In this document: positions 1 through 64,000 of the stretch, one piece after another
Layout of the letters: each line of letters begins with the position of its first letter
How positions within the stretch are numbered: the first letter of the stretch is position 1
NCBI RefSeq assembly: GCF_000165485.1
Contig: NC_014623.1
Coordinates: forward strand, 9,752,893 to 9,816,892
DNA from: Stigmatella aurantiaca DW4/3-1
GTDB lineage: Bacteria; Myxococcota; Myxococcia; Myxococcales; Myxococcaceae
DNA: 64,000 nucleotides
Direction of reading: 5' to 3'
Program-made: the position numbers and the translations under genes
The notes under the pieces: generated by a model
Seen by the model: the letters and a program-made list of their open reading frames with translations, nothing else
Told to the model about the DNA's origin: nothing
Database searches by the model: none

Positions 1-37
1 CCAGCGCGCCCGCGCCGAGCTCATTCTGCGCTCCATC

Positions 38-469
38 TCACAGCGCTCGCTTCCAGGCCCCCAGCTCGGACGAAAGCGAGCTCATCATCCGCTTGAGCCG
101 CGAGGACTCCGCCGCCCGGTGGATCAGCTCCACGAGCTGCGTGGGCTGGTAGGGCTTGATGAGCAGGTAGTACAGCCCCTGCGCATCGTACTTGTCGCGC
201 TTCTCCAGATACTCCCGGTGGCCGGTGACCAGCACGCCCGACAGGTGCGGCTGCACGGTGGTGGCCTCGCGCAGCAGCTGAATGCCGTTGCGGCCAGGCA
301 TGTTGAAGTCCGTGCACAGCACATCGAACGTGTGCTGCGAGAGCAACCGCAGCGCGGCCTCGGCGTTCGTGGCCGTCATGACCCGGAAATCTTCGGAAAG
401 AATCGCGGCTGCGGTGACGAGCACGGGGTACTCGTCATCCACAACCAGAACATTGAGCCGCTCGTTCAT
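38..469 (-). CDS. Stand-alone response regulator (CheY-like receiver)
   Basis: Single receiver domain of 143 aa. The acidic pair D11-D12 (VVDDE), the phospho-acceptor D54 (CTDFNMPG) and the conserved lysine K105 (LIKPYQP) are all present, so it should be phosphorylated by a histidine kinase. There is no output domain; a short helical tail with LKRMMSSL follows the receiver. I take the ATG at 469 because the in-frame TTG 27 bases upstream has no Shine-Dalgarno sequence. No kinase is adjacent inside the window, so the partner is unknown. It shares layout and tail (TGHREY/TGDYQS, KPYQP/KPYRP, LKRM) with the degenerate receiver at 58564-59052, which suggests one myxobacterial subfamily. Confidence 0.85.
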   Translation of the reverse strand: MNERLNVLVVDDEYPVLVTAAAILSEDFRVMTATNAEAALRLLSQHTFDVLCTDFNMPGRNGIQLLREATTVQPHLSGVLVTGHREYLEKRDKYDAQGLYYLLIKPYQPTQLVELIHRAAESSRLKRMMSSLSSELGAWKRAL

Positions 470-793
470 GTTTTCCAGCGCCTTGTGCCTGCTCAAGGTG
501 GATGTAGGCGAACGTAGGTTTTAAGGACCGCTAAGGACTGCTGCCTGGCAGGACAATATTGAACCACTGTAACGCCACTGGATCATTACCGCTTGAGGCG
601 CGATGCCGCAGGGGTTGCACAGCAGACACAGCGCGTCGATGCACCGTCCGAACAACGTATTTCCGGGTTTTCCAATTTTTCAGAAGTGAACCGTCCTTTT
701 CCCCCGGCGCGGCCGACCCGGGGAGTAGGAAGCTGTGGCTTTGTACCTACCTTGTACGCCAGAGGCCTGACACCCGGCCCCGGAGGAGCGCGT
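470..793. other. Divergent intergenic region, promoter-like, no gene
   Basis: About 320 bases between the leftward receiver gene and the rightward DUF72 gene, so it must hold both promoters. I see a short near-repeat (aaggaccgct / aaggactgct, about 523-542) directly followed by the small dyad CTGCCTGGCAG at 541-551, which could be a regulator site. No convincing small ORF with a ribosome binding site is visible. AT content is locally higher (535-690) than in the flanking genes, as expected for a promoter region. Confidence 0.35.
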
Positions 794-1684
794 ATGATCC
801 GGTTTGGCCCTGCGGGGTGGACATATAAGGACTGGGAAGGGGTGGTGTACCCTCGACTTCGGTCCAAGGGATTCGAGCCGCTGGAGGCCATGGCCTCGCT
901 GTTCGATACGGTGGAAATCAATACCTCCTTTTACCGCCCCGTGAGCCCCCAGAACGCGCACCGGTGGCTGGAACGCACGGCGGCCCACCCTCACTTCCGC
1001 TTCACGGCGAAACTCTGGCGGCGCTTCACCCATGAGCGCTCGGAACCCTGGACAGAGGAGGAGGTCCGGTGGGCACGTGTAGGCCTCACGGTGCTGCACG
1101 AGGCCGGGCGGCTGGGGGCGGTGCTGGTGCAGTTCCCCTGGTCCTTCCGCAACACCCCGGAGAACCGGGATTGGGTGGACGGGCTGGTGGGGGCGTTCGA
1201 GGGGCTGCCGCTGGTGCTGGAGGTGCGGCACGCCTCGTGGAACGAGCCCTCGTACTACGCGGAGCTGGCGGAGCGGGGGCTGGACTGCGTGAACATCGAT
1301 CAGCCGCTCTTCAAGGACTCGCTGGCGCCGAGCGCCCGGGCCACGGCGGCGGTGGGCTACGTGCGGGTGCACGGCCGCAATTACAAAGACTGGTTCCGCC
1401 AGCGCGCGGCCCCCATCGAGCGCTACGACTACCTGTACTCGGCGCAGGAGTTGGCGCCCTGGGCGGAGCGCACGAAGGAGATCGCCCAGCACCCGCGCGT
1501 GCGGGACGTGTACGTCATCACCAACAACCACGCCCGGGGCCAGGGCGTGGCCAATGCCTTGATGCTCCAGGCGATGGTGACGGGACAACGGGTGAAAGCC
1601 CCGGAGACGCTGCTGCGGGCCTACCCCGAGGCGCTCGGCCCCTACGTGCGCCCGGAGGCGCCCCGGGAGGCTCCCCCGCCGTGA
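794..1684 (+). CDS. DUF72 family protein (YecE-like TIM barrel)
   Basis: A 296-aa protein with the full DUF72 pattern: FGPAGWTYKDWEG at the N terminus, FDTVEINTSFYR, FTAKLWRRFTHE, a QFPWSF segment, LEVRHASW, and a C-terminal VYVITNNHARGQGVANA. The family adopts a TIM-barrel fold; its reaction is not established, so none is assigned. The frame stays open about 200 bases upstream, but the ATG at 794 has a strong Shine-Dalgarno (GGAGGAG) seven bases before it and matches where family members begin, so the longer form is rejected. It converges with the CARDB lipoprotein gene, leaving only 22 bases between the two stops. Confidence 0.9.
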   Translation: MIRFGPAGWTYKDWEGVVYPRLRSKGFEPLEAMASLFDTVEINTSFYRPVSPQNAHRWLERTAAHPHFRFTAKLWRRFTHERSEPWTEEEVRWARVGLTVLHEAGRLGAVLVQFPWSFRNTPENRDWVDGLVGAFEGLPLVLEVRHASWNEPSYYAELAERGLDCVNIDQPLFKDSLAPSARATAAVGYVRVHGRNYKDWFRQRAAPIERYDYLYSAQELAPWAERTKEIAQHPRVRDVYVITNNHARGQGVANALMLQAMVTGQRVKAPETLLRAYPEALGPYVRPEAPREAPPP

Positions 1685-1706
1685 GCAGGGGACGGAACCA
1701 TGCGGA

Positions 1707-4076
1707 CTACCCGCCCGTGACGGCCACGGTCTTGCCCACCCGGATGTTGTTGTCGGAGATCAGCTCATCGTCCGGGTGAGGGCTCACCACGGCCCCGAGG
1801 TAGTAGGCGCCGGCGTTGGACACCGAGGCGCTGCCCATGAGGGACAGCGTCTGGCAGTTGCCCGGCTCCAGGTAGCCGGAGAACTGACTGGCCACTGGCA
1901 GGTCCGGGGAGGAGCCCCAGGGCGACTGCGGGGTGAGGGTGGCGTCCTCGGACAGGTACGCATCGACGTCGGTGGAGCCCCCTTCCGTCCCCTGGTTGCA
2001 CACCGTCACCGAGAGCGTGAGCAGCCCGCCGCGCGGCACACTGGCCGGTCCAGTCACCTTGGAGACGATGAAGTCGGGGCCGTAGCCAACGCCCAGCCGG
2101 GCGCCCACCTTCGTGTTGTTGTCCAGGAGCCACTCCGAGGTGGAGCCGTTCTGGTACGGATTCGCCACGGCGGCCAGGTAGTAGGGCCCCTCCTCGGAGA
2201 GGGAGACATGCCCGGGGATGGACACCGTCTGGCAGCCTCCGGGCACCAGATAATCCACCCACCCGATGCCCGCCGGGCTGTCGCCCGCCCCGGCGTTATT
2301 CGGAAGGGTGATGACCGTATCCTGGGACAGGAACAGTTCCACGTCGGTGCTGCCCCCCCGCGTCCCCTGGTTGCACACCGTCACGGAGGCATTGAAGGGA
2401 TGGCCCGGCCGCAGACTGGGGGGCGGCGTCACCTGGGTGACGGCGAAGTCCGGCGCGTCCCCGAGCCCCAACCGGTTGCCCACCTTCGTGTTGTTGTCCT
2501 CGAGCAATTCGGGGGTATTGAGCCAGGGATCCACCACGGCCCCCAGGGAGTACACGCCTTCCTGCGCGCCCCCGGACGAGCCCGTCACGGTCAACGTCTG
2601 GCACTGCCCCGGCTCCAAGGAAGACGTGCTCTCACTGCCCACCTGATGATCGGCGTTGGGGTTGCCCTGCGGACCCTCCGGCGTGATGACCGTGTCAGGA
2701 GACAAGTACACGCTCACCTCCGAGGCGCCCGGGCGCGTTCCTGAGTTGCACACCGTCACCGAGACCGCGAAGGTGGCACTCTGCGAGGCGCTGGAAGGCC
2801 CGCTCACCTGGGTGATGGCGAAGTCGGGCCCGTGGCCAACCCCCAACCGGTTGCCCACCTTCGTGTTGTTGTCCTCGATCAGTTCCGAGGAACCGCCGTG
2901 CACGTCCACCGCGGCGCCCAGGTAATACGCACCCGGCTGCCCCACCATGTGGGCTTCGAGCGAGAGGGCCCGGCACTGTCCCGCCTCCAACCATCCCGTC
3001 GGCCGCGGCGGGGAGAGGGGCGGGTCCGAGGGCGGCGCTGAAGGCGTCTCCACCTGGATGACCTTGTCCTCGGACAGATACAGCGCCACGTCGGACTCGC
3101 CCCCCTCCGTTCCCTGGTTGCACACCGTCACCGACGCCACGAAGGACTGTCCTTGCTCGGCGCTGGCCGGACCGCTGACCTTGGAGACGATGAAGTCAGG
3201 CCTCTGGCCCACCCCCAGACGGTTGCCTGCCTTCGCGTTGTTGTCTTCGAGGAACTCGGAGACCCCATTGAACGGATCCGCCACGGCGCCCAGGTAGTAG
3301 GGCCCCTCCTCCAGGGAACCCGCCGAACCGCTCAGGGACACGGTCTTGCAGCCTCCGGGCGCCAGTTCCACGGTCCGCGGGGAACCCAGGGGCTGGTCCG
3401 TATGCGGCCCGGGCGACACTGGCACCGTGATGACCGCATCATCGGACAGATAGAGCACCACATCGGTGGACCCCCACGCCGTTCCCTGGTTGCACACCTG
3501 GACCGACGCGGTGATGGGCTCGCTGAACCGAGCGCTGGCAGGACCACTGACCTCGGAGATGATGAAATCCGCCCCTTCCCCCACCCCCACGCGGTGGCCT
3601 GTCTTGATGTTGTTGTTTTCCCGGATCTCGGGAACCTCATTCAGCGGATCCACCGCGGCCCCCAGGTAGTACGCCCCGGGCAAGGGGACCTGGGAGTTGC
3701 CCTCCACCGAGAGTTGCTGGCACGCGCCGGGCTGCAGAAAGTCCGTCGGGGCGAAACCCGCGGGCTGATCCGTATAGGGGCCCGGGTTCACGGGCACGGT
3801 GATGACCGAATCCACGGAGAAGTAGAGCCCGATCTCCGCGGAGCCTGCCTGGGTTCCCTGGTTGCACACCGTCACCTCGGCAGTGAACCCGGTGGACAGC
3901 AGCACATTGGCCGGCCCCTTCACGCTCTTCACGATGAAGTCCGGCCCATTTGTCACGACGGCGGACTGAAGGGCTTCGGCGAGGGGAAGTTCCGGAGACT
4001 CTTCCGGCGTCCCGCACGCGGCCGCGCCTACCCACGCCACCATCCCAATGACTGCCTTCCCGACGCTTCGTTGCAC
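1707..4076 (-). CDS. Secreted lipoprotein with six CARDB-like repeats
   Basis: A 789-aa protein starting at a GTG preceded by AGAGGAGG. A signal segment ends in a lipobox-like AAAC with Cys21, so it is probably a lipid-anchored envelope protein. The rest is six tandem repeats of about 125 aa. Each opens with a PDF-I-V-S-K-V-S-GPAS type strand and contains VTVCNQGT, a D-V-x-L-Y-L-S segment, PG-x-CQTLS, YYLGAV and E-x-x-x-DNN-x-K-V-G. This pattern matches the CARDB (cell-adhesion-related, Ig-like) domain. Each repeat holds two cysteines, which probably form a disulfide. No enzyme domain is present, so an adhesive or structural surface role is inferred. The upstream in-frame TTG at 4118 was not used because it lacks a ribosome binding site. 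Confidence 0.85.
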   Translation of the reverse strand: MQRSVGKAVIGMVAWVGAAACGTPEESPELPLAEALQSAVVTNGPDFIVKSVKGPANVLLSTGFTAEVTVCNQGTQAGSAEIGLYFSVDSVITVPVNPGPYTDQPAGFAPTDFLQPGACQQLSVEGNSQVPLPGAYYLGAAVDPLNEVPEIRENNNIKTGHRVGVGEGADFIISEVSGPASARFSEPITASVQVCNQGTAWGSTDVVLYLSDDAVITVPVSPGPHTDQPLGSPRTVELAPGGCKTVSLSGSAGSLEEGPYYLGAVADPFNGVSEFLEDNNAKAGNRLGVGQRPDFIVSKVSGPASAEQGQSFVASVTVCNQGTEGGESDVALYLSEDKVIQVETPSAPPSDPPLSPPRPTGWLEAGQCRALSLEAHMVGQPGAYYLGAAVDVHGGSSELIEDNNTKVGNRLGVGHGPDFAITQVSGPSSASQSATFAVSVTVCNSGTRPGASEVSVYLSPDTVITPEGPQGNPNADHQVGSESTSSLEPGQCQTLTVTGSSGGAQEGVYSLGAVVDPWLNTPELLEDNNTKVGNRLGLGDAPDFAVTQVTPPPSLRPGHPFNASVTVCNQGTRGGSTDVELFLSQDTVITLPNNAGAGDSPAGIGWVDYLVPGGCQTVSIPGHVSLSEEGPYYLAAVANPYQNGSTSEWLLDNNTKVGARLGVGYGPDFIVSKVTGPASVPRGGLLTLSVTVCNQGTEGGSTDVDAYLSEDATLTPQSPWGSSPDLPVASQFSGYLEPGNCQTLSLMGSASVSNAGAYYLGAVVSPHPDDELISDNNIRVGKTVAVTGG

Positions 4077-4249
4077 ACTGCCTCCTCTGGAAAAACTCGA
4101 AGCGTCTAGAGCGAGCAAGCGTGCGTTTTATTCACCCTGTGAAGGGATGACATTCCCTCAGTGGAAGGCGTGGGAGATACAAGGCGGCGATTGCATGACG
4201 GGCGGCGAACCGCTTCAATTCTCCGCCCGCCTTCCCGCCAGAGAGTTCC

Positions 4250-4789
4250 ATGACGACGCCGGCCCCCCCGGCCCCCATCGAAGTCAGCGGTCACGCCATC
4301 ATGGCCTGTCTGGCCGCCATGCGAATCGTCCAGGACAAGGCCGTGAGGCTCATGGCCGGGCACGGCATCACCCCGATTGATCGGGAAGCCTGGTATCCCT
4401 TGAGTTCGGTACTTGCCTCGCTCCAGTCCATCCTCGTGCAGATCGGCCCGAACACGATGAAGGGCGTGGGGCGGCACCTGCCCGACCATGTGCCATTTCC
4501 GTCTCCGATTGGCTCGATCGAGGCCGCGATGCGCGCCATCGACATCGCCTACAGGGCCAGCCACCGGGGGCCTGGAGACATCGGCGGCTACCACTACACG
4601 TCACAAGGAAGCCGGGAGGGGCGCATGGTCTGCGACAACCCCTACCCGTGCCAGATGGACGAAGGCGTCATCGAAGCCATGGCCGAGCGCTTCCGGCCCA
4701 AGGACTCGTTCTTCGTCCACATCGTCCACGAGCAGCGGCAGTGCCGCGAGCGGGGCGGCACCTCTTGCACGTACGTCGTCCGCTGGTAG
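4250..4789 (+). CDS. Uncharacterised 179-aa protein, possibly V4R/heme-NO-binding-like sensor
   Basis: I do not recognise this protein securely. It has a helical N-terminal half (HAIMACLAAMRIVQD, then WYPLSSVLASLQSIL, then GPNTMKGVGRH). The C-terminal half has NPYPCQMDEGVIEAM and ends in a Cys-containing strand pair, QCRERGGTSCTYVVRW. The latter resembles the end of V4R-type small-ligand or metal-binding sensor domains, and the W-Y-P-x4-L segment resembles heme-NO-binding-like proteins. Four Cys and several His could bind a metal. There is no signal peptide or membrane segment, so it is probably cytoplasmic. The ATG at 4250 follows a weak AGAG site. Codon use matches neighbouring genes, so it is probably a real gene. 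Confidence 0.6.
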   Translation: MTTPAPPAPIEVSGHAIMACLAAMRIVQDKAVRLMAGHGITPIDREAWYPLSSVLASLQSILVQIGPNTMKGVGRHLPDHVPFPSPIGSIEAAMRAIDIAYRASHRGPGDIGGYHYTSQGSREGRMVCDNPYPCQMDEGVIEAMAERFRPKDSFFVHIVHEQRQCRERGGTSCTYVVRW

Positions 4790-4982
4790 CGCCGCCCGCG
4801 CGAAACACGGAACGACGCAGGAAAAACCACAACGATTTCAACAAATTACGGCACCGCCGCGCAGTGCCAGCACCGCTGCCGCATGGTGAAGGGGACCTGC
4901 CGTGAGCTTGCGGCACACCTCTGTTCGCCTACGCTGCCCCGGCCCAGGGGTGACAGGAGCGGAGTCACCTCAGAAACCGCCG

Positions 4983-5969
4983 ATGCCATCGCCCGAGCCC
5001 ACCAAGCAGAGCCACCTTCCGCTTCCCGTCAAGCGTGTCCCCTTTTTGACCCGGGTACGTCTTCGCAATTACCGCAGTATCGCTGCGTGCGACGTCAGGC
5101 TTGGGCCACTCAACTTCCTCGTAGGGCCCAATGGCGCGGGAAAGAGCAACTTCCTGGATGCCTTGCGGCTCATCACGGATGCCCTGCGAACCTCGCTCGA
5201 TCACGCGCTGCGGGATCGCGGGGGCGTCCATCAAGTGCGACGGAGGTCAAGCGGTCATCCGACCCACTTTGGCATCCGCCTTGAGCTACAACTTCCCGAG
5301 GGGGTGCCTGGGCATTTCTCCTTCGAGGTCGGTGCGCGCTCGCATGGAGACTACGCCGTCCAGAGAGAAGAGTGTCTCGTAGGCAATGTTTCTTACCTCG
5401 TCAAAGAGGGGCAGGTGGTTGCATCTCAGGGCATTTCTGTCGCTCCTCCTGCGGCCAAGGATCGCTTGTATCTCGTGAACGCCGCAGGCTTGCCGGAGTT
5501 TCGCCCCCTGTTCGACGTGCTCTCGAGCATGGGTTTTTACAACTTGAATCCAGACACGATCCGGGCCCTTCAGGCCCCCGACAAGGGTGAGTTGCTCGCG
5601 CGCGACGGCTCCAACCTCTCGAGTGTCCTGGAGCGTCTTGGAAAACTGCTTGATGGAAGCACCTCTCTGCGGATCAAGGAGTACCTCAGCCGAATCGTGC
5701 CGGGATTGGAAGGGGATGCGCAGGTGCTCGTCACCAGTCACAGCCCAGAACTTCTCGACGCACCCGAGATCTCCAACGCGGAGATCATCCCCGTCATGGC
5801 AGAGCAAGGAAAGACCCTGATCGGAACCCTGGACGAGGCCACACGCGAAACGCTCCGGGACCGGCTCTACACGGCGGGCGAACTCTTGAAGGCCAACCAA
5901 CTGGCGCCCGATCTCGACTCAATCCCCGCCCCCGCCCAGCTCCAGCTCTTCGACCTGGAGCCCCAATGA
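4983..5969 (+). CDS. AAA (OLD/RecF-like) ATPase lacking signature and Walker B region
   Basis: The N terminus carries the SMC/RecF-type ATPase start (VRLRNYRSI) and a perfect Walker A, GPNGAGKSNFLDAL. The C-terminal part has the family's switch/D-loop segment, QVLVTSHSPELLD, followed by the usual tail (RDRLYTAGELL). The chain passes from IVPGLEGD straight into AQVLVTSHSPELL. The central block that normally holds the ABC-type signature and Walker B (E-E-P-E) is missing in frame, and the protein is 328 aa where relatives are roughly a quarter longer. Hydrolysis is therefore doubtful. The start is uncertain: ATG 4983 has no clear Shine-Dalgarno and the frame is open back to a GTG at 4902. Its stop overlaps the next ATG by four bases. 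Confidence 0.7.
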   Translation: MPSPEPTKQSHLPLPVKRVPFLTRVRLRNYRSIAACDVRLGPLNFLVGPNGAGKSNFLDALRLITDALRTSLDHALRDRGGVHQVRRRSSGHPTHFGIRLELQLPEGVPGHFSFEVGARSHGDYAVQREECLVGNVSYLVKEGQVVASQGISVAPPAAKDRLYLVNAAGLPEFRPLFDVLSSMGFYNLNPDTIRALQAPDKGELLARDGSNLSSVLERLGKLLDGSTSLRIKEYLSRIVPGLEGDAQVLVTSHSPELLDAPEISNAEIIPVMAEQGKTLIGTLDEATRETLRDRLYTAGELLKANQLAPDLDSIPAPAQLQLFDLEPQ

Positions 5970-6673
5970 AGCTGGGGCTCATCGTCGAAGGCCACGGCGA
6001 GGTGCAGGCGGCGCCCCTGCTGGTGCGCAGGTTGTTGAGAGAGTGGGCTCCTGCGCTGCAACCCACCCTTCTTCCTCCACACCGTGTTGCCAGGGGACAA
6101 CCGGTCAAGGAGGAAGAATTCCGGCGGGCCATCGAGTTCATGGCGCGAAAGGTGGGGGAGGGAGGACGAATCCTCGTGCTGCTCGATGCCGATGATGATC
6201 TTCCTTGCCAACTGGGCCCCCGGCTTCTGGAGTGCGCGAAGCGCCATCGTCCAGACCGGACCATCTCGATCGTCATCGCGGCGCGCGAGTATGAGGCATG
6301 GTTCCTGGCCTCCGCTGAGTCCCTTCAGGGGTACCGAGGCCTTCCCGCTGAGCTCAGCGCACCTCCCGCGCCCGAGACCGTGCGCAATGCCAAAGGGTGG
6401 CTCGACAAGCACATGCCGGACGGATACCAGGAGACCATTGATCAGCCCGCCTTCACGAACCGCTTCGACATGACGGCCGCGCGACGAATGGACTCGTTTG
6501 ACAAATTCGTCCGCGAGGTGGGCCATCTCTTTGGCATCCCTGTGCCGCCCCGCCCCCCCTCTGACAGATCAAGGGGTGTCCAGAGGCTTAGCGGCCAGGG
6601 ACCCGCCGGTACACCGTCTCCACGGCCTTGGCCTCGGCGCCCTGGCCCTCGGGAGGAATATTGTAGTGGGTGA
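5966..6673 (+). CDS. DUF4276-like TOPRIM-fold protein, C terminus probably frameshifted
   Basis: The protein has the TOPRIM signature: a catalytic-type glutamate in LIVEGHGEVQAAPLLVRRLL and the acidic strand ILVLLDADDD. Between and after these are IAAREYEAWFLAS and the KGWLDKHM segment typical of DUF4276 proteins. It overlaps the ATPase gene by four bases (ATGA), so the two are translationally coupled, as in many split OLD-like ATPase/TOPRIM pairs. The natural end is probably near GIPVPPRPP. The last 36 or so residues are low-complexity Pro/Arg sequence running into the 3' end of the opposing DUF1579 gene. They start right after a run of seven C (6553-6559); one more C would give a stop at 6563. 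Confidence 0.7.
   Translation: MKLGLIVEGHGEVQAAPLLVRRLLREWAPALQPTLLPPHRVARGQPVKEEEFRRAIEFMARKVGEGGRILVLLDADDDLPCQLGPRLLECAKRHRPDRTISIVIAAREYEAWFLASAESLQGYRGLPAELSAPPAPETVRNAKGWLDKHMPDGYQETIDQPAFTNRFDMTAARRMDSFDKFVREVGHLFGIPVPPRPPSDRSRGVQRLSGQGPAGTPSPRPWPRRPGPREEYCSG
6558..6586. terminator. Hairpin between convergent genes
   Basis: CCTCTGACA at 6558-6566 pairs with TGTCCAGAGG at 6577-6586 (one bulged C) around a ten-base loop. It sits just past the expected end of the TOPRIM gene and just downstream of the DUF1579 stop. It could terminate transcripts from both sides, but there is no clear U-tract. Confidence 0.35.
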
Positions 6674-7097
6674 TGATCAGCTGATCCGCCGCCGGCTGGT
6701 GGATCTCCGTCCTCCACCCCCAGGGCGGCCCGGAAGGCGGCCCGTAGCTGCCGAGCACGCCCAGCCCCTGCCCCACCGGAGCGCCCGTGAAGAACATGAG
6801 GGAGGTGCCGGTGTGAAAGGTGTCGAACCAGGCCACCTCGTAGCGGTCCAGATCCAGGTGGTATGCGTAGAGGACCATCCCGGACAGCGGCTTGCCTTGG
6901 ATCGCCCCCTCGTACTCGTGCACCACGAGCCGTCCCCCGGCCACGGGGCGGATCGTCCCGCGCCAGGGCGACTCATCCGCGAGCTTGTCTGGCTCGAACC
7001 ACGTCTTCGTCACCCCTTCCCACTGCCCGGCAAGCTGGGAGAGCCGGTGGTGAATGCCACCTTCTGACAAGGACTCCTGGAACGAACGCGGGGACAT
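6588..7097 (-). CDS. DUF1579 domain protein
   Basis: A 169-aa soluble protein. It opens with LSQLAGQWEGVTKTWFEP, the beta-barrel start typical of DUF1579, followed by WRGTIRPVAGGRLVVHEYEG, LYAYHLDLDRYEVAWFDTFHTG and ITHYNIPPEG. DUF1579 proteins are lipocalin-like beta barrels of unknown function; no reaction is assigned. The start at 7097 follows a weakly purine-rich stretch and fits the family's N terminus. The gene runs in the same direction as the hypothetical gene upstream at 7154-7645, with 56 bases between them. Its 3' end overlaps the out-of-place tail of the TOPRIM gene on the other strand by 86 bases, which supports the view that the TOPRIM tail is not natural. Confidence 0.8.
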   Translation of the reverse strand: MSPRSFQESLSEGGIHHRLSQLAGQWEGVTKTWFEPDKLADESPWRGTIRPVAGGRLVVHEYEGAIQGKPLSGMVLYAYHLDLDRYEVAWFDTFHTGTSLMFFTGAPVGQGLGVLGSYGPPSGPPWGWRTEIHQPAADQLIITHYNIPPEGQGAEAKAVETVYRRVPGR

Positions 7098-7153
7098 GGA
7101 CAGCTCCTTGAACGGCGCCAGATCGGGAACAGCTTTGAGGGACGACGGCGGAC

Positions 7154-7645
7154 TCAGGCCTCGTCGGAGAAGGTGTGGACCAGCTCTCCGGTGAGCTTCA
7201 GCACGAGCCCGGAGCCCGGCTCATCATGCTCGTCGTCCCGGCCCACCTCCAGCACCTTCTCGTCCTCGTCCCACTGGCCGAAGTAATACTCGCCGCCGGC
7301 GGCCATCCACGCCTGCGAGCCGGCCACGAGCGTCTCCACGGTGTCGGAGCCGCTGGTGTAGCGGTACACGGTGAAGTCCGCGGACTCCTTCTTCAGCTCC
7401 TGCACCATGCCGAGCAGTTCCTCGTCCTGGGGCTTGCCCTTCTCGAGCGTCTCCTGCTTCCACTCGCGCTTCTCCTCCGCGGGCTTGCGCGCCTTCCAGG
7501 CCGTCAGCAGCGCCCGCACCTTGTCGCGCGCCTCGTTCTGCAGGCCGTGCACCTGTGCGGGCAGCTCGATTTCCCCCAGCGCCAGCAGCGCGGTTTCGAT
7601 CTGCACGGCTTTGAGAATCCACTCGTTCATCGGCGTCCGCAGCAT
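7154..7645 (-). CDS. Hypothetical acidic cytoplasmic protein
   Basis: 163 aa, not recognised. The first 70 residues are helical and charged (WILKAVQIETALLALGEIEL, ALLTAWKARKPAEEK). The second half is beta-rich, with FTVYRYTSGSDTVETL, SQAWMAAGGEYYFGQW and an acidic stretch (DEDEKVLEVGRDDEHDEP). There is no signal peptide or transmembrane segment, so it is probably cytoplasmic. The ATG at 7645 follows GGGAGAG at a good distance; an in-frame ATG at 7630 is the alternative. Strong third-position GC bias supports a real gene. Neighbours give no functional hint. Confidence 0.65.
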   Translation of the reverse strand: MLRTPMNEWILKAVQIETALLALGEIELPAQVHGLQNEARDKVRALLTAWKARKPAEEKREWKQETLEKGKPQDEELLGMVQELKKESADFTVYRYTSGSDTVETLVAGSQAWMAAGGEYYFGQWDEDEKVLEVGRDDEHDEPGSGLVLKLTGELVHTFSDEA

Positions 7646-7848
7646 GTGCGCTCTCCCGGGGCCCGCGAAGGGCCCGTGTGTTCCTGATCCAAAAAATGGG
7701 CGGCCTGCCTATCACGGGCGCGCGTCTACCACCCAGCCTTCCGGCGGGGGCCTGCCCGCCCGTCCGCCGTGCCTCCAGGCCGCGCCGTGCCCGTCAGAGG
7801 GTTCCTCCCCTCTGCGCGGCTGCTTACCGTGAAGCCGGGAGGCATGGA

Positions 7849-8373
7849 ATGACCAAAAAGACGGAGCAGGACGTGGTCGCGCACCTGGAGCAGCTGATCC
7901 AAGGCATCAAGGTCGCGATGATGACGACGGTGGAGGAGGACGGCAGTCTGCGCTCCCGTCCGATGTGGACCCAGAGCCGGCCCTTCGACGGGGAGCTGTG
8001 GTTCTTCACCCGCGAGCACTCGGCCAAGGTGGATGAGGTGGAGCATGACCACCACGTGAGCCTCTCGTACGCGGAGCCCACCAAGGATCGCTTCGTGTCG
8101 GTGAGTGGCCGCTGCCGGCTGGTGACGGACAAGGCCAAGGCCCGCGAGATGTGGAACCCCGCCCTCAAGGCCTGGTTCCCCGACGGCCTGGACGACCCCG
8201 AACTGTCGCTGCTGTGCATCACCGTGGAGAAGGCCGAGTACTGGGACACCCCCAACAGCCGCATGGTGCAGCTCATCGGCTTCGTGAAGGCCACCCTCAC
8301 CGGCAGCACCTACCAACCGTCGGGCCACGAGAAAGTCAACGTCACCGGAACGCCTGGCTCCTCGATGCACTGA
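7849..8373 (+). CDS. Pyridoxamine 5'-phosphate oxidase family protein (general stress protein 26 type)
   Basis: 174 aa. The split-barrel flavin-binding pattern is clear: VAMMTTVEEDGSLRSRPMW, the strand ELWFFTREHSAKVDEV, HHVSLSYAEP, RFVSVSGRCRLVTDKAKA, then KAWFPDGLDDPELSLLCI and EYWDTPNSRMVQL. That layout matches the GSP26/PPOX-like group, which binds FMN or related cofactors and is linked to stress; it is not the vitamin B6 biosynthetic enzyme PdxH. The ATG at 7849 lies just after GGGAGGC, so the longer open frame from 7678 is rejected. It is monocistronic: the inositol operon starts over 300 bases downstream. Confidence 0.85.
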   Translation: MTKKTEQDVVAHLEQLIQGIKVAMMTTVEEDGSLRSRPMWTQSRPFDGELWFFTREHSAKVDEVEHDHHVSLSYAEPTKDRFVSVSGRCRLVTDKAKAREMWNPALKAWFPDGLDDPELSLLCITVEKAEYWDTPNSRMVQLIGFVKATLTGSTYQPSGHEKVNVTGTPGSSMH

Positions 8374-8696
8374 GTCAATCGTTGACAACGGCAGGTAAAA
8401 ACGCGGGTAAAAACGACGGCCCGAGGGACCCACATGGCCTCCCCTGGGCTGATCCTGACTCACCCCCTCCTGTGCCCATGCCCGGGCCAGGAGGAATCGT
8501 GGCGAGCCCAATGGATTTTCGTTGAAATCGTGGTAACGACGCGGCGTTGAACTTCCAAACGCTTTAGAGTATCAACCATCCGCGTTCGAGAGTTTCCCCT
8601 TTCGGGGGGACCGTGCCAGGCCGGGGCCAGCCGCATCTGCGGACTCATCGACCGCGACAGGGCGGGCCGCGTCCGCCGTCTGAAGGAAGCCATCAC
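8374..8696 (+). promoter_or_regulatory. Upstream region of the inositol-lipid operon with dyad and direct repeats
   Basis: About 320 bases with no supported gene. Right after the preceding stop is the perfect dyad GTCAATCGTTGAC (8374-8386). Eight bases further on are two copies of GGTAAAAACG at 8394-8403 and 8406-8415, spaced 12 bases start to start, about one helical turn. Such an array looks like tandem regulator sites. A long leader remains before the ATG at 8697. I cannot identify a clear -35/-10 pair. Confidence 0.4.
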
Positions 8697-10034
8697 ATGG
8701 ATAAGAAGGTCAGGGCAGTCTCCAAGCCCGAGGGGAAGCTGGCGGTTCTGCTGCCGGGGCTCGGTGCGGTCTCCACCACGCTCATCGCGGGCGTCGAAAT
8801 GGTGCGCCAGGGCAAGGGACTGCCCGTGGGTTCACTCACCCAGATGGGCACGGCGCGCCTGGGCAAGCGAACCGATGGCCGCACGGTGAAGCTCCAGGAC
8901 CTGGTGCCCCTGTCGTCCCTCAACGACGTCGTCTTCGGCGCTTGGGACATCATCAGCGAGAACGCGGCCCAGGTGGCCGAGCGCTCCGGTGTGCTCACCA
9001 AGGAGCACCAGGACCTGGTGCGCCCGGCGATGGAGAAGATCGTCCCCAAGAAGGGCGTGCACAACCCCGAGTTCGTGCGCCGCATCGCCGCCAACCACAT
9101 CAAGGACACGAAGACGCACCGCGAGAGCATCGAGGCGCTGCGCCAGGACATCCGCGACTTCAAGAAGGAACTGGGCGCCAAGCGCGCGGTGATGATCGTC
9201 TGCGCCTCGGTGGAGACGTACACCGGCACCCCGGCGGCCACCCAGTCGCTGGCGGCGCTGGAGAAGGCGCTGGATGCGAACGACGCGTCCATCAACCCCA
9301 CGCTCCTGTACGCCTACGCCGCCCTGAAGGAGGGCGTGCCCTTCGCCAACGCCACGCCGAACACCTCGGTGGACACCCCGGCGCTGCAGGAGCTGGCGCG
9401 CCAGGAGAACGTCCCCGTGGCGGGGCGTGACCTCAAGAGCGGCCAGACGATGATGAAGACGGTCATCGCCCCCTCGCTCAAGGCGCGCATGCTGGGCCTG
9501 GAGGGGTGGTTCTCCACCAACATCCTGGGCAACCGCGACGGCGAGGTGCTGGATGATCCGCAGGCCTTCAAGGCCAAGGAAGTCACCAAGTCGGGCGTGC
9601 TGGACACCATCCTCCAGCCGGAGCTGTACCCCGAGCTCTACGGCAAGGTGAGCCACAAGGTCTCCATCCACTACTACCCCCCGCGCGGCGACGCGAAGGA
9701 GGGCTGGGACAACATCGATATCTTCGGCTGGCTGGGCTACCCCATGCAGCTGAAGATCAACTTCCTGTGCCGTGACTCGATCCTGGCGGCACCGCTGGTG
9801 CTCGACATCGCGCTGTTCCTGGACCTGGCCAAGCGCCTGGAGTGGAAGGGCATCCAGGAGTGGATGTCGTTCTACTTCAAGAGCCCGATGGCCCAGCCGG
9901 GCCTCCAGCCGGAGCACGACCTGTTCATCCAGCTGACCAAGCTGAAGAACACGCTGCGCGTGGTCGCGGGCGAGGAGCCCATCACCCACCTCGGACTCGA
10001 CTATTACGGAGATGACCTCCCGATCGTCAAATAG
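8697..10034 (+). CDS. ino1: Inositol-3-phosphate synthase (myo-inositol-1-phosphate synthase)
   Basis: 445 aa. It converts glucose-6-phosphate to 1L-myo-inositol 1-phosphate using tightly bound NAD. Seen: an N-terminal Rossmann segment, PGLGAVSTTLIAG, then FGAWDIISEN, and the catalytic-domain core KSGQTMMKTVIAPSLKAR followed by GWFSTNILGNRDG. That core is the most conserved part of the family. The ATG at 8697 follows AAGGAAG; the longer frame from 8613 is ignored. The gene heads six closely spaced co-directional genes, and its 3' end overlaps the next gene by 23 bases. Its product, inositol phosphate, is the direct acceptor for the CDP-alcohol phosphotransferase two genes downstream, so the operon can make its own head group. 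Confidence 0.93.
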   Translation: MDKKVRAVSKPEGKLAVLLPGLGAVSTTLIAGVEMVRQGKGLPVGSLTQMGTARLGKRTDGRTVKLQDLVPLSSLNDVVFGAWDIISENAAQVAERSGVLTKEHQDLVRPAMEKIVPKKGVHNPEFVRRIAANHIKDTKTHRESIEALRQDIRDFKKELGAKRAVMIVCASVETYTGTPAATQSLAALEKALDANDASINPTLLYAYAALKEGVPFANATPNTSVDTPALQELARQENVPVAGRDLKSGQTMMKTVIAPSLKARMLGLEGWFSTNILGNRDGEVLDDPQAFKAKEVTKSGVLDTILQPELYPELYGKVSHKVSIHYYPPRGDAKEGWDNIDIFGWLGYPMQLKINFLCRDSILAAPLVLDIALFLDLAKRLEWKGIQEWMSFYFKSPMAQPGLQPEHDLFIQLTKLKNTLRVVAGEEPITHLGLDYYGDDLPIVK

Positions 10035-10947
10035 CACCGGTTCGAAGTGGACGCCCTGGCTCATCACCCTCCTGGGGGTGGGCCAGCTCCTCTTCGTCAC
10101 CGCGGTGGGCAGGCTTCGCTGGGAGCACTTCGCAGCGGATCTGTTGATCGTGGGGCTGGCCTGGGCTGGCCCCTCGGCACGGTCCTTCTTGCTGCGCGGG
10201 GGCCTGGCGTTGTGGTTCACCGGCATGCTGATGGACAACCAGTGGCTCTGGTTGAGCCTGCGAGGCCGCGTGCACACCGGGGACCTGTGGGACTTGGAGC
10301 ACGCGCTCTTTCCCGCGCCCGGGGGCACCACCTGGCCGGCCTATTTCGCCACCCGCACCCACCCGGTGCTGGACCTGCTGTGCGGCTTCTCCTACGCGGC
10401 CTACATCTACGAGGTCATCCTCGGAGCCTTGCTGTTCTTCTTCCGCAAGCACCCCCGCTTCGGGCAGGTGTGCTGGGCGTTCCTGGCGGTTAACTTCCTC
10501 GGGGTCATTACCTACATGCTCTACCCCGCCGCCCCGCCCTGGTACGTGATGCAGTACGGCCACGGTCCCGCAGACCTCCTGGCCGCCCCCAGCCCGGCTG
10601 GAACGGCGCGTTTCGACGCGCTGCTGGGCATCAGCTACTTCGCGAAATTCTACGCACGCAGCCCCAACGTCTTCGGAGCCATGCCCTCGCTGCACGTCGC
10701 CTACCCCGTGATGATGACCTGGCAGTTGTGGGGTCTGGGGCGGGCGTGGCGGGTGGGGGCCACGGCCTTCGCGATGTTGGTGGCGTTCTCCGCCCTCTAC
10801 CTGCAGCACCACTACATCCTGGATGTCGTGGCGGGCATGGCGACCGCGTTGGTGGCGTGCGCTTTTGTTGAGTTCGCATTTTCCCGGCGTGAATCTCCGG
10901 CCGTCGCGCCCGTACCTCTCATGCCCGGAGGAGACAGCCGTGCTTGA
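10012..10947 (+). CDS. PAP2-superfamily membrane enzyme, likely inositol phosphorylceramide synthase (Aur1-like)
   Basis: 311 aa with about six hydrophobic helices. It carries the two PAP2/Aur1-type catalytic motifs: GAMPSLHVAYP (about residues 222-232) and YLQHHYILDVVAG (about 262-274). The H-H-Y-x-x-D form is characteristic of the Aur1/IPC-synthase-like group rather than ordinary PAP2 phosphatases, which supports transfer of phosphoinositol from phosphatidylinositol to ceramide at the outer face of the inner membrane. That substrate assignment is inference from the motif plus the neighbours (ino1, CDP-alcohol phosphotransferase, phosphatase); a simple lipid phosphatase is the alternative. 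It starts inside the end of ino1 (23-base overlap) and overlaps the next gene by eight bases, so translation is coupled. Confidence 0.75.
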   Translation: MTSRSSNSTGSKWTPWLITLLGVGQLLFVTAVGRLRWEHFAADLLIVGLAWAGPSARSFLLRGGLALWFTGMLMDNQWLWLSLRGRVHTGDLWDLEHALFPAPGGTTWPAYFATRTHPVLDLLCGFSYAAYIYEVILGALLFFFRKHPRFGQVCWAFLAVNFLGVITYMLYPAAPPWYVMQYGHGPADLLAAPSPAGTARFDALLGISYFAKFYARSPNVFGAMPSLHVAYPVMMTWQLWGLGRAWRVGATAFAMLVAFSALYLQHHYILDVVAGMATALVACAFVEFAFSRRESPAVAPVPLMPGGDSRA

Positions 10948-12181
10948 CACCCTCGTGTCGTGGATTCAGGGAGACCTCTCACCCAGCGCCCGCATCTGGA
11001 CGGCGTTGGCCCCGGCGATGCTGGCGAGCGCCTATTTCATTGGCGGCCTGCTGATTTTCGCCATTCGCTGCGCCTTCAAGGGCGTGCCCCAGGACGAGGA
11101 GACGCTCAAGCGCGGCAGCACCGTGCTGGTGGGCATGTTCCTGCGCCACTACTTCTTCTGGGTCATTCAGCCGCTGTGGGCGGTGGTGTACCGCTCGGGG
11201 CTGCCGGCCAACGCGCTGTCCATGCTGTCGGGCCTGCTCGGGGTGTCCTCCGGCGTGGCCGTGGCGGCGGGGCGCTTCGCGCTGGGCGGCTGGCTGTTCC
11301 TGGCGGCCGGCATCCTGGATGTCATGGACGGGCGCATCGCCCGGCTGCGCAAGGAGGCCAACCCGGCCGGCGCGGCGCTGGACTCGGTGCTGGACCGGTA
11401 CGTGGACTCGGCGATGCTCATGGGCCTGGCCTGGTACTACCGGGACACGTGGGTGCTCTTGCCCGTGCTGATGGCGCTCTTGGGCACCTCGCTGGTGCCC
11501 TACGTGCGCGCCCGGGGCGAGGGGCTGGGCATCAACATCCGCGGCGGGGCCATGCAGCGCCTGGAGCGGGTGCTCTTCCTGGGCGCGGGCGTGGCGCTCT
11601 CGCCCATCTTCGAGGCCATCTGGTTCCCGGAGCAGAAGCACCCCATCCACTGGCTGGCGGTGATTGGCATGGTGTTCGTGGCGGTGATGAGCAACGTGAC
11701 GGCGCTCTCGCGCTTCCGCGCGCTCGTCAACGCCCTGGCGCCGCCGCCGGCCTCCGCGCGCCCGCGCTCGGGGCTGGCCCTGTTCGGCTTCAACGCCGCG
11801 GCGGGCGCCATCGCCACGGCGGTGGACTTCGGGGCGGTGCTGGGCATGGTGGAGGGGCTGAAGTTCTCCCCGGTGGCGGCCACGGCGCTGGGCTGCGTGC
11901 TGGGCGGGGTGGTGAACTACACCCTCAACCGCCTCATCACCTTCCGGAGCCGGGGCGCGGTGGCGCCGCAGATGGCCCGTTACACGCTGGTGAGTGCCAC
12001 CAGCGCGCTTCTGAATGCAGGGGGCGTGGCGTTGCTCACGCTGCACCCACAATTGGCGTATACCCTGGGATGGTGGCTGGCACGCGGGGCGGTGTATTTC
12101 GCGTGGAATCTCCCCCTTCAGCGGGACTACGTCTTCAATGACCCGCCGGAGGCGCTCATGGAGCGCCCTCATGCGGCATGA
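10940..12181 (+). CDS. CDP-alcohol phosphotransferase-GtrA fusion, candidate phosphatidylinositol phosphate synthase
   Basis: 413 aa membrane protein. The first two thirds carry the full CDP-alcohol phosphotransferase signature, D-G-x2-A-R-x8-G-x3-D-x3-D (DVMDGRIARLRKEANPAG then ALDSVLDRYVD, about residues 117-147), so it should displace CMP from CDP-diacylglycerol or a related donor. With ino1 in the operon, inositol phosphate is the likely acceptor, giving phosphatidylinositol phosphate. The last ~120 residues form a separate GtrA-like four-helix domain (LFGFNAAAGAIATAVDFGA to RDYVF), a family tied to flipping of polyprenyl- or lipid-linked sugars. The GTG at 10940 has a strong GGAGGAG; the longer frame from 10823 lies inside the previous gene. 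Acceptor identity is inferred. Confidence 0.8.
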   Translation: MLDTLVSWIQGDLSPSARIWTALAPAMLASAYFIGGLLIFAIRCAFKGVPQDEETLKRGSTVLVGMFLRHYFFWVIQPLWAVVYRSGLPANALSMLSGLLGVSSGVAVAAGRFALGGWLFLAAGILDVMDGRIARLRKEANPAGAALDSVLDRYVDSAMLMGLAWYYRDTWVLLPVLMALLGTSLVPYVRARGEGLGINIRGGAMQRLERVLFLGAGVALSPIFEAIWFPEQKHPIHWLAVIGMVFVAVMSNVTALSRFRALVNALAPPPASARPRSGLALFGFNAAAGAIATAVDFGAVLGMVEGLKFSPVAATALGCVLGGVVNYTLNRLITFRSRGAVAPQMARYTLVSATSALLNAGGVALLTLHPQLAYTLGWWLARGAVYFAWNLPLQRDYVFNDPPEALMERPHAA

Positions 12182-13154
12182 GAGACTGTTTCGACTGACC
12201 TGGCTGGCCCTGCTGGCCCTGCCCCTGCTGGCCTGGGCGGGCCCGGTGCTGGAGCCCTCCTTCTCCTCGAGCGACAACTACGGGGAGACCTACAGCTTCA
12301 CGGTGGACCTGGAGGACGGCACCTTCCTCTCGGCGCAGTTCTCCGTGACGAACGTCGGCCCCGGCAGCCGCCACGGCATTTGCCGGGCCACGGTGGTCCG
12401 CCCGGGCCGCAAGACGTGGGCGCCCTCGACGCGCGTGGGCGGCGGCGACTGGGGCTACGACAAGGCCACCAACACGCTCAAGGTGGGCGCGTGCACGCTG
12501 CACACGGGCAACGGCACGCACGTCACCCTGCCGCTGGATGGAGGGCTCATCCGCATCGTCTTCGAGGAGCCCCTGACGCCCAAGACGCCCCCGAACGCCG
12601 AGGTGGAGCTGGGCAACACGCGCTACATCCACCAGGTGCTGGTGCCCTTCAGCGCGGTGAAGGTGACGCTGCAACTGCCGGGGGCCACGGCGCCCCTGAT
12701 GCTGACGGGCGGCGGCTACAGCGACCACTCGCACTCCACGGTGGTGCCGGCGAAGCTGGCCCGGAGCTGGGTGCGCTTCCGCTCACTGCGCGGCCCGGAG
12801 AACCTGCTGCTCCTGGGACGCGAGGGGCACGATGGCGAGTACGGCCCCGTCTACCTGTGGTCCGTGGGCGGGGAGCCCCGGAACCTGGAGAGCTTCGAGC
12901 TGCGCCGGCTGGACGATGGCAAGACCAAGGCCGCGCAGTGGGAGGCGGAGGTGAGCGGCGAGGGCGGGCCGTGGATGCTGCGCTCCACCTCGCTGCTGCT
13001 GCGCAGCGCCCCGGTGCAGGACCTGGGGGTGCTGGGCAGCCTGGTGAAGTCGGTGGTGGGCTCGCCGGTGACGTACGTCATGCGGGCCGTGCTGGAGCGC
13101 CCGGGCCACCCCGCCGTGGAAGGGCTGATGGAAGTGACGTTGGATGAAGGCTGA
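12171..13154 (+). CDS. Secreted beta-rich protein, possibly AttH/Svf1-like lipocalin
   Basis: 327 aa with a clear signal peptide (MRHERLFRLTWLALLALPLL then AWA, cleavage about residue 23), so it acts outside the inner membrane. The mature part is all-beta in appearance: SFTVDLEDGTFLSAQFSVTN, RKTWAP, LPLDGGLIRIVFEEP, and a central GGGYSDHSHSTVVPA. The D-N-Y-x-E-x-Y-S-F ... F-x-x-V-T-N-V-G pattern recalls the double-lipocalin AttH/CrtC/Svf1 superfamily, whose yeast member Svf1 handles ceramide. That resemblance is by eye only. Its start overlaps the upstream stop by 11 bases, so it belongs to the inositol-lipid operon; a periplasmic lipid-binding role is inferred. Confidence 0.6.
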   Translation: MRHERLFRLTWLALLALPLLAWAGPVLEPSFSSSDNYGETYSFTVDLEDGTFLSAQFSVTNVGPGSRHGICRATVVRPGRKTWAPSTRVGGGDWGYDKATNTLKVGACTLHTGNGTHVTLPLDGGLIRIVFEEPLTPKTPPNAEVELGNTRYIHQVLVPFSAVKVTLQLPGATAPLMLTGGGYSDHSHSTVVPAKLARSWVRFRSLRGPENLLLLGREGHDGEYGPVYLWSVGGEPRNLESFELRRLDDGKTKAAQWEAEVSGEGGPWMLRSTSLLLRSAPVQDLGVLGSLVKSVVGSPVTYVMRAVLERPGHPAVEGLMEVTLDEG

Positions 13155-13175
13155 GCGGACCGGGGGACTGCGCCC

Positions 13176-13766
13176 GTGAGCGTGTCGCTGTTGAGGGAGG
13201 TGCACCACGTGCCGGGCGTGCGCGGCTGGGTGCGCAAGCAGGTGCTTCGCTCGGTGGCGCGCGTGGTGGAGTGGACCACGAAGCTGCCCGGGCAGGGGTT
13301 GAACATCTCCCAGGTGGAAGACTGGCTGTGGGTGGGCGGCTCGGTGGCGCGCGCGCAGTACCGGGCGCTGGCGGACCGGGGCATCACCGCGGTCATCGAC
13401 CTGCGCGCCGAGCGCTGCGATGACGAGGTGGCCCTGGCGCAGCTGGGCATCGAGCTTCTGCGCCTGCCGGTGGTGGACCGCTATCCCCCCTCGGTGGCGC
13501 AGCTCTGGCAGGGCGTGGAGTGGGCCCTGCCCCGGGTGTTGAAAGGAGGGCGCCTCTACGTCCACTGCGAGCACGGCGTGGGGCGAGGCCCCTTGATGGG
13601 GCTGGCGGTGATGGTGGCGCGCGGCTGGGAGGCGCACGAGGCGTACCGGAAGCTGCGCAAGGCCCGCTGGCAGGCGACGCTGAACGACCGGCAGTTGGAG
13701 GGGCTCGCGGACTTCACCGCGGCGTGGACCTCTCCGCCGGAGCGCGCGAAGGCCCGCGTGAGCTAG
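13176..13766 (+). CDS. Dual-specificity/PTP-type phosphatase, candidate phosphatidylinositol phosphate phosphatase
   Basis: 196 aa. It contains the C-x5-R phosphate-binding loop HCEHGVGRG (Cys about 130) and the upstream general-acid region with VVDRYPPS, within a DSP fold (ISQVEDWLWVGGSV ... GITAVIDLRAE). The N terminus has a basic, partly hydrophobic stretch but no certain membrane anchor. PTPMT1-like members of this superfamily dephosphorylate phospholipid head groups. Here the position after a CDP-alcohol phosphotransferase suggests removal of phosphate from phosphatidylinositol phosphate to give phosphatidylinositol; a protein phosphatase is the alternative. The GTG at 13176 lies 21 bases after the previous stop. 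Confidence 0.8.
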   Translation: MSVSLLREVHHVPGVRGWVRKQVLRSVARVVEWTTKLPGQGLNISQVEDWLWVGGSVARAQYRALADRGITAVIDLRAERCDDEVALAQLGIELLRLPVVDRYPPSVAQLWQGVEWALPRVLKGGRLYVHCEHGVGRGPLMGLAVMVARGWEAHEAYRKLRKARWQATLNDRQLEGLADFTAAWTSPPERAKARVS

Positions 13767-13792
13767 ACTGCTCCTCCCGCGGAAGGAGAAGC

Positions 13793-14344
13793 ATGAACAC
13801 CCCGACTGCCGTGTCGCAGGGACGGCCCACGCTCCTGGGCTTCTCGACGCCCCGGAGCTTCAACCCCGTCTCCTGGGTGGTTCGCCGCTTCACCGGGAGC
13901 GAGTGCAGCCACTGCTTCTTCCTGTACTGGGATGACGACTTCCAGTGCGACATGGTGCTGGAGTCGCACGAGCTGGGCTTCCGGCTCATCACCTGGCAGC
14001 GCTTCGTGGCGAAGAACCGCATCGTCGCGCTCATCGAGCCCCTGCACGAGTTGGAGCGGGGCTTCATCAAACTCGGCGACTGGGTGGGCAGCGCCTACGA
14101 CTTCCAGGGACTGTTTGGCCAATCCCTCGTGCAGGTGGGGCGCTGGATGAAGCGCAAGTGGCTCAATCCCTCCCAGTCCTCGAAGGCCATGTTCTGCAGC
14201 GAGTCCATCGTCCGGTGCATGCAGTGGGCCGAGCACCCGGAGGCCGCCACGTTCTCCCCCAAGGAGACGACGCCGCAGGACCTGCTCACCTTCTACCGGG
14301 AAGCCACCCGGGGCAAGGCCCTGGACATCCAGCCCTGGGCCTGA
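13793..14344 (+). CDS. Permuted papain-fold (YiiX/NlpC-P60-like) protein
   Basis: 183 aa with no signal peptide. The likely catalytic set is in circularly permuted order: the histidine in SECSHCFFLYWDD comes first and the cysteine in MFCSESIVRCMQ last, as in YiiX-type and LRAT-type members of the NlpC/P60 superfamily. These act on amides, thioesters or acyl groups, several on lipids. Also seen are GSAYDFQGLFGQ and PKETTPQDLLTFYREA. It has a very good ribosome binding site (GGAAGGAG) and lies 26 bases after the phosphatase stop, so it is probably the last gene of the inositol-lipid operon. Substrate unknown; a lipid amide or ester is a guess from context. It converges with the giant kinase gene 18 bases away. 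Confidence 0.65.
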   Translation: MNTPTAVSQGRPTLLGFSTPRSFNPVSWVVRRFTGSECSHCFFLYWDDDFQCDMVLESHELGFRLITWQRFVAKNRIVALIEPLHELERGFIKLGDWVGSAYDFQGLFGQSLVQVGRWMKRKWLNPSQSSKAMFCSESIVRCMQWAEHPEAATFSPKETTPQDLLTFYREATRGKALDIQPWA

Positions 14345-14362
14345 CGGGCCCTCCGGGACACG

Positions 14363-17300
14363 TCAACCCGCCGCCCCGGGAGGCTCCTCCACGGCCAGGT
14401 TCTGGCGCAGCGGCAGCTCGACGATGAACTCCGTGAAGCGCCCTTCCTCCGTCTCGAACCGAAGCGTCCCGCCGTGCCCCTGCACGACAATCTCGTGGCT
14501 GAGGGAGAGCCCCAACCCCGTGCCCTGCCCCGGTGGCTTCGTGGTGAAGAAGGGCTCGAAAATCCTGTCACGGGCACTCCCAGGGAGCCCTCTGCCATTG
14601 TCCCAAACCCGGATCTCCACACAGTGCTCAAGCGCTCGGGTCGAGACACGCACCCGAGGGATGACACCGGCCGTGTCCTGGCCGCTGGAGTGGAAACTCG
14701 CGGCGTAGAGGGCATTGTTCACCAGGTTCAGGATCACCCGGGCGATTCCCTGGGGCATCACCTCCACCTCCGGGAGCGCGGGATCGAACGCCTTTTCGAT
14801 CAACACGTCGCCCGCCAGACTGCCGGTTCCCATCCCCTGGTACGCAAGGGTCACCTGTTGGTCGGCCAGGGCATTGAGATTCGTCAGCATCCGCTCGCCG
14901 GCCGCCGTCCGCGAGTGCAGCAACATCCCATTGATGATGTCGTTGGCCCGGCCGCCGTGCTGAACGATTCCCTTCGTGTTGCCCTTCAAGCGCTCCAGGA
15001 GACCGGCGACGCTTCCCAGCACCTCACCCACCCGCCGCTCGGAATGGGCCTGGAGTTCCGCCAGCAGCTCATCCACCAGCTCAGAGGAGAGCTCCGCGAA
15101 GTCCTTCACGAAGTTGATCGGATTTTTGATCTCGTGCGCGATGCCCGCCGTGAGATGCCCGAGCGATGCCATCTTCTCGGACTGAATCAGGATTTGCTGC
15201 GCCTGCTTGAGGTTCTCGAGGGTGACGCTCAGCTCGGAGTTCTTCGTCCGCAGCTCCGTGGTGCGCTCCTCGACCTTCTGCTCCAGCCGCTCATAGAGCC
15301 GCGCATTCACGATGGAGATGGCCACCTGGGAGGAGAGCAGTTGCAGAAACTCCACCCGGTCAGGGGTGAAGACGTCCGTGGCCAGGTTGTTCTCGAGATA
15401 GAGGATCCCCAGCAACTGCTTCTGGTGAATGAGCGGGGCGCAGAGCACGGACTTGGGCTTCCGCAGGGCGATGTTCGCATCCCCCGTGAACAGCCCTTCG
15501 CGCGCAGCGTCCCTCAGCACCACGCTCTCGCGCGTCCTCGCCACGTAGTTCACGATGGCGGGCGAGAGCCCCTCGCACTGCTCCACGGGCAGGGATTGCC
15601 TTCCCCTCACCGCCTGCTGGCCAGGCACGCCCTCGGCCTCCACCACCCACCGCTCCCCATCCTTCATGAGCAGGAAGCCGCAGCCCGCCCCGGCATTCTG
15701 GATCATGAACTCCATGGCCCGCGTGAGCAGCTGGCCGAGGACGATTTCTCCGGAGAGCACCTGCGACATCTGGATGGCCGTCTTGAGGTCCAACTCCACG
15801 GAGCTGGACACGGCAGCCATCCCCTCACGCCGCGCCTGAGACCCCGCCATGGACAAGGCCTGGGCCATGAACTGGGGGTACTGGCCCTCCAGCGCCCTCA
15901 CCTTGGAGGTGGCCCCCCAGGTGAGATAGCCGAAGCGGGCATCCTGGAGGTACGAGGCCGCCAAGTTGTCGCGGCCTCGCTCCAGGTAGAACGCCGCCGC
16001 GCGCTCACAGGCGATGGCCATGTCATGCATGTACTCATGCTCGCGCGCCGCCTGGATGGCCTCGTCGTACCGCCGGGCGGCCTCACCTGGGTTGCCTTCC
16101 AACCGGGCCAGCTCCGCCTGGAGGAGCAGGGACTTGTGGCCCGTGTTCCGAGGACTGTGCAGGGCCCACCGCTTCAGCGTCCGCCGGGCCCGATCGATCC
16201 GCTTGAGGTAGAACCGCTTCGCCTCGCCCTGAGCGCCTGACACCAACGAGAGCGCCGAGAGCCCGCAGTAGAACGCGTGGAAATGAACGAAGCTGGCGCT
16301 GGGCTCGAGCATCGCCTTGTAGAGAGGGCTTTCAAGCCGCACGCCCAGCTCAACGACCTCCTCGTGCCGGCCGAACAGAAAGCCCACTTGGAGCTGGAGC
16401 AGGTAGTGCAGGCCCCGCTCCATGTCTTCGGAGATGGGCTCATCCGGCTCCAGCGAGTGCGCCCGGGAGCCGAGGACTTCGGGCTCCAACACCTGGAGAT
16501 CCCTTGCCCAGCGTTGGGCGACCAACGCCGCCTCCACGATCTTGACCTCATCGGTGCGGCGGCCAAATTCGAGGTACCGCCGGGCCTCCTCGGCCGTCTC
16601 GGCAATGGGCGTATCGAGGAGACCGCAGAGCGTGTACAGCTTGAGGTCCATGCAGTACCCCAAGTGCACGAGATTGCCCGCCTCCCGGCTGCTCTGCATG
16701 GCTTCGTCCAGCAGCTCGACGTTGTCGCGGATGTGAGCGGCATACCCGTTGAAGTAGCACGCGAGAATGAAGAGCGTCTTGCACGTGACCGAGGCGTCAT
16801 CGAACCGGCGGACCAGCGCCAGGGCGATCCTCCCGTACTTCACCCCCGCCTTCGGGTCGCGAAAGGCGGAGCTGCTCAACAAGCCGTAGCAGGCATAGGC
16901 GAATGAAGAGATCTCGGAGTTCCCGTAGCTCAGCGAGATGTCCATCATCTTGAGCACGAGCAACTCCACCAGGCTCTGGCGCTTGAGCACGAAGGCGGGA
17001 AACCAGAGACTGCTCAGCAGGTTCATGGCCTCCCGCATCTCGGGAGGAACCTGACCGGGCTGATTCAGGAGGTCCTCTGTGCTCCGGTTGTGCAGCTGCC
17101 ACCGGACACGGGCCAGTTGCCAGAGGACCTCGGGCTGGCTGGGGTGAGCGGTCAGTTGGATCCCCAGAAGTTGCAGCGCCAGCACGCTGGTCTCCACCGC
17201 CTGCTCATACTTCGTCAGGTGCAGATACTGCACGGCCTGGGCGATGTAGATCTGCACCCGGTGCGTGGCGGTGCGCGCCTTCTCCAGCAGGAGCTCGAAG

Positions 17301-19771
17301 CGCCGGTCCGCATCGTGGAACCGGGTCGTGAGGTACTCGCACTGCGCCAGCTCCAGGTGGATCGCGTACGCCAGCCCATGGTGCTGTTCCCAGGCCGCCT
17401 CTCCGAGCAGCGAGGCGGCCACCGTCAGGTAGCTCCGCGCGGATTCGTAGGCGCTGGCCGCCTTGGCCTTGCGGCCAGCCGCCAGATTCAATTCCGCCAC
17501 CTGCCTCCGCTCCTCGTCGCAGACCATCAGCGCCGCACCGGCATTGAGGTGGTTGACCACCCCAAACAGCTGCTCGTCCAGACGGCTCGGCGGCAGGTGC
17601 TGGCGCATGAGCCTCCCGATGGCGAGATGAACCTGCGCGCGGCGGGGCGCCTCGATCAGCAAGTAGGCTGCTTGCTGTACCCGGTCATGGAGGAACTCGT
17701 AGTGAACGGCGATGTCCTCCTCCCTCGGGCCTTCCTGTCCGGGGGCCGGCCCTTCCAGGAGCCTGTAGCTCTGGTCGAGCGGCAGAATCAGTCCTTCCTG
17801 GACCGCCTCCCAGAGCGCCTGGGCCGTCTCACGGGAGGTGCGCTCATAGGCAATGGCCAGGAGGGAGGAGTCGAACCTGTTGCCGATGCAGGCCGCCAAC
17901 CTCAGCACCGCCTGCGTCTGGGGCAGCAGCTTCTGGAGCTTGCCCACCAGCAGATCGACGACGTTGTCCGTGATCTGCACCGCCCGCAGCTCGTTCAAAT
18001 CCCATGTCCACCCGTGGCAGTCCCGATCGAACCGCAGCAAGCCGTCTTGGTGGAGCGCCTTGAGGAACTCGAGAACGAAGAAGGGATTGCCATGCGTCTT
18101 CTGATGGAGGAGCAGGGCCAACGGCTCTGTCTCCTCCTGCGTGCAGCTCAGGGTCTCGGCCATCCATCGGGCGAGTTCCTGAACGGAGAGCGGTGACAGC
18201 CGAAGGGACGTCACCCGCGTCTTGCACTTCTGGACCTCCGCCACCAGGTGCATGAGTGGGTGCGACGCATCCACTTCGTTATCGCGGTAGGTCCCCACCA
18301 ACAGCAGGTAGCGGAGGTCCGCGTTCGAGACGAGGAACTGGAGCAGATCGAGCGAGGCCAGGTCCGCCCACTGCAAATCATCCAGGGCAATGACCAGCGG
18401 GTGCTCCCGCTTCGCAAAGACTTGAAGGAAGCGCTGAACCGCCTGCCGGAACCGGTTCCGGGCCTCCACGGGTGCCAGGGGCGGCAACGAAGGCTGGAGG
18501 CCAATGATGAGCGACACCTCGGGGAGGACGTCGGCGATGACTTCGGCCGAAGCCCCCAGCCCCTCCAGAAGCTGGGCCTTCCAAGAGGCCAGGCGGGCTT
18601 CGCCCTCGGCCAGCAGGTGCCGGATGAGTTGCTGGAACGCCTGGAGCAAGGACTTGTAGGGGGGCCCTTCCTTGAACTGCTCGAACTTTCCGGAGAGGAA
18701 GTAGCCATTCCGGTGGACGACGGGCTGGTGCAGCTCGTTCATCAGGGATGACTTGCCGGTGCCCGAATACCCAGAGACGAGGACCAGCTCCTTGGCGCCT
18801 TCCCCCATCCGCGCGAAGGCGTCCAGCAGCGCGCGCTGCTCGGTGCTCCGGCCATAGAGCCTTGGGGGCATCTGCAACCGATCCGGGATGTCCTGCTCCC
18901 CAGGACGGAAGCCGCCGAGCTCGCCGGCCTCCCGCCACCGGGCCAGGCATGTCTCGAGATCCACCCGCAGACCGTGGGCACTTTGGTAGCGCTCCTCGGC
19001 CGTCTTGGCCAACAGCTTCATCACCAAGTGGGAGAGCGGCAGCGGAATATCGCCCCTCAGCACATGCGGGGGCACGGGCTCCTGGGCGATGTGGCAGTAC
19101 ACCAGCTCCATGGGATCGGTGGACGTGAACGGCAGCCGCCCTGTCAGCACCTCGTAGAATGTGACTCCCAACGAGTAGAAGTCGGTCCGGTAATCAATCG
19201 CCCGGTTCATGCGCCCGGTCTGCTCCGGAGACATGTAGGCCAACGTGCCTTCAATCAACGGAGGGGGCGCGGCGGCTTGGTTCTCCCGGGGCACCTGCGA
19301 GGCAATGCCCAGACCTGTCATCCGGGCATCCCCACTCCTGGGATGAACCAGGATGTTGCCCGGATGGAGCTCCTTGTGGATTACCCCCTGGGCGTGCATC
19401 TGCTCCAGGGTCCCCGCGAGCTGGGCCGCCAACGGGAGGAAGGACTCCAGCGCCATGCGCCCCAGAGCGGCCCTCGCGCTCAGCGGCACGCCTCCGAAGT
19501 CCTCCAGCACGAGAGCGGGCCGGCCGTGCTGCTGGACCCATCCGAGGGCCTCCACCACCCCTGGCAGGTGCAGGTGCCGCGCCAGCTGATACTCGTGCTT
19601 GAGCAGGGAGATGTCCTGCGGGGACGGGTACTCCGCCGATGGCAGCTTGAGGAGAACGGGCTGTCCGTCCTCACTGCGGCGCCCCCGGTACGTGGTCGTC
19701 CGTGTCCCCAGTTGGAACACTTCGGTGACTTCGTAGCCCCCCACGAGGTGCATGTTCATTTCAGCACGCAT
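14363..19771 (-). CDS. Trifunctional Ser/Thr (pseudo)kinase / AAA ATPase / GAF sensor histidine kinase
   Basis: 1802 aa. Order: Ser/Thr kinase-like domain (about 10-275); STAND-type AAA module with Walker A SGYSGTGKSSLMNEL (about 340) and Walker B LVIALDDLQWAD; a long alpha-helical TPR-like stretch; a GAF domain (LSGEIVLGQLLTRAMEFM onward); HisKA with H-box GIAHEIKNPINF; and a HATPase with DNGRGLPG and GTGLGLSLSHEI. It is cytoplasmic, with no membrane segments. The histidine kinase looks intact. The kinase-like domain does not: the HRD motif reads HKELHPGN (Asp to Glu at 134) and DFG reads GLG (153-155), while K42 is kept. It is therefore probably a pseudokinase or binding domain. No receiver gene is adjacent. 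The first of three nearby ATGs was taken. Confidence 0.88.
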   Translation of the reverse strand: MRAEMNMHLVGGYEVTEVFQLGTRTTTYRGRRSEDGQPVLLKLPSAEYPSPQDISLLKHEYQLARHLHLPGVVEALGWVQQHGRPALVLEDFGGVPLSARAALGRMALESFLPLAAQLAGTLEQMHAQGVIHKELHPGNILVHPRSGDARMTGLGIASQVPRENQAAAPPPLIEGTLAYMSPEQTGRMNRAIDYRTDFYSLGVTFYEVLTGRLPFTSTDPMELVYCHIAQEPVPPHVLRGDIPLPLSHLVMKLLAKTAEERYQSAHGLRVDLETCLARWREAGELGGFRPGEQDIPDRLQMPPRLYGRSTEQRALLDAFARMGEGAKELVLVSGYSGTGKSSLMNELHQPVVHRNGYFLSGKFEQFKEGPPYKSLLQAFQQLIRHLLAEGEARLASWKAQLLEGLGASAEVIADVLPEVSLIIGLQPSLPPLAPVEARNRFRQAVQRFLQVFAKREHPLVIALDDLQWADLASLDLLQFLVSNADLRYLLLVGTYRDNEVDASHPLMHLVAEVQKCKTRVTSLRLSPLSVQELARWMAETLSCTQEETEPLALLLHQKTHGNPFFVLEFLKALHQDGLLRFDRDCHGWTWDLNELRAVQITDNVVDLLVGKLQKLLPQTQAVLRLAACIGNRFDSSLLAIAYERTSRETAQALWEAVQEGLILPLDQSYRLLEGPAPGQEGPREEDIAVHYEFLHDRVQQAAYLLIEAPRRAQVHLAIGRLMRQHLPPSRLDEQLFGVVNHLNAGAALMVCDEERRQVAELNLAAGRKAKAASAYESARSYLTVAASLLGEAAWEQHHGLAYAIHLELAQCEYLTTRFHDADRRFELLLEKARTATHRVQIYIAQAVQYLHLTKYEQAVETSVLALQLLGIQLTAHPSQPEVLWQLARVRWQLHNRSTEDLLNQPGQVPPEMREAMNLLSSLWFPAFVLKRQSLVELLVLKMMDISLSYGNSEISSFAYACYGLLSSSAFRDPKAGVKYGRIALALVRRFDDASVTCKTLFILACYFNGYAAHIRDNVELLDEAMQSSREAGNLVHLGYCMDLKLYTLCGLLDTPIAETAEEARRYLEFGRRTDEVKIVEAALVAQRWARDLQVLEPEVLGSRAHSLEPDEPISEDMERGLHYLLQLQVGFLFGRHEEVVELGVRLESPLYKAMLEPSASFVHFHAFYCGLSALSLVSGAQGEAKRFYLKRIDRARRTLKRWALHSPRNTGHKSLLLQAELARLEGNPGEAARRYDEAIQAAREHEYMHDMAIACERAAAFYLERGRDNLAASYLQDARFGYLTWGATSKVRALEGQYPQFMAQALSMAGSQARREGMAAVSSSVELDLKTAIQMSQVLSGEIVLGQLLTRAMEFMIQNAGAGCGFLLMKDGERWVVEAEGVPGQQAVRGRQSLPVEQCEGLSPAIVNYVARTRESVVLRDAAREGLFTGDANIALRKPKSVLCAPLIHQKQLLGILYLENNLATDVFTPDRVEFLQLLSSQVAISIVNARLYERLEQKVEERTTELRTKNSELSVTLENLKQAQQILIQSEKMASLGHLTAGIAHEIKNPINFVKDFAELSSELVDELLAELQAHSERRVGEVLGSVAGLLERLKGNTKGIVQHGGRANDIINGMLLHSRTAAGERMLTNLNALADQQVTLAYQGMGTGSLAGDVLIEKAFDPALPEVEVMPQGIARVILNLVNNALYAASFHSSGQDTAGVIPRVRVSTRALEHCVEIRVWDNGRGLPGSARDRIFEPFFTTKPPGQGTGLGLSLSHEIVVQGHGGTLRFETEEGRFTEFIVELPLRQNLAVEEPPGAAG

Positions 19772-20067
19772 TCTGGTTCACCGCTTGCCGATGATGATGA
19801 ACCGCTCCCCCATGGAGTCCCATCCCCCGTGCCCGCCATAGGAGCACCACCCTAAATTGACCGCGAGGAAGCCGCTGTGCGCCAGACCACAGGCAATCCG
19901 TGAAGCCGTTCATACCCCCCTCCCTGTCTCCCAGGAGAAGCATGTGGCGAAGCATGGCGCACGCGGTCAACGCGCATTATGTCGGGCATCGGCCACACAC
20001 GCCCTTTGGGTGAATCCCTCCGCGGAACATCGGGCAGGCCGAGCCTCCCTCTCTCAAGGAATCTGAA

Positions 20068-20577
20068 ATGGACTCGACGGAACTTCGCTCCCTCCAGGCG
20101 CCCCTCAAGGACAAGTACCGCGCCAATCCGGCCGCGGCGGTGGTCACCCTCAAGGCCCAGGGCACGCTGGACAGCCAGTCCATCGCCTGCAAGGTCGAGA
20201 CGGGCAAGGCCCTCGCGATCGCGGGGCTGCACCCGGCCACGGGCGGCTCGGGCGTTGAGCTCTGCTCGGGGGACATGCTGCTCGAGGCCCTCGTGGCCTG
20301 TGCCGGGGTGACCCTCAAGGCCGTCTCGACCGCGCTGGAGATTCCGCTGCGCCACGGGCTCGTGCGCGCCGAGGGCGACCTCGACTTTCGGGGCACGCTC
20401 GGCGTCGACAAGTCCGCGCCGGTCGGCTTCCGGGCCATTCGCCTCTCGTTCGAGCTCGACACCGATGTGCCCCAGGAGAAGATCGATCAGCTCCTGAAGC
20501 TCACCGAGCGCTACTGCGTCGTGTTCCAGACCCTGAACCACCGTCCGGAGCTGAGCGCGGAAGTCCGCAAGCGCTGA
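20068..20577 (+). CDS. OsmC family peroxiredoxin-like protein
   Basis: 169 aa. The OsmC/Ohr fold pattern is visible: the helix SGDMLLEALVACAGVTLKAV with its conserved Cys and acidic residue, the strand FRAIRLSFELDTDVPQEKI, and LLKLTERYCVVFQTL with the second conserved Cys. Members reduce organic hydroperoxides with two cysteines. This is the general OsmC-like branch (LGVDKSAPVGFRAI) rather than a classical Ohr. Start ATG 20068 follows AAGGAAT. It stands alone, divergent from the giant kinase and convergent with the tandem kinase genes. Confidence 0.85.
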   Translation: MDSTELRSLQAPLKDKYRANPAAAVVTLKAQGTLDSQSIACKVETGKALAIAGLHPATGGSGVELCSGDMLLEALVACAGVTLKAVSTALEIPLRHGLVRAEGDLDFRGTLGVDKSAPVGFRAIRLSFELDTDVPQEKIDQLLKLTERYCVVFQTLNHRPELSAEVRKR

Positions 20578-20642
20578 GCGGACACGCCCACCTTCAGGCC
20601 GCTCCGTCCGGACGAAAAGGAGCGCAGGAGGGCCAGGAGGGT

Positions 20643-22175
20643 TCAGGGATGCTCGGAGGTCGGCGAGCGATGGGCGGGAAAGGACGGCAGGTAACAGGCC
20701 CCCTTCCAGTCATAAGCCTCCTCTTTACACGGCTGATAGGCGTCGCGAAGGGCATACCAACACCCGCCTCGGATCTCGACCTCGCCGTTCCGGTTACACG
20801 GCGGCCGGCGCTGCCCCAGAAAGGGCCTCTCGGGAATCGGCAGCCCCAGGCCAGGCCCCAGACGGGCGGTCTCCACGGGGGCCGCGAACGCCACGGGGGC
20901 CGTCGCCGCGCTGTCCCCCATCGCCGTCACCCCTCCGTCCCGGCTCTCTCCATCCCACTCCACCCACACCCGCTCCGAGTTCTCGGGCTCCCCCCTTCTC
21001 GACAGCCACTCGCTCACCATCGGCCCCAGAAACAACCCCGCCACCATCACCGCCAGACTTCCCGCCCACACCCCGTCCAGTGCCGGTGGCCATCGGCTCA
21101 CTTGAAGGGGCCGCTCCGTCTCCCATCGTTCCTCTTCCTCGAGCAAGGGGACGGGAGACGGCGAGGCGCGGTGAACCTCCCAGGCGTTGCCTTCGCTCCG
21201 CTTGGCCCACTCCGGCACCCCCGACGCCTTCACCCCCAGCGCACGGTCCGCCCCAGGCCCCGCCCTCTGCGCCGCCTCCTCCAGCGCCTGCGCCGCCTCC
21301 CTCGCGCTGCCCTTGAACCGCTCCATCGCCGACACCGCGCACAACTGCAGCACCAGCGCATCCAACTCCGGACTCACCCTCGGGTTGAGCGCACTCGGCG
21401 GCCTCGGCCCCGGCCCCTCCTGCCCCCACACCTCCGCCCCCTCTCCCTCCGGCTCCGTCGGCGGTGGGTACTCCCCCGTCACCATCCGGTACGCCGTGAT
21501 TCCCAGCGCGAACAAGTCATCGCACGCGCTCGCCTCGTACCTGGCTGTCGGGTGCCTCCAGAACAACTCCTGGAACGCCCACGCCTCCGGGCTCCGGTAC
21601 GCTGGCGTCCCCGGCGGCAGCACCTGCCACGTCAGCGTCGCCGCTCCTCGGTAGTCCCCTGCCCCGTAGTCCATCAGGTACGGGTGCCCCTCCCTTCCCT
21701 GCACCAGCACGTTGTCCCCCTTCACGTCCCGGTGCACTCCCCCCGCCTCGTGCGTGTCCCCCAGCGCATGCGCCACCCGCGCCAGCACCCTCAACGCTTG
21801 TCTCGATGAGGCCTGCTGGCTCGCCGTCCATTCGTACAGGGGCACCCCTTCCACCCACTGCATCACCAGGTACGGGAACACTCCTCGGCGGTGCTGCCAC
21901 AATCCCTGCCCGTGCAACACCGGCACATACGCCGAACGGATCCGCGTCAGCAGCGACGCCTCTCGCTCAAAGCGCTCATCCCCCACGTGCAGCGCCATCT
22001 TCAGCGCGTACGCCCCCTCCTCCCCCTCCCTCTCTACCCGGTACACCGTGCCCGACGTGCCTCGGCCCCTCCAGCCCGTCACTCGCCACGGACCTACCTT
22101 CGTCCCTATCGGCAGCGAGGCTGGATCCGGCTCCATCCCCGGCAGCGTCCTGTTCATGGGCATCCCTCTGCCCAT
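20643..22175 (-). CDS. Membrane Ser/Thr protein kinase (tandem copy A)
   Basis: 510 aa. The N-terminal kinase domain has G-loop GRGTSGTVYRV, lysine in YALKMAL, catalytic HRDVKGDN, DYG in place of DFG (LMDYGAGDYRG), and GTPAYRSPEAW, so catalysis is expected. After a linker, one transmembrane helix (AGSLAVMVAGLFLGPMV, about 367-385) leads to an exported tail with four closely spaced Cys (PPCN, GGCWY, QPCKE, GACYL), probably a small disulfide-bonded sensor. Residues 1 to about 343 are identical to copy B next door; the linker and tail differ. The start follows GGAG at 8 bases; ATGs at codons 5 and 7 are alternatives. Copy B is upstream in the same direction. Confidence 0.9.
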   Translation of the reverse strand: MGRGMPMNRTLPGMEPDPASLPIGTKVGPWRVTGWRGRGTSGTVYRVEREGEEGAYALKMALHVGDERFEREASLLTRIRSAYVPVLHGQGLWQHRRGVFPYLVMQWVEGVPLYEWTASQQASSRQALRVLARVAHALGDTHEAGGVHRDVKGDNVLVQGREGHPYLMDYGAGDYRGAATLTWQVLPPGTPAYRSPEAWAFQELFWRHPTARYEASACDDLFALGITAYRMVTGEYPPPTEPEGEGAEVWGQEGPGPRPPSALNPRVSPELDALVLQLCAVSAMERFKGSAREAAQALEEAAQRAGPGADRALGVKASGVPEWAKRSEGNAWEVHRASPSPVPLLEEEERWETERPLQVSRWPPALDGVWAGSLAVMVAGLFLGPMVSEWLSRRGEPENSERVWVEWDGESRDGGVTAMGDSAATAPVAFAAPVETARLGPGLGLPIPERPFLGQRRPPCNRNGEVEIRGGCWYALRDAYQPCKEEAYDWKGACYLPSFPAHRSPTSEHP

Positions 22176-22223
22176 ACACCCTACTCCATGGGTGGACCTC
22201 GTGCACCCAGCCCATCAAGTCCC
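20643..22223 (-). repeat. Tandem duplication unit A (kinase gene plus upstream 48 bases)
   Basis: This unit and the one at 22258-23841 align over their whole length. Similarity covers the coding sequence and the 5' flank up to the shared CATCAAGTCCC. About 1.05 kb at the 5' end is nearly identical, with only a few silent changes seen, while the 3' third has many substitutions and indels. Confidence 0.85.
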
Positions 22224-22243
22224 TTCGGTCATCCACCCTTTTG

Positions 22244-22265
22244 AGCCCTGACGGAGATCAGGGCT
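22244..22265. repeat. Inverted repeat over the stop codon of kinase copy B
   Basis: Perfect 8-base arms AGCCCTGA (22244-22251) and TCAGGGCT (22258-22265) with a six-base loop. The stop codon of the upstream kinase lies in the right arm. It could act as a weak terminator or mRNA-stabilising stem between the two tandem kinase genes, but there is no T-run after it on either strand. Confidence 0.35.
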
Positions 22266-23793
22266 GCCCCGAGGTCGGCGTGCGATGGGCGGGAAAGGAC
22301 GGCACGTAACAGGCCCCCTTCCAGTCATAGGCGTCCTCCTTGCACGGGGACCTGACACGGGCCAGCTCGTACCAGCACCCGCCTCGGATCTCCGCCTCGC
22401 CGCTCCGGTAACAAGGGGGTTTGCGCTGACCCGGAAAGGGCATCTCGGGAATCGGCAATCCCAAGCCAGGCCTCATCCGGGTGACCTCCACGGGGGCCGC
22501 GAATGCCACGGGGACCGTCGCCGCGCTGTCCCCCATCGCCGTCACCCCTCCGTCCCGGCTCTCTCCATCCCACTCCACCCACACCCGCTCCGAGTCCTCG
22601 GGTTCCCACCTTCTCGACAGCCACCCGCTCACCATCGGCCCCAGAAACAACCCCGCCACCATCACCGCCAGACTTCCCGCCCACACCCCATCCAGCGCCG
22701 GTGGCCATCGCCTCCTCCCACTCGCCTCCGGCGGACGCGCGGTCTCCCATCTCCCCCGCTCCTCCATGGCTGGGGAAGGCGAGGCGCGGTGAACCTCCCA
22801 GGCGTTGCCTTCGCTCCGCTTGGCCCACTCCGGCACCCCCGACGCCTTCACCCCCAGCGCACGGTCCGCCCCAGGCCCCGCCCTCTGCGCCGCCTCCTCC
22901 AGCGCCTGCGCCGCCTCCCTCGCGCTGCCCTTGAACCGCTCCATCGCCGACACCGCACACAACTGCAGCACCAGCGCATCCAACTCCGGACTCACCCTCG
23001 GGTTGAGCGCACTCGGCGGCCTCGGCCCTGGCCCCTCCTGCCCCCACACCTCCGCCCCCTCTCCCTCCGGCTCCGTCGGCGGTGGGTACTCCCCCGTCAC
23101 CATCCGGTACGCCGTGATTCCCAGCGCGAACAAGTCATCGCACGCGCTCGCCTCGTACCTGGCTGTCGGGTGCCTCCAGAACAACTCCTGGAACGCCCAC
23201 GCCTCCGGGCTCCGGTACGCTGGCGTCCCCGGCGGCAGCACCTGCCACGTCAGCGTCGCCGCTCCTCGGTAGTCCCCTGCCCCGTAGTCCATCAGGTACG
23301 GGTGCCCCTCCCTTCCCTGCACCAGCACGTTGTCCCCCTTCACGTCCCGGTGCACTCCCCCCGCCTCGTGCGTGTCCCCCAGCGCATGCGCCACCCGCGC
23401 CAGCACCCTCAACGCTTGTCTCGATGAGGCCTGCTGGCTCGCCGTCCATTCGTACAGGGGCACCCCTTCCACCCACTGCATCACCAGGTACGGGAACACT
23501 CCTCGGCGGTGCTGCCACAATCCCTGCCCGTGCAACACCGGCACATACGCCGAACGGATCCGCGTCAGCAGCGACGCCTCTCGCTCAAAGCGCTCATCCC
23601 CCACGTGCAGCGCCATCTTCAGCGCGTACGCCCCCTCCTCCCCCTCCCTCTCTACCCGGTACACCGTGCCCGACGTGCCTCGGCCCCTCCAGCCCGTCAC
23701 TCGCCACGGACCTACCTTCGTCCCTATCGGCAGCGAGGCTGGATCCGGCTCCATCCCCGGCAGCGTCCTGTTCATGGGCATCCCTCTGCCCAT
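22258..23793 (-). CDS. Membrane Ser/Thr protein kinase (tandem copy B)
   Basis: 511 aa, paralogue of copy A downstream. The kinase domain is the same: GRGTSGTVYRV, HRDVKGDN, LMDYGAG, so it should be active. The linker after about residue 343 differs (AMEERGRWETARPPEASGRR instead of the acidic VPLLEEEERW), the membrane helix is conserved, and the exported Cys-containing tail has changed residues between constant cysteines (CYRSGE versus CNRNGE, ELARVRSPCK versus ALRDAYQPCK). This looks like a shared signalling engine with two sensor heads. The start is chosen as for copy A. Promoter and leader bases are also duplicated, so both copies may be expressed independently. Confidence 0.9.
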   Translation of the reverse strand: MGRGMPMNRTLPGMEPDPASLPIGTKVGPWRVTGWRGRGTSGTVYRVEREGEEGAYALKMALHVGDERFEREASLLTRIRSAYVPVLHGQGLWQHRRGVFPYLVMQWVEGVPLYEWTASQQASSRQALRVLARVAHALGDTHEAGGVHRDVKGDNVLVQGREGHPYLMDYGAGDYRGAATLTWQVLPPGTPAYRSPEAWAFQELFWRHPTARYEASACDDLFALGITAYRMVTGEYPPPTEPEGEGAEVWGQEGPGPRPPSALNPRVSPELDALVLQLCAVSAMERFKGSAREAAQALEEAAQRAGPGADRALGVKASGVPEWAKRSEGNAWEVHRASPSPAMEERGRWETARPPEASGRRRWPPALDGVWAGSLAVMVAGLFLGPMVSGWLSRRWEPEDSERVWVEWDGESRDGGVTAMGDSAATVPVAFAAPVEVTRMRPGLGLPIPEMPFPGQRKPPCYRSGEAEIRGGCWYELARVRSPCKEDAYDWKGACYVPSFPAHRTPTSGQP

Positions 23794-23841
23794 ACACCCT
23801 ACTCCATGGGTGGACCTCGTGCACCCAGCCCATCAAGTCCC
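22258..23841 (-). repeat. Tandem duplication unit B
   Basis: Second copy of the kinase duplication, in direct orientation and separated from unit A by about 35 bases of unrelated sequence. The near-identity of the first kilobase against the diverged last 450 bases points to gene conversion or selection acting on the kinase part, rather than one very recent duplication of the whole unit. Confidence 0.85.
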
Positions 23842-23858
23842 CCCCAGGGACAGGGCCG

Positions 23859-26342
23859 CTACCCGCGGCCCGCGGCGCTCTCCTCGGCGGGCGGGGCGCC
23901 CTCTTCGACCACGTGGTGCTTGCGCCGCCAGCGCTCCACCAGCAGCAGGAACGCCGGGAAGCCCACCAGGACGATGAGGATGTTCACCCCGAAGCCCAGG
24001 TTCGCCAGGGTGCCGATGGAGTTGAGGCCCGGGTGCCGCGCGAGGATGAGCGCCAGGAAGCCGATGGCGCTCGTCAACAGACCGCCGGTGATGGCCCGGC
24101 CCGTCTCCGCGTACACGGTGATGAAGTCGCTGTCCGGCTCGCTCAGGCGCTGCACCAGGTGCACCCCTGCGTCCACCGTGGTGCCCACCAGCACCGGCAG
24201 CACCACCAGGTTCAGGTAGTTGAACTGCAAGTCCAGCAGCGCCATCAGCCCCACCAGCCCCGCCACGGACACCAGCGTGGGCATCATGCAGATGAGCGCG
24301 GTGCGCAGCCGCCCCAGCGTCACCCACATCGCCAGGAGCACCGACAGCACCGCGGCGCCCAGGATCTCCGGCCCGTCATGCGCCACCATGTCCAGGATGT
24401 CCGCGAGGATGAGCGACTCGCCCGTGGCCGAGACCCGGGAGCCATCCGGCATCTGCATCCCCCGGACCTCCTTGGCGAAGCGCCGCGTCCCCGCCCCGTC
24501 CGCCAGGTTCACCGCCGCGTACACCAGCACCACGCCGCCGGAGTCCCCGTTCATCCCCTCGAACTGCCGGCGCACCGCCTCGGGCAGCGTGTCGCGCTGG
24601 AAAGGCTTGGCGCTCGACATCTTCAGGGCGCGCTCCACATTGGGCCGCACGTCTTCCGGCAGCCGCTGCGGGTCCAGCCGCTCCAGCCGCTGGTGGATGG
24701 CCTGAAGGATGGACTGCTTCTCCTGCTGGTGCTGGGGCACCAGATCCGCCACCGAGCCCACGAAGTCGATGGTGGAGTTCTTGCCCTGCTTCTCCTTGCG
24801 CGCCTGGAGCTCGCGCACCACCTCGCGCTCCATCGCATGGGTGTCGGTGAGCACCACCACCGGCGACTGCGAGTAGCCCAGGATCTTGTCCATGCGCCGG
24901 TCCAGCCGCACCGACGGCAGCGTCACGTCATCCAGCTTCGTCGAGTCGTAGTTGAAGCTGACGCGCCACGCCTGGCTGATGAGCGCCACCATGCCCACGC
25001 CGACGACGATGGCCACCGCGCGGTAGTGCTGCGGCAACCAGCGCGCCAGCAGCGCCAGCGGTCCAGCCGAGGCCTCGTGCACGCCCGGCTTCCACCCCAG
25101 GCGCGAGGCCAGCCCCAGCATCGCCGGGAGGATGAGCACATACGACACGATGCTCAGGATCATGCCGATCGCGGCGATGACGCCAAACTCCCGGAAGGCG
25201 ATGAACTCGGAGATGGACAAGCTCAGGAACGTGAGCGCGGCCACCACCGCCGCGATGAGCGCCGAGAAGCCCGTGTGGCGGAACGACTCCCGGACCGCGG
25301 CCAGCGAGTCCTGCCCCTCCGAACGCAGCGTGGCATAGCGCCCCAGCAGGTGGATGCCGTGCTCCACGCCCAGGCCGCCCAGCACCGCGCCCAGGAAGCC
25401 GGTGAGCAAGTTCACCTGCCCGTAGACCGCGCCCACGAAGCCGTAGGTCCACGAGAGGCTGGCCACCACGGGCGCCATCGTGAAGGCCACGCTCCACGCG
25501 CTGCGGAAGTGGAAGGCCAGGTACAGCACGAGCAGCGCCAGCGCGATGCCCGAGGCGCGCCCCAGGTCTCCGGTGATGACCTTCTGCTGGTCGATCTTCT
25601 TCTTGTAGTTGCCGGTGATGGCCGTGGTGAAGCCAGGCCCGTACTTCGACAGATCCTGATGGGCCAGGAACTCCTCCACCTGCCCCACCACCTTCTTCGC
25701 GTAGTTCAGGTCCGCCGAGCTGCCCTTGGGCTTGAGCAGCAACACCACCATCCGCTCCTGGGGGTCCAGGTAGTACAGGTCCCCTTCACCCGACAGGCGC
25801 TGGCTGGCGCCGCCCGTGTACTTCTGCTCGATGTCGGAGAAGTCGACGGGCGGGGCCGGGTCCTCGTCCAGCCGGACGAAGAGCGGGTTGGCCTGCTCCT
25901 TCTCCCAGCGGATGCGCGCGTCGATGCGCTCCAGGATGGTCTTCAGGTCCGGCACATCCACGTAGTAGAGGGCGTGCTCCTCGAAGAAGGGACGCGGGCG
26001 CTGGTAGTTGACGTAGCGAACCTCGGAGAGCTGCGCGAGCCGGGGCGCCATGTCGTCCGCGAAGCGCTTGAGGGCCTCCGGCTCCGCGCCCAGCCCCGCC
26101 ACCACCACGTTGCCCTGGCCGCCGAAGCGCTGGCGCAGCTTCTCCAGGTCTTGCACGCTGGTGAAAGAACGGGGCAACAGCGCCGTCAGGTCCGCGTTGA
26201 GTGTCAGCTTGCCTGAGAAATAGGAGCCCACCGCCACCAGGACCGCGGCCAGCAGCAGGGCCTGCCAGGGCTTGCGGTGGTTCCGTGCGGCGAGGGCGCC
26301 AATCGCCGTCTCGAACCGCTCACTGAGCCGCTTGTCACTCAT
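23859..26342 (-). CDS. MMPL/RND-family transporter (first of a pair)
   Basis: 827 aa. The typical MMPL/HAE3 layout is present: one N-terminal helix (WQALLLAAVLVAVGSYFSG), a large exported domain (residues ~45-260), a five-helix block with FVGAVYGQVNLLTGFLGAVL and GLGVEHGIHLLG, a second exported domain, and a final helix block with VLVGTTVDAGVHLVQRLSE. This class exports lipids or other hydrophobic compounds using the proton gradient; HpnN, which moves hopanoids, is a related example. The frame is open far upstream, but ATG 26342 is the first start that leads into the family N terminus; the rest is antisense to the phosphatase gene. It diverges from the phosphatase/MMPL pair with 171 bases between. 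Substrate unknown. Confidence 0.88.
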   Translation of the reverse strand: MSDKRLSERFETAIGALAARNHRKPWQALLLAAVLVAVGSYFSGKLTLNADLTALLPRSFTSVQDLEKLRQRFGGQGNVVVAGLGAEPEALKRFADDMAPRLAQLSEVRYVNYQRPRPFFEEHALYYVDVPDLKTILERIDARIRWEKEQANPLFVRLDEDPAPPVDFSDIEQKYTGGASQRLSGEGDLYYLDPQERMVVLLLKPKGSSADLNYAKKVVGQVEEFLAHQDLSKYGPGFTTAITGNYKKKIDQQKVITGDLGRASGIALALLVLYLAFHFRSAWSVAFTMAPVVASLSWTYGFVGAVYGQVNLLTGFLGAVLGGLGVEHGIHLLGRYATLRSEGQDSLAAVRESFRHTGFSALIAAVVAALTFLSLSISEFIAFREFGVIAAIGMILSIVSYVLILPAMLGLASRLGWKPGVHEASAGPLALLARWLPQHYRAVAIVVGVGMVALISQAWRVSFNYDSTKLDDVTLPSVRLDRRMDKILGYSQSPVVVLTDTHAMEREVVRELQARKEKQGKNSTIDFVGSVADLVPQHQQEKQSILQAIHQRLERLDPQRLPEDVRPNVERALKMSSAKPFQRDTLPEAVRRQFEGMNGDSGGVVLVYAAVNLADGAGTRRFAKEVRGMQMPDGSRVSATGESLILADILDMVAHDGPEILGAAVLSVLLAMWVTLGRLRTALICMMPTLVSVAGLVGLMALLDLQFNYLNLVVLPVLVGTTVDAGVHLVQRLSEPDSDFITVYAETGRAITGGLLTSAIGFLALILARHPGLNSIGTLANLGFGVNILIVLVGFPAFLLLVERWRRKHHVVEEGAPPAEESAAGRG

Positions 26343-26513
26343 GAAGTCCGCTCTTTTGTCCAAAAATGCGCAGTGAAAGCCCCCCAACATGTCGAGGCTC
26401 TCCGCGGGAGTCAACGAAACCCACACGGAGAGCAAGGGGGGGGCGGAGCCCTCGGCGGGACGCCATTGCCACCCTGACATATCCTCCAGCGGCGTGCTTT
26501 GTTCCCCGCCCTC
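26343..26513. promoter_or_regulatory. Divergent promoter region between MMPL and phosphatase genes
   Basis: 171 bases between two divergent starts, so both promoters must lie here. The AT-rich stretch CTCTTTTGTCCAAAAATGCG near 26351-26370 is the best candidate. Shared control of the two MMPL transporters would be easy from this position. No specific operator is identified. Confidence 0.4.
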
Positions 26514-28202
26514 ATGAAGAAGCCACGCCGCTGGCTCCGGTTCAGCCTGCTTGCCGGACTCGTGCTCCTGGGAGTCACCTACATGCTGCGCCCCCCTCCC
26601 CCCCGGGGCCGACCCGCCGATCCGCCCTACCTGACCTTCTTCCTGGTGGATGGGCTGTCGCAGGAAGTGTTCCAGCGGGAGCTGGCGGCAGGGCGCCTGC
26701 CCCACATCGCCCAGCTCCTGGCGGAAGGCCTCTACGTCGAGGACGGCATCGCGGCCTTTCCCAGCATGACGGGCTACGGCTTCTACCCGTTTCTCACCGG
26801 CCGGGACGCGGTGCACAGCGGGGTGCTGGGGCTGCGCTGGTTCCGCCGCGATGCCCAGGAGGGCAACTTCCGCAACTACGTGGGGCGGACCAACGTGGAG
26901 ATGAACCGGGACATGTCCGCCGAGCCCCGCACGCTCTTCGAGTGCTTTCCGGGGCAGCACAGCTTCTCGGTGAACAGCTACGCCAACCGGGGCGTGGTGC
27001 GGAACGAGATTCTCGGCTGGGCCTTCAGCATCGCCAAGTACCAGGAGCAGTACGCGGCGCTGCGCTTCCTGGCGGGCACGCCCTGGCTGGGCCCCCGCTT
27101 CATGCCGGACTGGTTCGCGGCCGAGACGCAGACGGTGGAGCTGGCCATGAAGGACCTGGCCTTCCAACCCAAGGTGCAATGGCTCACCCTGGCCACGCCG
27201 GATGCCCGCCAACACATCGCCGGCACGGACGAGACCTATGTGGCGCTGGTGCGGCACGCGGACAGCCTCATCGGCCGCTACCGCGCGGAGAGCCGGCGCC
27301 TGGGCCAGGAGGAGCACCGCGTCTACGCCGTCATCTCCGACCACGGCGTTACGGACGTGAAACACAATGTGGACTTGCGCAAGGCCCTGGGCGCCGCGGG
27401 GCTGAGCGCCTGGCGGGGCGAGGCCACCAACCTGAGCCGCACGCGGCTCGATGAGCCCGTCTCCACGTGGGCGGACACCGACGTCGTCCTCGCGGTGAAC
27501 GGCAACACGATGAACTACGTCTACCTGCGGGCCGAGGGGGCTGGGGGCGCGGAGGCCTGGCGCCAGCGCGCCGCGCCGCGAGCGGCCTTTCAGCAGACGC
27601 CCCTCAAGGGAGGCGGGCCCGTGAACGTGGTGGAGGTGCTGCGCCAGGTGGAGGGGGTGGAGCTGGTGGTGACGCGCGCGGACGCCTCGGGCGAGGTGCG
27701 CGTCTTCTCCCGGACGGGCGAGGCCCGCATCACCCCGCGCGACGGGGGACTGGCCTACGCCTGCCAGGGCGAGGATCCGCTGAACTACGCGCGCGGCGAG
27801 GCCACGCGGCACCTGTGCGATGGCCAACCGCGCAGCGCGCGCGAGTGGCTCCAGGCCACGCACACCACGGGCTTTCCGGACGCGGTGGTGCGGCTGCACC
27901 GGCTGATGAGCGCCCCGGACGTGGGGGACCTGGTGGTGACGGCGGCTCCCAGCTTCGACCTGGCCGCGGACTACGAGCTCATCGTGGGCAACTACCGCGG
28001 GGGCCACGGCGGCCTGAGGGCGGATCAGCTCCGCGTCCCGTACATCCTCGCGGGGCCGGGCATCCCGGCGGGCCAGCGCATGGCCACCGCGCGCGCCGAA
28101 GACATCGGGGCGACGCTGATGCGCCTGACCGGATGCCCGCCCGCGCCCAACCAGGACGGCGAGGACCTGATGCCCAGCGTGGCTGGCCCCACCCCTCCCT
28201 GA
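26514..28202 (+). CDS. Alkaline phosphatase superfamily protein (phosphodiesterase/pyrophosphatase type)
   Basis: 562 aa. An N-terminal membrane anchor (FSLLAGLVLLGVTYML) precedes an exported catalytic domain. Motifs of the type I phosphodiesterase/nucleotide pyrophosphatase group are seen: FFLVDGLS (metal-binding Asp), AFPSMTGYGFYPFLTG (Thr nucleophile), TLATPDARQHIAG, and VISDHGVTD (metal-binding Asp-His). A late GNYRGGHGGLRADQLRVPYI supplies the last metal His. It should cleave a phosphodiester or pyrophosphate bond outside the inner membrane, possibly on a lipid. It is followed by the second MMPL gene after 73 bases and is divergent from the first, so a joint role in export and processing of one lipid-like substrate is inferred. 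Confidence 0.85.
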   Translation: MKKPRRWLRFSLLAGLVLLGVTYMLRPPPPRGRPADPPYLTFFLVDGLSQEVFQRELAAGRLPHIAQLLAEGLYVEDGIAAFPSMTGYGFYPFLTGRDAVHSGVLGLRWFRRDAQEGNFRNYVGRTNVEMNRDMSAEPRTLFECFPGQHSFSVNSYANRGVVRNEILGWAFSIAKYQEQYAALRFLAGTPWLGPRFMPDWFAAETQTVELAMKDLAFQPKVQWLTLATPDARQHIAGTDETYVALVRHADSLIGRYRAESRRLGQEEHRVYAVISDHGVTDVKHNVDLRKALGAAGLSAWRGEATNLSRTRLDEPVSTWADTDVVLAVNGNTMNYVYLRAEGAGGAEAWRQRAAPRAAFQQTPLKGGGPVNVVEVLRQVEGVELVVTRADASGEVRVFSRTGEARITPRDGGLAYACQGEDPLNYARGEATRHLCDGQPRSAREWLQATHTTGFPDAVVRLHRLMSAPDVGDLVVTAAPSFDLAADYELIVGNYRGGHGGLRADQLRVPYILAGPGIPAGQRMATARAEDIGATLMRLTGCPPAPNQDGEDLMPSVAGPTPP

Positions 28203-28275
28203 GGGCAACCAAGCAGAGGCCTTCTGTTCGCTCTCACGCCGATGGCCACCTTGGAGGACGCAAGGGGGCACATCC

Positions 28276-30780
28276 ATGGCGCCAGAGCCTGTCTCGACGG
28301 GCTGGAGAGGAAAGCTGGAGTGGGGGCTCGGAGCGCTGGCCGCCCGAGGCCACCGGCACCCCACAGGGGCGTTGGTGCTGGCGCTGCTGCTGTGCGGCCT
28401 GGGCGCTTTCTTCGCGCGGAACCTGACGCTCGACGCGAACCTGGTGAGCCTGCTGCCCCGCTCCTTTCCCAGCGTGAAGGACCTGGAGACGCTGGAGCAC
28501 CGCTTCGGGGGCATCGGCTGGGTGGCGGTGGTGGGCGAGGGCGCGGAGCCCGAAGTCCTGAAACGCTTCGCCGATGACATGGCGCCCAAGCTGGAGGCGC
28601 TGCCCGGCATCCGCTTCGTGGAGGTGCAGCGCCCCGGCACCTTCTTCCAGGACCGGGCGCTCTACTACCTGAGCCCGGAGGACCTGGAGGACGTGGAGCG
28701 GCGCCTGGGGGCCCGCATCACTTGGGAGAAGGAGCGGGCCCAACCGCTCTTCGTCCCCCTGGTGGACGAGCCCGCGCCCTCCTTGGACTTCTCGGATCTG
28801 GAGGCCAAGTACGGCGTGGGCGCCGCGCAGCGGATGTCCGGCGCGGGCAAAGAGAACTACTACTTGGATCCCTTGGCGCGCCGCGTGGTACTGCTGGCCC
28901 GGCCCGAGGGCTTCTCGGCGGACCTCGACTTCTCGCACCGCATCATCTCCGAGGTGAAGACCCTGCTGGACGCGCAGGACCTGTCCTCCTACGGGCCCGG
29001 CTTCAAGACGGCCATCACCGGCGCGTACCAGAAGAAGCTGGATCAACAGGCGCAGATCTCCCGGGACATCACCGTGTCCTCGGCGGTGGCGAGCGTGTTG
29101 CTGTTGCTGTTCCTGCTGCTGCACTTCCGCAGCGGGCTGGGGGTGGGGATGGTGCTGGCCCCGGTGGTGGCGGGGCTGGCGTGGACCTATGGCCTGGTGG
29201 GCGCGGCCTATGGCCGGGTGAACCTGCTCACCGGCTTTCTGGGCGCCATCCTCGGAGGCCTGGGCATCGAGCACGGCATTCACCTGCTGGGGAGCTACCT
29301 GCACCTGCGAGGCGATGGACTGAACTCGGAGCAGGCCACGCGAGAAACCTTCACCCACACCGGCAGCGCGGCCCTCACTTCCGCCTGGGTCGCGGCCCTC
29401 ACCTTCCTGGTGCTGGGCACCTCGCGGTTCCGGGCGTTCCGAGAGTTCGGCGTCATCGCCGGCATCGGCATGCTGTTGTTGATCGTGGCCTATGTGCTGG
29501 TCCTGCCCGCGGTGCTGGGGCTGGCGGCACGGTTCAAGTGGAGACCAGGCCCGGGCGCCACGGCCCAGGTCCGCTCCCCGCTGGGCCTGTTGCTCGTGCG
29601 CTGGCGCCGCCCCCTCACGCTGGTGTCGGGGGCAGTGCTCGTGGCGCTGACGGCGAACATGGGCCGGGTGCGCTTCGATTACGACTTCGGCTCACTCGAG
29701 GATCAACACCTGCCCTCGTTCGTGTTGAACCGGCAGGTCAGCGACATCATCGGCTACTCGCAATCTCCGCTGGTGGTGCTCACCGGCAGCCCCGCCGAGG
29801 AACACACGGTGATGGAGCAACTGCGCACCCGTCAGCGGCAGCTCGGCCAGCGCTCCACGGTGGACTTCGTCGCATCCCTGGAGACGCTGATCCCAGCCGA
29901 TCAACCGCGCAAGCAGGCCATCCTCCAGCGCATGGGGAAACTTCTGGAGGACGTGCCCGAGGGGCGGCTCAATGCGGCCCAGCGCCAGCAGCTCGCGCAA
30001 CTGCGCGCCCAGACCCGGGCCGAGCCCTTCACGCGAGAAGCCCTTCCCGCCACGGTCCGCCGGCAGTTCCAGGGACTTCAGGGGCAGAGCGGCTTCGTGC
30101 TCGTGTACCCGGCGGTGAGCCTGTCCGATGGAACCGCCATCCGGGCCCTGGCCCGGGAGGTGCGCGCCGGGGCGAGCCTCCCCGGAGACAAACACCTGCC
30201 CGTGGCGGGGGAGCCCATGGTGCTCGCGGACATCCTGGACATGGTGACGCACGAGGCGCCGCGAATCCTCGTGGGGACCACGCTGGCGGTGCTACTGGCC
30301 ATGTGGGTGACGTTGGGGAGCCTGAGGACGTCGCTGCTGTGTCTGGGTCCCACGCTGGTGTCCCTGCTGGGACTGGTGGGGCTGATGCCGCTGCTGAAGG
30401 TCGAGTTCAACTACCTCAACATCCTCATCATCCCGGTGCTCATTGGCACCACCGTGGACGCGGGCGTGCACCTGCTGACGCAGCTGGTGAGGCCCGGCAA
30501 GGACTTCGTGAAGGTGTACTCGGAGACGGGCCGGGCCATCAGCGGAGGCCTGCTGACGAGCGCGGTGGGCTTCGGAACGCTCTTCCTGGCGAACCACCCC
30601 GGCCTCAACTCCGTCGGGGTGCTGGCCAACCTGGGCTTCGGGGTGAACCTGCTGGTGATGCTGGTGGCCTTCCCCGCGCTGCTCCTGTTCCTCTCGGAGC
30701 GCCGCAAGTCGCGGCCCCGGCGGCCCAACGCCAGCGCCCCCGCGCCCAGCACCTCCCCTCCGCTCTCCTCCCCTTCGTAA
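28276..30780 (+). CDS. MMPL/RND-family transporter (second of a pair)
   Basis: 834 aa. A clear paralogue of the transporter at 23859-26342: both open with ALAAR-x-HR-x-P, share N-LTLDANLVSLLPRSF, GLGIEHGIHLLGSYLHL, FREFGVIAGIGM, GYSQSPLVVLTG and PVLIGTTVDAGVHLL, and have two exported domains between helix blocks. It probably acts at the inner membrane in export of a hydrophobic molecule. The start ATG 28276 lies after AAGGGGG. It follows the alkaline-phosphatase-like gene in the same direction. Divergence in the exported domains suggests different cargo, or two halves of one hetero-assembly. The C terminus is a short Pro/Ser-rich tail. Confidence 0.88.
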   Translation: MAPEPVSTGWRGKLEWGLGALAARGHRHPTGALVLALLLCGLGAFFARNLTLDANLVSLLPRSFPSVKDLETLEHRFGGIGWVAVVGEGAEPEVLKRFADDMAPKLEALPGIRFVEVQRPGTFFQDRALYYLSPEDLEDVERRLGARITWEKERAQPLFVPLVDEPAPSLDFSDLEAKYGVGAAQRMSGAGKENYYLDPLARRVVLLARPEGFSADLDFSHRIISEVKTLLDAQDLSSYGPGFKTAITGAYQKKLDQQAQISRDITVSSAVASVLLLLFLLLHFRSGLGVGMVLAPVVAGLAWTYGLVGAAYGRVNLLTGFLGAILGGLGIEHGIHLLGSYLHLRGDGLNSEQATRETFTHTGSAALTSAWVAALTFLVLGTSRFRAFREFGVIAGIGMLLLIVAYVLVLPAVLGLAARFKWRPGPGATAQVRSPLGLLLVRWRRPLTLVSGAVLVALTANMGRVRFDYDFGSLEDQHLPSFVLNRQVSDIIGYSQSPLVVLTGSPAEEHTVMEQLRTRQRQLGQRSTVDFVASLETLIPADQPRKQAILQRMGKLLEDVPEGRLNAAQRQQLAQLRAQTRAEPFTREALPATVRRQFQGLQGQSGFVLVYPAVSLSDGTAIRALAREVRAGASLPGDKHLPVAGEPMVLADILDMVTHEAPRILVGTTLAVLLAMWVTLGSLRTSLLCLGPTLVSLLGLVGLMPLLKVEFNYLNILIIPVLIGTTVDAGVHLLTQLVRPGKDFVKVYSETGRAISGGLLTSAVGFGTLFLANHPGLNSVGVLANLGFGVNLLVMLVAFPALLLFLSERRKSRPRRPNASAPAPSTSPPLSSPS

Positions 30781-30912
30781 CCCTCCTGGCGAGCATGCTG
30801 CCGGGCGAGCGGCCGCTGCACACATGGGAACGACTGCCCACGTTCCCGACCAGCAACGAAGACTTTCGACACATCCTCAAACCACACACTGCAACGCAAC
30901 GGGAGAGCCGCG

Positions 30913-31404
30913 ATGAAAAACCTCAAGACCAAGGCATTGGTGGCGGGACTGCTGGCGGGGACGCTGACGTTCGTGGGCTGTAAGTCGGACAGCACGATGG
31001 ATCGTCCGGACAGCACCACTCCCCCCGCGACGGACACCACCACGCCCTCGACGGAGGGCACCAGCACGGGGACGACGACGACGCCCGGCACGGGTGGCTC
31101 CGGCACCGAGACCCGGCCCTCCGACGACAACCTCCGCATGCCCGAGGAGGATCCTCTGCGCACGCCCGAGAACGAGAGCATCCGTGACTCCGAGGCCGAG
31201 CCGGGCATCCACCACAATGGCGACCTGGGTCCTGGCACCGGCGGCTCCGGCCTCGACAACAGCACCACGGACGGCGACGGGCTGAACGAGGGGGGCAACA
31301 TCGACAACAACAACCGTCTGCCGGAGTCGTCGACGGACCCGGCCCTGTCGCCGAATGATCCCTCGGTCCAGGGCGATCTGGATGTCCCCGAAGGGGCCCG
31401 CTAA
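30913..31404 (+). CDS. Low-complexity lipoprotein
   Basis: 163 aa. Signal MKNLKTKALVAGLLAGTLTF is followed by lipobox VGC with Cys23, so it is lipid-anchored. The mature part is a disordered Thr/Pro/Gly/Asp-rich linker (PPATDTTTPSTEG, TTTTPGTGGSGTET) and an acidic C-terminal half (MPEEDPLRTPENESI, GLNEGGNIDNNNRLPES). No enzyme domain is present. The ATG follows GGGAGAG. It is probably a surface or periplasmic spacer-type lipoprotein. The 132 bases upstream separate it from the MMPL gene and could hold its own promoter. Confidence 0.75.
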   Translation: MKNLKTKALVAGLLAGTLTFVGCKSDSTMDRPDSTTPPATDTTTPSTEGTSTGTTTTPGTGGSGTETRPSDDNLRMPEEDPLRTPENESIRDSEAEPGIHHNGDLGPGTGGSGLDNSTTDGDGLNEGGNIDNNNRLPESSTDPALSPNDPSVQGDLDVPEGAR

Positions 31405-31483
31405 CCCGGCTCCCAGAGACTTCCTCACGGCTGCGGCGTCCGCGCACTGGCGCGGGCGCCGTTGCCGTTTCTGCCCTCCGCGA

Positions 31484-31693
31484 TCAACTCACGCCAACGC
31501 CGGGATAGGGGTTGGGCGAGATTTGCGGATGGATGATGCGTGGCCCATCGCTCTGCGTGGGCGTGCCCGCGGGCCCCTCCGAGGGACGAATGACCGGGGC
31601 ATGATGGGGGTGTTCAGGCTCTCCGGACCTGCCCGTGCGAGGGGAAGCAGGTGCTTCCGGAATAGGAATGTGCAGGACGTCTTTCTGGCTCAT
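31484..31693 (-). CDS. Small Pro-rich protein with strong ribosome binding site
   Basis: 69 aa, not recognised. It is hydrophilic and Pro/His/Gly-rich (HIPIPEAPASP, GEPEHPHHAPVI, IIHPQISPNPYPG), with no hydrophobic segment and no Cys. It is included because the ATG is preceded by GGAGG at seven bases, among the best Shine-Dalgarno sequences in this part of the window, and because it sits alone in an otherwise empty gap on the opposite strand to its neighbours. A disordered peptide or a leader is possible. Function unknown. Confidence 0.5.
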   Translation of the reverse strand: MSQKDVLHIPIPEAPASPRTGRSGEPEHPHHAPVIRPSEGPAGTPTQSDGPRIIHPQISPNPYPGVGVS

Positions 31694-31923
31694 GATGTTT
31701 CCTCCGTGTTCCGGGCCTCAAGACAAAATGGGGGCGCAGGGAAGGCGGGGTCACCCTCGCGCTCCCTCGTCTCCAGGGCGGACAGGGCTCGGCGGCCGGC
31801 CATTTCCAGGAATAGGCAGAGCCTTCGCGAAAGCCGGAGGCCATCCCCCCCAGCCCGACATAACTTCCCTCGGCAGGCCGTTTCTCCCTGACGGCTTCAG
31901 GGCCCCCATCCGAGCGAGGCGTG

Positions 31924-33189
31924 ATGAGCATCCGGTTGCTGCTGGCAGGCCGATATGGCGGAGGGGACGCGTTCTTCTCCCCTCCCGAGGAGCCCTTGCC
32001 CTGGCTCGAGCGCGTGGAGCGATGGCTCCAGGAGAACGTGGGGGATGGACTGGAAGGCATCCGCCGACTCGAAGGACCCCAGGGAGCGCCGATGCTGCTG
32101 CTGCGCCTGCACCCAGCTGCGGGGGAAGTGTCGGTGGTGGCCGCCGGGCAGGCGCGGGTGGTCATCTCGGCGGAGACCTCCGCGGTAGGCCCTGGCTACC
32201 ACCTCTACCTCTGTGACGTGCTGAAGCAGCTCGGCCGGGCCCTCCACATCACCTGGGCGGACCGCGACGCCGAGGCGGGCGTGGGGGATCCAACGGGCTA
32301 CTTCCACACGGGCCACCCCGGCAACGTGGAGCAGCAGATGCTCACCTGGCTCGGCACATCGGCCGCCCAGATCCTGGAGTTGCGCGGGCAAGGGCGCTCG
32401 GGCTTCGCGCTCTCCATGCGCTTTGGCCACGCCTTCGAGCACCCGGGGGCCCTGCTCACCCCGATGGGGCCTCGTGACGAGGCCTGGCTGCGCGCGGTGG
32501 CCGAGGATCCACGGCGGGGACAGGATGTGTTCCCCTGGTGGGCGCCGGGCGTGAACGCAGCCTCGCGGCGGGGCCGGGCATTGAGCCTGCTCTGGACGGA
32601 GCTCACCTGGCGTCCTCCCCTCCTGGAGGAGGAACGCCGCCGCTTCCGCACCGTGGCGAAGCTGCTGGAGCAAGCGTGGCGCGAGGACCCCACGCTGGAG
32701 TACCCATGGCGCGAGTGGCAGGAGGTGCTCGGCTACCTGGGCCTGGGCGGCACCCTGGCGGAAGAGGTGAGCCGCCGCGCGGCCCTCGCCCCTGAGGGCC
32801 CCCGGATCGGCTACCGCCGGGGCTCGGTGCACGTGGCGCTGCCAGAGGGCTGGGAGATCCGCATCCCGGGCTCGCTCGCGGAGGAGAAGCTGGGAGATGG
32901 AAGCTGGGTGGCGCGCGACCACCGCCGCAGCGTGCGCTTCGTCCCACTGGAGGATGCGGAGGACATCGCCCCGGCCAGCCCCGAGCGCCGGCTGCTGGAG
33001 TTGGAGCACCGGGGCGAGCGCGTCAGCGGACGGGCCTCCCTGCACATGGAGCCTGGCGAGTGCCGCCTCACGGCCCTGTGCCACGCCGGAACGCGCCGAG
33101 CGCTGTGCGTGGTGAGCTTCGATGACCCGGATGAGCAGGACTGGGCGCTGGGAACCTGGCGCTCGCTGGACCGGGCCATCGCCGCGTAG
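31924..33189 (+). CDS. Hypothetical protein, 421 aa
   Basis: Not recognised. It has a mixed alpha/beta N-terminal half (MSIRLLLAGRYGGGDAFFSP, APMLLLRLHPAAGEVSVVAA, YHLYLCDVLKQLGRALHITW), a middle section with FHTGHPGNVEQQMLTWLG, and a C-terminal beta-rich part (VHVALPEGWEIRIPG, ECRLTALCHAGTRRALCVVS). There is no signal peptide or membrane helix, so it is probably cytoplasmic. The GTG just before (31921) could also serve as start. Codon bias is strongly that of a real gene. It converges with the DUF4142 gene, with a hairpin between. Confidence 0.7.
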   Translation: MSIRLLLAGRYGGGDAFFSPPEEPLPWLERVERWLQENVGDGLEGIRRLEGPQGAPMLLLRLHPAAGEVSVVAAGQARVVISAETSAVGPGYHLYLCDVLKQLGRALHITWADRDAEAGVGDPTGYFHTGHPGNVEQQMLTWLGTSAAQILELRGQGRSGFALSMRFGHAFEHPGALLTPMGPRDEAWLRAVAEDPRRGQDVFPWWAPGVNAASRRGRALSLLWTELTWRPPLLEEERRRFRTVAKLLEQAWREDPTLEYPWREWQEVLGYLGLGGTLAEEVSRRAALAPEGPRIGYRRGSVHVALPEGWEIRIPGSLAEEKLGDGSWVARDHRRSVRFVPLEDAEDIAPASPERRLLELEHRGERVSGRASLHMEPGECRLTALCHAGTRRALCVVSFDDPDEQDWALGTWRSLDRAIAA

Positions 33190-33198
33190 AAAACAAAA

Positions 33199-33227
33199 GC
33201 GCCGGTCTCCCCGAAGGAAACCGGCGC
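33199..33227. terminator. Bidirectional terminator
   Basis: GCGCCGGT (33199-33206) pairs with ACCGGCGC (33220-33227). On the minus strand the stem is followed by a T-rich stretch (complement of AAAACAAAA at 33190-33198), so it should stop transcripts of the DUF4142 gene well; on the plus strand it follows the hypothetical gene's stop by nine bases. Confidence 0.75.
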
Positions 33228-33252
33228 GCGGGCGCGGTGGCGCGCGCTCGTC

Positions 33253-34032
33253 TTACTTCTTCATGCCTGTGTTCGTGGGCGGAGTGGCCTTGTTCATGTC
33301 CGTCGAACCGGCCTTGGTCCCGTCCATGGAACCCGTCCCCGGGTTGTGACCCATGTGCACGTCGCCCGAGCCCCCGACACCCGCGGGCTGCGGGGCGAGC
33401 TTGCCCAACACGGTGTAGGCCTGCTGCCGGTGCTGGGAGACGTGCTGGATGTTCTCATTGATGAGCGCCAGAACATCCGCGTTGCCGCTGAAGGCCTGCT
33501 GGCCTGCGGCCAACTTGCCCAGCACCATGTCATGGGCGCCGAGCTGGTTGGCCATATAGGCGGAGTCGAACGGCGCGCCCTTCAGCGCCTGAAGCTTCTC
33601 CATGGACGCCTTGTCCGCGACCTTGGCCTTCTTCTCCACGTCGTTGATGGGCTTGGGCTCGGCCAGCTTCAGCCCCTTGCCCTGCGCGTAGGTCATCAGC
33701 TTCTGGTCCGCCGCGGTGTGCTCCTGCACCATCATACTGCCAAAAGACTTCACATCCGGGTTGCTGGCGTTCTGCTGGGCAATCTCGCCGAGCTTGATCT
33801 CCTGCTGATTCGCATGGTGCAGCCGCTCGAGATAGGCCTTCTCGTCCGCGGGAATGGTGACCCCCATGTGCTCCACCACGCCGGACTTCGTACCTGCCTT
33901 CGCACCCGCCTTGGTGCCTGCCGCTGGGCCTTGGGTGGCCGTGGTGGGGGCGGGGGCCGTCCCCTGGGCCCATGCGGCAGAACCACAGATCAGCGAACCG
34001 GCAACCAGGAAACTCTGAATCGCGCGCTTCAT
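33253..34032 (-). CDS. Secreted DUF4142 protein
   Basis: 259 aa. A signal peptide (MKRAIQSFLVAGSLICGSAA then WAQG) precedes a Pro/Thr/Gly linker and a helical ferritin-like DUF4142 domain: LERLHHANQQEIKLGEIAQQ, VKSFGSMMVQEHTAADQKLM, MVLGKLAAGQQAFSG and LINENIQHVSQHRQQAYTVL. The conserved His/Glu spacing matches the family, which is exported and of unknown biochemical function. The C-terminal tail (GDVHMGHNPGTGSMDG) is Met/His-rich and could bind a metal such as copper, as inference only. ATG 34032 follows AAGGAAG; the upstream frame to 34125 is not used. Confidence 0.85.
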   Translation of the reverse strand: MKRAIQSFLVAGSLICGSAAWAQGTAPAPTTATQGPAAGTKAGAKAGTKSGVVEHMGVTIPADEKAYLERLHHANQQEIKLGEIAQQNASNPDVKSFGSMMVQEHTAADQKLMTYAQGKGLKLAEPKPINDVEKKAKVADKASMEKLQALKGAPFDSAYMANQLGAHDMVLGKLAAGQQAFSGNADVLALINENIQHVSQHRQQAYTVLGKLAPQPAGVGGSGDVHMGHNPGTGSMDGTKAGSTDMNKATPPTNTGMKK

Positions 34033-34226
34033 GAGTGCTTCCTTTCGAAGAGGGACGTCTGGAAGACGTCCGATGAACGACAGGGCTGCACCATCGTTGG
34101 TGGCAGTGTTGGGAACACGAGACATGTGGCCGCAACGTGTAACGCCAGACGATGGCGCGCTGGCGTTCCGTGGTTTCTATTCAGCAACCGACACTGCCCT
34201 GGCACTCCAGGGCAGGCCCGCTGCTG

Positions 34227-35144
34227 TCAGCGGCGCTTGAGCACCTGGATATTCGTGGCGACGGTCTCGCCTGAAACCAGATCAAAGGAGGCCCGGACGC
34301 GGCTGCCTTCCTGAATGCGAGCCAACGGAATGCGCTGGGCGCCCCGGGTCGCGCGGGTGCCATCATTCACACGCAGCAGGTAGGGCTCGCCCGTCTCGAA
34401 GTCGATGACCTCGATGGCCTGCCGGGAGACATCCTTCACGCGCCCCTCGAAAATGGCACTGGCCACGGCGGTGTCCTCTCCCACGGCCCCCGCACCGCCC
34501 GTGCCTTGGCGCTGGGCGGTCTCCACCTCGGCCTGAAGCCGCCGCACCTCAGCCTGTAACCGGGCAATCTCCTCTTGGGCTTGCGCAGGCGTCAGCGCCG
34601 CGGCGCCACCAGGGGCCCCTGCCGGCGAAGTGCCTGCTGGCGGAGTCACTGCCGGCGAAGTGCCTGCTGGGGGAGTCCCGATCGGCGTCGTCCCGGCGGG
34701 AGCCGTTCCCGCTGGAGGGGTCACCGTGGGCGTCCCGGTGCCTGGAGCCGTCCCAGGCACCGGGGGGGTGGCGGTTCCTCCAATGGGCGCAATGCTTCCC
34801 GTCCCGCCTCCAGGCACGGTCCCAGGTTGGGGAACCGTCGTCCCAGTTCCAAACGAGGACGAAGACCCCGTCCCCGAAAGGCCACTGCCTGCCTGCCCAG
34901 ACCCACCCACACCTCCGGTGGTCCCAAAACCATCCACCCCCCCGTCACTCGTGAAGGAGCCAGAGGTTCCCAGCGGCTGGGTGGACGGCACCGTGAACGT
35001 CCCAGAGGAAGGCGTCTGCTGCGTGCCGCCCACCGTGGCGCTGTCTGTTCCCGTGCCCACGCCCCCGCCTACCTGCTGGGCATGGACGGCCAGGGGAATA
35101 CCCAGTGTGAACACGAGCGCGGCCGACAGGATCTTCTTTCGCAT
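34227..35144 (-). CDS. Secreted low-complexity protein with coiled coil and beta-rich C-terminal domain
   Basis: 305 aa. Signal MRKKILSAALVFTLGIPLAV then HAQ. The mature protein starts with a long Gly/Thr/Pro-rich region with degenerate P-x-G-T repeats (PPAGTAPAGTTPIG, PPAGTSPAVTPPAG). Then comes a coiled coil (AQEEIARLQAEVRRLQAEVE) and a compact C-terminal domain (AIFEGRVKDVSRQAIEVIDF, LLRVNDGTRATRG, GSRVRASFDLVSGE) resembling small periplasmic beta-barrel domains. It probably crosses or spaces the periplasm. ATG 35144 follows AAGGAG at nine bases. It is divergent from glgX and co-directional with the DUF4142 gene 194 bases further on. Confidence 0.75.
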   Translation of the reverse strand: MRKKILSAALVFTLGIPLAVHAQQVGGGVGTGTDSATVGGTQQTPSSGTFTVPSTQPLGTSGSFTSDGGVDGFGTTGGVGGSGQAGSGLSGTGSSSSFGTGTTVPQPGTVPGGGTGSIAPIGGTATPPVPGTAPGTGTPTVTPPAGTAPAGTTPIGTPPAGTSPAVTPPAGTSPAGAPGGAAALTPAQAQEEIARLQAEVRRLQAEVETAQRQGTGGAGAVGEDTAVASAIFEGRVKDVSRQAIEVIDFETGEPYLLRVNDGTRATRGAQRIPLARIQEGSRVRASFDLVSGETVATNIQVLKRR

Positions 35145-35410
35145 GGATTCGGGCTCCTTGCCTTCCCGTGCGCAGAAGTTGGGTTCCCAACACCGCAAGA
35201 CCAAGGGGGGGAGAGCCGGGGAAAACCGCACCGGTCGGCTGATCGCCTGGTGGGCCAGGTCCCATGCGCACGGGGCCCGCCCTCCGCACTCCCCGCTACC
35301 GGGTGTCAGGCGCTCTACACCCCAGTGTCCTGGAAGGCCATCTCGCCTTGAAGGCAACGGCGCAAGTCCTCAGATTCAGCGAACAATCCGGCAAGAGGAA
35401 CGGATAACCG

Positions 35411-37546
<2,136 letters not shown>

Positions 37547-37567
37547 CCACCGCGCCAGGCCCCCTCG

Positions 37568-37608
37568 AAGAGCCCGCCCGGAGCCGAGAAGGCCCGCGGC
37601 GGGCTCTT
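37568..37608 (+). terminator. Terminator after glgX
   Basis: A perfect ten-base stem AAGAGCCCGC (37568-37577) / GCGGGCTCTT (37599-37608) with a 21-base GC-rich loop, followed by TGGCTT. It lies 22 bases after the glgX stop. Confidence 0.7.
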
Positions 37609-37647
37609 GGCTTGAGAGTCCTGGCCCAGGTGACGCACATTCCGGGA

Positions 37648-38256
37648 ATGAATGCATGGAAACAGCAGGCGGCGTGGGCTGGGCTGATAGCGCTCGCCGT
37701 CACCCACGCATGTCCTCATTCCTTTGGGCGAGGTGGCATCATCGACCATGCCGTGTACAAGGATTTGATGGATCGCTTGCGAGCGCACTGCAATCAGGAT
37801 GAACGCGACGAATTCTGTGAAGTTCCTTCGAGCGAATGGTGCCTCAAAAACTGCGGCGGCCCCAATGGCCGATGGTGCTGGGAGTCGGCGTGGCCGTCCT
37901 CTTGCCATTGCCCTTCGCCATCCTTTGGAACACCTTGCTCAGACCACCGCACTCCACACCGGCCCCTCACGAAAGACGCATCAGCCCGGTACTCGATGCC
38001 CAAGAGCGCGCCCGGCTGGAAACCTACCACCGGGGTTGCAAACAGAGCGCCGATTGTGAGCCCCCCTTGGGCTGCTTGGTCGACGGACGCGTGGGCCAGA
38101 TTTACTGCGCGGACAGCCAGTGCACCACAGACCTCGAATGCCCCGAGGGGCTCGCCTGCCGCAACATCGCCACCCGGGGAGCGGGCCCTTGGGTACGGCT
38201 CTGCATTCCAGTGGGTTCCCGTCCACTTGGAGCACGGTGCAACGATACACCGGTGA
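37648..38256 (+). CDS. Doubtful lipoprotein ORF overlapping the next gene
   Basis: The first 65 or so codons look genuine: MNAWKQQAAWAGLIALAV followed by a lipobox-like THAC, then SFGRGGIIDHAVYKDLMDRL and a Cys-containing segment (EFCEVPSSEWCLKNC). The frame then stays open to 38256 but lies out of frame over the 5' part of the better supported Cys-rich gene at 37836. Both frames cannot easily be real for 420 bases. The likeliest reading is a short lipoprotein gene that has lost its stop through a frameshift, or a remnant of one. The ATG has only a weak CGGG upstream. Confidence 0.3.
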   Translation: MNAWKQQAAWAGLIALAVTHACPHSFGRGGIIDHAVYKDLMDRLRAHCNQDERDEFCEVPSSEWCLKNCGGPNGRWCWESAWPSSCHCPSPSFGTPCSDHRTPHRPLTKDASARYSMPKSAPGWKPTTGVANRAPIVSPPWAAWSTDAWARFTARTASAPQTSNAPRGSPAATSPPGERALGYGSAFQWVPVHLEHGATIHR

Positions 38257-38741
38257 GCGCTTCAACGGCCTGCGGGCCCGGCTTGCAATGCAGTGGAAAG
38301 CAAGGCTGGTGCAGCAAGTCCTGCCGGCCAGATTCCCTGGAGGATTGTCCCTCTGGCTTCTTCTGCGACAAGACAACGCCAGAGCCCCTCTGCATTCCCG
38401 CCTGCGAAGCTCAAGGATGTCCTTCCGGCCAACAGTGCATTCAGTATGGCCGAGGCGCTTCTGCCTGCGCGTCCGTCTATGGGCGCAATTGCCAGCAAGA
38501 CACCTGCCCAAAGGACCAGCAATGCAAGGTGCTGGATGATACGGGCCCCGTAGGAAAGATCTGGATGGATTGCATCAACGAATGCCGACCTGGCAGTGAC
38601 CCATGCCCCAACGGACTGACTTGCGCAATCACCCTCTGCCGCCGTCCGTGTGATCCTCAAGACGCCAAAGCCTGCGGCCCAGACTTCCGCTGCGACCCGT
38701 ACCAGCCCGGTTCTCCGTGGTTGTGCGAACCGGATTGGTAG
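37836..38741 (+). CDS. Membrane-anchored Cys-rich extracellular protein
   Basis: 301 aa. A basic N terminus and one hydrophobic segment (MVLGVGVAVLLPLPFAIL) form an uncleaved anchor or signal. The rest has 32 cysteines in repeated patterns of the type C-P-x-G-x-x-C (ECPEGLAC, DCPSGFFC, GCPSGQQC, PCPNGLTC), like the Cys-rich repeats of many myxobacterial surface proteins. It must be exported and disulfide-bonded. No enzyme motif is present. An in-frame TGA at 37818 blocks a longer form. It ends 25 bases before the convergent kinase gene. Confidence 0.75.
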   Translation: MVPQKLRRPQWPMVLGVGVAVLLPLPFAILWNTLLRPPHSTPAPHERRISPVLDAQERARLETYHRGCKQSADCEPPLGCLVDGRVGQIYCADSQCTTDLECPEGLACRNIATRGAGPWVRLCIPVGSRPLGARCNDTPVSASTACGPGLQCSGKQGWCSKSCRPDSLEDCPSGFFCDKTTPEPLCIPACEAQGCPSGQQCIQYGRGASACASVYGRNCQQDTCPKDQQCKVLDDTGPVGKIWMDCINECRPGSDPCPNGLTCAITLCRRPCDPQDAKACGPDFRCDPYQPGSPWLCEPDW

Positions 38742-38766
38742 ATGATCCCCCGCCCATCCGCCCGCA

Positions 38767-39891
38767 TCAATGGCGAACGGGGCGCCCGCTCCGAAACTCA
38801 TGGGGAATGGACTCAGGGCTCGTCTCCATGTCCCCTGGCACCTGGGACGCCGTGGAGATCACCTCGCGCACCTCTGCCACGGCCTCGCGGGGCCCATAAG
38901 GCCGCCCCGAGGAAGCCAGGTACGCGCGCAACGCATCCCGCATGTCGGCCGCCGTGGCATGACGCCCGGCGGGCTCAACGCACAAGGCGCGAAGCGCCAC
39001 GTCTCGCAGCGGTGAGGAAACGGTCGCCAAGACCTGCGCCACCTCCTCCTGGCGGAGCATTGAGGCCCGCTCCGCGAGCCACGCCGGATCCGCCCAGGTG
39101 TCCCGCTCCGGCCAGAGTTTGCCCACCAGCCGCTGAAAACCTCCCGTGAGGCGCGGGGAGGACCGCTCGTGAGGCAAATCCAGCACATGAATGTGGGTCA
39201 GCAACTCCACCAGCACCACCCCCAGGGAGAAGAGGTCCGAGCGCGCCTCGGGGGTTTTCAGGCTCAGCACCTCGGGCGCGGAGTAGTCCACGGCCCCCTT
39301 CAGGGTATGAGCCGGTGTCCGCTGCCGACCGGGAAGGCAGGTGAACACCGCGCCGAAGTCCGTGAGCTTCACCTCGCCGTGCTTGCTCACCCGAAGGGTG
39401 GAGGGGCTCACGGCCCGGTGAACGAGGTGAAACGGCCTCCCGTGGCCATCCTTCAGCGTGTGCGCGTGGTGGAGCGCGTCGGCGGCCCGCGCGATGACAT
39501 AGGCCGCGAATCGCTCGGACACGGGCCTTTGACGCCGGACGGCGCGGCGCAGCACCTGCTCCAGGGCCAGACCGTCCACATATTCCATCACCACCAAGGG
39601 TCGGCTGGACCGCGTCTCCACATGCAGCACCCGCGCGATGGAGGGGTGGTCCAGCCTCCGCGCCACCTGGGCCTCCTCGAGCATCCGGCGGCGTTCCGCG
39701 ATGCGGGCCGTCTTGGGCAGACACTTGATAACCGCCAGCCCACCGGGTCCCCCAGGAGTCTGGCGCTGCGCGAGCACCCGCTCTCCAGCCCCCGCCCTTC
39801 CCAGCTCTCGCACGAGGGCGTAATGCACACCATTCGCGGTGAAAAGGTGGGTTCTTCCCTCGGGGGGTGTGGTGGTGTGGTCTGCGGACAT
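38767..39891 (-). CDS. Ser/Thr kinase-like protein with dead catalytic loop (pseudokinase)
   Basis: 374 aa. Overall kinase fold is clear: lysine in LAVIKCLPK (K56), VMEYVDGLALEQVL, DFG intact (KLTDFGAVFT, D178), YSAPEVLSLKTPEARSDLFS. The catalytic loop, usually HRDVSPQN in this group, reads HRAVSPST: the catalytic Asp is Ala160 and the Mg-binding Asn is Thr165. Phosphotransfer is therefore unlikely; nucleotide binding remains possible. There is no membrane helix, so it is cytoplasmic. The ATG follows GGAGCG. It lies 86 bases downstream of an intact kinase gene in the same direction and may act as its partner or regulator (inference). Confidence 0.85.
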   Translation of the reverse strand: MSADHTTTPPEGRTHLFTANGVHYALVRELGRAGAGERVLAQRQTPGGPGGLAVIKCLPKTARIAERRRMLEEAQVARRLDHPSIARVLHVETRSSRPLVVMEYVDGLALEQVLRRAVRRQRPVSERFAAYVIARAADALHHAHTLKDGHGRPFHLVHRAVSPSTLRVSKHGEVKLTDFGAVFTCLPGRQRTPAHTLKGAVDYSAPEVLSLKTPEARSDLFSLGVVLVELLTHIHVLDLPHERSSPRLTGGFQRLVGKLWPERDTWADPAWLAERASMLRQEEVAQVLATVSSPLRDVALRALCVEPAGRHATAADMRDALRAYLASSGRPYGPREAVAEVREVISTASQVPGDMETSPESIPHEFRSGRPVRH

Positions 39892-39927
39892 GCAAGCGCT
39901 CCTGCCAATCGTTCAAGTCATTCGAGT

Positions 39928-39958
39928 ATTGCCTACCCACTGGGTGGTATAAGGCAAT
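39928..39958. repeat. Inverted repeat upstream of the pseudokinase gene
   Basis: ATTGCCT (39928-39934) and AGGCAAT (39952-39958) are perfect arms, with inner partial pairing ACCCAC/GTGGT. It is in the short gap between the two kinase genes, next to a run of seven T on the minus strand (complement of 39959-39965). It may be an attenuator or operator for the pseudokinase. Confidence 0.45.
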
Positions 39959-39977
39959 AAAAAAAGCCCGCACTGAA

Positions 39978-41942
39978 TTATTCGCTGAAGACTTCCACGA
40001 ACGTCGCGATTCCGATGTTGGTGTGCTTGAAGGTGTCCTTCGTGGAACCCGGGGCCTTGATCAGCCCAAACTCCCCGTCAAAACCGTCTTCGGCCACGGC
40101 GCAGATGGGAAAGCGGGGGCCGTTGACCAACTGGGCCTCCGTGTAGCGAATATAGAACCGGTCTCCGCCCCCGCCCCAGATGTGCCCGAACAGCCGGGTA
40201 CCGCGAGGCAGTTGGTGCTTGTACAGGTCAGACGCCACCCAGCTCACGATGGGTCCCACCCGGAAGGAGACAGAATCGTTGCCGTTGGTAGGGGGATAGT
40301 TGGGATTGAGCCGGACATTCATGCCGTCCCTCGCCCTGATGCGAATGGCCTCCATGGCCTCGATGGCTTCGGGCGGACAGGCTTGGGGCTCGGGCCGCAC
40401 AGGTATCCCCGTACAGCTCACAACGAAACCAGCCACGGCGCACACCGCGCCCTTGCCGGAGCGAGGAGTCTTGGGGATGACCTTGCCCGGCGGAGGGAAT
40501 GGCGGCTGGGCAGGCAAAGGCGTCTCGGGGTTCTTCACGGGGCTGTCTTTCTGCGGAGCGTCAGGAGAGGAGAACGGCAAGAAGAGCAGCGGCGAGACTG
40601 CCACGGGAGCCGGCGGCGTGGGGAGCAGCGGCCAGAACGAGTCCGGAGAGGGCGGAATGAGCGGTCCCCTGACTTTGAGCGGAGAGGCAGGCGCCACGGG
40701 CAGAGCCCGGGGAACAACCTCGGCCTGAGGCCACACAGCCCACAGGCCCACGGCCAACACCCCCAAAGCCCCCGCCGCCATGATCCGCGTCCATCCTGCC
40801 GACCCGTTCCGTGCCTGAACGGACAACAGCAAGTCCCGCTGGTTCCGCGCGGCCTCCCGCCGCTGTTCCTCGTGACCTTCCAACGCTTTGAGCTCATGCG
40901 CCGCGAGGACCTCCTCGTCCTTCGCCACCACGCCGTCCCCCGGTGTGGGAGGCAGGGTGGTGGCCAGTTCTGGAGCCTTCACCGGGCGCGGCGCATAAAC
41001 CTGAGCATCCCAGACACCCGCCTGCTTCAGCACGTGCTCCAATGCGGCACAGAGACGACGCCCATTCCGATACCGTTGCCTGGGGTTCTTGGAGAGCAGC
41101 CGCAACACCACGTGGCTCAGCGCGGGGGGAATCCGGGAGTTGATCAGATGAAGGGGAACGGGACGTTGCCGGGCCACCTGCCGGGCAAACGCCGCATTGG
41201 GGAGTCCCTCCGGAAAGGGCAGCACTTCGGTGAGCACCACGTAGAGCATCACGCCCACGGAGTACCAGTCATCCGTCGGCCGGAACCGGTAGGGCGAAGC
41301 CCCTTCGAGCTGGGAGGCCAGCACGCGAGGGCTGCAATACGGTGGGGTGAAGGGCCGCGCGCCACCGCGCGTGAGGGTCCCCGTCCCACCGGCCTCACCC
41401 GCGCCAAAGTCCGCCAGGAATGGCTCTCCATCCGCCGCCCTCACCAGCACATTGCCGGGCTTCACGTCCCGGTGCAGCACCCCCGCCTCATGGGCGGCTT
41501 GAAGTGCGAGCACCACCTTCTGGCACAGCCGCACCAACTCCCGGAGCGACGGGTTGGTGCGCCGAACCCACTCCAGCAACGTGGCGCCCTGCACCCACTC
41601 GAGGACGACATAGTGGAGACCCGTCTCTGGATCTTTCCACCGCCCATGTGCCACCACTCGAACCACGTTGGCATGCGAGACCTGAAGCAACAGCCTCAAC
41701 TCACGCGCGGCCCGTGCATCCCCGCGTGGGTTGTTTCCCGGAGAGTGCAAACTGAACTTGAGGGCATACCGGCAGCCAGGCCGCTCCACACTCTCCACCA
41801 GCCACACGCTGCCGTAGCCGCCAGAGTCCACGTGGCGCAGCAACCGGAAGCCACTCACCACCGTCCCGGGTGGGAGGTAATCCGGGTGAACCTCGGTGCC
41901 AGGGAAAAGGCCATGTGGCTCCGTTGTTCCCTCCACCCTCAT
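39978..41942 (-). CDS. Ser/Thr protein kinase with membrane helix and exported domain
   Basis: 654 aa. The kinase domain (about 28-300) has G-loop DSGGYGSVWLV, lysine in YALKFSL, HRDVKPGN, LADFGAG and a normal activation region, so it should be active. A linker is followed by a single transmembrane helix (GALGVLAVGLWAVWP, about 395), a Pro/Ser-rich spacer, and a C-terminal exported domain (VCAVAGFVVSCTGIPVRPEP ... WVASDLYKHQLPRGTRLFGH) with two Cys near its start. The ATG at 41942 follows GAGGAGGGGG and overlaps the stop of the DUF2381-like gene by four bases, so the two are coupled. Confidence 0.9.
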   Translation of the reverse strand: MRVEGTTEPHGLFPGTEVHPDYLPPGTVVSGFRLLRHVDSGGYGSVWLVESVERPGCRYALKFSLHSPGNNPRGDARAARELRLLLQVSHANVVRVVAHGRWKDPETGLHYVVLEWVQGATLLEWVRRTNPSLRELVRLCQKVVLALQAAHEAGVLHRDVKPGNVLVRAADGEPFLADFGAGEAGGTGTLTRGGARPFTPPYCSPRVLASQLEGASPYRFRPTDDWYSVGVMLYVVLTEVLPFPEGLPNAAFARQVARQRPVPLHLINSRIPPALSHVVLRLLSKNPRQRYRNGRRLCAALEHVLKQAGVWDAQVYAPRPVKAPELATTLPPTPGDGVVAKDEEVLAAHELKALEGHEEQRREAARNQRDLLLSVQARNGSAGWTRIMAAGALGVLAVGLWAVWPQAEVVPRALPVAPASPLKVRGPLIPPSPDSFWPLLPTPPAPVAVSPLLFLPFSSPDAPQKDSPVKNPETPLPAQPPFPPPGKVIPKTPRSGKGAVCAVAGFVVSCTGIPVRPEPQACPPEAIEAMEAIRIRARDGMNVRLNPNYPPTNGNDSVSFRVGPIVSWVASDLYKHQLPRGTRLFGHIWGGGGDRFYIRYTEAQLVNGPRFPICAVAEDGFDGEFGLIKAPGSTKDTFKHTNIGIATFVEVFSE

Positions 41943-42637
41943 GGCCGTCCCCCTCCTCGCGACGCGTCTGGAGGCGGAGCAGCCACGGACAACTCCGTCA
42001 CATTGAATGCTCTCGCGCCGCCCTGCTCCGAGACGATCAGCTTGCACCGAAGTCTCTTCTTCTCCGTGGGAGCCTCCCACTCCACCACCATGCGGGCGCT
42101 TCCTCCCGGCAACAAAGAAGTGCCCTCCAAGAGCCTGACCGCCACCTTCGGAGAGGCCTTTTCGGACTGCCAATGGTCCACGACCGCTTCCCCGGGCGTC
42201 CAGGGCAGCTCACCTCGCGCCAGGGAGAGCGTGACCTCCAGCGCCATCCACCCGGTGGCCACATACAACCGTGCCTGACGGACCGTCATGCCAGGAGGTG
42301 TCCAATCCTCGGGGCTCAGCGTCATGACCCTGACGCCCTGCTCACCGAGGATGCCCAGGGCAATCAACCCCGTCAGGCCCTGCGCCTCCCTGGGAGGAAC
42401 CGCCTGTTCCACCTGCTGCGCATCCCTCCCAGCGTGCCCCCCGGACGGCCCTTCCGGGGAAGCATCGAGAGGCGACGCACCCTGGTAGCCCTCCGCCTGC
42501 CCGGGTCCACCTTCGCGCACCACCTGTCGCAGGGCGTGCACGTCCACGGGCGGGGCTTCGGGGTGGGGCTGCGCCAGGGCAGCCGTTCCCACCAGATGAA
42601 TCCACAGCCAAACAACCCCGCAAGGCGGACCAGACAC
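41939..42637 (-). CDS. DUF2381-like secreted protein, shortened
   Basis: 232 aa. The C-terminal half matches the end of myxobacterial DUF2381 proteins: AQGLTGLIALGILGEQGVRV, WMALEVTLSLARGELPWTPG, SLLPGGSARMVVEWEAP. The usual N-terminal domain seems to be missing: a short signal-like stretch (VVWLWIHLVGTAALAQ) leads straight into a low-complexity linker. The GTG start at 42637 has a strong GGGAGG. DUF2381 genes in myxobacteria often sit next to a Ser/Thr kinase, as here, with translational coupling, so a joint sensing role with the kinase's exported domain is inferred. Confidence 0.65.
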   Translation of the reverse strand: MSGPPCGVVWLWIHLVGTAALAQPHPEAPPVDVHALRQVVREGGPGQAEGYQGASPLDASPEGPSGGHAGRDAQQVEQAVPPREAQGLTGLIALGILGEQGVRVMTLSPEDWTPPGMTVRQARLYVATGWMALEVTLSLARGELPWTPGEAVVDHWQSEKASPKVAVRLLEGTSLLPGGSARMVVEWEAPTEKKRLRCKLIVSEQGGARAFNVTELSVAAPPPDASRGGGRP

Positions 42638-42738
42638 GGGAAACCTCCCAGGTCCACACCCTAACAGAGGCTCCTGACGTCTCCTCCCCTATCGATCAGG
42701 CGAAAGGCCCCTCCGTCCCAGGGAGGCCAGAACGGAAA

Positions 42739-42768
42739 CGGGCCGGCTCCCCAGGGGAAGCCGGCCCG
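42739..42768 (-). terminator. Terminator after the M4 metalloprotease
   Basis: A perfect ten-base stem CGGGCCGGCT (42739-42748) / AGCCGGCCCG (42759-42768) with a ten-base loop, followed on the minus strand by TTTCCGTTCT. It lies 28 bases past the protease stop. Confidence 0.8.
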
Positions 42769-42796
42769 CCTGAAACCCGTTCGCGAGGAAAGGGCG

Positions 42797-44338
42797 TTAC
42801 TTGACGTTGACCGCCGCCCAGGCGGCGTTCACGGTGTTGTACTCGGTGCTGGTCGCGCCGTAGAGATCCTTGGCCGCGTTCAGGGTGGCCGTGCGCGCGG
42901 CGGCGTACTTGGTGCTCGACGTGAAGTACGTGGTGAGCGCGCGGTACCAGATCTTCCCGGCCTTGTCCTTGCCGATGCCCGTCACGGCCAAGCCGTTGCA
43001 GGTGGGGCTGGCCGGGGTGGCGTTGGAGCCCTGCGCCAGCAGGTAGAAGAAGTGGTTGCCGATGCCGCTGGAGGCATGGACATCGAGGCCGCCCACGCTG
43101 CTGGAGTAGCAGTCCGGCGACTTGCCATCCAGCGAGGGCTTGTGCATGTAGCGCAGCGCGTCCCCGGCCTTGCTCGGCGTGTAGATCTCCTCGCCGATGA
43201 GGAAGTCGCCCGGGTCATTGGCATTGGCGGCGTAGAACTCCACCAGCGAGCCAAAGATGTCGCTGGTCGACTCGTTGAGCCCTCCGGACTCGCCCGAGTA
43301 GACGAGGCCCGCGGTGCGGCTCGTCACGCCGTGGCTCATCTCATGGCCGGCCACATCCAGCGACGTGAGCGGGGTGAACGTGGTGCCGTCGCCATCCCCG
43401 TACGTCATGCAGAAGCAGCTGTCGGTCCAGAAGGCGTTGTTGTACCGGGTGCCGTAGTGCACGCGGCTGTAGCCCACGCCGCCCGTGCCGTTGATGCCGT
43501 TGCGGCCGTGGACGTTCTTGTAATAGTCGTACGTCACCTGCTGGCCGTAGTGGGCATCCACGCCCGCCGTCGCGGCATCCGTCGTGGCGCCGTTGCCCCA
43601 GACGTTGTCGGCGTCCGTGAAGACGGCGTTGGTCGCGTAGTTGACCGTGTAGAAGCTGCCGCGCGACACGTCACGCAGCTCGTACCCTCCGGAGATGGAG
43701 TTGGTACCGAGGGACACCGTTCCCGAGTAGAGCGACTTGCCCGTCCCCGTGGCGGCGGCGGTATGCACCCCCTCCCACTTCTCCCGGACCTGGCCCGTCT
43801 TCGCATCCACCAGGACGTGGAGCTCGCTCGGCGTGGCGCCGTCCTCCTGGAAGCCCTCCAGGATGGCCTCATAGGCCAGCACGGGGAGGTCCTCGCGCGC
43901 ATCGATGACCAGCTCCGCGCTGCCGGGACCTACGCGCTTGCCGGCGAAGACCTTCTCCGCGAGCACCACGGCCGCGGCGCCATCGAACACCGGCTTCACG
44001 TCCAGCCCGCGCAGGGAGGCCTGGCTGTTGAGGGAAACCGCCTTCAGGGCGCCCCCCTCGGACTGGTGCACCACGAAGTCACCACCGATGGTCCGCAGCC
44101 CCTTGTAGCGCTTGTCGAAGCGGACGTGCTCCTCGCCGTTGTCATCCTTGAAGACCGAGCGCACGACCAGCTCTTCCTCGGGGGTCCGCATGCCCAGGTT
44201 CTGCTGAGCGCGATTCACCGCGAGGGTGAGCTCCGTGCCATCGTTGACCTCTCGCGAGGAGGTCACCGTGGGGGAATCCGCTCCGTCACAACCAACCAGG
44301 GTCAACGTCGTCAGTGCAGCCAACCAGTGACGCTTCAT
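42797..44338 (-). CDS. M4 family (thermolysin-like) zinc metalloprotease, lipoprotein precursor
   Basis: 513 aa preproenzyme. The signal ends in a lipobox (TLTLVGCD, Cys17). A propeptide with the FTP fold (RSVFKDDNGEEHVRFDKRYK) and PepSY-like part leads to the catalytic domain: zinc motif HEMSH (about 331-335), GLNESTSDIFGSLVE with the third zinc ligand Glu, and the C-terminal SGIGNHFFYLLAQG. All catalytic residues seen are intact, so it should be an active secreted protease, fitting the predatory lifestyle of the group. ATG 44338 follows CGGAGCG. Its gene has its own terminator. Confidence 0.93.
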   Translation of the reverse strand: MKRHWLAALTTLTLVGCDGADSPTVTSSREVNDGTELTLAVNRAQQNLGMRTPEEELVVRSVFKDDNGEEHVRFDKRYKGLRTIGGDFVVHQSEGGALKAVSLNSQASLRGLDVKPVFDGAAAVVLAEKVFAGKRVGPGSAELVIDAREDLPVLAYEAILEGFQEDGATPSELHVLVDAKTGQVREKWEGVHTAAATGTGKSLYSGTVSLGTNSISGGYELRDVSRGSFYTVNYATNAVFTDADNVWGNGATTDAATAGVDAHYGQQVTYDYYKNVHGRNGINGTGGVGYSRVHYGTRYNNAFWTDSCFCMTYGDGDGTTFTPLTSLDVAGHEMSHGVTSRTAGLVYSGESGGLNESTSDIFGSLVEFYAANANDPGDFLIGEEIYTPSKAGDALRYMHKPSLDGKSPDCYSSSVGGLDVHASSGIGNHFFYLLAQGSNATPASPTCNGLAVTGIGKDKAGKIWYRALTTYFTSSTKYAAARTATLNAAKDLYGATSTEYNTVNAAWAAVNVK

Positions 44339-44873
44339 GTGAACGCTCCGGGGGATTACTGCGAGGCGCACCTCTTATACATGAAGTCCATTTTCTAGCA
44401 AAACAAGAATTGCATGGGAGACCAACCATCACCCTGATTCGGCCTGGCCGGTCCCCATGACCGCGCGGGGCGGCTGAGTGATGACAGCAGGGTTTGAAAC
44501 CGGCGGAGGGGTCGTGGGGCAGTGAGGACCGCGAATGCCAACCAGCCCCGTGTCATGTTGTTTGTCCTTCCGTGAGAGAGTTCACGCAAAGCCTATACGC
44601 TTCACCCAGAACGTCTGGGGGGCGTGTCTGCGCGAACCCAGACATGGAGCCTGAAGACTCGCGCGATGAATTCCAAAGCCGATCAAAAGAATTCACCCTT
44701 GGCTCGATGCGCATCTCGAAACGCGATGTCCACTTCATTGGACGGCGCTCTTCGTGGCCGCCCCCACTCACACCAAGAGTGCAATTCCACAGGCATCCGC
44801 TCTCGCGGTAGTCTGCGCACCGCGTCCCCGGGCCACCGGTGGGCGCTCCCTGACCGGCCCAGGAGCCTTTGCG
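44339..44873. other. 535-base divergent intergenic region
   Basis: It separates the leftward metalloprotease from the rightward acyl-CoA dehydrogenase and must carry both promoters. I looked for small ORFs: a 64-codon frame at 44395-44589 (minus) has no ribosome binding site and is rejected. Relatively AT-rich spots (44385-44415, and 44670-44700 with GAATTC twice) are possible promoter positions. No clear operator or RNA structure was found. Confidence 0.35.
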
Positions 44874-46691
44874 ATGTCGTCCTCCACGCCTCACTACAAG
44901 CCCAACCTGCGCGACCTTTACTTCAACCTCTTCGAGTTCCTCGACATCGGCCAGACCTCCCTGGGCAAGGGAACCTTTGGCGACCTCGACGAGACGGCGG
45001 CACGGCAAACCCTGGAAACGTTCGCCCACGTGGCCGTGAACGAGATCGCCCCCAGCTTCTCCGAGGCCGACCACCACCCGCCCTTGCTGAAGGACGGAGA
45101 GGTCACCCTGCCGCCGCTGCTCAGGCGCGCCGTCAAGGCGTTCTACGACTCAGGGATGAACCTGCTCGACTTGCCCACGCACATGGGGGGCCTGGGCGCT
45201 CCTCCCAGCCTGGGTTGGGCCGCCTTCGAGCTGATCGCGGGCGCCAACCCGGCCGCGGCCTTCTATGGCCTCGGCACGCTGGTGGCGCGCGTCATCGACA
45301 TGCTGGGCACCGAGTCCCAGAAGCGCCGCTACCTGCCCGCCATCAATGAGCGCCGGTGGATCGGCACCATGGTCCTCACCGAACCGGATGCCGGCAGTGA
45401 CGTGGGCGCCGCCCGCACCCGGGCCCGCCACGTGGGTGGCGACGTGTGGGAAATCGAGGGCGTGAAGCGCTTCATCACCAGCGGGGAACACGACGCCTCG
45501 GAGAACATCGTGAACATGGTGCTCGCGCGTCCCGAGGGCGCGGGGCCCGGCACCAAGGGCCTGTCGCTCTTCATCGTCCCCAAGTTCTGGGTCGAAGAGG
45601 ACGGCCGGATGGGCGAGCGCAACGGGGTGGTGTGCACCAACCTGGAAAAGAAGATGGGCATCAAGGGCTCCGTCACCTGCGAGCTGACCTTCGGGGACGG
45701 AAAGCCCGCCCGCGGTCTGCTCGTGGGCGAGGTGCACGAGGGCATCCGCCAGATGTTCCACATCATCGAGCAGGCGCGCATGGGCGTCGGCATCAAGTCC
45801 ATGGCCACCCTGTCCACCGCCTACCTCAACGCGCTGGCCTTCACGCGGGAGCGCGTCCAGGGCTCGGACTTGCTCGCCGCGCGCGACAAGACGGCCCCCC
45901 GCGTGCCCATCCACCGCCACCCGGATGTGCGCCGGATGCTGATGGCACAGAAGGCCCACGCCGAAGGCATGCGCGCGCTGATCCTCTTCACCGCCTCCAT
46001 CCAGGACCAGGTCGCCCTCAAGGGCGGACACCGGGCCACCGAGGCCGCCGAGCTGGACGCCATCAACGACCTGCTGCTGCCGCTCGTGAAGGGCTACTGC
46101 TCGGAGAAGGCCTACGAGCTCCTGGCCGTGTCCCTCCAGTGCCTGGGAGGCTCGGGCTACCTGACCGACTACCCCATCGAGCAGTACGTCCGGGACCAGA
46201 AGATCGACTCGCTCTACGAGGGCACCACGCACATCCAGGCCCTGGACCTGCTCCTGCGCAAGGTGGCACGGGATGGCGGTGCGACGCTCCAGGGGCTGCT
46301 CGGGCGGGTGCGCCAGACCGCGGACTCGGACCTCGGCGGCAAGGACCTCGCCGAGGAGCGGGCCGCGTTGGGCCAGGCGCTGACGGACGTGGAGACGATG
46401 CTCGGCGCGCTGATGGGCAAACTGGGTGAGTCGCTCTACCACGTCGGCTTTCAGGGCAACCGGGTGCTCATGGCCGTGGCGGAACTTTTCATCGGCTGGC
46501 TGCTCGTTCAGCATTCGGCCGTGGCGTTGGAGCGCATCCAGAGCCATGCCTCGGATAAGGCTTTCTACGAGGGCAAACGGGCGTCGGCGCGTTGGTTCTG
46601 CCGGGAGGTTCTGCCAGGCCTGTCCCATGCCGCCCGCATGGTCGAGCGGAGCACGCTGGATTTGATGGATGTGCCCGAAGAATCCTTTTGA
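44874..46691 (+). CDS. Acyl-CoA dehydrogenase (FadE-like, long form with C-terminal domain)
   Basis: 605 aa, FAD flavoprotein catalysing alpha-beta desaturation of acyl-CoA. Seen: the N-terminal helical domain; the middle beta domain with GTMVLTEPDAGSDVGAARTR and EGVKRFITSGEHD; a KKMGIKGSVTCELTF block; and the C-terminal helical domain with CLGGSGYLTDYPIEQYVRDQ and DSLYEGTTHIQALDLLLRK, whose Glu is the likely catalytic base. An extra C-terminal segment (about 480-605) is typical of the long FadE5/AidB-like group. ATG 44874 follows AGGAG; longer frames are rejected. The DES1-like desaturase follows 91 bases later with its own ribosome binding site. Confidence 0.9.
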   Translation: MSSSTPHYKPNLRDLYFNLFEFLDIGQTSLGKGTFGDLDETAARQTLETFAHVAVNEIAPSFSEADHHPPLLKDGEVTLPPLLRRAVKAFYDSGMNLLDLPTHMGGLGAPPSLGWAAFELIAGANPAAAFYGLGTLVARVIDMLGTESQKRRYLPAINERRWIGTMVLTEPDAGSDVGAARTRARHVGGDVWEIEGVKRFITSGEHDASENIVNMVLARPEGAGPGTKGLSLFIVPKFWVEEDGRMGERNGVVCTNLEKKMGIKGSVTCELTFGDGKPARGLLVGEVHEGIRQMFHIIEQARMGVGIKSMATLSTAYLNALAFTRERVQGSDLLAARDKTAPRVPIHRHPDVRRMLMAQKAHAEGMRALILFTASIQDQVALKGGHRATEAAELDAINDLLLPLVKGYCSEKAYELLAVSLQCLGGSGYLTDYPIEQYVRDQKIDSLYEGTTHIQALDLLLRKVARDGGATLQGLLGRVRQTADSDLGGKDLAEERAALGQALTDVETMLGALMGKLGESLYHVGFQGNRVLMAVAELFIGWLLVQHSAVALERIQSHASDKAFYEGKRASARWFCREVLPGLSHAARMVERSTLDLMDVPEESF

Positions 46692-46782
46692 TTCCGATGG
46701 GTTCTACGTGCCAGGCAATCCACGTTGACTTACCCGGTCTGGCAGTAGAGCCTGCGCTCTCCGCGTGAACCCTGGAGGTCCG

Positions 46783-47829
46783 ATGTCCAGCAGCAAGCCG
46801 GCCCCCACCGAGTACGAGGTGGTACAGGAGCCTGAGCCGCACCCGGCCCGCACGGCCCGCATTCTCAAGGCGCACCCGGAGGTGCGCAAACTCTTCGGGC
46901 GCACCCCCGCCACCGCCTTGCTCGTGCCGCTGATCCTCGTGCTCCAGTTCGGCATGGCCTATGCGGTGAGGGATCAGCCTTGGTGGGTCATCGTCCTGGC
47001 GGCGTACACGCTGGGCGCGCTGGTGAACAACACCTGCTACGTCGTCATCCACGAGGCCACGCACAGCCTCATCTTCAAGGGACGGGCGGCCAACCTGCTG
47101 ACGGCCATCGGGGCGGACCTGGTGCACGTCATCCCCTCGGCGGCCACCTTCACCCGCTTCCACCTGGTCCACCACCGGCACCAGGGCGAGTTCGATCTGG
47201 ACGCGGACCTTCCCTCGCATGCCGAGGCGAAGCTGGTGGGCAACAGCACCCTCATGAAGGCGCTGTGGATCACCTTCTTCCCGCTCATGCAGGCGCTGCG
47301 GATGCCGCGCTTCTCCAAGCTCATCTCCTTCTGGGAGCCGTGGACGGTGGTCAACGCCGTGGCGGTGTTCTCGGTGGACGCGGCGGTGTTCTTCCTGATG
47401 GGGCCGTGGGCTTTCCTCTACATTGTGCTGAGCATCTTCTTCTCCATCGGCCTGCACCCGCTGGGCGGACGGATGATCCAGGAGCACTTCGTCATCTCCC
47501 ATCCACAGGAGACGTACTCGTACTACGGCCCGTTGAACATCAGCGCGCTGAACGTGGGCTACCACAATGAGCACCACGACTTCTCCGCGGTGCCTTGGAA
47601 CCGGCTGCCCGAGGTCAAGGCCCTGGCGCCCGAGTTCTACGACACCCTGGTGTCGCACCGCTCGTGGACGGGCGTGCTGGTGAAGTTCATCACGGATCCG
47701 TCGATGAGCCTCTACAGCCGCATCACCCGGCCAGGAGGCGTCAAGCGCCGGGTCCTCACCGGCGGCGTGGGCCGCGTGCCGGATTCGGTCGCCTCGCTCG
47801 ACCAGCCCCCGGTCCAGCCCGCCGCTTAG
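46783..47829 (+). CDS. Sphingolipid delta-4 desaturase (DES1/DEGS-like) homologue
   Basis: 348 aa integral membrane di-iron desaturase. The three His boxes are HEATH (in YVVIHEATHSLIF), HLVHHRHQGEFDLDADLP and NEHHDF. The region around the last box, ETYSYYGPLN then NVGYHNEHHDF, followed by EFYDTL, SW and SLYSRI, is the pattern of eukaryotic dihydroceramide delta-4 desaturases rather than ordinary acyl-CoA or phospholipid desaturases. Expected reaction: introduction of a 4,5-trans double bond in the long-chain base of dihydroceramide, with O2 and an electron donor. ATG 46783 follows TGGAGG. A strong terminator ends the gene. Together with the inositol operon this argues for ceramide-based lipids in the organism. 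Confidence 0.85.
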   Translation: MSSSKPAPTEYEVVQEPEPHPARTARILKAHPEVRKLFGRTPATALLVPLILVLQFGMAYAVRDQPWWVIVLAAYTLGALVNNTCYVVIHEATHSLIFKGRAANLLTAIGADLVHVIPSAATFTRFHLVHHRHQGEFDLDADLPSHAEAKLVGNSTLMKALWITFFPLMQALRMPRFSKLISFWEPWTVVNAVAVFSVDAAVFFLMGPWAFLYIVLSIFFSIGLHPLGGRMIQEHFVISHPQETYSYYGPLNISALNVGYHNEHHDFSAVPWNRLPEVKALAPEFYDTLVSHRSWTGVLVKFITDPSMSLYSRITRPGGVKRRVLTGGVGRVPDSVASLDQPPVQPAA

Positions 47830-47880
47830 GCGGTCCCGTCTCACGGCGGGCCCCTTTCACAGTCCGCGCCGTCGCACATC

Positions 47881-47911
47881 AGGCCCGTGGCAGTCGCCAC
47901 GGGCCTTTTTC
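47881..47911 (+). terminator. Strong Rho-independent terminator
   Basis: AGGCCCGTGG (47881-47890) pairs perfectly with CCACGGGCCT (47897-47906) around a six-base loop, followed by TTTTC. It lies 51 bases after the desaturase stop and 28 bases before the iorA-like start. Confidence 0.9.
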
Positions 47912-47933
47912 GATCTCAGAGGGAGAGGCCCAG

Positions 47934-48401
47934 ATGGCCTTCAAGCTGACCATCAACGGCAAGACCCATGTCATCGAGTCTGAAGAGGACACCCCGCTCC
48001 TCTACGTCCTGCGGGACGAGCTGGGCCTGAACGGGGCGAAGTACGGCTGCGGCGTGGGCCAATGTGGCGCCTGCACGGTGCTCCGGGAAGGCGCACCGCT
48101 GCGCTCCTGCATCGTCCCCGCCGCGTCGCTGAGTGGGCACCCGATCACCACCCTCGAAGGGCTGCGGGCTCCGGATGGCACGCTCCACGCTCTCCAGAAG
48201 GCCTTCCTGGCCGAGCAGGCCGGCCAATGCGCCTACTGCATCCCGGGGATGATCCTCGCGGCGGAGGCGCTGCTGCGAGCGACCCCCCAGCCCTCCGAGA
48301 TGGAGATCCGCGCCGCGCTGGACTCCCACTTGTGCCGATGCGGCTCACACAACCGCATCGTGCGCGCCATTCAGCGTGCCGCGAAGGAGGTGGCCGGATG
48401 A
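47934..48401 (+). CDS. (2Fe-2S)-binding subunit of a molybdenum hydroxylase (isoquinoline 1-oxidoreductase alpha type)
   Basis: 155 aa with two 2Fe-2S clusters: the plant-ferredoxin-like C-x4-C-x2-C in YGCGVGQCGACTV plus a later Cys (RSC), and a helical C-terminal domain with CAYCIPGM and HLCRCGSHNRI. It passes electrons from the molybdenum centre of the partner subunit. No FAD subunit gene is present, which fits the two-subunit IorAB group that gives electrons to a cytochrome rather than to NAD. ATG 47934 follows GGGAGAG. Its stop overlaps the next ATG by four bases. Confidence 0.9.
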   Translation: MAFKLTINGKTHVIESEEDTPLLYVLRDELGLNGAKYGCGVGQCGACTVLREGAPLRSCIVPAASLSGHPITTLEGLRAPDGTLHALQKAFLAEQAGQCAYCIPGMILAAEALLRATPQPSEMEIRAALDSHLCRCGSHNRIVRAIQRAAKEVAG

Positions 48402-50623
48402 GTGCGCCTTTGAAGCGTCGCACCCTCCTCCAGGGCTCACTGGTCCTGACCTTCTCCCTGGCGGCGAGCCCACGCGCCTGGGGCGCGGCAGGAGGACCGA
48501 AGCCATTGCCCGGCAGCTTGGAGAACAACCCCCAGCTCGATGCCTGGCTGCACCTGGGCGCGGACGGCTCCGTCACGCTGAAGACGGGCAAGGTGGAACT
48601 CGGCCAGGGCGTGCTGACGGCCCTCGGGCAGATCTGCGCGGATGAGCTGGATGTCGAGCTGTCGCGGCTGATCCTCGTCTCCGGAGACACCCAACGTTCT
48701 CCCAACGAGGGGCCCACGGCGGGCAGCATGTCCATCTCCCACGGGGGCCTGGCCGTGCGCCACGCCGCCGCCGAGGTTCGCGCCCTCCTCTTGGCCATGG
48801 CCAGCAAGCGGCTGGGTGTGCCGGCCGCGCGGTTGGCGGTGCGGGATGGGACGATTACCGCTCCCTCGGGAAAGGGCTCCGTCACCTACTGGAGCCTGCT
48901 CGGGGGACGCATGCTGGAGCGCCAGGCCTCCGGCACCGTGAAGCCCAAGGCCCCCTCCGAGCGCCGGTATACCGGCCAGTCCGTGCCTCGACTCGACCTG
49001 CCCGCCAAGCTCACGGGAGAAACGAGCTTCGTTCAGGACTTCAGGCCCCCGAACCTGGTGCATGGCCGCGTGGTTCGAGCCCCCTCCCAAGGCGCAGTGC
49101 TCCTAGGGACGGATGCCGCCTCCGTGGAGCGCATGCCGGGGGTCCTGCGGGTGGTGCGCAACGGCCACTTCCTGGGCGTCATCGCCACCGGAGAGTGGCA
49201 AGCCATCCAGGCCTCCGCCGCCCTGGCACGCAGCGCCCGGTGGCAGGAGCAGGCCAACCTCCCAGCGGACCCCTACACCTGGTTGCAGCGCCAGCCCGCG
49301 CAGGACACGGTCATCCAGGACCTCGCGCGGCCGGGTGGTGCGGCTCCCGCCAAGACCTTGGAGGCCAGCTACCGCCGTCCCTACCAGCTCCACGGCTCCA
49401 TCGGCCCGTCGTGTGCGGTGGCGGAATGGAATGGCGAGGCCCTGACCGTCTACACCCACAGCCAGACCATCTTCGACACCACGAAAGCGATCGCGAAGAT
49501 GCTGGGCCTGCCGGAAGACTCCGTGCACGGGAAGCATCTGCCGGGCGCGGGCTGCTATGGCCACAACGGCGCGGATGACGTGGCGGCGGACGCCGCGCTC
49601 CTGGCCCACGCCCTGCCCGGCCGCGCGGTTCGCGTGCAGTGGTCACGCCAGGATGAGCACACCTGTGAACCCTCTGGCTCCGCCATGGTGACGAAGGTCC
49701 GGGCCAACGTGGGGGCCAACGGAGACGTGCTCGACTGGGCGTATGAGCTCTGGTCCAACCCCCACTCCACCCGGCCAGGGGGAAACCCCGGCAACCTGCT
49801 CGCGGGCCGCTCACTGGCGAAGCCCTTTGCCATGCCGGTCCCGAGGAACAGTGGGCCACCCAATTACGCCGCCGACCGGAACGCCATCCCGCTCTACGCT
49901 TTTCCCGGCCAGCGCGTCACCACGCACCTCGTGACCGAGATGCCCGTGCGCGTCTCCTCCCATCGCGGCCTCGGCGCCTACGCCAACGTCTTCTCCATCG
50001 AGTCCTTCATGGACGAGCTGGCCCATGCGGCGGGCGCGGACCCGGTCGAATACCGGCTCCGCCAGCTCCAAGACGAACGGGCCCAAGCCGTCATCCGCAA
50101 GGCGGCGGAACGCTTTGGTTGGACGGCGTTTGAACGCAAACCCCACCACGGCCGAGGCATCGGTTTCGCACGCTACAAGAACCTCGCGAGCTATTGCGCC
50201 GTCTGCCTGGAAGTCGTCATCGAGCCAGACAGCCACGCGATCCGGACCGTGCGCGCCGTGCTCGCCGCCGACGCGGGCGAAGTCGTCAACCCGGATGGAA
50301 TCCGCAACCAGCTCGAAGGAGGGCTGATCCAATCCCTCAGCTGGAGCCTGAAGGAAGCGGTCCGCCACGACGGCCGCCGCATCCTCTCGCGCGACTGGAG
50401 CAGCTATCCGATCCTCACCTTCTCGGAGGTGCCTCCGGTGGAGATCGAACTCATCGACCATCCCGGAGAGCCCTTCCTGGGGGCGGGGGAAGCCTCTCAA
50501 GGCCCCACTGCCGCCGCCTTGGCCAACGCTGTCTTCGACGCCACGGGCCGCCGTGTCCGTGAGCTTCCGTTGACCCCAGAGCGGCTGAAGTCCACGCCGC
50601 CCAGTCAGCGCGCGGGGCAGTGA
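48398..50623 (+). CDS. Molybdopterin-binding subunit of aldehyde/isoquinoline oxidoreductase (IorB type)
   Basis: 741 aa. Twin-arginine-type signal at the N terminus (KRRTLLQGSLVLTFSLAASP), so the enzyme is exported folded to the periplasm. It has the IorB-type order: KTGKVELGQGVLTALGQI, EGPTAGSMSISHGG, GAGCYGHNGADDVAADAALL, VSSHRGLGAYANVFSIESFM, and near the end FLGAGEASQGPTAAALANAV with the likely catalytic Glu. It should hydroxylate an aldehyde or N-heterocycle; the substrate cannot be told from sequence. Overlap with the 2Fe-2S subunit gene shows coupling. Its 3' end overlaps by 19 bases the convergent gene for a c-type cytochrome, a plausible electron acceptor. Confidence 0.9.
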   Translation: MSAPLKRRTLLQGSLVLTFSLAASPRAWGAAGGPKPLPGSLENNPQLDAWLHLGADGSVTLKTGKVELGQGVLTALGQICADELDVELSRLILVSGDTQRSPNEGPTAGSMSISHGGLAVRHAAAEVRALLLAMASKRLGVPAARLAVRDGTITAPSGKGSVTYWSLLGGRMLERQASGTVKPKAPSERRYTGQSVPRLDLPAKLTGETSFVQDFRPPNLVHGRVVRAPSQGAVLLGTDAASVERMPGVLRVVRNGHFLGVIATGEWQAIQASAALARSARWQEQANLPADPYTWLQRQPAQDTVIQDLARPGGAAPAKTLEASYRRPYQLHGSIGPSCAVAEWNGEALTVYTHSQTIFDTTKAIAKMLGLPEDSVHGKHLPGAGCYGHNGADDVAADAALLAHALPGRAVRVQWSRQDEHTCEPSGSAMVTKVRANVGANGDVLDWAYELWSNPHSTRPGGNPGNLLAGRSLAKPFAMPVPRNSGPPNYAADRNAIPLYAFPGQRVTTHLVTEMPVRVSSHRGLGAYANVFSIESFMDELAHAAGADPVEYRLRQLQDERAQAVIRKAAERFGWTAFERKPHHGRGIGFARYKNLASYCAVCLEVVIEPDSHAIRTVRAVLAADAGEVVNPDGIRNQLEGGLIQSLSWSLKEAVRHDGRRILSRDWSSYPILTFSEVPPVEIELIDHPGEPFLGAGEASQGPTAAALANAVFDATGRRVRELPLTPERLKSTPPSQRAGQ

Positions 50624-51273
50624 GCACCGGTGTCGATCCAGGCCCGGATCAGCTCACCGAACTCCTTCTGTGTCCCAGGGACCGGCTGACGTCCCTCCCC
50701 GGGCGCCCACCCCCAGCCCACCAGGACGTCCTCGGCCATGTGGTGATGGATGAACGCCAGGTCATGGCCTCCGTTGCGCTGGGGGTCCTTGAGCTGCTCG
50801 CAGATCTCCCCCAGCGATTTGCCGATCCACGCCATCTCGACGGGGGCCAAAGCCCACTTCGGATTGCCCGGGATGCTCTGAAGGGTCTCTCCCACCAACC
50901 GGGTATTGGCCACCTGATGGCATGACGCGCAGGGAAGACCGGGCATGCCGTGCCCCTTGGCGCCCCCCGTCACGTGCGGCACATGCGGGCGCTGCTCCAA
51001 TCCCTGCCGGGGGACACCGTCCGGCGGGTGGCAGTTGGTGCAGCGCGGATGGGTGATGACGCGGCCCGCCTCGGTGAAAAGCGCGACTGAGCGGGCCTTC
51101 GCATCTTCGATGGATGCGAAGCGGGACACGGGCTGAAGGGGAGGATTCGTCCCGGTCTCGGTTCGCTCCCAAGGAGCGGGCCCCGCGGGGGCTGGCTCCC
51201 GGGTCTTGCCCTTGCAGCCCACCAGCGCCAGGGCCAAACCCAACGCCAGAAGAACGGAAGGAAGGGTCTTCAT
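50605..51273 (-). CDS. c-type cytochrome lipoprotein with two CxxCH motifs
   Basis: 222 aa. The signal ends in a lipobox (LALALVGCKG, Cys20). Two heme-attachment motifs, CTNCH and CASCH, are about 40 residues apart, with distal His/Met candidates (HGMPGLP, HDLAFIHHHMAEDVLVGW). It is therefore probably a periplasmic diheme cytochrome. It converges with, and overlaps by 19 bases, the periplasmic molybdenum hydroxylase gene, so electron transfer from that enzyme is plausible (inference). Its ATG overlaps the stop of the DUF3037 gene by four bases, so it is in one transcript with DUF3037 and the HipA-like kinase. Confidence 0.8.
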   Translation of the reverse strand: MKTLPSVLLALGLALALVGCKGKTREPAPAGPAPWERTETGTNPPLQPVSRFASIEDAKARSVALFTEAGRVITHPRCTNCHPPDGVPRQGLEQRPHVPHVTGGAKGHGMPGLPCASCHQVANTRLVGETLQSIPGNPKWALAPVEMAWIGKSLGEICEQLKDPQRNGGHDLAFIHHHMAEDVLVGWGWAPGEGRQPVPGTQKEFGELIRAWIDTGAHCPAR

Positions 51274-51653
51274 CGCACCATTCGCTCCATCAAATGCTCC
51301 AGGGCCCGGTCCGGAGCCTCGCACAGCCCCGAGTGCACCGGAGACGTTTGGAGAATGGTGCTGCGCGGCGCCACCAACCAATGCCACCGCTCCTTCTGGG
51401 GCAACTGTCCAATGGGACCCGCGCCCCGGCCTCCCGCGCAGATGCGCGGAATGCTCTCCAGGTGGCCACGCACCAGCTCCATGTCCACCTCCGGCGCCAG
51501 CGCGGCCAGCCGCTTCTCATCCAGTTCCACCCGGGCCGCCAGGAAGCGGCTCGTGAGGCAATAAAGGATGACGCCCGCGTTGATGAACTCTCCCCGCTCC
51601 ACGCGCGGCACCACCCGCACGATGGCGTAATCAAACGAGCTGCGCGCGTGCAC
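51270..51653 (-). CDS. DUF3037 protein
   Basis: 127 aa with the DUF3037 pattern: FDYAIVRVVPRVERGEFINA, GVILYCLTSRFLAARVELD, LLxLAPEVDMELVRGHLES and a final HSGLCEAPDRALEHLMERMV. DUF3037 genes are commonly paired with HipA-like kinase genes, and that is the case here: the GTG start at 51653 lies inside the 3' end of the HipA-like gene (23-base overlap), with an excellent AGGAGG. A longer frame from 51770 is rejected. Function unknown; an adaptor or regulator of the kinase is inferred. Confidence 0.8.
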   Translation of the reverse strand: MHARSSFDYAIVRVVPRVERGEFINAGVILYCLTSRFLAARVELDEKRLAALAPEVDMELVRGHLESIPRICAGGRGAGPIGQLPQKERWHWLVAPRSTILQTSPVHSGLCEAPDRALEHLMERMVR

Positions 51654-52413
51654 GCTCCGCCTCCTGGATGAACACGGGGGTTGAAGCCAGGCGCTCGCGC
51701 AGAAAGGCCACATAGGCCGCCCGGTGCTCCGCCTTGGACGGAAAGCCCGCCTCCGTCTCCAGCCACTCATCCGGAATCAGCCCCACCACCCCCTCCAGCA
51801 CCTCGGGGGTCAGCCGCTCGCGCAGCGTGGCCTCCGCCGCGCGCAGCTCCGAGGCCCACGGCAGCAACACATGGTCCTTGATGGGCGCGAATGCGCTGCG
51901 GGCACGTTCCAGGTGTCCCTCCCAGGAGTGATGGAAGTACAGCGCGGCCCCGTGGTCGATGAGCCAGAGGGCTCTGTGCCAGACCAGCATGTTCGGGTTC
52001 TTCGGCGTCCGGTCCACATTCGTCACGTACGCATCGAAGCAGACGATGCCCGAGGCCTCCGCCGCCCCAGGTGCCGGACCCGCCAGCGGATCAAACGTGA
52101 TGGAGCGTGGCAGGTAATCCATCGCCAGGTTCAAACCGGCGCTTGCCTTGATCAGATCCCGGATCTCCCCATCCGGCTCGGCGCGTCCCAGCACCGGATC
52201 CAAGTGGATGAACACCAGTTCGGGCACCCGCAACCCCATCGCCCGCGCCAGCTCTCCGGCGATCAGCTCGGCGATGAGGGCCTTGGGCCCTTGCCCTGCC
52301 CCCCGGAACTTCAGCACGTACAGCCCCGAGTCCTCTGCCTCGACGATGGCCGGCAGGGAGCCGCCTTCTCTCAGCGGTGTCACATACCGGGTCGCGGTGA
52401 CCGTCCTCATCAT
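51631..52413 (-). CDS. HipA-like kinase domain protein
   Basis: 260 aa. It has the compact HipA-like kinase core without HipA's usual N-terminal domain: lysine in LYVLKFRGAGQGPKALIAEL, GELARAMGLRVPELVFIHLD, catalytic loop AYVTNVDRTPKNPNMLVW with Asp and Asn, and the metal-binding LWLIDHGAALYFHH. Catalysis is plausible. HipA itself phosphorylates glutamyl-tRNA synthetase and acts as a toxin. Here no HipB-type DNA-binding antitoxin is adjacent; instead DUF3037 is coupled downstream. The start is the first ATG of a pair (52413/52410) after a G-rich stretch; GTG 52422 is another option. Target unknown. Confidence 0.75.
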   Translation of the reverse strand: MMRTVTATRYVTPLREGGSLPAIVEAEDSGLYVLKFRGAGQGPKALIAELIAGELARAMGLRVPELVFIHLDPVLGRAEPDGEIRDLIKASAGLNLAMDYLPRSITFDPLAGPAPGAAEASGIVCFDAYVTNVDRTPKNPNMLVWHRALWLIDHGAALYFHHSWEGHLERARSAFAPIKDHVLLPWASELRAAEATLRERLTPEVLEGVVGLIPDEWLETEAGFPSKAEHRAAYVAFLRERLASTPVFIQEAERARAQLV

Positions 52414-52466
52414 GGCCCCCACTTACCACGGCGCCGCGCGCTTTCCGCCAGCGCGACGGCGGTCCC

Positions 52467-54032
52467 TTACGGCGAGGCGTCCGCCTGATCGTCCGCGGGA
52501 GCATGGCGTGGCACCTTCACCGTGAAAGTGGTGCCGTGCTGCGCATCCGAGCGGACGTCGATGGAACCCCCGTGTGCCCGGATGATGTGGTCCACGATGA
52601 ACAGTCCCAGCCCCAGGCTCCGCCCGGAGGCCCCTTCGGGCTGTGCCCGCCGCTTCATGGGGGAGTAGAGCTGGGACAGCATCTCCTCGGGAATGGGACT
52701 TCCCTGGTTGTGGACCTCCAGGATGACCTCCTGCCCCTCTCCCCGCGTCGTCACATGCACCTGCGTTCCGGGAGGGCTGTAGCGCAGCGCGTTTGTCACC
52801 AGGTTGGTGAGGACCTGGGCCATGCGGTCCGAGTCCCAGTCCCCGAAGCTGTTGCCGTGGTGGGTGACCTCGACGTGCCGCTCCGGAAAGTTGAGCTGCA
52901 CCTCGTCCACCACCTGCTGGGTGAGCTCCTGCAACTCCAGCCGCTTGCGCACCACCCGCAGCCCCCCGCCCAGCCGGGCCTGCGTGAAGTCGAGCGTCGT
53001 ATCGATTATCCGGTGCGCGCGCTCCGCCGAGGCCAGGATGCGGCTCAGCGCCTCTCGCATGCGCTCGTCGAGATCGCGGCGGCGCAGCATCATGACCGCC
53101 GAGAGGGTAATGGCGCTGATGGGGTTGCGCAGATCATGCCCGACCATGCCGGCCAGGTACTGCTCGAACTCCGCACGCTGCTGGGCCTCCTGCTCCTGGC
53201 GCTTCTGCTCGGAAATATCGAAGGCCAGGGTGGCCAGCGCCACGGACTGGCCACCCTCATCCGGGATGAAGAAGAGGTCGTGCTGCACCGGAATGGATGT
53301 GTCCGTGCTCAGGTTCCGCAACCGAAACTCCCCCCGCCACCGGCCCGTCTGCTGAAGAACAGGCTTGAGCTGGTCCGAGCACTGGCGCTGCTCCTCGGGC
53401 CCGTAGAAGTCCGTCAGCTTCAGACGCGTCACGTCCTCCCCCCCCAGCCCCACCATCTGGCGGCCCGCTGGGTTGAGGTATTGCATCTGGCCTTCCTGCG
53501 TGGCGAACCCAATGAAGGAGGAAGAGTCGGCCACCACGGCGGCGAGGCGCTGGTGCTCCACCCGCAAGCGCATCCGCTCGGCGGACTCGGCCTGTAGCTG
53601 GCGCCGGAGCTGCTCCCGCTCGATGGTGTTGCGCACCGCGCGGAAGAGGCTCTCCGGGGTGACCTCTGCCTTGACCAGATAGTCGGCCGCGCCCTCCTTG
53701 AGCGCCTGCGCGGCGATCCGCTCATTGCCCCGCCCCGTCAGCATCACCACGGGAGGCGGAGGAGCGATCTCGTACCTCCTCAGCCGGTGGAGAAACTCCA
53801 GGCCATTCATGCCCGGCAGGTGGTAGTCGAGCAGGATGCAGTCCACCGGATGCTTGCGGCAAGCCTCCAGGGCTGCCTCCGCGTCCTCTTCCTCGATGAA
53901 CGTGTAGTCATACTCGCCTACCTCGCCCAGGAAAGCCCGGTAGGTGCCACGATCCTCGGGGCTGTCCTCGACCAGCAGCAGCGTCAAGGAGAGGCGCGTC
54001 ACGGGAGGGCGCGCCGGTGCGGGCGGCGTCAT
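52467..54032 (-). CDS. Hybrid protein: receiver-PAS-histidine kinase
   Basis: 521 aa. Receiver first (LLLVEDSPEDRG, phospho-Asp in CILLDYHLPGMNG, lysine in LVKAEV), then a coiled coil and PAS domain (VVADSSSFIGFATQEGQMQY, ... FDISEQKRQEQ), then HisKA with H-box GMVGHDLRNPISAI and an HATPase (NLVTNALRYSPPG, GRSLGLGLFIVDHI). It is cytoplasmic. It is the last gene of the phytochrome cassette and overlaps the upstream receiver gene by four bases. A likely role is receiving phosphoryl groups or protein contacts from upstream partners and passing the signal on; direction is not evident from sequence. Confidence 0.88.
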   Translation of the reverse strand: MTPPAPARPPVTRLSLTLLLVEDSPEDRGTYRAFLGEVGEYDYTFIEEEDAEAALEACRKHPVDCILLDYHLPGMNGLEFLHRLRRYEIAPPPPVVMLTGRGNERIAAQALKEGAADYLVKAEVTPESLFRAVRNTIEREQLRRQLQAESAERMRLRVEHQRLAAVVADSSSFIGFATQEGQMQYLNPAGRQMVGLGGEDVTRLKLTDFYGPEEQRQCSDQLKPVLQQTGRWRGEFRLRNLSTDTSIPVQHDLFFIPDEGGQSVALATLAFDISEQKRQEQEAQQRAEFEQYLAGMVGHDLRNPISAITLSAVMMLRRRDLDERMREALSRILASAERAHRIIDTTLDFTQARLGGGLRVVRKRLELQELTQQVVDEVQLNFPERHVEVTHHGNSFGDWDSDRMAQVLTNLVTNALRYSPPGTQVHVTTRGEGQEVILEVHNQGSPIPEEMLSQLYSPMKRRAQPEGASGRSLGLGLFIVDHIIRAHGGSIDVRSDAQHGTTFTVKVPRHAPADDQADASP

Positions 54033-54490
54033 TGCCACCGCCTCTCACGCAAGGGCGCCACGGGGAGCGCGGGAAGAACGACGAAATCCAGCCAGAATTC
54101 CTTCAAGAGCCGCACCATGCGCTCGAACCGGTCGAGATCCACGGGCTTGAGAAGATAAGCACTGACCCCCAGCTGATAACAGCTCTGCACATCCCTGGGG
54201 TTGTCCGAGGTGGAGAAGACAATGACGGGAATACTCCGCAAGGAGGCATCCGCCTTGAGGCGCTCCAGCACCTGGCGCCCGTCCATTCCTGGCAGATTGA
54301 GGTCCAGCAAGACGAGCCCCGGCCGGGGTGCCTGCTCCTCCTCCTGGTACCGTCCCTGATGGCCCAGAAACTCCAGCGTTTCTTCTCCGTCCGCGCAGCG
54401 AAACAAGGGGTTCGGAATGGACGCGCCCCGGAAGGCGAGCTGGAGCATGTCGAAGTCCTCGTCGTTGTCTTCGACAACCAAGATAGGCAT
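54029..54490 (-). CDS. Response regulator, Rcp1-like single receiver
   Basis: 153 aa. Receiver with acidic pair in ILVVEDNDED, phospho-Asp in LVLLDLNLPGMDG and lysine in YLLKPVDLDRF. The Q-L-A-F/NP-L-F-x-C-x-D-G-E-E-x-L-E-F-L pattern is that of Rcp1-type receivers, which dock to phytochrome histidine kinases. The gene begins four bases after the stop of the bacteriophytochrome gene, so it is very probably the cognate receiver. A short basic C-terminal tail follows. The first 10 residues of the longer frame overlap the previous gene and were left out. Confidence 0.88.
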   Translation of the reverse strand: MPILVVEDNDEDFDMLQLAFRGASIPNPLFRCADGEETLEFLGHQGRYQEEEQAPRPGLVLLDLNLPGMDGRQVLERLKADASLRSIPVIVFSTSDNPRDVQSCYQLGVSAYLLKPVDLDRFERMVRLLKEFWLDFVVLPALPVAPLRERRWQ

Positions 54491-54494
54491 CCCG

Positions 54495-56777
54495 CTATTC
54501 ACCGGAAGGCTCCTGGGCATCCCGCTCCGCGGCCAGGGTGAAGTAGAACGCGGAGCCCTCTCCAGGAGTGGATTCCAGCCAGATGCGGCCGTTGTGCCGC
54601 TCGATGATGCGCTTGACGATGGTCAGGCCCGTGCCCGTGCCCCCCCCGAAGCGGTCACGCGCATGCAGCCGCTTGAAGATGCGAAAGATGGTCTCGTGGA
54701 ACTCGGCCTTGATGCCAATGCCGTTGTCCCGCACGAAGTAGGCCACGCGCGCGGCCTGTCCGTCCGGCACCGCCCCCAGCTCCACCCATCGCTCGGCCTT
54801 GTCGTTGTACTTGAGGGCATTCGTGATGAGGTTGGTGAAGACCTCCGCGATGCGGACCCGGTCACACCGCGCCGGCGGCAGCGGCCGAGGAATGCGCACC
54901 TCCACGCGTGCCTCCTCCAACCGGGGCCGGAGCAACTCCAACACCTGGTTCACCACCTCGTTGAGATCCGTCTCCCGCAGCAGCAACTCGGTGCGTCCCA
55001 CCTGGGCATAGTGCAGGAGCGAGTTGATGAGGCTCTCCATGCGCTGGGTGAGCCGCACGACGGTGTCCAGCCGCTCCTTCGCGGTGGCGGGCAGCACGGC
55101 CTCGGCCTCCCGCAGCGCGAGCAGGGTGTAGTTGTGAATGCCGCGCAGAGGCTCCTTCAGGTCATGGCTGGCCGCGTAGGCGAAGGCATCGAGCTCCACG
55201 TTGCTGCGTTCCAGCTCCGTGTTGAGCTTGAGCAGTTCCTCGCTGCGCTGCAGGGCCACATCGATGATGGAGCGGCGCAGCTCGGAGGCGGCCTCCACCT
55301 CGTACGCCTTCCAGGGCAGACACCTGCCACGCACCGTCTCCTTCCACAACTCGAAGGACTTGCGCGGGTGCAGCCTCGGACCGCCCTGATCGAACTCCAC
55401 GGCCTTGGTGGGGTTGCCACTCCAGTTCACGGTCTGGACCGCCTCCGGACGGAACCACAGCACGAAGTTGTTGCGGCCCCGGGACATGGAGAAGGCCATG
55501 AGCCCGGCGGCCACCTCCTGGAAGGCCTGGGCCTCCGGGTACTCTCTGGCCAGCCGGTCCGTGCAGAACACCCCCTCGCCGGTGCGCGAACCCAACCACT
55601 CGATCAGCCCGGTGAGGGCCTCGTCCGAGGGGGCTTGGCCGAGCACCGTCGTCCGCCCATGAAAGTGGATGGCGGCGCCATGGGCATGGACCAGCTCCAA
55701 CAGGCCGGACTCCTGGCTGGCCAGCCCCGAGACGAAGTCCACCTCCCGCGCCATGCGCTCCAGCAGGGCCGCGTGGATGGACTTGGCGCGGATGCGCTGG
55801 TCATAGTCCTCGTTGCCCTCCTTCGCCGCCAGCAGGCTGGACATCACCTCGCCGAGGAACTCACACGCCGTGCGAACCTCGTAAGGCACATACCGGGTGC
55901 CCGAGACCTGGGTGCAGGAGATGAGCCCCCAGAGCTTGCCGTCCTTCATGAGCGAGATGCTCATGGAGGCCTGCACGCCCATGTTGTGGAGGTATTCCAG
56001 GTGAATGGGAGACACGCTGCGCAGCACCGAGAAGGACAGATCCAGCGGCTCCCCGTGCCCGGGCAAGGCCCGCACGCGCGCGGGCTGATAATCGATGGTG
56101 GGGATGATGCGCAGCCAGTTGAGCTGATACAACTCGCGCGCCTGGCGCGGGATGTCCGAGGCGGGGAAGTGCAGCCCCAGGTAGGGATCGGCCCGGGCAT
56201 CCCGGGCCTCGGCGATCACCGAGCCGTTCCACTCCGCATCGAAGCGGTAGATGATGGCGCGGTCGAACCCGGTGAGCCCCCGGACCTCCTGGACGACGGC
56301 CTCGCACAGCTCCTGCAAGTCCCTCGCGTCGCGCAGGCGCGACAGGCCGTCCCGCACCGCGTGGAAGAAGCTCAGGAAAGGAACAGCCTCCCGGTGCGAC
56401 GAGGGCTCCAGCTCGAGGATGAGCCGTCCCTGGTGGCGGTGCGCGATGCCGTCGAAGAAACGGTCCACCCCGTCCACGCGCCAGACCACCTTCAAGGGGT
56501 TGAGCTGCTTGAGCCGCGCGCTGCGCAGGTCCGCCTCCAGTGGCTCGCGCACCGAGGGCTCGATGAAGTGTCCGAGCGGAGCGCCCAGCAGCTGCTCGGC
56601 GGAGTTGCCCAGAACGGCGGGCGCATTCTCGCTCGCGTGCGTGAGCACCAACCCGGGCTCGCTGAGCACCAGAAGCACGCCGTGCGGCTGGATCGCGCCA
56701 GGGATGTGAATGGGCTCCCGGTCGCAGTTGGTGAGATCCACCTCCTGCTTGCCGCTCCGGGACGCCTCAGTGCTCAT
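54495..56777 (-). CDS. Bacteriophytochrome histidine kinase
   Basis: 760 aa light sensor. PAS-GAF-PHY photosensory module: Cys18 in LTNCDREPIHIPG is the biliverdin attachment site; GFDRAIIYRFDAEWNGSVIA and PASDIP (205-210) mark the GAF domain; PHY has the tongue motif PRKSF near residue 470. The kinase part has H-box ASHDLKEPLRG (about 538) and HATPase motifs (NLITNALKYND, DNGIGI, GGTGTGLTIVKRI). It should switch between red and far-red states and phosphorylate the adjacent receiver. No heme oxygenase (biliverdin source) is in the window. ATG 56777 follows GGGAGG and overlaps the upstream gene by 11 bases. Confidence 0.94.
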   Translation of the reverse strand: MSTEASRSGKQEVDLTNCDREPIHIPGAIQPHGVLLVLSEPGLVLTHASENAPAVLGNSAEQLLGAPLGHFIEPSVREPLEADLRSARLKQLNPLKVVWRVDGVDRFFDGIAHRHQGRLILELEPSSHREAVPFLSFFHAVRDGLSRLRDARDLQELCEAVVQEVRGLTGFDRAIIYRFDAEWNGSVIAEARDARADPYLGLHFPASDIPRQARELYQLNWLRIIPTIDYQPARVRALPGHGEPLDLSFSVLRSVSPIHLEYLHNMGVQASMSISLMKDGKLWGLISCTQVSGTRYVPYEVRTACEFLGEVMSSLLAAKEGNEDYDQRIRAKSIHAALLERMAREVDFVSGLASQESGLLELVHAHGAAIHFHGRTTVLGQAPSDEALTGLIEWLGSRTGEGVFCTDRLAREYPEAQAFQEVAAGLMAFSMSRGRNNFVLWFRPEAVQTVNWSGNPTKAVEFDQGGPRLHPRKSFELWKETVRGRCLPWKAYEVEAASELRRSIIDVALQRSEELLKLNTELERSNVELDAFAYAASHDLKEPLRGIHNYTLLALREAEAVLPATAKERLDTVVRLTQRMESLINSLLHYAQVGRTELLLRETDLNEVVNQVLELLRPRLEEARVEVRIPRPLPPARCDRVRIAEVFTNLITNALKYNDKAERWVELGAVPDGQAARVAYFVRDNGIGIKAEFHETIFRIFKRLHARDRFGGGTGTGLTIVKRIIERHNGRIWLESTPGEGSAFYFTLAAERDAQEPSGE

Positions 56778-58437
56778 CCTGCGCGCCTCCCCCTTCCCCG
56801 TCAGGAGACCTCCGTGGCAGCTCGACGGTAAAGGTGGCGCCCTGGCCCGGCTCGCTCCGCACGAGCACCTGACCACCCATGGCCTCCACCACCTGGCGGG
56901 TGATGAAGAGCCCCAGTCCCAACCCTCCGTAGTGCCGGTCCGACACCCCCCGCTCGAAGCGGCCAAAGAGGCGGGCCTGCACGCCCTCATCCATGCCAAT
57001 GCCCTCGTCGCTCACCCTGAGCCGCGCCCACTCGCCCATCTCCTCGACCCGCAGCTGGACGGCGCGCCCCGCGCCAAACTTGAGGGCGTTGGACAAAAGG
57101 TTCGTCACCACCTGCTCCAGCCGCAGCGCATCCCAGTGGCCCAGCACACGGACCGGGGCATCGATCTCCAGCGGACTGCCCACCCGCATGGCCTGGGTCT
57201 CGAACCCCGAGGCCACCGCCCGCACGATGGCCGCGAGGTTGACGCCCCGCTCGCGGCGTAGGGACAGCCGGCCGCTGATGATTCGCGTGGTGTCCAGCAG
57301 GCTGTCCACCAGCGACGCCAGCCGTCCCAGCTGGGTGCCCGCGGACTCCAGATGCTTGTGCAGGCGCTCCCGGGGGATCAATCCAGCATGCGCGTCCACC
57401 TCCTTGCGCATCACCTGCACCCTCAAGGACAGGGACGTGAGCGGGGTCTTCAGCTCGTGGCTCGCCACGGAGAGGAACTCGTCCCGCTGGCGCACGGCCT
57501 CCCGCAGCCCCGCCATGAGCCGCTCCTTCTCGGTCTCCGCTGTCTTCGCCTCGGTGATGTCGGTCATGAAGCCTTCGATGAACCGCAACTCCCCCTCTGG
57601 GGAGAAAACCCCAGCGGACCGGGCCCACATCCAGCGAGGCTCCGCATCCCGGCGAAGGATGCGGTACACGGCGGTCTGCAGGCGGCCTTCCGCGAAGGCC
57701 TGCTTCGCCTCCTGGACGATCCGCTCGACATCCTCCGGCGACATGAGGCTCTTCCAGAGCTGGGGACTGGCGGTGAACTCAGCGGCGGAATAGCCGGTGA
57801 GCGACTGGCACCCCTCACTGGCGAAGTCGAGGCTCCAGTCCGGGCTGCAGCGGAACACCATGCCCGGCAAGTTGCCCATGAGCATCGAGAGCGTCCGCTG
57901 GCTTTCGAGCAGCGCCTCCTCCGCCTGGCGTCTCTGGCTCTCCAGCACCTGCCGCTCGCGCAGGCCCAGCGCCTTCTCCTGGCGTCTCAGGGCCTCGCGC
58001 TCATGGTAGAGATCCACGAAGACGCGTACCTTCGCGCGCAGGGCATCCGGCTTCACGGGCTTGCTCAGGTAGTCCACCGCGCCGCTGGCATACCCACGCA
58101 CGATGACGGCTTCCTCCCGCCGCGCGCCCGACAGGAAGATGAGGGGCACACGCCGGTTGGGGGCGTGCTCCCGGATGAGCCGGGCCGCCTCGAAACCGTC
58201 CATTCCCGGCATCCGTACATCCATCAGCACCAGGGCGAACTCCTGATCGTCCAGATACTGCAGGGCCTCCTCACCCGAATGGGCTTTAACTATTTGGAGG
58301 TCCAACGAATTGAGCGAGCGCTCAACAGCCGCCAATTCGAAGGGCTGATCATCCACGACCAGAATGGTGGCCCGCGATTCTTGCCCGACGTGCAAGGCGC
58401 CTCCGGTACGAGACGGTGTAACAGTGCCAAGCAGCAT
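56767..58437 (-). CDS. Hybrid protein: receiver-PAS-histidine kinase, head of phytochrome cassette
   Basis: 556 aa. N-terminal receiver (ILVVDDQPFELAAV, phospho-Asp in LVLMDVRMPGMDG, lysine in YLSKPVKP), coiled-coil linker, PAS/PAC (LPGMVFRCSPDWSLDFASEG ... FMTDITEAKTAE), HisKA with H-box SVASHELKTPLTSL and HATPase (NLLSNALKFGAG, GGLGLGLFITRQV). It is cytoplasmic. All phosphorylation residues are present. It is the first of four overlapping or touching genes on this strand, followed directly by the bacteriophytochrome, so it is probably expressed with it and may be fed by it. The ATG at 58437 after AAGG is preferred over the GTG six bases upstream. Confidence 0.88.
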   Translation of the reverse strand: MLLGTVTPSRTGGALHVGQESRATILVVDDQPFELAAVERSLNSLDLQIVKAHSGEEALQYLDDQEFALVLMDVRMPGMDGFEAARLIREHAPNRRVPLIFLSGARREEAVIVRGYASGAVDYLSKPVKPDALRAKVRVFVDLYHEREALRRQEKALGLRERQVLESQRRQAEEALLESQRTLSMLMGNLPGMVFRCSPDWSLDFASEGCQSLTGYSAAEFTASPQLWKSLMSPEDVERIVQEAKQAFAEGRLQTAVYRILRRDAEPRWMWARSAGVFSPEGELRFIEGFMTDITEAKTAETEKERLMAGLREAVRQRDEFLSVASHELKTPLTSLSLRVQVMRKEVDAHAGLIPRERLHKHLESAGTQLGRLASLVDSLLDTTRIISGRLSLRRERGVNLAAIVRAVASGFETQAMRVGSPLEIDAPVRVLGHWDALRLEQVVTNLLSNALKFGAGRAVQLRVEEMGEWARLRVSDEGIGMDEGVQARLFGRFERGVSDRHYGGLGLGLFITRQVVEAMGGQVLVRSEPGQGATFTVELPRRSPDGEGGGAQDEH

Positions 58438-58563
58438 GTGCACGCGCCTTGTAGGCTGAAGTGTTCAACACTCACAATGCACCCGAGGGCAATGTCAACC
58501 ATCGCTCGAATGCATGCCAGGGCTTCGGGCTGTACCCACCTCAGCACACCTGAGAAGGGCCCC

Positions 58564-59052
58564 TCAGGGGCCGCTTCCCCCCGCGCTCATCCGCAACTCC
58601 ACGGCCGGTGCGTGCACGGGCTCACGCATGAGCCGGCTCGCCATCCGCTTCAACTTCGCCGCGGTCGCCGCGCGGTGGATGATGGTCGTCAGCTCTTCGG
58701 GCCGGTAGGGCTTGCGCAGCAGGTGGAAGAAGTCGCGCGCCTGTTGGAGTTCGAGCCGCTGCACCGACTGGTAATCCCCGGTGATCAAAATGCCCGCCAG
58801 GTAGGGCCGGCTGGTGGAGGCCGCGTGCAGCAGGTGGCCACAGTCCCGCGTGGGCAGGTCAATGTCCACGCACGCGACATCGAAGTGGTGCTGGTCCATC
58901 AGCGCGATCGCTGACTCAGCGGTCCTGGCGAGTTTGACCTGGAAATGCATGGACAGGATCGTCCCAGCCGCTCCAAGCGCCGCCTCCTCTGCCGCGACGA
59001 ACAAGACGCTGCACAGGTTGGAAACCTCCGTACGGAGTGTCATTCCACGCAT
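58564..59052 (-). CDS. Degenerate single-domain receiver
   Basis: 162 aa with a receiver fold: phospho-Asp candidate in VACVDIDLP, TGDY, and lysine in LLRKPYRPEEL. The acidic pocket normally reading DD is AAEE (VLFVAAEEAAL), so Mg binding and normal phosphorylation are doubtful. The tail (AAKLKRMASRLM) matches that of the intact receiver at 38-469. It runs in the same direction as the phytochrome cassette, 126 bases upstream of it, and is divergent from the membrane histidine kinase. It may act as a constitutive or protein-binding receiver (inference). An alternative start lies three codons in. Confidence 0.75.
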   Translation of the reverse strand: MRGMTLRTEVSNLCSVLFVAAEEAALGAAGTILSMHFQVKLARTAESAIALMDQHHFDVACVDIDLPTRDCGHLLHAASTSRPYLAGILITGDYQSVQRLELQQARDFFHLLRKPYRPEELTTIIHRAATAAKLKRMASRLMREPVHAPAVELRMSAGGSGP

Positions 59053-59449
59053 GATGTGATTCCCCCCGGTGAGGCCTCTGTGCCTGAATCCAGACGTTCA
59101 AGAGCCTCGCCCCTATCCATCCATCAGAATGCCCCCCGTGTTCAAGTCCCCCACCCCTGGAATGACAAAAAACTCCGGCGCCGGTAGAACCCGGGGAGTA
59201 CATTTCCGGACGCCCCCAGACAGTCCTGTCTGGCATGTGACAACGCCATCACCCTTTCGGCCGGTTTGAATTCCTGGCTTTGTCGGTGATAGTGACCTTC
59301 TGGTCTGGGGCAGCTTTGTCATGGATCGGGGGGGAAGTCATGACACGTCGGTCCTCGGCAGCTGCCTTGGCAGAAGGGCTGTGCCTGCCTGCATGCCCGC
59401 TTTGAATGGACCCCGTCCGCTTCGTGAGAGCGCTTCCATCGGGTTCCCC
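59053..59449. promoter_or_regulatory. Divergent regulatory region of receiver and histidine kinase genes
   Basis: 397 bases with no supported gene. It holds the perfect dyad at 59216-59233 and an AT-rich stretch (TTTGAATTCCTGG, near 59265) that may be part of a promoter for the rightward histidine kinase. It separates two two-component genes transcribed in opposite directions, so one regulator bound in the middle could control both. Confidence 0.4.
59216..59233. promoter_or_regulatory. Perfect 18-base dyad, candidate operator
   Basis: CCAGACAGTCCTGTCTGG: 8-base arms CCAGACAG / CTGTCTGG around two bases. Half-site spacing of one helical turn is what a dimeric helix-turn-helix repressor or activator would use. 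It sits mid-way in the divergent gap between the degenerate receiver and the membrane histidine kinase genes. Confidence 0.5.
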
Positions 59450-60916
59450 ATGAGCCATGCCGAGAATGAGAACACATTGGCGGAGCGCCTGCTCAGCGAG
59501 ACGCAGCGGCTCTACACCCAGTACACCTCCGACGCGTGGCGGCGGGTGGATGCCATTTTCGCCTGGCTCATGGTCGGCCAATGGCTGTCTGCCATTTTCA
59601 TCGCCCTGGCCCTCGCGCCCTATGGCTGGAACGGAAGGACGCAGGCGCTGCACGTCCACATGAATGCCGCGCTCTTTCTGGGCGGTGGGCTCAGCCTGCT
59701 GCCCATCCTCCTGGTCTGGTGGCACCCGGGCACGGTGCTCACCCGGCACGTGGTGGCCATCTCGCAGATGCTCTGGTCCGCGCTGCTCATCCACCTGACG
59801 GGGGGCCGCATCGAGACGCACTTTCACATCTTCGGCTCCCTGGCCTTCCTGGCCTTCTACCGGGACTGGAAGGTGTTGCTCACCGCCACCCTCACCATTG
59901 CCGCGGACCACACGCTGCGCGGCCTGTTCTGGCCCGAGTCCATCTACGGCATCTCCACCCCCGAGCCCTGGCGCCTGGCCGAGCACCTGTTCTGGGTGGC
60001 CTTCATGGACATCGTGCTCTTCGCCGCCTGCCGGGCCGCGCTGAACGAGATGCAGGAGATGGCCAAGCGCCGGGCCATGGCGGAGCTGGCGTATGTGCAG
60101 CTCTCGGCCAGCCTGACGCAGCTTCAGGCCACCCAGGCCCAGCTCCTGTTCGCGGACCGGCTGGCCGCGATGGGACGGCTGGCCGCGGGCGTCGGGCACG
60201 AAATCAACAACCCCCTGGCCTATGTCATCAGCAACATCAACTACGTGCACCGCGAGCTGGGGCTCCTCACGCAGGACAGCCCCTCACCGGAGACCCAGCG
60301 GGAGCTGCTCGCGGCGATCGCCGACGCGCAGGAGGGCGCCGAGCGCGTGCGCCTCATCGTTCAGGATCTGAAGATGCTGGCGCAGGCGCAGGACTTCCGG
60401 GCGCTCCTGGAACACGACACCTGCAATGGGCCATCGGACTTGAGGGCCATCGTCGACAGCGCCGTGAGGGTCGCGTCCCGGCAGATCCGCCGCCGCGCCC
60501 GCCTGGTGACGGAGTTCGAGGCCATTCCCCTGGTCCAGGGCAACGAAAGCCGCCTGCGGCAGGTCTTCCTCAACCTGCTCATCAACGCGGCCCAGGCCAT
60601 TCCCGAGGGCCGGGTGGACCAGAATGAGATTCGCGTGGTGGCCCGCCAGCTCACCCCTCAGCGGGTCAGCGTGGAGGTGCGCGACACCGGATGCGGGATT
60701 CCGGCGGAGAACCTGGAGCACATTTTTGATCCGTTCTTCACCACCAAACCTCCCGGCGAGGGAACGGGGCTGGGGCTCTCCGTGAGCCACAGCATCATCA
60801 CCTCCATGGGAGGCGCCATCAGCGTGGAGAGCGATGTCGGCAGCGGGACGACCATCCGCGTCAACCTGCCCACCGTGGACCCGCTCCTCCTGAACACGAT
60901 GCAGCCCTCGCACTGA
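59450..60916 (+). CDS. Membrane sensor histidine kinase
   Basis: 488 aa. The N-terminal ~200 residues form five or six membrane helices (WLMVGQWLSAIFIALALAPY, ALFLGGGLSLLPILLVWW) with a conserved short motif GGRIETHFHIFGSLAFLAFY, found in a family of His-containing membrane sensors, and HLFWVAFMDIVLFAACRAAL. After a coiled coil come HisKA with H-box GVGHEINNPLAYV and HATPase (NLLINAAQAIPEG, DTGCGIPAEN, GEGTGLGLSVSHSI). The signal is unknown; several His in or near the membrane could bind a metal or heme. The ATG has only a weak ribosome binding site, but the frame before it has no family similarity. Confidence 0.88.
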   Translation: MSHAENENTLAERLLSETQRLYTQYTSDAWRRVDAIFAWLMVGQWLSAIFIALALAPYGWNGRTQALHVHMNAALFLGGGLSLLPILLVWWHPGTVLTRHVVAISQMLWSALLIHLTGGRIETHFHIFGSLAFLAFYRDWKVLLTATLTIAADHTLRGLFWPESIYGISTPEPWRLAEHLFWVAFMDIVLFAACRAALNEMQEMAKRRAMAELAYVQLSASLTQLQATQAQLLFADRLAAMGRLAAGVGHEINNPLAYVISNINYVHRELGLLTQDSPSPETQRELLAAIADAQEGAERVRLIVQDLKMLAQAQDFRALLEHDTCNGPSDLRAIVDSAVRVASRQIRRRARLVTEFEAIPLVQGNESRLRQVFLNLLINAAQAIPEGRVDQNEIRVVARQLTPQRVSVEVRDTGCGIPAENLEHIFDPFFTTKPPGEGTGLGLSVSHSIITSMGGAISVESDVGSGTTIRVNLPTVDPLLLNTMQPSH

Positions 60917-60937
60917 GCCGCAGCCGGGCGGCCTCCT

Positions 60938-61969
60938 TCAGGGAACCGGCAGGGGGTTGCGCTCGACGAACTGACGCTGGTGCCAGTAGGGGTAGACGGG
61001 CACCGTGGCGCTGGCCGCATCGAGCTTCGCGACCTGCGCGGCCGTCAGGTTCCAGCCGGCGGCGCCCAGGTTCTGGCGCAGCTGCGCTTCGTTGCGCGCA
61101 CCGATGATGACGTTGGCGACCGTCGGCCGCTGCAACAGCCAGTTCAGGGCAACCTGCGGCACCGTTTTGCCGGTCTCCTCCGCCACCGCGTCCAGCGCGT
61201 CCACGACTTGGTAGAGAAACTCGTCGGATACCTTCGGGCCGCCCTGCGCCGTGACCGCCGTCATGCGAGTGCCCTGCGGCAGGGGCTTGCCTCGCCGAAG
61301 TTTTCCGGTGAGCCGACCCCAGCCCAGAGGGCTCCACACCACCGTGCCGACCTTCTGATCGAGCGCCACGGGCATCAGCTCCCACTCGTAGTCGCGCCCG
61401 ACGAGCGAGTAGTACGCCTGGTGGGCCACGTACCGGGAGAGGTTGTGGCGGTCCGACGCCGCCAACGACTTCATGAGGTGCCAACCCGAGAAGTTCGAGC
61501 ACCCGATGTAGCGGATCTTCCCGCTGCGCACCAAGTCATCGAGCGCGTTGAGCGTCTCCTCGACGGGCGTGACGGCATCGAAGCCGTGCAGTTGGAACAG
61601 GTCGATGAAGTCGGTGCCCAGGCGGCGCAGACTGCCTTCGCAGGCCCGGATCAGATGGTAGCGCGACGAGCCCACATCGTTGGGGCCATCGCCCGCGCGG
61701 AAGGTGGCCTTGGTGGAGAGAATCAACCGCTCGCGCCGACCCTTGATGGCCTGACCGAGGATCTCCTCGGCCAGACCATTGGAGTACACATCGGCCGAGT
61801 CGAACATGTTCATCCCGGCGTCGAGCGAGATGTCGACGAGCCGGGTGGCGTCCTTCACGTCCGTGGACCCAAACCCCTTGAAGAAGTCATTGCTGCCCCC
61901 AAAGGATGCCGTGCCCAGACTGAACACGGGAACCTTGAACCCCGAACCGCCCAGCTGTCTGAATTCCAT
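60938..61969 (-). CDS. Aldo/keto reductase
   Basis: 343 aa, NADPH-dependent oxidoreductase. Family features seen: ASFGGSNDFFKGFG, the catalytic Asp-Tyr pair in NMFDSADVYSNGLAEEILG, Lys in LILSTKAT, His in LFQLHGFDAV, and the cofactor-binding region WSPLGWGRLTGKL with NVIIGARNEAQLRQNL near the end. It belongs to the Tas/YghZ-like general group; substrate not predictable. ATG 61969 is chosen over the in-frame GTG seven codons upstream because it fits the family N terminus and has GGGGAG in front. It follows cysC by 39 bases on the same strand; a functional link is not obvious. Confidence 0.9.
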   Translation of the reverse strand: MEFRQLGGSGFKVPVFSLGTASFGGSNDFFKGFGSTDVKDATRLVDISLDAGMNMFDSADVYSNGLAEEILGQAIKGRRERLILSTKATFRAGDGPNDVGSSRYHLIRACEGSLRRLGTDFIDLFQLHGFDAVTPVEETLNALDDLVRSGKIRYIGCSNFSGWHLMKSLAASDRHNLSRYVAHQAYYSLVGRDYEWELMPVALDQKVGTVVWSPLGWGRLTGKLRRGKPLPQGTRMTAVTAQGGPKVSDEFLYQVVDALDAVAEETGKTVPQVALNWLLQRPTVANVIIGARNEAQLRQNLGAAGWNLTAAQVAKLDAASATVPVYPYWHQRQFVERNPLPVP

Positions 61970-62008
61970 GGGGCGGATTCTCCCCATCACCCAGGTCGAG
62001 GCAAGGAG

Positions 62009-62617
62009 TTAAGAGCCGCTCGCGGCAGTCCGTGACGGGGTGAACAAGCCTCGCTCACGCAAGCGTTCGAGAATGTTCTTCACCCCCTGCTCCACGGACT
62101 CCTTGTCCGTCTGGACGAGCACATCCGGGGACTCGGGGGGCTCGTAGGGATCCGAGATGCCGGTGAAGTTCGAGATCTCTCCAGCGAGGGCCTTCTTGTA
62201 GAGCCCCTTCACATCGCGCTGGATGAGCGCCTCCAGGCTGGCATGGGCATGCACCTCGATGAAGGCAATGCCCTGCTCGCCCGCCAGTTTCCTCACCTCG
62301 TCGCGCGCCTGCCGGTACGGAGAGATGGCCGCGGTGATGACCGCGACCCGATGGCGGGCCAGCACGCGGGCGACATAGCCGATCCGGCGGATGTTCTCCT
62401 CACGGTCGGCCTTGGAGAAGCCAAGCCCTCTCGAGAGGATCGTCCGGACCTCGTCACCATCCAGGACCTCCACGGGTTGAACCTTCTCCAACTGGTGCCG
62501 AACCGCGTTGGCGAGCGTGCTCTTGCCCGCCCCAGACATGCCCGTCAGCCAGAGAATGAATCCCCCAGGCCGCCCCCCGTACACATCCTGAATGTGAGAC
62601 GCCTTCTCGTGTTCCAT
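62009..62617 (-). CDS. cysC: Adenylylsulfate kinase (APS kinase)
   Basis: 202 aa. It phosphorylates adenosine 5'-phosphosulfate to PAPS. Seen: Walker A GMSGAGKST, LDGDEVRTILSRGLGFSKAD, the REENIRRIGYVARVL helix, ISPYRQARDEVR, and VKGLYKKALAGEISNFTG followed by DPYEPPESP, all family landmarks. No sulfate adenylyltransferase gene (cysD/cysN) is adjacent, so it may serve PAPS supply for sulfation rather than assimilation, but the rest of the pathway may lie elsewhere. ATG 62617 follows GGGG; an in-frame ATG at 62632 is the alternative. It lies 52 bases downstream of the ABC exporter gene on the same strand. Confidence 0.9.
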   Translation of the reverse strand: MEHEKASHIQDVYGGRPGGFILWLTGMSGAGKSTLANAVRHQLEKVQPVEVLDGDEVRTILSRGLGFSKADREENIRRIGYVARVLARHRVAVITAAISPYRQARDEVRKLAGEQGIAFIEVHAHASLEALIQRDVKGLYKKALAGEISNFTGISDPYEPPESPDVLVQTDKESVEQGVKNILERLRERGLFTPSRTAASGS

Positions 62618-62669
62618 CGCGCACCCCAGCATCTCCGCTCTGGGGGGGGATATCCAGGGCGCACTCCCG

Positions 62670-64000
62670 CTAATTCGTCTGGTACCCGCGCGCCTGAAGG
62701 TTGAAGAGGTGGGCGTAGCGCCCATCGAGCGCCATCAACTCGGAGTGGTTGCCCAGCTCGTCCACCCGGCCGTTGTGCAGCACGGCAATGCGGTCCGCCA
62801 TCCGCACCGTCGAGAAGCGGTGGGAGATGACCAGGGTGATGCGGTTGGCCGCCAGGGCCTGGAAACGCTCGAACAGGGCGTGCTCCGCCTCCGCGTCGAT
62901 GCTGGCCGTCGGCTCATCCAGGATGAGCACCTCGGCCTCCCGCATGAAGGCCCGCGCCACCGCCAGCTTCTGCCACTGTCCCCCGCTCAGCTCGAACCCC
63001 TTGTCGAACCACCCCCCCAGCATGGTGTCGTACTTCTGCGGAAGCTCCTCGATGACGCCGTGCGCCCCTCCATGCTCGGCCGCTTGGCGGATGCGCTCCC
63101 GGTTCTCGATGGACTGCACATGGCCCAGCCCGATGTTCTCCGCCACGTTGAACTGGTAGCGCACGAAGTCCTGGAACACCGCGCCGAAGCGCGAGCGCAG
63201 GTCCTCGGGCTCCATGTCCTTCACGTTGACGCCGCCGTAGAAGATGTCCCCCTCGGTCGGCTCGTACATGCGCAGCAGCAGCTTCACCAGCGTCGTCTTT
63301 CCTGCGCCGTTCTCGCCCACCAGCGCCAGCTTCTCGCCAGGTTCCAGGCGCAGCGACACGCCGCGCAGCGCCCAGGCCTCCTTGCCCGGGTAGCGGAAGG
63401 ACACGTTGCGCAGCTCCAGCGTGTTTCCCAGCCCCTTCCGAGGGGAGAGGGCAGGCACCACCCGGGGCGTCTCCGCGCCCGTCGGAATGTCCAGGTAGGC
63501 AAAGAGGGTGCTCATGTAGAGCGCCCCCTCGTACATGGAGCCCAAGCTCGTGAGGATGCCCTGGAAGGCGGTCTGCCCGCCGCGGAAGAGGGACAAGTAC
63601 AGCACCATGTCTCCCACCGAGATGAGGCCCAGCGTCGCCCGGCCCGCGATGAAGGCATAGCACCCGTAGAACGCGCCCAGCGCCAGGGCCCCCAGCCCCA
63701 ACCCCCACGCCATCCGCCGGATCGACAGTCCCTTCTCCTCAGAGAAGAACTTCCAGTGCAATGACTGATAACGGTCGAGCACCATGGGGCCCAACCCGAA
63801 CAGCTTCACCTCCTTGACGTGGTTGTCTCGGGTGAGGATCCACTCGAGGTAAGCCAGCTTCCGCCGCTCCGGTGCTCTCCACGAGTGGAGCCGAAACCCC
63901 TCCTCCGCCATCCGCGCCTCCGCGATGAACGCCGGAATCGACGCCAGCACCAGCACCGCCACGCTCCACGGAGAGAGGGTCACGAGCATCACCGCGTACG
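62670..64000 (-). CDS. ABC exporter (fused permease/ATPase), 5' end outside the window
   Basis: 443 residues visible; the N-terminal part lies beyond position 64000. The membrane domain is partly seen (WSVAVLVLASIPAFIAEARM, GLGALALGAFYGCYAFIAGR, VLYLSLFRGGQTAFQGILTS). The nucleotide-binding domain is complete: Walker A VGENGAGKTTLVKLLL, signature ELSGGQWQKLAVARAF, Walker B VLILDEPTAS, and switch His in LVISHRFSTVRMA. It is a half-size exporter that works as a dimer. Substrate unknown. It heads a co-directional run with cysC and the aldo/keto reductase; the gaps of 52 and 39 bases allow one transcript. Confidence 0.9.
   Translation of the reverse strand, partial: YAVMLVTLSPWSVAVLVLASIPAFIAEARMAEEGFRLHSWRAPERRKLAYLEWILTRDNHVKEVKLFGLGPMVLDRYQSLHWKFFSEEKGLSIRRMAWGLGLGALALGAFYGCYAFIAGRATLGLISVGDMVLYLSLFRGGQTAFQGILTSLGSMYEGALYMSTLFAYLDIPTGAETPRVVPALSPRKGLGNTLELRNVSFRYPGKEAWALRGVSLRLEPGEKLALVGENGAGKTTLVKLLLRMYEPTEGDIFYGGVNVKDMEPEDLRSRFGAVFQDFVRYQFNVAENIGLGHVQSIENRERIRQAAEHGGAHGVIEELPQKYDTMLGGWFDKGFELSGGQWQKLAVARAFMREAEVLILDEPTASIDAEAEHALFERFQALAANRITLVISHRFSTVRMADRIAVLHNGRVDELGNHSELMALDGRYAHLFNLQARGYQTN

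Follow-up and report, generated by a model that had tools for sequence, protein, structure and literature searches.

Gene organisation of the BphP1 locus

The window analysed here, a stretch of 64,000 nucleotides from Stigmatella aurantiaca DW4/3-1, contains four neighbouring genes that encode two receiver-bearing histidine kinases (HK1 and HK2), a bacteriophytochrome (BphP1) and a response regulator (Rcp), all located on the minus strand and transcribed in the order HK1–BphP–Rcp–HK2. A sequence-only reading had proposed these four genes with their domains and coordinates, and Pfam searches together with inspection of the reading frames bore this out. HK1 (56767..58395) encodes Response_reg, PAS_3, HisKA and HATPase_c domains; it extends from a TTG codon at 58395, which a comparison of starts placed at a position common to its orthologues, to a stop at 56767, and the ATG at 58437 is not conserved. 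On the 5' side of HK1, beyond a gap, a receiver gene lies at 58564. bphP1 occupies positions 54495..56777, Rcp (54029..54502) harbours a Response_reg domain only, and HK2 (52467..54032) encodes Response_reg, PAS, HisKA and HATPase_c domains. Pfam detected no DNA-binding output domain in any of the four genes.

The end of HK1 overlaps the start of bphP1 by 11 bases (56767..56777, minus strand), an arrangement present in 4 out of the 4 loci bearing HK1, and the ATG of HK2 lies at a 4-base overlap with Rcp in all 14 BphP1 loci. Rcp can be read from a GTG at 54502, a start common to the 5 closest loci, which overlaps bphP1 by 8 bases. Alternative Rcp starts are found at ATGs 54520 and 54490, and the BphP/Rcp junction becomes +4 if Rcp is read from ATG. 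Junctions of 11, -4 and 4 bases had been predicted; their sizes were right, but their order and one of the signs were not, the 11 bases between HK1 and bphP1 being an overlap rather than a gap. As these junctions are repeated across loci, they represent more than chance. The adjacency of one extra kinase is by itself weak evidence, since histidine kinases are common in this genome (HisKA scored at 150 of 226 candidate places in 10.26 Mb). Scanning for sigma-70 promoters returned no promoter-like site (0.7 expected) and the terminator scan returned 2 terminator-like sites (2.5 expected); with counts near or below expectation, we propose no transcript ends.

The photosensor is SaBphP1

Residues 1-513 of the phytochrome encoded at this locus are identical to PDB 6bao and the published SaBphP1 primer matches the bphP1 start codon. 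The locus phytochrome is thus SaBphP1 of S. aurantiaca, a known photosensor for which chromophore binding, Pr/Pfr photoconversion and structures (PDB 6bao, 6bap and 4rq9) have been reported (PMC6126659). In the portions of the structural papers considered here, no downstream partners of SaBphP1 are named, and kinase activity of BphP1 itself did not appear in the literature excerpts considered. All five BphP1 domains (PAS_2, GAF, PHY, HisKA and HATPase_c) scored above the curated Pfam cut-offs, and Cys18 corresponds to the N-terminal cysteine expected for biliverdin. The conserved histidine at GAF position 289 is replaced by threonine in each of the 14 BphP1 genes, a known exception reported for myxobacterial phytochromes that nevertheless photoconvert (PMC6126659). 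The idea that BphP1 is a recent duplicate of the second phytochrome, BphP2, was rejected, as both form separate groups with 100% support each.

Rcp and HK2 resemble light-signalling proteins

Rcp is a single receiver whose best PDB match was RcpB (1k66, E 2.5e-45, over residues 8-152 of a 163-residue reading), with Rcp1 (1i3c) and RcpA (1k68) also near the top of the matches; the likeness to Rcp1-type regulators is full-length and includes the C-terminal extension. The best PDB match of HK2 was the receiver of 6oap (E 1.4e-32). Like this protein, a kinase named PPHK, HK2 combines an N-terminal receiver of the same type with a HisKA-HATPase module. The ATP box of HK2 reads N-x-G-x-P, without the usual Asp, in 14 out of 14 orthologues. 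Asn also occupies this Asp place in 9eut, a solved bacteriophytochrome that we take to be PaBphP, an active kinase, with the rest of the box being different. Retention of the box in all the orthologues and the Asn of 9eut led us to reject, as a default, the view of HK2 as a dead kinase.

In a covariation test that paired the histidine domain of BphP with each of two receivers, 4 of the 50 top pairs fell at the interface, versus 1.0 expected, and the enrichment was the same for both receivers (101 triads, effective number 39). A crude motif count found the H-box and the G2-box in 34 of 107 receiver ORFs; its G2 pattern misses the common G-S-G-V-G-L form, and the count was not used.

BphP1, Rcp and HK2 form a conserved unit

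The BphP1–Rcp–HK2 triad was found in the same order and on the same strand in 14 out of 14 BphP1 loci. Comparable sets of phytochrome, Rcp and receiver kinase occur at 40 of the 53 remaining phytochrome genes in myxobacteria and, in other bacteria, at 47 of the 83 phytochrome hits (80 loci). BphP1 loci differ from the remaining myxobacterial ones in their surroundings: an adjacent heme oxygenase is present in none of the 14, versus 45 of the 53 other genes, and two heme oxygenases are encoded elsewhere in the S. aurantiaca genome. Among the sets examined, Thr289, the lack of an adjacent heme oxygenase and an N-x-G-x-P kinase as third gene were combined only in BphP1 loci.

Rcp1 and RcpA/RcpB of cyanobacteria are phytochrome partners and PPHK operates through a logic-OR mechanism with an upstream photoreceptor. 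The Rcp found here is like those of the Cph1/Rcp1 and RcpA/RcpB pairs, but in this case a receiver kinase belongs to the conserved unit. PPHK of Leptolyngbya sp. JSC-1 is described as a phosphorylation-responsive photosensitive kinase that binds phycocyanobilin (PMC11480761), whereas HK2 has a PAS domain. By its description, the putative operon hmuO-RtBphP1-RtBRR-RtBHK of Ramlibacter tataouinensis resembles the BphP1 locus in comprising a phytochrome, a CheY-type response regulator and an atypical hybrid kinase; it differs in its heme oxygenase gene, and the published excerpt mentions no upstream receiver kinase (PMC6848086). BphP1 loci thus share with it the order phytochrome, response regulator and receiver-first kinase but not the adjacent heme oxygenase. 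The HO-BphP-RR-HK operon of Myxococcus macrosporus has the same backbone of phytochrome, response regulator and kinase, and includes a heme oxygenase (PMC11832031), like the S. aurantiaca BphP2 locus and unlike that of BphP1. The BphPs have been placed in a three-gene operon with a heme oxygenase and a response regulator (PMC6126659). This published description fits BphP2 (locus L151), which does have a heme oxygenase and whose third gene encodes a receiver-HisKA-HATPase protein without a PAS match, and does not fit the BphP1 locus, with no heme oxygenase match and two receiver kinases.

If BphP1 and Rcp were a plain pair of the Cph1/Rcp1 type, Rcp would be the sole partner of BphP1, with the two receiver kinases merely co-transcribed. 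Rcp is indeed a clear RcpB/Rcp1 relative, and of the 83 phytochrome hits from other bacteria, 64 have an Rcp and 17 have it with no receiver kinase in reach. This explanation is nevertheless improbable: HK2 follows Rcp with its 4-base overlap at every BphP1 locus and was lost along with BphP1 and Rcp from a sister genome (see below), and the kinase mutant of Ramlibacter is reported to resemble both phytochrome mutants, which is genetic evidence for the kinase (PMC6848086). Conservation across loci and the Ramlibacter precedent make it well supported that phytochrome, Rcp and receiver-first kinase constitute one signalling unit of three genes. The proposal of a four-gene phytochrome relay is supported for the triad as a unit, and not for HK1 as a member.

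HK1 is separable from the triad

HK1 adjoins BphP1 in 4 of the 14 loci and is missing from the other 10. At the BphP1 locus of another genome, G076, the upstream position is taken, on the same strand, by a different kinase; together with the overlap retained in all the HK1-bearing loci, this argues for some joint function of the upstream kinases. In the sister genome G077, the BphP1–Rcp–HK2 genes are absent as a unit (window positions 52456..56755, edges good to a few bases), with flanks collinear from 44801 to 64000. HK1 is still followed there by about 7 bphP1 codons, of which roughly 11 bases lie beyond the HK1 frame. HK1 itself is intact in G077 and 89% identical to that of the window. Its receiver showed a dN/dS of 0.07 against the window HK1; against genome G078 the values were 0.11 for G077 and 0.07 for the window. 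The time since the loss of the triad may have been too short for HK1 to decay. In genomes G048 and G045, the HK1 orthologues come after an unrelated kinase; in G048 this neighbour is an 807-aa PAS/GAF kinase, and the orthologue (63% identity) begins 18 nt downstream of it.

These data bear on the branched relay that two hybrid kinases had been taken to imply, in which BphP1 would phosphorylate the HK1 receiver as well as that of HK2, to give two outputs. The four genes do overlap or abut on one strand, and the phosphorylation residues appear, by eye on the translations, to be kept in both receivers. However, HK1 is not co-conserved with BphP1, as shown by its presence at just 4 of the 14 loci, its retention under constraint in G077 and its unrelated kinase neighbour in G048 and G045, and a role of HK1 as a branch of the relay is consequently not supported; we regard this explanation as unlikely. 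A converging network, with HK1 and HK2 as extra kinases or phosphatases for an Rcp that would sum light and two PAS signals, agrees with the HisKA and HATPase_c domains of both kinases and with the overlap of their genes with those of BphP1 and Rcp, but is very improbable, as it leaves the N-terminal receivers of HK1 and HK2 unexplained and HK1 persists in G077 without Rcp.

Proposed mechanism and significance

We favour, with a probability of roughly 0.6, a three-gene light-signalling module BphP1–Rcp–HK2, to whose 5' side a separate receiver-PAS kinase, HK1, was recruited. Judging from the sequences, BphP1 most likely phosphorylates Rcp and the HK2 receiver reads that signal. The phosphotransfer steps and direction of signalling that we infer would be as follows. 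BphP1, with biliverdin on Cys18, would autophosphorylate at His538 under red/far-red control and pass the phosphoryl group to Rcp, a receiver without output domain. HK2 would be a second-tier kinase. Its N-terminal receiver would sense the phosphorylation that BphP1 imposes, either directly or via Rcp, and HK2 would merge this light signal with its own PAS input. Its target would be a response regulator encoded elsewhere, as no DNA-binding output was found in the four genes. HK1, probably recruited in the Stigmatella branch with its end overlapping the bphP1 start, would keep its own inputs, with its expression linked to that of BphP1.

More tentatively, the Thr289 phytochromes may be one lineage with its own module, in which heme oxygenase is not encoded locally and an N-x-G-x-P PAS kinase, gated by phosphorylation, integrates light and a second cue; HK1 might then have been added in Stigmatella by translational coupling, BphP1 dose following HK1. 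This broader view is possible but doubtful.

How phytochromes control fruiting in non-photosynthetic bacteria is the wider question to which this locus relates. Its relevance to fruiting is based on published tests of different wavelengths on cells unaltered in these genes (PMC6126659), and bphP genes are described as still to be inactivated (PMC11832031). Our analysis corrects the description of the BphP1 locus, links Thr289, so far unexplained, with one type of locus and narrows the likely partners of BphP1 to Rcp and HK2. The sister species lacking the module offers a ready natural control; if the Thr289-lineage view is true, fruiting in G077, as a naturally occurring knock-out, should show an altered dependence on light.

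Gene set and identity of the phytochrome

The sequence-only reading had placed a receiver-PAS-kinase (HK1), a bacteriophytochrome (BphP), an Rcp1-like receiver (Rcp) and a second receiver-PAS-kinase (HK2) at 52467-58437, and all four genes were found there, on the minus strand and in that 5'-to-3' order. Pfam assigned receiver-PAS-HisKA-HATPase to both HK1 and HK2, PAS_2-GAF-PHY-HisKA-HATPase to BphP and a single receiver domain, with nothing else, to Rcp, and gave no DNA-binding output domain among the four genes, whose receiver and kinase residues appeared intact by eye. HK1 and bphP1 overlap by 11 bases and Rcp and HK2 by 4 bases, and BphP and Rcp overlap by 8 bases if the GTG start common to the five closest loci is used, an alternative ATG leaving a 4-base gap. 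The HK1 start at the position common to its orthologues is a TTG at 58395 (GTG in locus L203).

Residues 1-513 of the window BphP matched PDB 6bao without any mismatch, residues 1-515 differed from PDB 6bap at position 289 only (His in 6bap), and the start of the gene reads as the SaBphP1 forward primer published in a passage of PMC6126659. By these matches, the window phytochrome is SaBphP1 of Stigmatella aurantiaca, a protein already known in itself, having been expressed and crystallised earlier. The genome encodes one further phytochrome, BphP2, at locus L151, with 8uph as its top full-length PDB match (1371 bits), and we infer that 8uph and the neighbouring PDB codes correspond to SaBphP2. 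PMC6126659 puts the BphPs into an operon of three genes, the other two coding for a heme oxygenase and a response regulator, an arrangement that suits BphP2. When the S. aurantiaca genome was searched for heme oxygenase, two matches were obtained, at 8569169 (adjoining BphP2) and 5452424, and none at the BphP1 locus.

Conservation of the BphP1-Rcp-HK2 triad

When 145 genomes of the order were searched for phytochromes, 69 places matched, in 48 genomes. Flanks were taken for all 69 places and 67 phytochrome genes were scored, since two places were fragments of a single gene of genome G080 and that of G128 fell below the bit limit. Fourteen of the 67 made up the BphP1 group (66-100% identity), and all 14 had an Rcp and a receiver kinase downstream, against 40 of the 53 other genes with both. 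A heme oxygenase lay upstream at none of the 14 loci, versus 45 of the 53. For bacteria beyond the order, relatives found by a pattern search numbered at least 587, of which the best 80 loci were used, a sample thus skewed to close relatives; its 83 phytochrome hits, with cyanobacteria, Hymenobacter and Dictyobacter among the taxa listed, had an Rcp in 64 cases, a receiver kinase in 49 and both in 47. Because of cut contigs, these counts are lower bounds.

Residue 289 was Thr in the 14 BphP1 genes, in 0 of the 53 others (47 His, 4 Gly and 2 Ala) and in 0 of the 83 hits from the best 80 of at least 587 outside-order loci (82 His and 1 Ile). In a tree of 77 sequences obtained by a quick method, the 13 BphP1 genes included (the broken G080 gene was left out) formed one group with 100% support, separate from the BphP2 group. 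Among 58 receiver kinases adjoining myxobacterial phytochromes, the 14 from BphP1 loci all carried the ATP box N-x-G-x-P, and the other 44 carried either the same box (3 loci of another class) or D-x-G-x-G (41). No PAS match was found in the BphP2-linked kinase of S. aurantiaca.

Other arrangements were also observed. In Dulcicalothrix (L012), receiver and kinase matches flank the phytochrome on both sides, a cyanobacterial arrangement that resembles the four genes of the window. In a further class of myxobacterial phytochromes (L115, L117, L121, L153, L154 and L162), position 289 holds Gly or Ala, and an adjoining Rcp match is lacking. In G080, of the same genus, BphP1 is split over two frames (L147, 8001-10282) and reads as a broken phytochrome, downstream of which Rcp and HK2 matches remain.

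HK1 is separable from the triad

HK1 was present at 4 of the 14 BphP1 loci (the window, L135, L136 and L137); a fifth, in G076, has an upstream same-strand kinase, but a different one. Along the locus, identity to the window was 90.5% for the sister genome G077 and 84.6% for G078 and G079. G077 aligned to 44801-52455 and 56756-64000 with 29 bases in between, skipping about 52456-56755, and therefore BphP1, Rcp and HK2 are missing from it; the one phytochrome match in this genome belongs to the 42% type. About 7 bphP1 codons are kept, some 11 bases of them beyond the HK1 frame. Because G077 is nearer to the window than the triad-bearing G078 and G079, this absence is most simply a loss, which may be recent; no description of it was found in the portions of the open-access literature searched. 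The G077 HK1 is intact (89% identity, domains present), with a dN/dS against the window HK1 of 0.18 overall and 0.07 for the receiver alone. When the receivers were compared with that of G078, the values were 0.11 for G077 and 0.07 for the window.

Genomes G048 and G045 harbour a 63% HK1 orthologue away from BphP1, starting 18 nt (G048) or 57 nt (G045) after an 807-aa kinase of PAS/GAF type (domains taken from the G048 copy only). The G048 search match crosses one stop, yet an open frame of 545 aa there contains every domain. The 807-aa kinase occurs in 6 of the 96 genomes of the family, all from a single genus, and the other four have an HK1-like kinase within approximately 700 nt, judging by coordinates. 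Nevertheless, some link between HK1 and bphP1 is likely, since their 11-base overlap is kept in all four HK1-bearing loci.

Neighbouring genes

Upstream of HK1, on the same minus strand, a single receiver gene (58564-59052) lies 120 bases from the longest HK1 reading and 168 from the TTG start, and its acidic pair, as judged by eye, is replaced (A-A-E-E). It is kept in G077, G078 and G079 and could thus perhaps be a fifth, degenerate member. A divergent histidine kinase gene with Pfam HisKA and HATPase_c domains (59321-60916, plus strand) is kept in the same three genomes. Directly 3' of HK2, a HipA-like kinase gene (Pfam HipA_2; 51631-52422, minus strand) is strongly conserved (dN/dS 0.08-0.20). 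Elsewhere, 23916-26416 and 28294-30704, of about 2.4 kb each, match adjoining parts of L147 in both orientations, which suggests that they hold related genes, and at 44433-44801 about 0.4 kb of the window is replaced by about 1.7 kb in G077, a second local difference from the sister genome.

Proposed signalling path

A BphP1 locus with two receiver kinases was not found described in those parts of the open-access literature that were searched. Two results speak against the proposed path: within the triad, HK2 evolves fastest (dN/dS 0.34-0.60, against 0.14-0.36 for BphP1 and Rcp), and a covariation test did not distinguish the receivers from each other. The top PDB match of HK2 was the receiver part of 6oap, from a protein that PMC11480761 presents as a phosphorylation-responsive photosensitive kinase. 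The kinase of the Ramlibacter tataouinensis phytochrome operon is the counterpart of HK2, and according to a passage of PMC6848086 its mutant resembles the phytochrome mutants. The likeliest path, in which we infer every transfer step, would start with phosphotransfer from BphP1 to Rcp, HK2 would read the phosphorylation state, and HK2 would then signal to an unlinked regulator encoded elsewhere in the genome.
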